A stretch of DNA of 40,053 bases, taken from the NCBI RefSeq assembly GCF_000003605.2, contig NW_003134860.1:56840-96892 (forward strand). The letters run 5' to 3'. The position numbers were made by a program, and so were the translations under genes. This document shows positions 1-40,053 of this stretch, one piece after another; position 1 is the first letter of the stretch; every line of letters begins with the position of its first letter. The stretch comes from Saccoglossus kowalevskii. Its lineage: Eukaryota; Hemichordata; Enteropneusta; Harrimaniidae. Under the pieces are notes generated by a model. It had not been told where the DNA came from. It ran no database searches and saw only the letters and a list, made by a program, of their open reading frames with translations.

Positions 1-356
1 CAGCGTCACATAGAATTAAATGAGAATGATATCTTCATCACAGATCATCATCATACATGCTTATAATTTATCATCTAAATCTTTGTCATTCCTTATACAG
101 ACAAATTTCAGTTAGACATGTGCAAAAAGAAATGTGGAATATAGGGACTGTCATTCACCTTTCCACAATCAAACATATTTTACTTATTGGAGTATTGAAA
201 GTACTTTGAACTACAGCAAAATGTAGTTTTGTGATGAGGTACATGGAGCTCTGTAGACAAGTCAATTAATGATGACAGAACAACTTATTATAGTCTATTG
301 ATGTTGCGATATACTCTAAAGAGCTGATCTAATTATTTACTCTCTTCTATTTTCAG
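1..356 (+). other. NIPBL intron (3' part)
   Basis: AT-rich non-coding sequence with no long open frame, ending in a pyrimidine tract (ctcttctattttcag) directly before the first recognised NIPBL exon. I see no repeat or RNA gene in it. Confidence 0.7.
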
Positions 357-503
357 AAAAACCAACTAGGTCTGTTAGTATATGTGGCTGATAATCTTGC
401 ATATTTCCCATATAATGTTCATGATGAACCCTTATTTATTATGCATTATATAGAAATCATTGTATCGGTATCTGGTGCAAATTTATTACAATCGTTTAAA
501 GAG
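357..503 (+). CDS. NIPBL: NIPBL exon: end of the HEAT-repeat domain
   Basis: 147 nt, phase 0 in and out, 49 codons. The acceptor is tattttcag at 348-356 and the donor is gtgag at 504. Only one frame is open; the other two hit stops early. This is the best-conserved piece of the gene in the window. Confidence 0.93.
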
Positions 504-3500
504 GTGAGTAGAACCCGGAGTCTCTATTTCTCAATTCTTAGAAATTCCCTAATGATGTTTTGACAGCTATAGCATTCAAGATTACCAACAAAATGCTTGA
601 AAGTCTGCCAGGCAACCGATTTCTAAAAAAGGTGTTTGTAGGTACTTGCATCTTTGCAGAAAAGTGTAAATAAAATGAATACATGTCACATTGCTCATTT
701 TGTGTATGAAAATCTAAATACTACCGGGTTCTGCCGTAAATTCGCCCATCTGAAAAATCGCCCTGGCCGGTTTCACGGCTGGTGGGCCCTTATTTAGCGT
801 TCAAATTTTCAAAAAAATACCGGATTCGACTCATACTCCGCCCTGGGCGATCTTATGGAGGATTCAATTTTTTTTTATAAAAATGTGGACCAAAAGAGCG
901 CCGGGGCGATGTTGTGGCAGATATTACGAAGCCCGTCTTGTCCGGGAAAATAACCCTGCATTTATAAAAATGGTCTCAGAAAATGTTTAGAAAAAATAAT
1001 GTTTCGCGTTGACCAAATATAATCATGCAAAGTATAAATTCAAAGCGTTTTAATACATTGGTGAGAGATCACATTACGTGAACAAGAAAGAAAAGCAAGC
1101 CAAAGTCGAAACGGGGTGCATCATGGACATGACACAACATACGCTTGCGACAACCGAGTAATCAGCGAAATCATTTTGGCTGCAATTGAACTTCAAGTAC
1201 TTCTTTACAAACTGTTGCTGTGCGGCGATACTGCTGACATCAAGTGTGTGTTGACCGAAGTGTGACCCCAAGTCGCGCACTGAACTGGCACGTTACCGTA
1301 GCAACCTTTTTCTTTCGTGCTCCGCGCGTCGGTTTAGTAAAAAAATTTATTATATCTGACGATACTGTAATCACATAACTTGTCTGCAACTCTGGCTTTG
1401 AATATATCAACATCGTTTACTTGGTGCGCTGCTTTTCTAATGACACAAATTTGTTTACAGTATTGTACCGGCTCTGAATATTTCAACTTTGTAATGCTTT
1501 CATAATAATTGCGCAAACTCAAGTAATTTATATTATCGACTATATAATACGTTGCACTCGTAATAATTACGCAAACATAAACATGGGCGCATTTAAATCC
1601 TAGTAGTCAGGTGTCTTGTGATTCATCGATGTTCCCAATGGTGAATTATTTTATTCAAAATGAAGTGAATATGTAATATAATAAACTCTGGGCAGCGCAC
1701 TTCGATCGCATTATTCACGTACATTTCGACTGATCTCTACTAACCATGTGTTTGAATTACGTGCGGCATTGGGCAATGACCTCCAGAATTCACTAATATT
1801 CAAATTTGGGTCACCCAGCTTCACCCAAATTAATATAGTTACCTATCATTTGTTCAAAAAATCTTTCAACTCTCACAAATACCACAAATGCGAAGAGTTT
1901 ACTGAAAGGGAACGTCTTTTTTGGACAAAAAAACATGTCAAATACAGGATTATGTATGCAAGGTTAGATTTCTAGAACGTACATGACCGCTCAATTTTTT
2001 TTATTTTTAATAATCATGTCGCAGGTGAAATGCAGGAGACATTTTAGTTCGCCAATTTCCTGTTTACCGATCTTTAACTTTTTGTCAAGAGTGCGATACA
2101 GACAAAGATTAAACATTAACGATACCTACCGTTGTCAAATCAACCAAGAGGCTCGAATCAGGAAGGCTTGGGTATTTCAAACTTCGTAAATAGCATTCAT
2201 TTCAAGCGCAGACTTTATTTGAATGTAATAAACATAAGGGAACTGACCATTACCACCCAGCCGGTTTCCTGTGAGTTTGACTCGGTTTACCGTACCGGTC
2301 ATTGCTTTACCGTACCGGCCGGTGCTTCACTGTACCGGCTGGACAATTACCGTACTGATAAGACCAATACCGACTATTTATCACCTTCGATTAATGAATG
2401 CATGATAAACAAAGCCCCGGTAACTGATCGACACCCTGCCGGTAACCGTGAGTCATGCATAAATTAATTGGGCATTTTGCAAACAATAAGAATTTTTTTT
2501 TTACCCATTGAAAAGAACATGACTTGTACAACAGAGTGTTACGTCCCAGTCGACTAGAGGACTCGATGGTTTAATGATTTGTTTGTATTTGTCAGTAGCT
2601 CACACAGTAGAAAGAAAGTCGGACAACCATCGAAATACAAATAAATAAATTAAATAAAAAAGTCTTTCTGAATTTCTTCGCATGTGTTTTTTTCAATATA
2701 TGTGTGTTATTCACATATTCATGATCGCCTGTAACGCTATACAACGACAGTCCTACATAGTAGTTTACCCTCGACGTTGAATAAAACGTCCGAACCTGTC
2801 GCATGAATTCGATGATACTTGCATAATGTGTTAGCGTGACTCGCTTGGCCGAGCTCACATGTATTTAAATTCGGGCTTTGGCATTCAAAAATCTGTTTTG
2901 ATACTTTGACTATAATACGCGCAACGCGTGCACGTAGTCCAGATAAAATTTGAGTGCGTAAAACGGAATTTGACCTTGCTCTAGGTCAACATTTTTCCAT
3001 TGCTTTTCGACCTCATTTTGTGATTTTGTTTATGGAATTGACCCAACATATTTACACACCCCCTCCAACAATCCCCAATGTAACTTTATTATAACAAAAC
3101 AAAACAGAGTGTGCAAGTGTGCCAGTATATCTCTTTTTGGAACATGTGATTGGCCCTGAAAAGGGTCGTTTGGTTTGGAGCAGAATACGATTTAGACTGG
3201 AAAGGTCGGGACTTTTTTTTTGTTTTAAAAAAAATATATATAATTACAGCCAATACAAAGTCAGCTTGGACATTCAGTTGTGAGACATGACAAAATAAAC
3301 AGTGCCAGCCATGGAGTTTGCGAATGAAAGAACAAAATAAACGCAATCAAACGCACCGACCATGCGCGTTGAAAATAAACTAATAGAACGTGTTGCGATG
3401 AGAAATCTCTCCTGCATCTATCATTCACGCAAACGCACACACATGCTATTTTCGTATGTTGAATACGTTGGCAACGTCGTCAAATATATAGCCCAATCAC

Positions 3501-6500
3501 TGAATAAAAAAACATCCAAGCACACGTGCACTGGCGTCAGATGAAGTGAAAAAAATGAAAACAAAATTACGTCTGCACTGTGCATTTGTAACAATAACCA
3601 AAACCATTAGGTTACATGCCAAAACTACCGACTCAGGATTCATCATACACAAATATAGCCACTTTCATGGAACTGTTATTTTTGTAATCCACTTTGTTGG
3701 CTCAGTTGATTTGAGTGCACTAACCCCAATTTTAAAATAAAAATATTGTATAAAATAAAGACACAGTCATATATCCATCATTTGATTCTTCCAAAGTTGC
3801 GTTGACAACGACGGGACACCTTGGTGAAGCTCTCATTTTCACCATGGACGTACTGGGAGCTCCATGGTCTCACAAAAATCACATGTAGCATTATCACGCA
3901 CAACTTGAATGTAAATATTATGCAATAATAATGGTAAAGTTTAATCTCTGACAAATAAAAAGACGCAACAAATTGAACTGGTGGTGTATATGACCTCGAA
4001 AGCTACTGCATAGCAAACATGAACAAAATGATTTATAAACAGACTATAACTACAAACGAAACAAATTCTACTCAAATTAATTCTACAGTTTTGCTTTCTC
4101 TGGCGATCCTGTGCATAAAACTGAAATTTAAACAGGTCGGCATTTTACCGGTAAACCGGAAAATCAATGCATAAATTAACTTGTCAGAAGTGTAAATTGC
4201 CTCCTGCCAGTACCATAACGGCCTTGCGGGTACGGCTTATGACCTTCGGGTACGGTAAAGCAGCGACCGGTACGGTAAAGAAACGCAATTATTTTTAGCG
4301 TCATATTTGAAATAGCGCGCTCGATGCAAGATGTCGGACGGGAAAATTGGGGTCTGTAAAAATGTTTGTTGGTTCAGTCAGGCAATGTGTGGACCAAAAC
4401 ATCGCCCACTATTTGAAACATCGCCCATGGGCGGGGTTTAGGATGGGCAGGGTATCAGCCGAATCCGGTATCATCAAATATTTTTTGGGGGCTTATATTT
4501 TCATTGAAAAATTCACCTACACCGATTTTCAACGCCGGCAGTTGGACCACCCAAACTAAAAGAAACTATTACAGTAGCTAATCTAAAATTTTATACATTT
4601 TTTTCTTGCTGGATTAAAAAGTAGATAGCGCATCTTTATCCAAAAAAACCACATTAACGAACCTCGTGCGCCAAATACAATTATTTTGTTTCATTTTATT
4701 AGTAAAAGACGTTTCAAATAAAAACGAACTGCAACTGCATTGCTTAGTAATACCGTACCCGACTGCGTTAGCGCCCATGCCCGGGCAAGCGCCCACCCCC
4801 CACTTTTGTGCAATTTTTATATTTGGGGTCACATTCGGCAAAGCGCCCACCCTTCAAAATGCAACTAATTTAAAACTTGGTCTTGCGTAACGAATCTTGG
4901 TAATCGTTTTTATAAATGCGTAGAACACGGTAACCGTGCGTAAACTACGCTTGGACAATGACCTGTTAATACATGTAGAATGCGGTAAATATTTCATGCC
5001 ATATACAGTTTACCTCTCATTATATATACCTGTCGTTTATTCGCTGAAGTCAATTCCAACAGATCGTACTTCGACATCGATAATTCATTTCCGCATTGCG
5101 TTACCGGAAAGTCTTCAGGAATTTCCGAAGAATTGCGTCAGTACAACACAGCATTGTGATTGGTTAATAACCAACTTGACCCATTAGGTCAAAGGACGCC
5201 GCTGCAGGTGAAATCTGCAAATGCATCATGGCGGAAAGTGATTTTCATCGAGAGTTTGTCAGTGGAGATAATATGACAATTTTGACTTAGACTGTGTTCC
5301 AACAGACTCAAATGTTTTTAATTTCGTAAATTCTGGTGGTACGTAATAAAATGTGCATATTTTTTGTGATCATTTCTGTTTCTTCATTGTGAAAATCAAT
5401 GACGACTCAACTAATTTTGTAATTTGATTTCCCTCAAAGACGTAATCTGTCACCTGATGAATCAAATTTTTCAATTGCACTCTTTTTCGAGGGGGGTGCT
5501 CGGGTAAGCGCCCACCCCTAAAAAATCATGATTTTCTGAGTTGAGGCCCCTGGGCGCTAACGCGGTCGAGTACGGTAGTAGAAAGTGATCACGGTATCGC
5601 AATCCGGTCATGCTGCATTTTACAATTGTTGATTATTACCTAGTAATGATTATACTAACGTGCAAAAAATATAATTTTGTTGAATTTTATTGAATGCAAA
5701 TAAATTTCAACTTGTTCCATCGTAAGCGAATGATTCCGATCGCATTTTCAGCGCTCGATGCTGTAGAAATGAATATCCGTCATGTTTTAACATGAAATGG
5801 TGTTCTTTGACCCGAAAGGTCAAATCGATAATTTACCAATGAAAACGATGGATGATGCCAATGTGTTCAAAATACCATAGCTCATTTAAATATGTTAATG
5901 TTATTGAACGCAACACGGAAGGAATTTGTCGATGTTTTTGTACGATCTTTTGGCTTGGATTTTGATGGAAAAGCGGCATGATTTTTTTTTAAATAAAAAA
6001 ATTTTTTGTTTTCCAAAGATAAACTGAGCATTTGAATATAATTCAACATTGTTTACAGTGATAACAGCTCATTGTCAAAACAAAGCTAACCCATTCGCGC
6101 TAGTCGCAATAAACATCAATACTTTTGAATTGGCGTCAATGACTGCGGCGAAACTTTTAGGCATCAGAAAAGATTAAAATAACACCTTTAAAAAAACTGC
6201 CGAAAAATCGCCCTGGGCGGTTTCTTGGTCCCAATTTATTTATTTTTAAACCCAAACTGCCGTTTAACAGCCCTGGGCGAATTTACGGCAGAATCCGGTA
6301 ATCTTGTAAAATTGTAGTAGTCCAGTTTGGATACTAATATTGGAAAATGGTACCCCAAGGACGAGATTTACTAGTTTGTGTCTGTGTGATACTTCAAATT
6401 TTGAGTTCTGGCACCAATAGCAATAGATTTTAACATTTGTGGCTAACATTTTCTAAATTGCCCAAGGAACACAATGACATGTATCTTCACACTAACCATT

Positions 6501-8647
6501 CAACTTTACATAATTTAAACTTTTTTATTTTGCAGTGTTTGTTCAGGTCAAAATCAGTTCAACAAAATGCTCAGCAAAATGGTTCTAGACCACCTTCTAG
6601 AACAAGCAATGGTGCTAAATCCCCAGAGCCAGAGCCAGAGCCACAACCAGAGCAGGAACCGGAACCAGAACCTGAAACTGAAAGGGAGCAGGAACCAATG
6701 CCTCTACCAGAAAACGAGAATGACATCAAGAATGAAAATGAAAATGTGGGTGAAAATGAAGTTGTACCACAACCAGACGCAGAACCTGTGCTTGTGCCAG
6801 TACTCTTAGATGATGAGGATGAAGTTGACATTGATCTTCTCATGCGTAAGTATTAATGGTGGTGCATCTAGACAAGTTTATCAAGGCATTTGTCAAGTGT
6901 GTGTAAATTTTTCTTCTGTAGGTTTACAAACACAAATTTGGTGCAGTCAAAAACTGTTCCCAGGCATTCAACCTAATAGAGATGAACAAAATGTTTCAAT
7001 AGTGTCACATGATCTAAAATGAAATGTTCACTGCTAAATTAAAAAAATTGTAACAGTTCCTGACTGAAATTCATGAATATTTGTCTCCCAGGGAAACTGG
7101 TGGACAATGTGGTTGACAGTATTCTTTCATTTCATACGAGTATATCTGGATGGTCAGTATATCAGTGAATTCTTATCTTTTTATATTACATTGTTTTTTA
7201 GAAAGGATACCAGAAAATCCTAAAGCTCTTCTGGACTGTTGTGCTGCTTCTCAAGCGTGCATGGTTCTACTTGTTCTTAAACAACATCTGAAGGACACTT
7301 TTGGATTTAGAGACAGGTAATATAAAAATATTTATCTTTAATATTATAATATTCACACAAAATGTGTGTGATATGGTACACTGCATTTCTGTGTCAGAAG
7401 TACATGTAATACAACACACTTCATATGTTATGGCATATTTTCTTTGTTCTTCACATCAAAATTCAAAATGGCTATTTTCCTTCAATGAATGTTTCATGAT
7501 CCAATTCAAGATGGCTGAATGGTAGACATTTAAATCTAATTATCCACTGTGGTTGAATTCGTGTTTTGTTCTTAGCTTCATGCATATTAGGCTATGTACG
7601 TAGCCAGTAACTATATGTAACATTGGTCTTTGCATGGTATCTTATACTTTTCTGCATTATTTACAGCACTATTCACAGGTATTCCCCTACTGAGGCAGCC
7701 AAGGTGTATGACAAAGCACTCAACAGGAAGCATGGGTTGACCTTTAACCCTGAACGAGCTTTACAGTTTTTGAGGCAAGGCGTTCCACAAGTGCCACTTT
7801 CGGATGAAGCAAAGAAAGATATTGTTTCTGAATACCTGGATGTAAGTTTGTTTTGAGAACATGGCTATTCAAATTATTTTACATAATGTTTAATGGACAG
7901 ATAATAAATTTATTGTTGCAATCTGTGCAAATTAATCAGGGATGAAAAGTGCATCACACTTAAAATCAACTAGATTGTAATTGAAGGTTATTATAGAAAT
8001 AATGGTGTCAAATTGTAAAATTTTACTAACAGCTGCTTTCAATATAAAATTAATTCAAGGATTCAACAATCATATAATCTTATATCAAACACTTATTTAT
8101 CTAATCTTTCATTTGTATAATAGTTCAAAGCATTGATGGAGATGTTGGATCCTGCTGAAGATGAAGAAGAAACTGGCAGAGCTAGTCCCAAAATTGCAGA
8201 AGCAACTAATGCCAGAACACCACAACCTACAACTGGATCTGCATGTGGTACTGCCAGTCCAGGAGGAGCAGACCAACCAAATGCAACAGATAATAAAGAT
8301 GAAAATAATACGGGTAAACAAGAGACAACGACTGTGGATCTAGCTGCTCCTATACAAAGTCTAGTTACGAATATTGGATTAGACAGGACACCGTATCCAT
8401 ACAACCTGCAGGTAATTTCTCATACTGATAGCTGATAATAGCAACAAATTAGCGTGTGAAATATCTATTGAACCCGGTAGGAACTAATGTATCTTGCATG
8501 TCTGTACCTTGCATGTGTTTAACCAGAGCTAAAATGATTAATAACTTTCCACGACAGGTTACAAAGCATCCAAAGAGATCAAAACCGAAGCCAAAGCCAA
8601 AGCCAAAGAAACCAAGACACAGAAAGAGGAAAAGAATATCCTTTTGA
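357..8647 (+). CDS. NIPBL: Nipped-B/NIPBL cohesin loader, C-terminal part (5' end outside window)
   Basis: Six coding exons: 357-503, 6536-6845, 7202-7316, 7667-7841, 8124-8411 and 8558-8647 (stop TGA 8645-8647). All have GT-AG borders and matching phases, giving 374 residues. NIPBL with MAU2 loads cohesin onto chromatin in the nucleus. Exon 1 encodes the end of the HEAT-repeat C-terminal domain (DNLAYFPY, EPLFIMHYI, SVSGANLLQSFKE), closely matching vertebrate NIPBL. Exon 2 is a Glu/Pro-rich low-complexity linker ending in an acidic patch (DDEDEVDIDLL). Exon 3 has LLVLKQHLK. Exon 4 has RYSPTEAAKVYDKALNRK, the counterpart of the vertebrate KYSPSESAKVYDKAINRK. Exon 5 starts with FKALMEMLDPAEDEEE and becomes Ser/Thr/Asn-rich. 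Exon 6 is a Lys/Pro/Arg tail. Identity rests on recalled family sequence. The upstream exons lie outside the window. Confidence 0.93.
818..4470. mobile_element. Element B: 3.65-kb inverted-repeat element nested in A
   Basis: The left end at 818-843 and the reverse complement of 4445-4470 share about 22 of 26 bases, beginning with TACCGGATTCG and ending in GCCC. TA lies at both outer ends. GCGCC/GGGCGAT motifs and a GTGGACCAAAA motif recur near both ends. It contains element D. No transposase is visible. Confidence 0.5.
2288..4277. mobile_element. Element D: 2-kb inverted-repeat element nested in B
   Basis: 2286-2318 pairs with the reverse complement of 4247-4279 with about three mismatches in 33. 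Each arm contains two copies of TTTACCGTACCGG-like sequence, with further TACCGG/TACGG copies inward (2331-2358 and 4210-4235). Several short open frames inside encode nothing recognisable. It is likely a non-autonomous DNA transposon related to A-C by its ACCG ends. Confidence 0.5.
4751..5577. mobile_element. Element C: 827-bp inverted-repeat element nested in A
   Basis: 4751-4777 and the reverse complement of 5551-5577 match at 25 of 27 bases (TACCGTAC, then CGAC, then GCGTTAGCGCCCA). Subterminal GCGCCCACCCC repeats occur on both sides (4789-4800, 5508-5519). The outer TA dinucleotides fit a TA target duplication. No coding capacity was seen. Confidence 0.6.
6536..6845 (+). CDS. NIPBL: NIPBL exon: Glu/Pro-rich linker
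   Basis: 310 nt, phase 0 in, phase 1 out. The acceptor is ttttattttgcag and the donor is gtaag at 6846. It encodes a Gln/Asn-rich start, then an EPEPEP/QPEQEP run, an Asn/Glu run and an acidic end. Vertebrate NIPBL has a Ser/Lys/Asp-rich charged linker at this position, so the location is conserved but the sequence is not. The EP run is likely a length-variable coding microsatellite. Confidence 0.85.
8558..8647 (+). CDS. NIPBL: NIPBL terminal exon: basic tail
   Basis: 90 nt ending in TGA. The acceptor is ccacgacag. It encodes a Lys/Pro/Arg tail with a KPKPKPKPKK run and KKPRHRKRKR, which fits a nuclear-localisation or nucleic-acid-binding tail. It joins the previous exon in phase 0. A potential AATAAA lies only 15 nt after the stop, at 8662-8667. 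Confidence 0.75.
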   Translation, partial: VTKHPKRSKPKPKPKPKKPRHRKRKRISF

Positions 8648-8661
8648 TAGTGCATGTGTAC

Positions 8662-8667
8662 AATAAA
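8662..8667 (+). terminator. Possible polyadenylation signal for NIPBL
   Basis: AATAAA lies 15 nt after the NIPBL stop codon. This would give an unusually short 3' UTR. Other candidates lie further downstream (for example AATAAA near 9925 and 10370), so the real 3' end is undecided. Confidence 0.3.
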
Positions 8668-8996
8668 TTTATCAATGAAAGGCAAGGTTTTTGAGAAGGG
8701 GAAATGTCTGTCCTTTTTGTGGTGGTGGTGATGTTTAGACACCTGGATTTTTACCTTGTCCATATCGTATATTAAGGGAAAATGTCCATGTTGTGGTTGT
8801 TTTCTTGGGATTACAATAACTAAACAGTTTGTATCCACTTCCCTTCAAACATGGATTTTTATATTAACCAGTTTGGGATCTCAGCTAAGTTAGATTATGG
8901 TACATGTCCTATGTATATTTTTCAAGATATTCATTAAATTTCACTTGTCTTTCTGTGATTACTCAAACAATTTTTATCTGATCATCTTAAATTTGA

Positions 8997-9410
8997 GAAT
9001 CTTGGCGATCACTATGAAAAAGTTCAATTTTGGTGTTATGATGACTTTATTTTTGGTCAGAATTGTTTCCACCTAAATGTTAGCCAATGTTTTCCAATAT
9101 TTAAGAGAATCTTAGCGATCACTATGAAAAAGTTCAATTTTGGTGTTATGATGACTTTATTTTTGGTCAGAATTGTTTCCACCTAAATGTTAGCCAATAT
9201 TTATGGGAATCTTAGCGATCACTATGAAAAAGTTTAATTTTGGTGTTATGATGACTTTATTTTTTTTTTGTCAGAATTGTTTCCACCTAAATGTTAGCCA
9301 ATATTTATGGGAATCTTAGCGATCACTATGAAAAAGTTTAATTTTGGTGTTATGATGACTTTATTTTTGGTCAGAATTGTTTCCACCTAAATGTTAGCCA
9401 ATATTTTCCG
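8997..9410. repeat. Tandem repeat, four ~100-110-bp units
   Basis: Units begin at 8997, 9107, 9207 and 9311 with GAATCTTRGCGATCACTATG and run to TTAGCCAATATTT. Units are nearly identical. Spacing is 110, 100 and 104 because of a differing unit tail and a T-run expansion near 9261. The array lies 350 bp downstream of the NIPBL stop, possibly in its 3' UTR. It has no open frame and no spacers, so it is not a CRISPR array. Confidence 0.92.
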
Positions 9411-11280
9411 CACAAAATCTTTAGATATTATTGCATTGTTTCATGACTTTTATAATCAATTTTGCCGTGCAAAGAAAAGATATTGCATTTTAGTTGGTTT
9501 ATCCATCCATACATTTGTTATTTAATCTGGGTTCTCAATGGACAAGGTTTCTTGATGCTCTTTCAGACATTAATGGATGTACATTGTGAATTTCTCTATT
9601 GTTTTTTCAATTGTATTGATTTTCCCTTAACCCTTGTTACTTTTCTTTGGATGTCAGTGATGGAGACAGCGGTTCCAGTGATCCAGACTTCATTGTGTAA
9701 CCGAGAATGAGAAATCTAGGAACGGGAATATTTATCACAGTACTTTAAAAGTGAATCTAATTCCAAAACTTTAATGTGATTGAAGGATTAAATTTATCTA
9801 TTGTGCTTGCATTTTTGGAGGAACTGAACCTTTTCAAGACTTACTTAATCCTAATCATCGGCTAGAAGAGCCCATGGAACGATAATGATTCAGACATCTA
9901 ACTATCATCTGTGGATTCAAACAATAAATACATTCCGGTCCTAATCAACTTTAATGTCGGATGAAGATATTACCTTTGCGCTGTGGTCAACAATTAGGAA
10001 TGTTGCTCTTTTATGTACAGCAGAATTGAGGGGATGGCTTCAAAAACTTTGCTTAATGAAATGCATGATGTTCACAAACCTCCCCAAATGTCTTATTTCA
10101 GCTGTTTTACTTGTGTACCAGATTCTACCATGAACTCAGTAATACTATTTGTAAATACCATTTTTGTCACATACTTTATTTTGGAGATCATAGTTACTGT
10201 GTTCATCACTTATTCTTTGATTTACACATGAACAATGGGGGAGGCTGTACAGAGATAGCATTTGTGAAGCTAGAAAATTTTACATTGTATGTTTGACATA
10301 TAACTGAACTAGATTTAAACTAGTGTATCATATTGCAACAAATTATACAGCTTTCTTATACTATTTAATAAAAAATACCATTAATTTATGTCTCTTGTAC
10401 TATATAGGACTAAGTTCTTTTTTTGAAAAATGATATGCAATCATAAAAGAATTTAGAATTTGCATCTAAATTATAAAGAAAAAACTGAGACATTTGAATT
10501 CTTTAAAATTGCTATTTTTATTATCAAGGGTTATGTAGCTGTAGATACAAAGTCGCTAATTCTGTAGTTAGAGAAATTTTCCTGTAACTTTTTAAAAAGA
10601 ACATGTTTATACAGTTTATACTGCATCTTATTTTCAATTTTTCCAAGTGTTGAGAAAACTCTGCCACTTTTATGTAAAACATCTGCCAATATTTTAAGAA
10701 TTGGTCCTTATTAAAGTTGTCGTGTTCATGAATTTTCCTTTGTGTTTATCTTCATCAGTGAGGTTATCAGGTTTGGGCTGGCCAAGCCAAACCAAACCAA
10801 ACCAAACCAAACCAAACAGTCTGATTTTTGCCCAAAACATTGATGCACATTTTTGATCTATGGCATAGATAGTCGTGTATTTGAATGTTGCGTCCTGTTC
10901 TTCTTTGCACTGTCTCTATTCTCAGTTGTTCAGTGAACATTTACCAAATCAGTTCACCTTTCTAGAACTTCAATGATAAATTGAGAAAAATTGCCACTTT
11001 TCTATGTACCGGTAAATGTGCTCAAAAATGTCTGTCCTTGGTGTATCTATCAAGATTCTCAATTGGGACAAGGTTGTAATAGTTATGCTATGTTTTATTC
11101 ATGGTTCAACTCTTGGTTGCTAGGAATGCCAGGCATCATTGGTAGAACATGGCAAGTTGATTTGGTGCTATTAAATTCTAGTTCTCCTCTTGTTACACTT
11201 TCAGTAATACACTAGCCAAGCAGTACTTTCAAATAAATTGTTCGGTTGTATATTTTTTTAATGGCTGCTGCTATGTGCAC
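9411..11280. other. Intergenic or 3' UTR sequence with no gene seen
   Basis: AT-rich sequence with scattered AATAAA motifs and only short open frames lacking splice or family support. It includes the AACCA microsatellite listed separately. Part of it may be NIPBL 3' UTR. Confidence 0.5.
10781..10817. repeat. AACCA pentanucleotide microsatellite
   Basis: About six uninterrupted copies of a five-base unit (AACCA/CCAAA register), preceded by an imperfect GGCCAAGCC copy. Confidence 0.9.
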
Positions 11281-11289
11281 ACGTTTGTT

Positions 11290-12010
11290 AGTCCCCGAAA
11301 ACGGGGACTTATGTTTTGACCTTCGTGCGTTCGGACCTGCATCTTAGAAATGCCTGGGCCAATCACAATCAAACTTCACACATACATCATACATGATAGT
11401 ATACATATGCACGTCAATTTGTTTCACCATCTGATTCAAGATGGCCGAATGGCGGCCATTTTTGTGCTAAAAATCATCAAAATCAAGCATTTCTCGGCTG
11501 TTTACAGATGGATTTTGTTCAAACTTGGTATATACATTAAACATTATGGGACCTTAATGCAAATAATTTTGTTTTTCAGATAAGATTCAAAATGGCCGAC
11601 TGGCGGCCATTTCGTTTTAATGAATGTGGTTCTCGTGCCATATCTCTGACTTGCTTTCACTGATTATGTTCAAATTTTCAATATACATCATGTCATAGAC
11701 AGATATATTGGTTTGACGATCCTATTCAAAATGGCCAAATGGTGGCCATTTTTGTGCTAAAAAATCATCAAATATCAAGCATTTATGGATGGATTTCGTT
11801 CAAACTTGGTACATATGTTAGACATTACAGGTTCCTGATGCACATCATTTATTTTTCAGATCGAATTCAAAATGGCTGTCTGGTGGCCATTTTGTTTTAA
11901 TGATTGGGCTTCTAGAGCCATATCATGCTTTGACTGATTATATTCAAACTTTATATATTCGTTATACATCATGTTATATATATACATGTATTCAAAATGG
12001 CTGATTTTGA
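11290..12010. repeat. Degenerate ~145-bp tandem repeat array with AATGGCC..GGCCATT palindromes
   Basis: It starts with a TCCCCG-AAAA-CGGGGA hairpin (about 11292-11307). Imperfect units then follow, each with a core palindrome of the form AAATGGCCNNNTGGNGGCCATTT, at about 11439, 11590, 11729 and 11869, and a half unit at 11992. Shared phrases such as TTGTTCAAACTTGGTA and GAGCCATATC recur. Fragments of the same repeat occur at 7460-7530, 28440-28760 and 31975-32060, so the family is dispersed. Confidence 0.75.
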
Positions 12011-12679
12011 ATGCTGTTCCAGAGCAATATCTCTCTATATGGACAAGTACTTGTTTGACGAGCAGATACAAATGTCAATCATTTTAATGTTAAAAAATCA
12101 TATTCCTGACATGGTTATATTCCAGCTATATTACTATAAACAAAACTATATGTTAAATTTGATAACTAACTGGGACTGTGCCATGCATGGCTTGTTGTTT
12201 TCTGTATGAAATCATTATTGATTACATCTGGCTTGTCACTATTCCAGCCATACAGGAGTTACCATCAGAAGCGGCATGGGATGGGCGAGATCTGCTCAAT
12301 TTTGAAATCTATACTCACTGAAATGCTATTTCCTGCATTTTGAGAGGCAAATTTTGGTGGGGCAAAGCCCCTCCAATATTTTTTTCGAGGGGGGGCGACC
12401 AAAACCAAATTGCTTGTCTTGAGGAAAGTCACTCATAAATTTCATGTTGGCAGTGGTGAAGAATCATGTTTTCTATCAGAGGTCATCACTGCCATGTGAC
12501 AGGTGGTTGCACCCAGTCATGCATGTGAGTTCACCCAACACAAACTGGACTTAGGATGATTACTCCAACTCAGGATGGTTTACTGCACAGTTCATCTGTC
12601 AGAGTATGCTCTCTGACAACTTCCTTACTGAACTAGATTGGAAGGGTTCTTACCTACATATTATTAGACAGGTATCATC

Positions 12680-12850
12680 TACTGTAGAATACTTTATTTT
12701 TGCTCGGAATTAATTTTGGCTGAAGGAATGATAATATACCTTTTTTACATTCAATTTGTCAAACGTCAGTGAAAATAAATTCCACACAAAGTACCAAAAA
12801 TGTCTTTTCAGCGAATATTTATTCCAGCTAAAATAAAGTATTTTACAGTA
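12680..12850. mobile_element. Palindromic MITE, copy 1 (171 bp)
   Basis: Begins TACTGTAGAATACTTTATTTT and ends AAATAAAGTATTTTACAGTA, with internal self-complementary arms. Three relatives lie at 31122-31327, 38194-38363 and 39182-39384. Confidence 0.8.
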
Positions 12851-12934
12851 TTTGCCAACCCACAGCCCACCAGAATAATGGCATCTGTGACACAGCTAGG
12901 GCATTCTATATGTGTATGTGTTCTATTTAGTGAT

Positions 12935-13573
12935 GGTAGTACCCAATCTCCCAGGCAGAGTTCTATTCCACGAATATATCTCTGCCACCACGCGATCTTA
13001 TGCTCATCGTTGATTGGTCGATGCGTCACAGTGGTACTTCTTTCAAAGACGCTCACCAAAACATTGTCAGCAAGTGTTCGATTTTCGAACCCGACGAATG
13101 TGTACGCGTTGTTTGCAGATTTTGGCTGTTTTCAAAGTTAGAAGCTTCTTTTTTTTTTTCTGTAACACAAACGGTGCGGCAGTAGGAAGATTTAGTCGTC
13201 AATACTACGAAGTTCTTTCGTTAGCTTGTAATTCTTCGACTGGCAGACGACAGGTGAAGAAGTTTTATGAACCGAGTAACACCTTGGTAACGGTTATTAT
13301 GCAATAGAATTATTTTCTTTTGTAATTTATAGCTATTTCACCGTTTTAAGTGCGTTTACAAAAAAATCATTATCAGTTATCAATGAAATATTTTAAAACT
13401 AGTTTATCAGTAGGAATAAATCAACACAAGATGCCTCTCATAACAAAAATACGCAAATAATTGGCGTAGTAAAAGTCTTGTGGTGTTTCACCACAAAATG
13501 GCGGTGTGTGGTGGCAGAGATACTTTCGGTGATCTAACCGCAAGGAACTCTGGGAAGGAGAATGGGTAGTACC
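12935..13573. mobile_element. Inverted-repeat element, about 640 bp
   Basis: The left arm 12935-12994 and the reverse complement of 13505-13573 share GGTAGTACCC/GGTACTACCC, CAGAGTTC and TATCTCTGCCACCAC blocks with small indels. The right end runs straight into an AGTACC/GGTACC microsatellite. The centre has no recognisable coding region. Confidence 0.5.
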
Positions 13574-13614
13574 AGTACCAGTACCAGTACCAGTACCGGT
13601 ACCGGTACCGGTAC
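13568..13614. repeat. AGTACC/GGTACC hexanucleotide microsatellite
   Basis: About eight six-base units, changing from AGTACC to GGTACC halfway. It begins inside the terminal GGTAGTACC of the adjoining inverted-repeat element. Confidence 0.92.
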
Positions 13615-14560
13615 TCAAAAACTGTGCTGAGTCATTTGAGAACCATTGCATCATCCAGGACCATCTGAGTCAACTTCCACACAACAACCCTGACTTTTAG
13701 GGAGTAAGCCCAAAATTATTTTACCTATATGTCCCTGATTTGTTCAGTTTCACCAGACACCAACATCATTGCAACACCAACACATCTTCTCTACCATCAT
13801 GCGTAGCTTAATTGGCAAATATCTCTATTCAATATGGGCGACTACAATAGTTTTTTTTTGGTCCTTTTTAAAAATCTTGTTTGTATCAATCAGTATTTCA
13901 TATACAAAGTACTAATTGAGACCTGATACAAGAAGCGTGTATGAGAAGGTGATGTCAGATTATTACCAAATAAACTCCTGAATACCAGCACAAGCCATGG
14001 TTGTTCTTTTGCAGTCAGTGGAAAACAAAACCTAAGGCAAATGTGCTCATACCATTGTATAAACAACATTTGATTGATAAATTTTCATCATGAAAAGTAC
14101 ACATCTGAGACTGATTCTTAATCCCAGGGTCAATGGTTCATATCCCCACACATGGGATGCCAACAGCTTACCAGTATATTCACAAAAGTTTGGATTCTAA
14201 ATACAAAACAGATCAAAGTTAAACTGGAAATAGCTCCCGTGTGATCAGAGCATGTATTATAAAGGTATAGGCTTTGCCTAATAAGTGAATGTAATTGCAT
14301 GTAGGTCAATCCATCAATAAAATTGATCAAGATGTCTGAGAACCTATGACATACTGTATATGGAAACACATAATTTTGATATGGGCATTTTGAAAAACAT
14401 GCACGGACACTATACTTGTAAACAAAGGGCACTAATGAGGCACTCTATGAATGAGGTATTTCTAGAGGTCGGGGTTTGTCTAGTCTGCAGTTGAATAATT
14501 TTTGCTTTGATTTTCTTATGGGTTTTTTTCCCAATGCGACTTAATTTCACTTGTTTTTTT
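13615..14560. other. Intergenic sequence, nothing recognised
   Basis: AT-rich, with only short open frames lacking family similarity or splice context. Confidence 0.5.
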
Positions 14561-14908
14561 TAATTCGGGCGAAACGAAAGCGACGCAGGCCCGAGAACAC
14601 TACATGTAACCAGCACATTTACAAATCAAGATTGGCAGAAAGTTGTACGGCATCTGTCTTCGATTTTGTCTATTGATGAATATGACGCACAAAGTGAAAT
14701 TGAACTTGCGCTCATGAAAATCGGAAAGGGTACTGCTTTTTCGTCGAACTCAAAAAATGGCCGCGTCACTCTTGTAACTGCGCATGCGTACTCCCCATAC
14801 TCGCATACATTTGATGTTTTTAGTCGCTGTATCTACCCAAATAACATCCATCATGATATAATAAATCATTATATACTAAAATTCGCAAATTTGCAGACCT
14901 TCCGATGA
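14560..14908 (+). other. Promoter-like patch with a short unassigned open frame
   Basis: A locally GC-richer stretch. 14750-14795 holds an AAAATGGCCGC (YY1-like) motif and a TGCGCATGCGTA (NRF1-like) palindrome, which are common in housekeeping promoters. An open frame from about 14600 to 14908 reads through DWQKVVRHLSSILSIDEYD and IELALMKIGKG, which looks protein-like but matches nothing I know. It could be a first exon, a gene relic or chance. Confidence 0.25.
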
Positions 14909-14959
14909 AATATTACCAGTTTTTTTTGTTTGTTTTTTTGCAACAGAATACGTTATTGC

Positions 14960-16420
14960 AATAGATAAGATAAGATAACAGCTTTATTACAACCGTGTAG
15001 AAAATTTTACATTTCTAATTTGGTGTTTAAAATGTAATAAAGTTAATAATGAATAACTAAAAAAGTAAGTAGGCGAAAGTTGAGTAAATAAAAAGTTAAA
15101 TAAGTGTGACTGAGTGTATTCTTTTGTTTGTTCATTTACTGTTACTCAAGTACACATAGAGGGCTATAATAGTATCTTTATCTTTTGATTATAAGATATG
15201 TTTAAATTGTTTTTCTTTATCCAAATTCAGGAANNNNNNNNNNNNNNNNNNNNNNNNNNNNNNNNNNNNNNNNNNNNNNNNNNNNNNNNNNNNNNNNNNN
15301 NNNNNNNNNNNNNNNNNNNNNNNNNNNNNNNNNNNNNNNNNNNNNNNNNNNNNNNNNNNNNNNNNNNNNNNNNNNNNNNNNNNNNNNNNNNNNNNNNNNN
15401 NNNNNNNNNNNNNNNNNNNNNNNNNNNNNNNNNNNNNNNNNNNNNNNNNNNNNNNNNNNNNNNNNNNNNNNNNNNNNNNNNNNNNNNNNNNNNNNNNNNN
15501 NNNNNNNNNNNNNNNNNNNNNNNNNNNNNNNNNNNNNNNNNNNNNNNNNNNNNNNNNNNNNNNNNNNNNNNNNNNNNNNNNNNNNNNNNNNNNNNNNNNN
15601 NNNNNNNNNNNNNNNNNNNNNNNNNNNNNNNNNNNNNNNNNNNNNNNNNNNNNNNNNNNNNNNNNNNNNNNNNNNNNNNNNNNNNNNNNNNNNNNNNNNN
15701 NNNNNNNNNNNNNNNNNNNNNNNNNNNNNNNNNNNNNNNNNNNNNNNNNNNNNNNNNNNNNNNNNNNNNNNNNNNNNNNNNNNNNNNNNNNNNNNNNNNN
15801 NNNNNNNNNNNNNNNNNNNNNNNNNNNNNNNNNNNNNNNNNNNNNNNNNNNNNNNNNNNNNNNNNNNNNNNNNNNNNNNNNNNNNNNNNNNNNNNNNNNN
15901 NNNNNNNNNNNNNNNNNNNNNNNNNNNNNNNNNNNNNNNNNNNNNNNNNNNNNNNNNNNNNNNNNNNNNNNNNNNNNNNNNNNNNNNNNNNNNNNNNNNN
16001 NNNNNNNNNNNNNNNNNNNNNNNNNNNNNNNNNNNNNNNNNNNNNNNNNNNNNNNNNNNNNNNNNNNNNNNNNNNNNNNNNNNNNNNNNNNNNNNNNNNN
16101 NNNNNNNNNNNNTTGCCACATGTAAATCGCCTTGTATCTGGTTTGCATCCCGAATTCCTGAATATAATCACTTGCGTTTTGTTTGTGTTTACTTGTAGCC
16201 CCCAGTCTGAAGTGTATTTATGGAGAAAGTCTATTGCAGTTTGTAATCCTTCATATGATTTTGATAGTAGTGCAATGTCATCAGCATACAATAGGCTATT
16301 GATAGTTTTATTATCCAGTTCTGGTACAATTGTTTCAATTTCTGTGAGTCCTGTATTAAAGTCATTTATGAAGATGTTGAACAGGGTTGGACTCAAAGGG
16401 CTAATTAGGCTACCTCGTCA
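14960..16420 (-). mobile_element. 5'-truncated non-LTR retrotransposon (LINE) fragment, interrupted by N gap
   Basis: Minus strand. The frame from about 16417 down to the gap at 16112 encodes a reverse-transcriptase core: LSPTLFNIFINDF, then the catalytic LLYADDIALLS (about 16277-16291) and GLQVNTNKTQVIIF. A stop sits just upstream near 16417, so the 5' part is missing or broken. Beyond the gap, the minus strand near 14990 reads AATAAAGCTG and ends in a TTATC tandem tail (14964-14978), a typical LINE 3' end. That both sides belong to one copy is inference. Confidence 0.7.
15234..16112. other. Assembly gap (879 Ns)
   Basis: A run of unresolved bases. Open frames spanning it are artefacts. It lies inside a LINE-like fragment, a usual cause of assembly breaks. 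Confidence 0.99.
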
Positions 16421-17274
16421 AATATTTGTTAAGAAACTTTAAAGACTCTAAGTTATAAATTAATTAATGCAATAATTGACTAATTAATATGCATGAAATT
16501 GCACCAAAATCTAATCAGCACATCTACTCATCATATATTAGCTGTGTGTCCAATTTTATTTGAATTGAAATTGTAGATCTTGAGTTATCAGTGGAACAAA
16601 TTTTAGTCACAGAGTCACAGACACCGGTACCACATAAGCTCCGTTTCATGGGAGCTAAAAAACGGGGGAATACAGTTTACTGAGCAAAATTTCTGTGGTA
16701 TGTGGCAATGCACTTTTCTGTGGTTGTGGGTTTGAATCATACGTACTGCTAGTTTGTAATTTGAACAATGGTTGGTTGATGGCGAACGTATTACAGTTGT
16801 AGCCATTTCAAGTGAGATTTGACACATTAATAAATGTAATTTAATGTTTAATATTGAATATTAATGCTGGAAAGTTAATTTATAACATGTTACATAGCAT
16901 TTAAATATTGTAATTCATCGTTTAACATACTGAAAACAGGTGGTTTTAAGTAGTGTGAAAACCTATTGCCAATACATATACACAACTTCATGTTCATTGC
17001 ATGGGCTCATAAGATGTTACATAAGCTAAAATGTGATCCCCCTCAAACAAAATATAGTTTCACTTTAATTTTTTTGAAATGAAAGCATCCTAAATCATAA
17101 TACACATTAAAGATAAGCACTGGGGTTTTACTTTTGCTGTTTAGCTAAATGTGTGGTACGTTGATCATCAGTGTACTTGTACCACTTTTGGTCATGTGAC
17201 CTGGAATAGTTTAAACTTGACCCCTCTTCCTTGGCCGATTTGTTCGATAATTGAGGAATAATTCTGTTTCCTCA
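16421..17274. other. Intergenic sequence between two LINE fragments
   Basis: AT-rich sequence with no supported gene. The open frame at 16615-16827 (minus) has no recognised similarity. Confidence 0.5.
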
Positions 17275-18110
17275 TCAACTCCGTGTGTTGCACCTTGACT
17301 GAAGCTGCTCATTCTCAGCAAAGATGCAAGGGACAAAAGAGGGCACAATTGCTAAAAGAACGCCAACCATATGTTTTTGTGGTACAATTTTGAATATTCT
17401 TGTCTTTTCAATACCAAAAAGATCAGTGTTAGATGACCTGAGGCCACTATGACCCGTTTCATAACGGTCAACCAAGTCACATAAATAAATTGGAGCAGAA
17501 TTATTTAAAATTGTATAAACAGTCAACAGTAATTTAAAATGTATTCTTTCATGAATGCGTAGCCAATGCAAATCATAATGTACATGCAATGTGGTCAATT
17601 TTTTTTTTACAATTGACGAGTCTGTCTGCTGCATTTTGAACAGATTTGAGTTGTCTAGCTGAAATTGAGGATGTCCATAAAATATATTATTACAGTAGTC
17701 TAATGTTGACGTCACAAATGCACGGACTAACTTCATTGTAGCCGTTTTATTCGATTTTTACGAACGTAAGCTGACTTACAAATCTTATTAATACGGTGTC
17801 CCAATTCACCATGAGTTTCAAAATGGTCTCCAAGATTACGGACTGAGCTTGAAAGATTTATGTCAGACCCACCGATCCACAACAACATCTCAATGTTCTT
17901 CTTAAAGCGCGATGAAAAATGAATAACTTCCGTCTTGCCAGGGTTGAGAATCAATATGCTCGATTTCAGCCAGGGACTAATATCAGATGGCTTATTAAAA
18001 GTTGCATATAGCTGAAAATCATTGACATATAGTATAAAATCAATATAATAAAGAGAGGTGCATTGATGTATTTTGTCAAAACTGGGCAGGAGAAAACAAC
18101 TTGCTTGTAC
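17275..18110 (-). pseudogene. Decayed CR1/L2-type LINE reverse transcriptase
   Basis: Minus strand. The first part (18110-17733) has SILILNPGKTEVIHFSSRF, SVRNLGDHFE and HRINKICKSAY, then a frame break near 17735. The second part (17736-17275) has AFVTSTLDYCNNIFYG, LHWLRIHERIHFKLLL and APIYLCDLV. This order is typical of the C-terminal half of CR1/L2-like reverse transcriptases. The YADD catalytic box appears as YVND, so a metal-binding Asp context is altered, and about ten residues are missing at the break. This is an inactive relic, distinct in sequence from the fragment at 14960-16420. Confidence 0.8.
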
Positions 18111-18313
18111 CAGCAAGGTTGCGTAAATTGGCAACAGACAGGGCGAGGGGAGCACTAATTGTACTGCAATGGAGATCAGCCCAATTCTGGTCGTATTTGT
18201 GTCCTAAGAAAGAAAATGTGATGCCGAACACAGTAAATTGGCGTTATTTGCCGTCAACAGAAATACTACAAAAAGGAATGGGAAGAATCGCATATTTCGT
18301 GGTCAATATATGA
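18101..18313 (+). pseudogene. Possible DIRS/tyrosine-recombinase retroelement relic
   Basis: A 70-codon open frame with RARGALIVLQWRSAQFWSYL. It resembles the 'GTLIVPxWxSAxFWPxL' segment that I associate with DIRS-like retroelement proteins. There is no recombinase or reverse-transcriptase catalytic region nearby. The assignment is tentative and rests on one motif. Confidence 0.3.
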
Positions 18314-18526
18314 TATTTCATATGCTAGCACTGCGTATTGACTATACGAATAGTTACATTAATGTAGTATTATTATTGCAAGTCTAAATTTGCAAAACAT
18401 TGCCATGATTACGTTATCTTTTTAGGCGTTTCTTTGCATATAACGTTTAATAATAAGTCAAGTAAAATCGGAAAGGAAATGAAATGATTTGAGCAAAGTT
18501 GACATCTATTGCATGCCCGTATTTTA

Positions 18527-20313
18527 CAGCGGGCGCAAGATATTTACATACACCTAACTCCCGCACCCGGTAGGCATTTACCGATAGATTTTGCAACATC
18601 CCAGATACTTTCCTAGACACTCCAGTGACCGTTGTGGACGCAATAAAGTTACATACACGCATACGTGACAGTTAATCCAAATTAATTAATTAATCAAAAC
18701 ACCGGACGCGGCCATGAGGGAAGAGGGGTAGTTGGACAATTTAATTGATTTGTAGGAACAAAAATCATTGCTGTGTAACGCTTGCGAGAAATATAATACG
18801 AACATAAAACGGGAAACGAATATTAACAAGAAATGATAAATGTAAATTCTTTTGATTGGTAGTGTCATGAATTTGTTTTTGCGTATCTGTTGACCGACTT
18901 AATTAGCTGATTATTAGCGAATTGCTGTGTTATGTCTGTCATCGTTTAGGCCTATTTGAAGTTTTGGACGGAACTTGGCTCAGTGATTTGGAACTAATTA
19001 CCAGATAACCGCCGCTATTCAGACTATTCATTCTGACAGTTTATATTCATAGTTATTAATGTAGTGAACGATTAATCAAAAGATATGACGTATTCAGTAC
19101 TTAGTGTGATTGGCTTTATGATTGAAGGTTACGCCCTAGAGTCTTTTTACTGTTTTGTAATTGGTTAGAGTTTTGAAAATGAATAAAGAGAGTTTTGAGT
19201 TGGTCTTGACGAGTACACCACGAGAGACGAGAGACGCAGTCGAGAGTGCAGTCCTGGGGCGAGCCTTGAGGCAGTCCAGTCTTGGGCGAGTCTTGGTTCA
19301 GCCTTGCAATAGTCTTGGGGATTTTTCCCCAGGGCGCTGTGTCTTATAGAGTGCTCGATTGACCGACTAAGACGAGAGCTGAAACGTATTTCGTTGTGTG
19401 TGTCGTATTTGACTGTAAAGTTAAAGTGACTTTCCCGATCCCATACCTCAAGGGGACGAGATATAGAGACGAGACGAGATTCCCCCCTGACACGTGTAGA
19501 GAACCCAGAGAGAGAAGAATTTTCCCCCTGATAGTAGTTTGCTGAGATGTTCTCAATGGTTCATATTAAAATATTAACGTTGTGGGTGAAGCGTTCTATA
19601 TTTCTCGAATAATGGCATGTCCCATTGCCTGTTTGCCAGAACACTCATCGTCCAGTCATTCTTTTCTGGAATCTTCTACTTAGTTTCACCTCCACACCGT
19701 CACCATATACCAGTTTAAAATATCCTCCGGATCTGAGACGAAATTCGATAAACTCAACGATTTCTCGTGTAGACTTCAGTCGACGACGGTCACTACTTCT
19801 ATCGGAACGTATTGATCTAATGCGACAGAAATGCAGAACAATCCAGTGAACCTTTGCTCGTCCAACTTCCTCGTCGATTGTTCGCAAAAGGCGAACAATT
19901 TCCATTTGAGTGTCTTTGTCTACACGCTTTGGCATAATAGCATTAATTGTACAGTCAACAATTAGTTGAAAATAATACTAGTAAACTGCATTCAAAACTT
20001 AACTGTTCTCACGAGGGTAGTTAAATAATTTCCTTAAATTTGAGGGGCGTTTTTAAATAATTGTATCAACAAGGTTTATTATTAACATGATTGTTTTGTA
20101 AATGTTTGACGGGACGCTTACAAGTTGTAATAGTTGAACCCGTCTGAAACCTTGGTCCGTTGTTTTGTTCACGTGGGCGGGTATCTAATTTTATTGCGTC
20201 TACAACGGTCACTGGATTGTCGAGAAAGTATCTGGAATGTTGCAAAGTCCCTCTGCAATTGCCCACCGGGTGGAGGGAGTTAGGTGTATGTAAATATCTT
20301 GCGCCCGCTGTGA
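18527..20313. mobile_element. Block bounded by ~125-bp inverted repeats
   Basis: 18527-18650 (read on the minus strand) and 20184-20313 (plus strand) share long blocks such as ACAACGGTCACTGG, GAAAGTATCTGG and GGGAGTTAGGTGTATGTAAA, roughly 85% alike. Small indels make the apparent reading frames diverge, so the repeats are non-coding. They may be the ends of a ~1.8-kb transposon or two inverted insertions of one short element. Confidence 0.5.
19645..19935 (-). CDS. Unassigned Arg/Lys-rich 96-residue open frame
   Basis: ATG-initiated minus-strand frame starting MPKRVDKDTQMEIVRLLR, with an Arg-rich middle (RSDRSSDRRRLKS) and a TREIVEFIEFRLRSGGYFK segment that could form helices. No family was recognised. 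It lies inside the inverted-repeat-bounded block, so it may be a remnant of a mobile-element protein. A chance open frame is also possible. Confidence 0.25.
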   Translation of the reverse strand: MPKRVDKDTQMEIVRLLRTIDEEVGRAKVHWIVLHFCRIRSIRSDRSSDRRRLKSTREIVEFIEFRLRSGGYFKLVYGDGVEVKLSRRFQKRMTGR

Positions 20314-20599
20314 ACTTCAAAGATATATTACATGTAATTTGGATTTGGAATGTGGTTTCTACATGTTGGTTAATCAACCAGTTCTTAAATATTTAAATAT
20401 GTAAAAGTTCACTTGCTTTACCCTTTATGTGATAAAAGTGTAATCCGACACTTTCCCTGTACTATGTACTACATTGCTTTCGGACACATGTTTCCAGGGA
20501 ATTTCCCGTAATATAAAGTATAGGGTTACTAACTTTTTTCCCTTGGTATCACAACTAGTACAGCCTACCATGTACCCTGGCATAACGTACAACATAACA

Positions 20600-20984
20600 T
20601 GTTTTTTTTTTCCCGCCCGCGTCTGTAAATAAAGCTACCGCATCTCTGGCTCATCCATCATTATTGAATAAATGAAGTGTAATGGAATTTATTCAATGGA
20701 ACGACAGTGTAGTGAAGACATTTAGTTTACCACAGGGTTTACCACTATTTCACATAGTTTGCGTCGCAGCTCTTGGTGGCGCTCCGGTCTCGTACTTTCT
20801 CGCGTATTATAAAACACAATCGCGAGATGTTTGTTTTATCCGCCATGTTTTATGCGACGTTGTAGATTATGAGAAAACGTAACTGTTGAAAAAAGGAAAA
20901 AGACGGTGTTTTTGCGTCGACTGTTGATCGACGTGTAACACCACTTGTCAAACAGGACACCGGGAATCCATTGATCGATAAAAT
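20600..20984 (+). promoter_or_regulatory. Probable YTHDC1 promoter and 5' UTR
   Basis: A GC- and CpG-richer stretch directly before the YTHDC1 start codon. It has TATTATAAAA at 20805-20814, an ATCGCGAGAT palindrome around 20819-20828 and CCGCCATGTTT (YY1-like, about 20840-20850). Such elements are common at housekeeping promoters. The transcription start is not determined. Confidence 0.45.
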
Positions 20985-23900
20985 ATGACCGACGAAAAGA
21001 CTGACGGCAAAGGTTTGTATCTTTAAAAACGTCATTGTCTCGAGGTTATACAGCCTTCACTGAAAAAATATCCCGCGTGCCAGTGATTTCGCTAAAAAAA
21101 GAGAATACGATTTGCAAAATGTTACACTGTGTGTGTCGTAGTTTTATACATTTTTCACTCCTCTGAATTTAGATTACCAGAAATGTGTTTCTTATATTCT
21201 CACGCGGATTTTACAATGGTGCGCTCTTCCCGGCTTTGTTTTCGATGCTTGAGTCGATATGGGGTCATGGAGATACATTGACTGGATAAGGTCATAAGAT
21301 ACCCGTGGGGTATTCACAATGTGTGAAGTATTACCCGTTGATTTTGTTAATTAATCTTCGAAAGGCTAATGTAATTAAAAATGTCGTTCACATGGCAATA
21401 CTACATTGCGCACGCTTTATTTTACTACACCAATGTTTGTTTTTGTCTGATAAAAAATTGACCCAAATGACGAATCATATCGATAATCATTATTTACACA
21501 GGGGCTCCTGATGGTGTTGTTAGTGTATTGGATGACATTTTAGTCATAGACAACGAGTTTGAAGATGAAATCAACGATAATGTTGCAGCTGAAAGCAAAT
21601 CAAGTAGGTGTACAATGTATTACCATGTATAATTTTAATTTTCTCCAATGATCATGCAGTACTTGATGTTGCAAAGGGAAGTTTTTCTGGATTCATATAG
21701 CTACATACTATACTAGTTGAACAAATATTCATTTTTTCTCATAAATTTAGAATATTAGTTCTCTAAGAAGTGTTCTGTCAGAGAAATAAATCAAAGTTTG
21801 AGTCAAGTATATACAAGGATTGAAGACATTCAGTGATGGTCAATATTGGTCTATATTGATTTTAGAAAATTATTAACAAATAGACAAATGTTTGAAAAAA
21901 AAGGAAAATTGTAATCTCTTTTGTATTGTATTTTTTCCTTGCCTGTATAAAAAAAGTACAAGCTGTGCTGAAACATTTGACTGTAAACTTGTTTGCAATT
22001 TTTAGGTAAGAAAGCAGTAACAAAGAAGGTGACTAGATCTACCACGTCTAAGAGTACAAGTGTTAATAAAAACACCAAAACTAAGAAAACTGCGAAGGCA
22101 AGTAGTGAAAAATCATCAACCAGTAAGTCAACGACAAACAAGACTGCCACTGCGAGTAAAACTGTTTCAAGCTCGGGAAAAAATGATAAAAACAAAGGTG
22201 CTAAAAGGCCTATTGCTTCAAGGGCCAGAACTGAGAAGAAAAAAGAACCTGAAAAATCTAGACCGATTGAAAAAAAGAAATTAGAATCTGAAAAGTTTGA
22301 GCATGAGAAGAATTTGGTAAAAGTAAGTACAGACAAAAAAGAAGTGAAGAAACCGAGTGCTAGTAGTGCAAGTTCTAATCAATCTACTGAACAGAAGGAT
22401 AAAAAGACTGTTACCAAAAGTAAACATGTCAACGAGGACGACAAATCTAAGCCTGAGACTTCTAAAAAGTCTCGGAAAGTGGTCTCGACGAAGAAAACTG
22501 GAAAAGTTGATGAGAAAGTGAAAGAAAACCAGGTAAAACAATTAATTAAACCCTTTTCACTGAAAGAAACTAAACCAACAGTTTTCCTTATTTATTTTTT
22601 CAACAGTTCTTAGTTAAAGCACTACAGTTGTCGCATCGTTTAATGTTCGAACTATAGCAATGTATATAACGTAAAATACATTGTTTGTTTACACAAAATT
22701 CAAATACACACAAAAAGACGAGCGCTTTAAGTACATAAAGCTTTTTAGCAGAGGAAATGGCTGCATTCAGAATGTAGTGTTTACTGGTCACTGTGCATTG
22801 AATTGATTATGATTTCTTTTGCTATAAATTGTCAGATAAAATTTAATTATTGCATGGTATTATGATAAACCAGATGTTGAATTACGTGTTTTTTTTAGGA
22901 GATGATGGAAGTTGATTCCATTGTTGCTGAGCAAAACCAGGAAACAAAAGGTAAGGTTTCACTTGTGTAAATATTTTTCAGTGGGAAAGCTAAGTAAGGT
23001 TTCTAAGTCCATGTGTTTGAGTGATTGGAGTAGTATTACTGGTACATGGTACAGAGATTATATTTAAACAATTTGATTTTGATATTAAATGAATTATGAT
23101 CATACATTTCCATTATTTATCACTAAAGATACAGAACTCAACACCAGTAAAGAGGATGTTGGTCATGACGATAAATTGAATTTGACAATAGAAGATGAAA
23201 CTATCGGCAATGAAGAGTGTGCATTAAATCCTGATTTGGAAGAGTTTGATACCCGTAGTGAAGCTGGATCAAGCAGTAGCGGACAGTCAAAATCTAGTTA
23301 TAGGTCACTATCACGTTCTCGGTCAAACTTAGGATCCAAGTCACGGTCACGCACCAGGTCTTTCAGCAGTAGCAGTTCATCCAGTAAGCTTGTTGTTCAT
23401 TGTTGCTTTTGGAGTTCCCGCTAGAATGTTGAAATGTACAAGTTACAATGCAGAATCCGTGTCACGTAACTACTAGTATGTGGTTATCATGAGAATCTCG
23501 CAAGCTGTAAACAAATATAGTTGGTCATTGTCTCTGCCAATGCATAGCAAAAGTCTGTGAGACTGTACTGTTCATATTTATACAATAATGAATCTTCTAA
23601 TGCTCCTTATTGGATGAGAAGAGTCTATGGCAAGATAATGTGTCAGGCAAAGCCGAACACATTGCATCTAGACCAATTATTGTTATAAATCACTACCATC
23701 AGAATCAGGCAAATTAAGTTAAATTTTGGAGGTTTTTTGTTGAAATTAATTCACTTGCAAATAGAGGTTTACTTTATCATTTGCTAACGTAAATCTGTCA
23801 TAAAAACCTCTATCCTTCAAATCTAAGAAAGAACCTGACACGAATGTACATTTAAACTAATGATATGGCTGCATTTGTCATGAACCTCATTGTTTTTCAC

Positions 23901-26900
23901 TCTTCTCTACGAAGTCTTATACTACACATTTATCATTAGGTGTTCAGCAGTTGTGTTGTAACTTCTAATGAAACTCTGGAAAATAAGAATACTGAGTTGA
24001 TGTAGTGATGTTCTGCTCTTCTGTTTCTTGTGTGTGCGAGTGTGTAATCTTGTACACAAGTCTAGCTATTTTGTCTATAATGGGATTATTAAATTACTTT
24101 CACTCTCCTTTCCAGATAGTGGCAGTGAACACAGAAGACGCAGAGAAAGAAGAAGAGGCAGCCACAAGAAAAGAAAGCGAGGCATTTCTCCAATTGTTTA
24201 TGATAGAAGCTCTAAGGCTGAATCTGGTTCTGAAGGTACTCACCAGAAATCTACAGTGTCTTCCTCTGTTTCTCAGAAAGGTATTCAGTGTGACCGAAAG
24301 ATGGATGCAATGCCCTTGCTGCATGTTACCTATTGTACAGCTGTCAAGTACCAATGCATGGTGTTCTTGCGGTGCAGTCCCTGATGATAAATAGTTTCCC
24401 ACCTATTAGTCTTTCCACATGCAGCTAGCCCTGGATCCCACAGCATTGTTTGAGTGGGTGTTATTTACGTTCAGTCACTGGCTGTCAACTCAAGCACTGT
24501 TATGGATTCTGATATAGTAAAATGAGATGGATGCACACTTTTATCAAGCAGATGGGCAGAACATGAACAAGTAACCTTGATTTATCTCTAAAAAGCCCAA
24601 TTGCACTTAGAATTTGATGCAATTCGCTTAAATTGTTGGGTATCGACAATCAAAGTTAGTTTGTTGCTGGTGTGTGCATGCAAATTCTTTGATTTCTGTC
24701 TTCTGTCATTTTGCTATATCAGGATCCATGGCAGTGTTTGAGTGAATGTAAATAATGCCCACTCTGTGTATCCAGGGATAACATACGGCATGCATACCCC
24801 CCTCCCTCTATGCATGTGGACCAACCACCGATACTCTGCCTATGTGTGTATTTGACTTCCAATAAATTTGTTATTTCCAGATCAAAGTTCAAAGCAGAAG
24901 TACTTATTGAGAGATGCCAGGTATTTTCTTGTCAAGAGTAACAATCATGAGAATGTTGCACTGGCCAAGGCCAAGGTCAGTGTATATTCCATATTTAATG
25001 AGTTTGTTTATGTTGATTTTTTTTTAAGTTAATTGTTTGTACAGTGTTTGATTATTTAGATATTGTTAGTAATTTTCTGTATAAACTTTAGAATAGAATT
25101 ACTGTAAAACATGTCTTTTTAGCGAGCATGTTAATTTAGCTAATCTGTAATTTAGCTAATTCAAGATGTTGCTAATTTAAAATATAGTATATTTTCGGAA
25201 TGAGATTGTTTACATTTTAGCTAAATTAAGATTTTGTTAATTCATGTATTGAGTCAAATTCACTAAAATGGCATGTAGCTATTTCTATGTGTTTTACAGT
25301 AGTTCATATTAGTGTAGTTTAACTTATTACCTTTTACATCATGTAAATTCATGATTCTCAATTACTGGTATTGTAGTTTAGTTGGCTACCATGAGTTGTA
25401 AATGACAAAGCATTGATTGTATTATTTTACAGGGTGTCTGGTCCACGCCACCTAACAATGAACAGAGACTTAATAAAGCCTTTAAAGAGTCTTGTAATGT
25501 GTTACTCATATTCTCAGTCAAGGAAAGTGGGAAATTCCAAGGTATGTGCAAAATAGTTATTTATCTGTGACTTCATTGAAGTCTGTGGTGAAAACTGTGG
25601 TTTCATTGAAGTCCTTGCTAAATGTGTTCTTTTTTTATTCCAGGGTATGCACGTTTGAGTAGTGAATCAAGACGAGATGGTCCAACTGTTAACTGGGTTT
25701 TACCAGTAGGCTTGAGTAAAGCAGCTTTAGGAGGCGTGTTCAAGATAGATTGGATTACTAGGTTAGTTTGGAACAAAAGTCTGTTTGGATGATGGTACAA
25801 CAGTTAGTGTGTTCACCTCACACCTGGGATGTTATGGATTAGTTTCCCAGAATCAATAAATCTGAGTACAGTTTGCCCTGCTTTCCAAACATACAGTATT
25901 AGATTTCGGAGAAAAATTTGCACACATACAAGGAAAAGTCAGGAGAGACAACTGTGACTTCAATGTCGGAAACTCTCACCTGGCACTAAAAAAAATTTTT
26001 TTTTTAAGTCCGTTTGATCTATTTGAGCTGTTTGTGATTTACCTTAATTGATTCGTTTGTACTACGGCAAGGATACCTAATCTAACCGAAAATATAGTAT
26101 TGTGATTATTTTCAGTACGCTGGCCTATTAATTGTTTTCTTTCATCATTCCAGGCAAGATCTGCCTTTCTCCAAGACTGCTCAACTGTACAACTTTTGGA
26201 ATGACAACAAACAAGTGAAGATTGGAAGAGACGGCCAGGTGAGTCCTTGTAATTCATCTTTTAAGTGTGGTCACATTTTCTCTGATTATTCTGGAAAAGA
26301 TTTTCATACAATCTAATGATAATGAACAAGTAATACATAGCAATGTCAAAGATGACACTAAATACTAACAATGTGACCTGTTATAAGCACACTTCTCTAT
26401 GTGTTATTGAATCCCTTTTTTCAGAGTTGTTGAGATGTTAATAGAATTAAATGTTGTGGTCATGACAATTTTGCTTTCTCGTATAGATTTAGTATTAAAT
26501 CCTCATTTTCCACTACAGGAAATTGAACCAAGATGTGGAGCTGAATTGTGCAAAATGTTTCCTGTGGATGTTAACATAGACCTGTCCCCTATTGTGAGCA
26601 AAGCAAGAAGACGTTATCACCGAGAAAACCATGATACTTCTTCCAGGTTAGAGAACTGTCGGTGGCTGTTAGGACTAAGTAGAGACTATGTGATGTATTT
26701 AGCGTGTACATGATCTCTGCAAGTCTCGATGTAAGAAGACCATCAGGACAGGATAGCATCACATTTGTTGGACTTGGTCTTGAAAACCTGTCCCGCTGTG
26801 AAAAAAAAGGACTTCCAACATCGATACGGAGGTTTGGGTAGGGCTTAGTGAGGAGGGGCAACTTAATTTTTTTTTCTCCCTTAAAAAACAGGTTTTGATA

Positions 26901-29900
26901 TTCGTTCATCATTTAATCATGCCATTTGTGTACAGATATAATATGGGTAAAAGTTTGATGTTTTCCTGTTAGGGATGGAGTTGATTTTCAATTCCGCGTG
27001 CAGCATTCTCCCCTTGTGAAGATAACTACAACTGTGGACGGAGAAAAAGGATTGTTGTATCCTGCCATGATTAAACTACAATATACGCCATGTGGAGCCT
27101 GAAGTTAACATCAGAGCTTCGTTTAGCTGGGATTTCCTGTCGCAGGGTTCGCGTTGTGTTACTGACATACACGTCATGCGTTTCCATCATGGAAACCAAT
27201 GGAAGTGCTTCAACATTTTGTTTGTCCACGGCAATGATATGTGATATACTGGTGACTGAGTACCAGTGTAGGTGATAGCTGTCTGACTGCTGTTAAATTT
27301 GCCAACATGATTGCAGCTGTGTCTCCTGGAAGCAGTATTCTGCAAAAAACACTAAAAACTAGCAAAGGGTGTAAAAATGTGAAGGACTAGCTTTTTTTTT
27401 TTGCCTCGCAAAACGTGAACACTGAAAACCATGCCAGTTTGGGGAAAAAATACAAGAACTGTTCTTGCGTTATTCCAATATAGTGATGTTTTACACCTTT
27501 GCTAGGACAGTTAGTTGTGCATGCAAGTATTATGTCAAAACCTAAGCCTGAACAGCATATGGTTTTACTATACAAAGGGGAACTAGTAGACGATGACCTA
27601 CTCTGAGCTAGGACTTTAATCCCCTCTGGTGAAATGAATGATTGTTCCCTTTCTTAATCAATTACCAAGCACTGAACAATGTTAAAAAAAATCACACGGC
27701 CAAGGAAACAAACGCCAATTGGGACTGATACTAAACTGTGTCATCAATGTAATGAACAACCCATCAACCCCCTCATGGACAAATGCCCCTCTCAGAGACG
27801 AATAGAGACTTTGCTCCTCATCAGACTTTGTATAGGTTGCTGTTGGATAGTGGTATGTGTCTTCACTTTGAGTTGTCTCTGTGCCGTGATTTAGACCAGG
27901 CCCACATCTGGTCAGTATCTCAAAGTCAAGGGCATTTTTCTTTTTTTCAACATACAGTTTCTCTTTTTAAGTCAAGAACAATTTCTCTATTAGAGAAACA
28001 AATTTTAAGAACGGATACTGGGATTGTCATGAGTGATACACACTAAAATAGTCCCCATCAAAGCAAGTTGCAGAAAACACTGAGAATGCTAGCCACAAGT
28101 TGACTTTTGTGAAATTATTTGGCAAATAGAACATGATACACATAAAATATATACACAAAATACAGTCACTAAATCAGTGCCCTCTCCCCAAATCAATATA
28201 ATAATGGTTAATAAACTATTAACTATAAAATAAATTAGTTTAGTTTAATTTGATATTTTTGATCAATAAGGTTCCTAGGATCAACGACACTGCCAAAATT
28301 ACCAAAAAATTGACCAAACACAATGTACAAACAATGATATTGCAATAATCAGGAGTCCTTTCAGTTGTGAAAATGTATCGAAATTACCCTCCTATAGCTC
28401 TAGCATGTGTAGTTAAATTTCCATAATCCTTGAGAGCCATTTCAGCCAATTTGATTAGAAGTTGCTGACTGGAGGCCATTTTGTTTTTCAAAATTGGTGT
28501 TCCAGAGCCATATCTTAGACATGCCATCACAGATCATGTGTACATTTTTCACCTACATAATACACACATGTTTTCAATATTTAATAACCTATAGATTTTG
28601 GTGGCCATTATAACTATGCACACCAAATTAAGTGCTTTTAATCATTCCAGAATGAAATCTGGGGCATTCATGGATATACGTAGTGTAAATTCACCAAAGA
28701 CCAGCATTTACACTCTTCAAAATATCTATCTTGCTACCTCGGATATATTTTGTTCAAACTTGGTACTTAGACAGAGTGCCTTAACCAAGGTTAAATACTT
28801 ACATGTACTCCTGTATAATCTTGCTATGAAAACTTCCCATTAATAAGGCTTCATACTGTACATTTTCCCTGTGGTTTTAATTATGCACATTTTGAAATTG
28901 ATATGCAATGAATAATTAAGCATTTGAAGTAAAACCAGTCGCCTATTTTAGAGCTGAACTGAAGAGCCTACATTGTTCACCCACATTAAAATAACACTAC
29001 CTATGTATGCTCTGCCACCAATGTATAGTGGTCTCAGTGATTCTGAATGTTTCAAATCAGATTCATTTCCTCCACACACACACTCTTGCATTGGCACATT
29101 GAATCTGAGATTTTAAGTAGGAGAACCTTTAATGGAAAACTAGATAGCATGCAAACAAAATAAAAATATATAACAATTAAAATGTTGATTTGTGCCACTT
29201 AAGGTCCCATTATTAGCAGTGATTAAAAGCAGTTGCATCGTTGATGATTACTTCAATCGATAATTTTGTATGCATATGAACGTTTTGCAGAAATTTAGCA
29301 TTAATACATTAAATTGTTAGTAGTGTTGTATAGGGGCAATATTTGAATAGTCTGAACTTGTTTTGTCATTACATTGTTAACATTCTCCTGCTCTCCTAAA
29401 CAAAATCTATTTTTTGTTGAACGTTGTCCTACATTAACTGGTACCTCACTAATATAGCCATGAACGATAAAAACAAAATATTGATAAACATCAAAAGACA
29501 ATAGTAATCCCAGTATCCGTTCTTTGTAGTATATAAAAAGAATGATTATTTCACCAAAAATGTATGAAATTTGTATCATTACTTTTAGATGATGCACAAA
29601 TTAGTATGCTTTCCTGGTTAAACAAATTACCATATTTGCTCAATTAGAAGTGCATCTAATTATTGAAACACAACACCCCACTGATTGGTCATAACATAGT
29701 CTGGTTACAGCAGCACATGCAGTTCTAATAGTGTAAATAGAATTTGTCTGATGTACTGTATATATGGGTAAGTGTGCTATAGAATGGTTTTGACTTAATG
29801 TTTTCTAACTTTCAGCATGGCATCAAGGATTGCAGTAGATAGTATCAGACGATCTAGACATGATGATTATGATGAACCACGAGCCAAACGTCGAAGAGAT

Positions 29901-32900
29901 GAATACGGCAGAGAAGGTTAAAAAGCTTAGAAATACTGTTTGTGGTTTGCTAAGGTCGGGGCAATAGTTTGATGGAGGGGGACTCGTAATTGCCCATAAC
30001 TGATATAGTGATATTTAGAGGCTCCAAGCATCAGTCGTCATGCAGCGAGTGTTCAAATTTTAATGAATTTAACATGTGTTGCATTTGGCCCATAACAAAC
30101 ACTACACTATGTGACACTTGTGTTGCAATAAAGCAATTATGAAGGGATATTCCATGTTTGTTGGGGGTGGAATTGGGAGGGGTTGTATGGTGAAGGTGAC
30201 TACATGCAGATGTAAATGTTTTTTTTTTTTGAGCAGCAGTACAATGTTTTCCAATAATTTTAATTATACTGCTTGTTAAAAAGTAATGGTAAATCATAGA
30301 AGGTAAATTAACTAAAAGTAACGCATGGAATTGTTAAAAAAAAATAGTCAATTAGAAATAATAATTAAATGAAATGACAATTACATCTAACTTGAGCATG
30401 AAATTTTAGAAACTTGTACTATTCTTGTGAAGTGTATCAGTATGGGAAATCTTTTTTACAATTAAAACGCTTTCAACCTGCTGCAGTATGACAACCCCAA
30501 ATACAATGTATTTACCTTATGACTGATACAATTGTAGCACTTTCTTTCGACCTGTCTTGGAGTGTTGGTTTTGATAACACAGTGGCCAATTTTATTAAAA
30601 ATTTGGTTCCCTCGTAGCTATTTCTATAGAATTAATTTGTGTACAGTTGTGAAAGTATTTGGTATACACCTGGAGAAAAGGTGTTTAAACAATCAGACAA
30701 TGCACAACAATTATTTCATTCAGCATGTCCACTTTTACTAACATAACTGATGCAACTCTATTTAAAAGACATGCGGTTGAACATTTTGTTGTAATGAGAA
30801 GATTGTGTAATAGAGAATAATACTTTGTAGCAGTTTGACCCACTGAAATCAGTTCCTTCTGATACAAGACTATAGGGACTAGTCAAAAACAAGCTGCTAC
30901 AGTTGTATCTGTCATAACATACGGTAAATGCATTGTTACTGCCGGCTTTCATTTATTGCTAGTTGACCGGTTTTAATTTTATCAGGGTCAAATTGGTTTG
31001 TCGAAAACGTATAAAACATAGTTAGAATTTAAATCTTATTATCAATTAAATTTAGTGTATTGAAACTTGTGAAAATGCTAGTAGTAGACTGGTTTCAGTT
31101 GGGTGTTTTATGTTAAAATAATACTGTGAAATACTTTATTTTAGCTAGAATTAATTTTCGCTGAAAAAACTTTTTGGGTGTTCTCTATGGAATTTATTTT
31201 GATTTTGATTTGATTGATTTTGAGTTGTATGTAAAATAGAGATAACAGGTATATTCGCTGGATTTTATTTTCACTGATTAATTCCTTCAGCGAAAATTAA
31301 TTCCAAGTGAAAAAGTATTTTACAGTAGGTATTTTATGAAATTTAGCAAGTTGATTGTCAAATAAGTCATCAATGCCAAATCATCCCGACTGGAGCTTCT
31401 TGAGGACATAAAGCGTTAAATGGGGTGAAACTTGGTTCTGAGAACTTTTTTTTGTGTGCTATCACCATGGTAGTGACAAACAAGCTTCGTTTTATTCACA
31501 TAATGTAGTTTATGTATTTAGTAGCTGTGATTACTCTTTCAATGTTAGTGGTTTTTGCAAGTGTCTGAAGTGTATTAACTATCATTGATATCTCTTCACA
31601 GGGTACAGGCATGCAGTCGGTGACAGGTAAGTCTTTGCCTCCTGATAATTGGTTAAGTGCACTATGAGTTGTAAACCCTGTTAAAACTGATAATACCATT
31701 GTAATAAGTCTTCTACTTTCTGTATAGCTTCTGTACTTAGTAATGTGGTAGCATGTCTTTGATTGGCCTGTTAAAGTGGAATTGTGGTCATCATAAATGT
31801 CCGTAAATGCAAACTTTGTTCGGTACTAGTCATCTTCACTTATTATGGGTAACTGTTGACACTAGTGATCCACTCGCTCCTAAAAACCAATATTCAATGA
31901 ACATGTCAACAGTTTCTCTAGCATGCCAAATCACTAAAATTAAAGTCACTCATGGCAGGTTACTGATGTGGTTTGATTCAAAATGGCTGGCTGCTATGTT
32001 GGTGGTACATTTTTGTGTCCTTAACCATTTCTCAGATATGCCTTGACCAATTTTGTTGAAAGTAAATACAAAGATGGTAACTTTAACATGTTAATGTGTT
32101 TTTTGTTTAATTTGAACTGATCGCAATATATTGTGAAAGGTTAGTTTGAAGTACAAGGGCGTTGTATAACAACACCTGTCTATGTATCACCTCGTTCAAT
32201 AATTAAAACCTTGGTTAATGCTTATGAAGTGTTCAAATCCTTCCATGCATTGCTGGTAAAAGAGTGGCTTTAGTTTTATTGACGTGGCACCAATTATATT
32301 TGATTTTTGACATTTGCTGCATTTCTTCTACAGACCACCTTCCCCACCCCAGGTACAGGTGGCGAGACATTGTCAGTATTAATCAATCAGACACTGGTTC
32401 ATTAATGCTGTTTTTGTTGTGATTCAACTTCACTATAAGTAACTTTTCCAGCACCTTTAAAAATTCATCGTTCATTTCTTATAAGCTTTGTGCCGTTCTT
32501 GTAAATTTTCAATGTAAAGATCCTTTCTCTTTTGCAGGAGAGTGTATTCTGTTGGACGGAGAGAGATCATGATGAATGGGGTAAGATATCCTTCTGCAAG
32601 TGTTGGTCAGTTTCAATACGTGAGTTAGAGTTTTATGATGCACTTAGGTTTTCCTAACTTCTAATTCCTAGTTAGTTCCATGCTTGCTGCAGATGAGAGG
32701 AACCGCATGACCTCTCCATCCTGTTAAGAGACAGATACTGAAAACACAGTACTATGTAAATAGATTTCATCAGAATGGTCCCAATTACATTTCTGTTGGC
32801 TGTCTTTCATTATCAATTTACTGTACGAGCGACAGGAGTGGAGATCAGAATTTATGTGTAATGAAATATACAGTACACCATGAGAATTTTATTTGTTTTC

Positions 32901-34381
32901 TTTCCCCTCAATCATTGGTTGTTCATGTCTAGCTTTTGGAAATCGAAAATGTCACTTACTGCAGTACATAATATCAACCCAAAAAAGGGGTAGCCCAGTA
33001 TGTGGCATTGTTCTCTACTCAATTAAATTATATGTTGTGTGAATATATTTGTATACCGCACCCAACCACTGATGTATTGTACTTTCTATGTTTGTTCCAT
33101 GGCCCCACTCTAGTCTTATTCGGATTATATGAGAGATTTTCATGGCAGTCGGCATGCTCCACCAATGCCTCCAATGCCACCATATCAAGATATGGTAAGT
33201 AATATTTCTAAATAGAAATTTTTAAAGAAATTCTGCTATATATATTGAAAATACCCTCTTGGTTGGTAAGTCTCAGGACTGGTCAGTGAATGTGAAGCCA
33301 TTAATCAGTTGCAATTGAATATGTCATGCCATTTCCACCATCAATGACTGTTTATTTTGGCAATTTATTTTTTTCAATATCCAGCTTAATTTGTGAAAGT
33401 TCGTCTGTCATGTCTTGACTGCCACACTATATCAGTGTATCAGTGTATAAGAGGACACAAATTCTTGGTACCAGTCATTGTCTTTAATGAGTTGTCTCTG
33501 GGTATGTGATTCTGTTTCAACAAACAGGTCTAGTCTCTATTCTTAGCCAGATAATAATAATTTATTTCATTCGTTTCTTGAGCATGCTTTCATCCGTCCA
33601 CCATCTTTAATCACAGCAAGCTGTTCTGGAGCATGATTAGTTTTATTTTTAAATACAGAGGTCTGTGGTATTGAAAATCTATAGAAATAGACAAAATTAT
33701 ATCAATCGTTATGTGCATTATATTTCTGATTGTTGTACTTGTATTTTACTAGCGTTCATATGCTATGGACCCTCCACCTCCTCCTCACTACTTGGCACCA
33801 GGTCTACCTCCACCACCTACTATGACACATCGTCACCCTGAAAGTTATGCGACTCAACCGTCTGTGCCGATGCCAAGAAGCAGAGATAGAGATCGTGATA
33901 GAGACAGAGATCGGGACCGGGATCGTGATAGAGGCAGAGATAGGGATCGGGACAGAGATAGAGATAGGAGAATGGTAGGTTAATATGTCGTTCTTGTCAA
34001 GATGAGAGGATTTCTAAAAAAAAAGCCTTGGTTTGGTATGAGGTTTAAATTTGTTTAATTATTAATTGCAGCGTGAGTGAGTTAGTGAGTGAGTGGCTTC
34101 TATTATCTGTACAAATGTTCTCAACACATTCAAGGACTTGTTAGACCATGAATAGTTACAAAATCTGTATTTGTTCATGATTCTTCAAAATTGAAATTTT
34201 TTTCAAGCAACATTGTGTTATTGTGTGTTGATGTGAAAGTAATGTTTCCTTCTTTTCTCAACAGAGTTACGATTCCAGATCACATGCTGTTGCCTGCGAT
34301 GACTTTGTTCGGCGTACACAAAGTGGAGAAAGTCGCCGTAGTAATAGCAGCAGTAGCAATAGTCGGTATAGCAGAAGATGA
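20985..34381 (+). CDS. YTHDC1: YTH domain-containing protein 1 (nuclear m6A reader), complete
   Basis: Seventeen coding exons: 20985-21012, 21502-21603, 22006-22532, 22899-22950, 23129-23383, 24116-24280, 24881-24975, 25433-25541, 25644-25761, 26154-26238, 26519-26646, 29816-29916, 31602-31626, 32538-32580, 33114-33194, 33753-33974 and 34265-34381. All are GT-AG with consistent phases. The total is 2253 nt, 750 residues (human is 727). The protein binds N6-methyladenosine in nuclear RNA and affects splicing and export. N-terminal SVLDDIL matches the conserved start region. Residues 44-219 are Lys/Ser-rich, [13 protein letters not shown] precedes the domain, and the YTH domain spans about 377-535 with cage residues W411, W462 and L473. 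Pro-rich and Arg-Asp repeats follow, ending in an RS tail. The start is the first ATG in frame after the promoter region. Confidence 0.95.
22006..22532 (+). CDS. YTHDC1: YTHDC1 exon 3: Lys/Ser/Thr-rich disordered region
   Basis: 527 nt, phase 1 in, phase 0 out, about 176 residues. Made almost wholly of Lys, Ser, Thr and Glu with several basic clusters fitting nuclear localisation (KKVTR, KTKKT, SKKSRK). The human protein has a similar charged N-terminal region, with little direct sequence match. Confidence 0.85.
24116..24280 (+). CDS. YTHDC1: YTHDC1 exon 6, with two in-phase donor sites
   Basis: Encodes an Arg-rich start ([16 protein letters not shown]) and [12 protein letters not shown], conserved before the YTH domain. 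The full exon uses the donor gtattc at 24281. A second donor, gtactc at 24236, would remove 15 residues without changing frame. The longer form resembles human spacing (EKLSSSV in human, STVSSSV here). Confidence 0.85.
24429..24777. repeat. Intronic inverted repeat (hairpin) in YTHDC1 intron 6
   Basis: 24429-24517 and the reverse complement of 24714-24777 share CCCTGGAT, CACAG, GAGTGGG, ATTATTTAC, CTCAA and GGATNCTGATATAG blocks. The left arm has two extra insertions. The arms are about 200 nt apart and could form a long RNA stem. Confidence 0.7.
24881..26646 (+). CDS. YTHDC1: YTHDC1 exons encoding the YTH domain
   Basis: Five exons (24881-24975, 25433-25541, 25644-25761, 26154-26238, 26519-26646) encode [62 protein letters not shown] and [12 protein letters not shown]. 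The Asn of SNNHEN and the aromatic-cage residues W411, W462 and L473 line up with human N363, W377, W428 and L439, as I recall them. The m6A pocket therefore appears intact. Confidence 0.95.
25100..25301. mobile_element. MITE-like inverted repeat in YTHDC1 intron 7
   Basis: Ends TACTGTAAAACA(T) and its complement ATGTGTTTTACAGTA, with TAGCTAA-rich internal repeats. The end sequence resembles the TACTGTAAAATAC family, but the interior differs. Confidence 0.6.
26973..27102 (+). CDS. Candidate alternative terminal exon of YTHDC1
   Basis: In the 3.2-kb intron 11. The acceptor ttttcctgttag ends at 26972. It joins exon 11 in the correct phase and stays open for 42 codons ([20 protein letters not shown] and on) to a TGA at 27100-27102. 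It would give a 597-residue protein with the YTH domain but without the Pro/Arg tail. There is no counterpart in the vertebrate gene that I know of. A chance open frame or an exon relic of another gene is possible. Confidence 0.35.
27103..29815 (+). other. YTHDC1 intron 11 (remainder)
   Basis: Non-coding, AT-rich. A diverged fragment of the 11.3-12.0 kb repeat family lies at about 28440-28760 (GGAGGCCATTTTG, CAGAGCCATATC, TTGTTCAAACTTGGTA). No supported gene. Confidence 0.6.
29917..31601 (+). other. YTHDC1 intron 12
   Basis: AT-rich intron containing MITE copy 2. No other recognisable feature. Confidence 0.6.
31122..31327. mobile_element. Palindromic MITE, copy 2 (206 bp), YTHDC1 intron 12
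   Basis: Begins TACTGTGAAATACTTTATTTT and ends AAAGTATTTTACAGTA. The long 205-bp form matches copy 4 and has extra internal GTTTTGGGTGTTCTNTATGGAAT-like sequence. Confidence 0.8.
31602..31626 (+). CDS. YTHDC1: YTHDC1 microexon (25 nt)
   Basis: Acceptor tctcttcacag, donor gtaagt. Phases 1 in and 2 out fit both neighbours exactly. The joined reading [18 protein letters not shown] parallels the human GYLKDPRYQEVDRRFSGVRRD. Too short to be found by open-frame scanning. Confidence 0.8.
33753..33974 (+). CDS. YTHDC1: YTHDC1 exon 16: proline-rich and Arg-Asp repeat
   Basis: 222 nt, phase 0 to 0. Encodes [28 protein letters not shown] and then about 15 RD dipeptides. The human tail also goes from Pro-rich to an RDRE/RERD repeat, so the architecture is conserved. 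The DNA is a GAYAGR-type coding repeat likely to vary in length. Confidence 0.9.
34074..34095. repeat. GTGA microsatellite in YTHDC1 intron 16
   Basis: About five GTGA/GTTA units, slightly imperfect. Confidence 0.75.
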
Positions 34382-35560
34382 GGGTGTTTCAACATCCAAT
34401 AACATTATTAAAATATTTTTAAACTGTTTAAAAACAAAATTACAGTTTATTAGTTAGAATATACACATTTAGAAATCATGCAAATTAGAGGGGAAAAAAT
34501 GCTTGAAAAGTGTATCATATCAGTTTTCCACATTTGTCATTTGGTGTGTAAAATCAACAGATTACATAGGTTGGTTCATACATGGAGAGGGGAGGGGAGG
34601 GGGTGCGTATGTGCTCATCCTTGAGTTGGAGTGCACTTTATTTTGTAAAATAATTGAATCAGAAAAATGTATTTTTGTCAAGGTTTGTGATTTTTATTTG
34701 CATTTTTTTTTCACCAATTTCATAAAAAAAAAGAAAAATCCCTCCATATTTCGTGACTGAAACCCCTCAATATTACAAGTACATTGTATACCCGCTTAGG
34801 TTCATAGTACTGGTATTTATATATTAAATATGTCCATTTTATCAGTAACCAAATTTTTAAGTAAGTCTTTGTTGGTGGTGTTTTATGGTTTGTATTCTTC
34901 AATTTATATCAAGGGCATAGTACTCTACTAGCAGGAATAAGGCCATATTAGCTTGATATGCTGTTGTGGTGATCAGCCTTATGCAAAAATTTTAAGATTT
35001 ATTAATTTCAAGCAACACTTTTCTGCCTGCCTTTTTGATTGATATCCACAGTAGTGGAGTTTAATGCATGCTACCTGGACTACTATATTGAAAACAAGAC
35101 AGCTAACTGCTACAGGTTTTTTTTTTATTTAACTGCTTGCAGAATATGGTTGTGCAAAAAAAAACTTATTTTACATAAGCAGTACCACTATGCATTAATA
35201 ATTACAGTATTTAGTTTGAAAAAGCCAAGATGTTTACTTGTACAGTACGATATTGACAATCCACCATGCTTGTAAGATATTAATAAGCTATAAATAAGTT
35301 CTGTCTGGTTTTCAAATTTAATACATTCCGTCAATTCATAAAGATCTGCATACTTTTTACTACTGCCTAAACAAAAGATTATGTGTATAGATTTTGATAA
35401 ATTGGGAGGGGGGGGGGGTTATGGTTATTAATCCTGTTTCATATACATTGTATTGATGTTTCCACTCAATATAATGGATTTGGTCAATACAACTGATATA
35501 GTATTTTGTGGATTTTATTTGTCTTTTTTTCAAAGTATAGTATTCAGTGGTGAAATAAAG
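34382..35560 (+). other. Probable YTHDC1 3' UTR
   Basis: AT-rich sequence following the stop codon, with no recognisable coding region and poly-T/poly-A and poly-G (about 35404-35418) tracts. The first clear AATAAA is at 35554-35559. The UTR end there is inference. Confidence 0.5.
35554..35559 (+). terminator. Candidate YTHDC1 polyadenylation signal
   Basis: AATAAA, 1.17 kb after the stop codon, followed by a GT/T-rich stretch. ATTAAA-type variants occur earlier (for example near 34404 and 34822), so a shorter UTR is possible. Confidence 0.35.
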
Positions 35561-36948
35561 AATGCTTATTGTGAAATTAAATGGATTGACTGTTTCTATT
35601 CTGTTTAAAACTAATATACTACTAATGGCTCATCACTCATTGTTCTTATACTCCACTCACTTTCATTCAGCATTTACTAGAAAAGTATTCTTTGTTATCA
35701 ACAATGCTCATTTGCTGGGAAAGTACTGTTTTTGTTCTCCACAATGGCCACCTCAGTAAAAAAAAAAAACACTATCTACTGGTATATGCAACACACCACA
35801 ATGAAGAATAGAGAAAGTAGTGGCTCCATCTAATATGACAGTTGATACAGAATTGGCTTGTGAGACTAATTTCCACTGATCCTTTCACTTATGGTAGCTA
35901 AGCTAATGACACGGATACGCTTATTGAACAACACATCAATATGGATGTAAAACTATAGGCAGCTCTCCATGAGCAGCACTGTTCCAAATGTACATTTGTA
36001 GGCTCTCCAGCAGTTGGTAACTAATAGGGGATTTTCTAGCTTAGTATACAAGCCATTTTAGTCTCTACTAAATCTGAGCGAACACATACTACCACAATCA
36101 CATTTCACAGAAGCAAATCAGTGGTATTGGTAACTAGAATTATAAATATTTATTTATAAACTCAACAAATTAATTGGAAACTTAAACAAAAAGTGATACC
36201 ATTATTCAAGGCTCAAAATATTAGAAATACATTTGGGTGATTTTTGATTCAAGGTGTGTCCCAGCTGAAATTTCTCTGTAGAGGGCGCTCTCATCAGTCA
36301 GGTGATCAACAGCCAATTGGTTTTTATTGGATATAGTTTCTTGATCTACTTGTATTTGATATTTTTGTGATTTAAAGCTTTATATAGGTTACCATAGCAT
36401 CATTCCTCAGCTGTCTGCACCTGTACGGTAAAAGAATAACAATTTATTGTAAAGATAAATATTAAGGGTGGAGATGCCATCATAGATTCTATTTTACATA
36501 ATATGACAACATAGCATAGCTCCCATCTATTGACTGATTTCATGACAAGGACACTTTTCAAAAACTAGGACGTGTAATGAACAAGAATGTGGCAGGGATT
36601 CAACACATTTTCAGTGTCGTACTGTCCATGGTGTTTTTTGCAATGAAAAACAAATCTTGGCAACACATTTTCCTGCTGACTTTATGAATACAAATTTATT
36701 TATAATCGCAATTTTTACTAATTGTTGGACATGAAATCACCATTTTGAGGAAATATGGAGCAACACATACATGTATGTACATGTATTACCGCTATAACAG
36801 CTACAATTTAATGTTTCAGAAGCTTTGTTTTTATAAATTATTTTATTTTTTAATATGTAAATTTGAAGAAAAGTTGAATTAAACTTTGATTGACACCACA
36901 ACAGCATCACCTGAAAATGTGTGAAATCTTCCCGCCTCACTGGCCCTG
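35561..36948. other. Intergenic or convergent 3' UTR region
   Basis: AT-rich sequence between YTHDC1 and the converging minus-strand gene. TTTATT (AATAAA on the minus strand) at 36842-36847 could end that gene's transcript. A GTAGAGGGCGCTCT sequence near 36280 resembles part of a CTCF-type site but is too short to call. Confidence 0.45.
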
Positions 36949-38817
36949 TTAGCTGGATGTCATGTCTATAAAAGGGTGCCAAGTAATTTTTAATTTACCA
37001 AGTAATTTTTCTCTCTCCATATGCTTTTTCTGAATTTTCTGAATTTCTTCACATTGCAAAGGATCCTGCAAATTATGTAAAATAAACAATTACATATATA
37101 ACCTATTTTATTTTTGTACATCTAAGTGAAATATATTCATAAAGCTGGGTCCAAGCATGGAACTATAAACCCCAGGAAGAACAACCACTTCGTTTCCTTT
37201 GACTATGATAGTTGCCGCGATGTCGAATGTTTATTTTGACTGTTTATTTTGTCGCATTAAAAAATAAGCCGATTTACGCAAATGAACGTTTATCTCCGAC
37301 TATCGGTCATTTTCGGAGTCAATCGGACGACTCCGGGAGATCACGTGACCGAGTTGTTCCGGTTATAGCATAAAAAAACAATGGCGCCAAGACAAAAACA
37401 CTGATAAATGATCGACATTCAACGGGAAAAAAAACACATTGCCACTTCTGGCGATCGAAGGGAAACACGGAATTAGTCGGGATATCTCAACAACAAACAG
37501 CTCACCAAACCCCATGTTTCGCAAACTTTTGCAACCTTATTTTTTCGAGGGTTGAAAAAAACAAGAAGTAATCTAAAAACGACATTAAAAATTATGAAAA
37601 CTCGCTAAAACTCCGACCCGTTGCATGATTTCCGGTACACTGAATGTCACCCTGCAGACCGACTTGTTTGCGCATGCGTAGTGAACGAAATATTTTACTG
37701 CGCAGATATGAAAATTTTTTTTCAAGTTTTCCGTTTCCAGCAAAGCGGTTGAAACGGGCGTATCGGCGGCAACTAACATGGAGTATGACTAATGTCGTGG
37801 AAACAAAAGCGAAAGCACTGTAAGATAAACTAAGACAAAGGTTTTTTTAATCCTCTTAGTTTCGTTGTTCTTCCTGGGGTTTATAGTTCCATGGTCCAAG
37901 TCAGTATAACGAATAACAGAACAGTTTATTGCACATTGTCTAATCTTGTTCCAAGCAAAAAACAAACACTATCATCAACCGTTGATTTATACTATATAGA
38001 GATCCTAATTTAAAATGTCTATTGGAAATTGTCTTTCCTGTGCTTTCAGTTACTGTTACTTGTTACTATATTTCTGACATCACCTGGAAATTTCACTTTA
38101 TACACTTTGAAGAGACACTTTAATTTGTGATATAAAAAAATATATATATTTTGGGAATCAATTATCTTTCATTAAATGCTCAAGAAATAGATATACTGTA
38201 GAATACTTTATTTTCACTTGGAATTAATTTACGCTATTTTTGCTGAAGGAATGTTTCAGTGAAAATAAAATCCAGCGAATATACCTTTTTTCCTATATTT
38301 TACATTCAACTTGTGAAAAACCAGTGAAAATTAATTCCAGCTAAAATAAAGTATTTTACAGTATATGACTGTTTTTTAACATGATTAAAATACTCTAACT
38401 ATAGCTCCCAATTTGCATAACATTGTAAGAAATAACAATTGAGCCAGTGGAATTATTTATTTTTTTGAAAATTTAACCAGCAAAATAATTTAATGCATAA
38501 ATAAAATGCATATGTTGTATACAAAACATGGGACTCATACGATGCAATGTATGATCACCACCATTTAATACTGTGTCTGGCATGTAATGTGGTATAAACA
38601 TTTACCAAATCTGCTCATACATGTAAGCACATTACAAGTGAGAATAATTTATAATTTAGTATGTGTTTTATATAAAGGCAATAAAATCTAAATTTATTTC
38701 GAAACTACTTGTGGAAATTCTTGATGTTTGTTTGTATGCCACATGCAACTTACCGATCCAGTTAACTTCTTTAGTTTAGCTTGTAACAAGAGAAACCGAG
38801 CCCGAAGACTTTCAAAA
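36949..38817 (-). CDS. Unrecognised gene, last two coding exons (coiled-coil C-terminus)
   Basis: Minus strand. Exon 38817-38754 (64 nt) has acceptor ctctttacag and donor gtaagt. Exon 37065-36949 has acceptor cataatttgcag and stop TAA at 36951-36949. Phases agree. Together they encode FESLRARFLLLQAKLKKLTG followed by SDPLQCEEIQKIQKKHMERE and a short tail ending FIDMTSS, about 59 residues. The heptad-like Leu/Ile spacing and Lys/Glu pattern suggest a coiled coil. The family is not recognised. Earlier exons were not found and are probably outside the window. A 738-bp transposon and a MITE sit in the intron between the two exons. Confidence 0.6.
37156..37893. mobile_element. Non-autonomous DNA transposon with perfect 29-bp inverted repeats
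   Basis: 37156-37184 (CATGGAACTATAAACCCCAG then GAAGAACAA) is an exact reverse complement of 37865-37893. It is flanked on both sides by GTCCAAG (37149-37155 and 37894-37900), a 7-bp target-site duplication. The 738-bp body is GC-richer than its surroundings and holds TCACGTGACC (37341-37350) and GCGCATGCGTA (about 37670-37680). No transposase frame is present. P elements also start CATG, have ~31-bp inverted repeats and make 8-bp duplications; that link is only a suggestion. Confidence 0.85.
38194..38363. mobile_element. Palindromic MITE, copy 3 (170 bp)
   Basis: TACTGTAGAATACTTTATTTTCAC to AAATAAAGTATTTTACAGTA. Short form like copy 1. Lies in the intron of the minus-strand gene. Confidence 0.82.
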
Positions 38818-40053
38818 CTGTAAAGAGAAATGAAATGAAAGTGGTGTTTTTTTAAAAGTGCTTTATTTAAATGATAAGAATCATGCTCAAAATAGCCATG
38901 TGTTCTAGGAAGTATGGCCTATTTTGAACTCCAAAATTCAAGTTGATTGAAGCATTACTGATTGAGCACATTGTAGACTAGCAAACAAAAAGACAGGTGT
39001 TCAATGTGCTTGCACTTGTGTGCAAAAGTTGCTTAGCAACAAGAAACAACCTGTACATGCTGATTTCCATTTTGATTAGAGTCATTTAACCAGAAAAATT
39101 GATTGTTATTCATGCTATATTAGACAACATGGCATTTAAATTCAAACATATGAACAGTCATGCTTCATTTCCCTGATCTAATACTGTAAAATACTTTATT
39201 TTAGCTGGAATGAATTATTGCTGTAATGACGTTTTGGGTCTTTTGTATGGAATCTAATTTTCACTGATTTTTGACGAGTTGAATGTAAAATATAGGAAAA
39301 AGGTATATTTGCTGGATTTTATTTTCACTGACTAATTCCTTCAGCGAAAATTAATTCCAAGTGAAAATAAAGTATTTTAGAGTAGTAGTAAAGGAGAAAA
39401 CACAGTGTTTAGGTATTTACACAACATAGCCATAGAACTGAAAATTGCCAAGGGTAAAATAAACTGATATGGAAAAGATTTCGTTTAAACTGATTTTCAG
39501 CATTCAGATTTCATTTAGAATGTCTGACAGTTTGCACATTTTTTCTGCTCAGGTAATTTGACCAACTGGCTACTGTATTTTAGTTCTTAGAATAACCTAA
39601 TACGGTCAAACCTGTGATCACCTCTATATGAAAACCACCTGCCTGTAGTGACCACTTTTATGCAATTTCAGGGCATAACCTGTGTATAAAGACCAACCGT
39701 CTTATGTGACTACAAAATGTCACCAATATTTTTTCAGAATTCAAAACCAAAATACTAATTTTTAATTTCCTTAAGTCAGATTTATTTGAATTTTGATCAG
39801 CTCAAATAAGTATGTTTTTTGTTGTAACAGTGCCACCTCATCATTGCCAGGAAAAATATTATGTAAGATTTACGAGTTTGTGATAAAAAAAATAATAATC
39901 TAACATTTATACCAAGATGAATATATAGATATTATAGGTGCATATGCTGCATCTATTAGATTGTTTATTTTGCCTTAAAAGGTTCGTGCCAGATTGAGAG
40001 TATTTATCATGTATGATACTTTCATCATATTTATTTTTTTCTAGAGCTGCTGA
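38818..40053. other. Probable intron of the minus-strand gene
   Basis: AT-rich, with MITE copy 4. I looked for an earlier minus-strand exon ending in the phase required by exon 38817-38754 and did not find a convincing one. A plus-strand patch at 39501-39551 has splice-like borders but no support. Confidence 0.4.
39182..39384. mobile_element. Palindromic MITE, copy 4 (203 bp)
   Basis: TACTGTAAAATACTTTATTTTAG to AAATAAAGTATTTTAGAGTA. Long form like copy 2, and both carry ATTTTATTTTCACTGA-type inner arms. Confidence 0.82.

Follow-up and report, generated by a model that had tools for sequence, protein, structure and literature searches.

A stratified nest of DNA transposons in an older repeat within one NIPBL intron of Saccoglossus kowalevskii

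Tc1 termini usually start with a CAGT-like string, and CACTA elements have repeated subterminal motifs. As described in the parts of the literature available to us, PIF/Harbinger elements make a 3-bp TWA target duplication, and ISL2EU elements make an AT duplication and usually start with GG (PMC4482050), animal TRC elements make 2-bp duplications (PMC1636069, PMC4298943), and ESTA makes a TA duplication (PMC12730594). From the same kind of partial account, PHISTA is known from rust fungi, IS3EU has a 6-bp duplication with TAYGG termini in fungi, and the terminus rule for CACTA elements is loosely stated. Repbase places elements in the same superfamily when their duplications are of equal length and positions 1-11 of their termini align with at most one mismatch (PMC4455052). 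Here we describe several such elements lying inside one another in a single intron of the window, i.e. the whole stretch of 40,053 nucleotides of S. kowalevskii DNA that was analysed. The locus is almost certainly a stratified nest, built by ordinary cut-and-paste transposition in an intron of NIPBL and later altered, probably by a single deletion of about 220 bp.

The assignment to NIPBL in the first-pass annotation is borne out by exon homology at 354-503 (E 8.5e-16) and at 7665-7844 (E 1.4e-13). The intron ends, GT at 504 and AG at 6534-6535, were read by eye, and the start of the 3' exon is putative. Three pairs of inverted ends delimit elements A (717-748/6274-6305, 91%), B (817-843/4445-4471, 85%) and C (4743-4777/5551-5585, 86%), whose termini, TACCGG.. 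in A and B and TACCGTAC.. in C, start at 722/6300, 818/4470 and 4751/5577, respectively. These edges are those first proposed, and both the paired ends and the copies elsewhere in the genome agree with them. The depth of the nest runs from an old repeat through A and B to a fourth element, D, with C likewise within A. The features are as follows.

504..6535, + strand: NIPBL intron, about 6.03 kb, placed by exon homology plus splice dinucleotides
642..721, + strand: older diverged dispersed repeat, left part, level 1, recognised because the joined flanks of A match elsewhere
722..6300, + strand: element A, level 2, non-autonomous DNA transposon with TA target duplication, termini TACCGGATTCTGCCGTAAATTCGCCC
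722..819, + strand: left segment of A including the TA target of B, from the join alignment, with a single TA in empty sites
818..4470, + strand: element B, level 3, non-autonomous DNA transposon with TA duplication, family termini TACCGGATTCGGCTGATACC
2235..2237, + strand: TAA target triplet left of D, right copy absent
2238..4287, + strand: element D, level 4, putative non-autonomous element of the PIF/Harbinger type with an intact left terminus (GGGAACTGACCATTACCACC) and without the right one
2286..2365, + strand: left subterminal array of D, degenerate 20-bp units (TTTACCGTACCGG...), containing the left end of D as first annotated
4200..4287 (approximate limits), - strand: remnant of the right subterminal array of D, 20-bp units, containing the right end of D as first annotated
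4286..4288, no strand: putative deletion junction with one shared A, lacking 51 bp from the end of D and about 173 bp of B
4471..4752, + strand: middle segment of A, from the right edge of B up to and including the TA at which C inserted
4751..5577, + strand: element C, level 3, 827 bp long, a non-autonomous DNA transposon with TA duplication and a 27-bp terminal inverted repeat
5578..6300, + strand: right segment of A
6301..6409, + strand: older host repeat, right part, level 1

Element A and its contents make up 5579 bp, and so take up about 92% of the intron.

A, B and C are distinct dispersed families with free-standing copies. The 26-nt end of A occurs at least 138 times in the genome and that of B at least 95 times, both at no more than one mismatch, and the 27-nt end of C (family form of the terminal inverted repeat: TACCGTACTCGACCGCGTTAGCGCCCA) has at least 96 exact occurrences, with none for the reversed-pattern control in any of the three cases; scoring was confined to the best candidates, which makes these minimum counts. 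The copies of B and C start and stop at the edges given above. At least 21 non-self places match C end-to-end within 3 bases, and among the matches listed 15 of 23 inverted pairs of B ends lie 1555-1929 bp apart, i.e. without D; a copy of B without D (L012) has both ends and measures 1655 bp. Half-length copies of C were considered as parts of a larger element and rejected, the three fetched of the four all stopping at runs of N. When B and C are excised from A in silico, which leaves about 1.1 kb, 34 of the 55 match rows, representing 32 places, cross both joins among the 40 scored of 784 candidates, and 18 of these rows run end-to-end at 82-88% within the same genome. Fifteen copies of A were fetched from rows already known to cross the joins, and the flanks outside their edges differ. 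At the site of B, the single TA is kept in 10 of them and mutated or deleted in five. At the site of C, two copies (L064, L084) match the pre-insertion string exactly and have one TA, and the other 13 carry variants, 10 of which are six bases shorter, so that the exact empty site of C is given by two copies. The single TA in copies of A without B or C identifies both as true insertions with TA duplications.

Element A itself sits inside an older, diverged repeat, a layer that the first-pass annotation overlooked. Seven non-self matches to the joined flanks of A are listed, at 70-81%, and six of them cross the join; three of the four older-repeat copies realigned across the join hold the empty site CTAAT with one TA. 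A match at full identity to the joined flanks occurs only on the contig of the window, and no second haplotype without A was seen among the matches. An inverted pair at 679-699/6464-6484 was considered as the ends of the old repeat and is unsupported, as its other copies have no such paired ends.

The fourth element had to be delimited anew. Its edges had been placed at 2288 and 4277, where a pair is 74% complementary over 72 nt; this pair belongs to the subterminal 20-bp tandem array, and TACCGTAC at that edge was rejected as a terminus, other copies of D showing it to be internal. The true left end lies at 2238 (GGGAACTG...), next to a 3-bp TWA target, so that the first-pass statement giving every element a start of TA plus CCGG or CCGTAC does not hold for D. 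The terminus GGGAACTGATCATTACCACC is found at both ends of family copies (at least 27 matches; control 0), and only the left terminal inverted repeat survives in the window. TTA or TAA, read by eye, adjoins 17 of 18 ends in the family, the exception (L068) having CAA; both copies with two visible ends (L062, C1492) have TTA on either side. D in the window has TAA on its left, and its right side is missing and so beyond checking. Judged by its termini and target site, D is of the PIF/Harbinger type. The loss of its right end, likewise overlooked at first, may be the result of a single deletion, which would also have removed the right TAA. Other right ends of D place the loss from D at 51 bp, and copies of B give the loss from B as 173 bp by L012 and as 78-92 bp by three others.

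The nesting described in the first-pass annotation is thus real, and its order, with A followed by B and C and finally D, is backed by paralogous empty sites; nesting is silent on the order of B and C and on that of C and D. The layers can be read as strata because, for each of them, copies that lack the later insertion occur in the same genome. We propose the following series of events. An old dispersed repeat would have been present first, and a TA in it would have been the target of the non-autonomous A. A itself would then have received B and C, each at a TA, and D, as a non-autonomous PIF/Harbinger-type element, would have entered B at a TAA, after which a deletion of about 220 bp would have taken the right terminus of D together with adjoining B sequence. 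Divergence drops inward, from 6.4% in A (range 3.5-7.1%; 16 copies) through 4.1% in B (2.3-5.4%; five copies) to 2.7% in C (0.9-4.7%; 26 copies), and D shows 106 mismatches to L062 over 2003 alignment columns, or about 2.6% each if split equally (two copies). Given the unequal copy sets and overlapping ranges, these values, which suggest relative ages, are consistent with the nesting order and are no proof of it.

Neither a transposase nor an autonomous partner turned up in the frames of the elements, in the fetched long pairs of A and B ends or between paired termini of D, and the mobility of each element would therefore have depended on an enzyme acting in trans. A Pfam search of the six frames of 701-6321 returned no transposase, its sole row at E<=1 being a sub-threshold DUF6272 (E 0.15). 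The five longest pairs of A and B ends that were picked and fetched held no autonomous partner: one long A pair (C1190) forms a near-perfect palindrome of 8 kb whose arms each contain a copy of A, two more are copies of A into which other DNA intrudes, including a run of N in one of them, a 4.9-kb B pair encloses inserted foreign DNA that includes a DUF1759 piece, and a 2.6-kb B pair is a longer copy of B. DDE_Tnp_4 is absent from D, and none of at least 62 genome rows for this domain lies between paired D termini (at least 27 termini); among the matches listed, one contig (C568) has both, with the row 5.2 kb outside the copy of D.

On likeness of sequence, A and B share their termini, and those of C are probably related to both. 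The termini of A and B are identical in register at 17 of 24 positions, which 5 of 100000 shuffles equal, and in a gapped test none of 5000 does. The A-C and B-C comparisons each give 14 of 24 in register (171 and 430 of 100000 shuffles), and the gapped values for C against A and B do not reach significance (608 and 1535 of 5000); as 14 of 24 with A and B each is rare in shuffles, kinship of C stays probable. CGCCC at positions 22-26, read directly, is common to all three, as is the TA duplication seen in the empty sites. By the Repbase rule A and B belong together (10 of 11 identical), whereas C falls outside it with 7 and 8 of 11 against A and B. A, B and probably C might form one TA-duplicating lineage, with TACCG termini and CGCCC at 22-26, whose transposase lies outside the recognised animal superfamilies; we regard this as an unlikely reading.

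That all four elements, D included, belong to one family and inserted into each other is more improbable still. The likeness of A to B, the 14 of 24 of C with each, and the common duplication and CGCCC speak for it; against it, C fails the gapped test and D has a TWA target and termini that match no other element (24 positions; 26231-29973 of 100000 shuffles as good). By the Repbase rule D is apart from A, B and C, with a 3-bp against a 2-bp duplication and 4, 4 and 5 of 11 identical. The nest is therefore not one of four relatives, and the view of relatives inserting into one another stands for A and B, is probable for C and fails for D.

A single large foldback or composite element, mobile as a unit and with the inner inverted repeats as its own parts, would also give inverted pairs that are nested or side by side, but the genome search with the inner ends that had been named as the test of this alternative returned many free-standing copies of each inner family, and copies of A without B or C are plentiful, which refutes it with hardly any doubt. 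An assembly artefact that put separate repeats together has an equally negligible chance: the genome is in 4830 contigs and has at least one suspicious 8-kb near-perfect palindrome elsewhere, yet the junctions of A, B and C all lie at termini with a TA duplication fitting the empty sites, which mis-joins would not yield, and the sole run of N in the window is at 15234-16112.

The stratified nest provides a clean, internally controlled transposon stratigraphy in a conserved gene, in which nesting gives relative age and the TA-element layers have their empty sites elsewhere in the same genome. It also illustrates how an array of tandem units near the end of an element may pass for the terminus itself, so that an unrelated element, D, looks like kin. 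The general picture of transposition is unchanged.

Compared with described classes, D resembles non-autonomous PIF/Harbinger elements, as far as these are described in the sources available, in its TWA duplication, its terminal inverted repeat starting GGG, its length of about 2 kb and its lack of a transposase; it is unlike them in the arrays of 20-bp units near both ends and, in the window copy, in the missing right terminus. At 0.8-1.9 kb, A, B and C are long for MITEs. These three elements nevertheless resemble MITE-like elements derived from Tc1/mariner in their TA target duplication (single-TA empty sites), termini of about 26-27 bp, shortness, lack of transposase and copy number of tens to hundreds, and are unlike Tc1 in having termini CCGGATTC or CCGTACTC, not CAGT-like ones. 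With relatives of CACTA/TRC (SmTRC1, Spongebob, ESTA), as partially described, they have in common a 2-bp or TA duplication and repeated subterminal motifs. Their 2-bp duplication would fit the 2-3 bp of CACTA/EnSpm, but all three family majorities start with CCG and not with CAC or CCC, whereas animal TRC termini, as described, start CCC, and most CMCT termini are CA..TG. They resemble PHISTA (TA-duplicating PHIS) and ISL2EU in the 2-bp duplication only, and differ from ISL2EU in that this is TA and the terminus CCG. IS3EU was rejected, as no 6-bp direct repeat, read by eye, adjoins A-D, and a literature search with the exact terminus strings returned no published match. The biology of the nest is ordinary and well documented. 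The phrase 'nested insertions' is used for such elements in the literature as available to us, and the nest resembles known nested transposons and MITEs in introns, i.e. insertions within insertions read from paralogous empty sites, from which it differs in no principle, with a depth of four levels.

The nest of inserted elements is real, and the whole of it is ordinary transposon biology. It is one layer deeper than the first-pass annotation had claimed, as an older host repeat lies beneath; of the four elements proposed there, A, B and C stand, but D had been wrongly delimited and wrongly assigned. The parts are, in forward-strand positions:

642-721 and 6301-6409, older diverged repeat, host of A
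722-6300, element A, TA-duplicating, non-autonomous
818-4470, element B, of the same kind, inside A
2238-4287, element D, PIF/Harbinger-type, inside B
4751-5577, element C, TA-duplicating, non-autonomous, inside A

The window (G000:C2677:56840-96892, in a genome of 572 Mb and 4830 contigs) holds exons at 354-503 (E 8.5e-16) and 7665-7844 (E 1.4e-13), and since both match Nipped-B-like protein the gene is NIPBL. The intron, delimited by eye, runs from the GT at 504 to the AG ending at 6535 (6032 bases), and A occupies 5579 of these bases. Elsewhere, the window contains an assembly gap (a run of N) at 15234-16112, an inverted-repeat element of ~1.83 kb (18502-18668 and 20169-20335; ends of ~160 bp, 82-85% complementary), a short family starting TACTGTRAAATACTTTATTTT with copies at 12675-12854, 31103-31313 and 38191-39388, a 117-bp unit in four tandem copies 100-110 bp apart (8976-9406), and a diverged ~140/280-bp tandem with the core ATTCAAAATGGCC (11404-11987).

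The order of insertion was read from empty sites. When B and C were removed from A in silico, one TA being kept per join, the resulting 1103-nt genome query crossed both joins in one alignment in 34 of 55 listed rows (32 places), 18 of which ran from query 1-13 to 1102-1103 at 82-88% identity. In fifteen A copies taken from these join-crossing rows, the B site ..TTATCATC.. carries a single TA in ten and is mutated or deleted in the other five. The C site ..AATAATAGTAGC.., equal to the window flanks with one TA, is kept in two (L064 and L084), is six bases shorter in ten and has other small gaps in three; C was absent from this site in all 15 copies fetched. The existence of A copies lacking B and C, with a single TA at the sites, shows that B and C were inserted into A later, each with a TA duplication. 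The target of A was examined with its joined flanks (354-723 plus 6301-6560), which gave nine rows, i.e. the two window pieces and seven other places at 70-81% identity. The join was crossed at six of the seven; on realignment with other settings it was crossed in four (L101-L104), three of which show CTAAT with one TA at the join, the same as the joined window. As the joined flanks match other places across the join, the target of A is an older, diverged dispersed repeat, of which 642-721 and 6301-6409 are the minimum extent. The assembly showed no second haplotype at this locus.

The inverted pairs of A, B and C lie where they had been placed at first pass, and each belongs to a dispersed family. 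Genome-wide, the 26-nt ends of A and B gave 138 (73 + 65; 100 rows listed) and 95 (51 + 44) matches with at most one mismatch, and the 27-nt end of C gave 96 exact matches (55 + 41); the reversed-pattern controls gave 0 matches each. The query 722-1000 gave 40 rows from 263 candidates. Apart from the self match, the 39 rows all start at query 79-147; the B edge being at query 97, none extends more than 18 bases into the A part. The query 4740-5590 gave 58 rows (best 40 of 794 candidates scored), and at least 21 non-self places match the full length of C to within 3 bases; both termini are visible in 25 of 29 C loci fetched. The query 5590-6300 gave 44 rows and stops at the A edge, hence is no test of that edge; beyond it, the flanks of the 15 A copies are unlike one another. 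No Pfam transposase was found in six frames of 701-6321. A left flank is nearly common to six B copies (L003, L004, L006, L007, L013, L030) and another is common to three (L017, L020, L025), which suggests that B lies within other repeats and that these afterwards spread.

For D, the query 2270-4300 gave 104 rows (best 40 of 260 candidates shown), and other copies continue past 2288 and 4277, which rules these out as its edges. Sixteen fetched ends and L062, the one full-length relative, give the true left terminus as GGGAACTGATCATTACCACC..., with the inverse of it at the right end; this pattern has 27 matches genome-wide against 0 in the control, places the left end in the window at 2238, and forms inverted pairs 1734, 2102, 2137 and 2741 bp apart. 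The first-pass terminus, TACCGTACCGG, proved to be an internal 20-bp unit; several such units lie inside each end, and their number differs from copy to copy. By eye, TTA or TAA adjoins 17 of 18 D ends (L068 has CAA), and L062 and C1492, the two copies for which left and right ends were both available, have TTA on each side. Sequence similar to the TACTGTRAAATACTTTATTTT family adjoins the D copies in L073 and L078. Within D, 3245-3476 is one arm of another repeat, matching 22 other places among the matches listed, 13 of which have a second, opposite-orientation match within about 1.5 kb. The arm seems to have been captured before D spread, as L062 aligns to the window D over its whole length.

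The right end of D is truncated. B copies that lack D, such as L012 (1655 bp, with both ends), read ..AATAAGCGTAA|GTGAAATG..173 bp..|AATTATTTTTAGCGTC, and the window junctions read ..AATAAACATAA|GGGAAC..D..AAACGC|AATTATTTTTAGCGTC. The window lacks the last 51 bases of D, as judged from other D copies, together with about 173 bp of B (78-92 bp if measured on three other B copies), most simply through one later deletion. Of 23 inverted B-end pairs picked by eye in the genome, 15 are spaced 1555-1929 bp, i.e. without D.

Divergence from the family majority is 6.4% for A (15 others, 3.5-7.1%), 4.1% for B (four others, 2.3-5.4%) and 2.7% for C (25 others, 0.9-4.7%). The alignment of D with L062 has 2003 columns and 106 mismatches (90.7% identity when gaps are counted), or ~2.6% for each if split equally. 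These values, from copy sets of different size, fit the nesting order. The five longest A/B end pairs picked and fetched contained no autonomous partner: three are A or B copies split by other sequence, one is a B copy of greater length and one is palindromic. L098 (G000:C1190:2960-10990) is an 8-kb stretch, 98.5% identical to its reverse complement and bearing an A copy towards each end; it is either an artefactual palindrome of the assembly or a genuine large inverted duplication. L099 (G000:C2663:84540-89490) is a B copy interrupted by foreign sequence; this insert matches DUF1759 (E 2.7e-07), a domain linked to BEL-type retroelements, and is probably a fragment of one.

The terminal majorities are CCGGATTCTGCCGTAAATTCGCCC (A), CCGGATTCGGCTGATACCCCGCCC (B) and CCGTACTCGACCGCGTTAGCGCCC (C), which have in common a TACCG end and CGCCC at positions 22-26. 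In gapped comparison A-B beat all 5000 shuffles, and A-C (608/5000) and B-C (1535/5000) were within chance. Ungapped and in register over 24 positions, A-B share 17 identities (5/100000 shuffles as good), A-C 14 (171/100000) and B-C 14 (430/100000); along 7001-15000, matches of at least 14 positions occurred once for A and never for B in 8000 placements. The D terminus shares 8 of 24 positions with each of A, B and C (26231, 29893 and 29973/100000). The C end resembles the internal unit of D (8 of 11 identical, 439/100000), though less closely over 24 positions (11 identical, 4150/100000), which is no terminus, and this likeness misled the first pass on D.

D is of another class than A, B and C; its TWA flanks are the PIF/Harbinger signature, as target duplication of this triplet is given as a PIF/Harbinger trait (PMC4482050), and no DDE_Tnp_4 match fell between paired D termini in 62 genome rows. 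For A, B and C, any class assignment would be tentative, as it would rest on termini and the TA duplication. Judged by their ends, A and B are read as one superfamily and C is probably a more distant relative of both; the Repbase rule for non-autonomous elements (PMC4455052) holds for A against B and does not hold for C.
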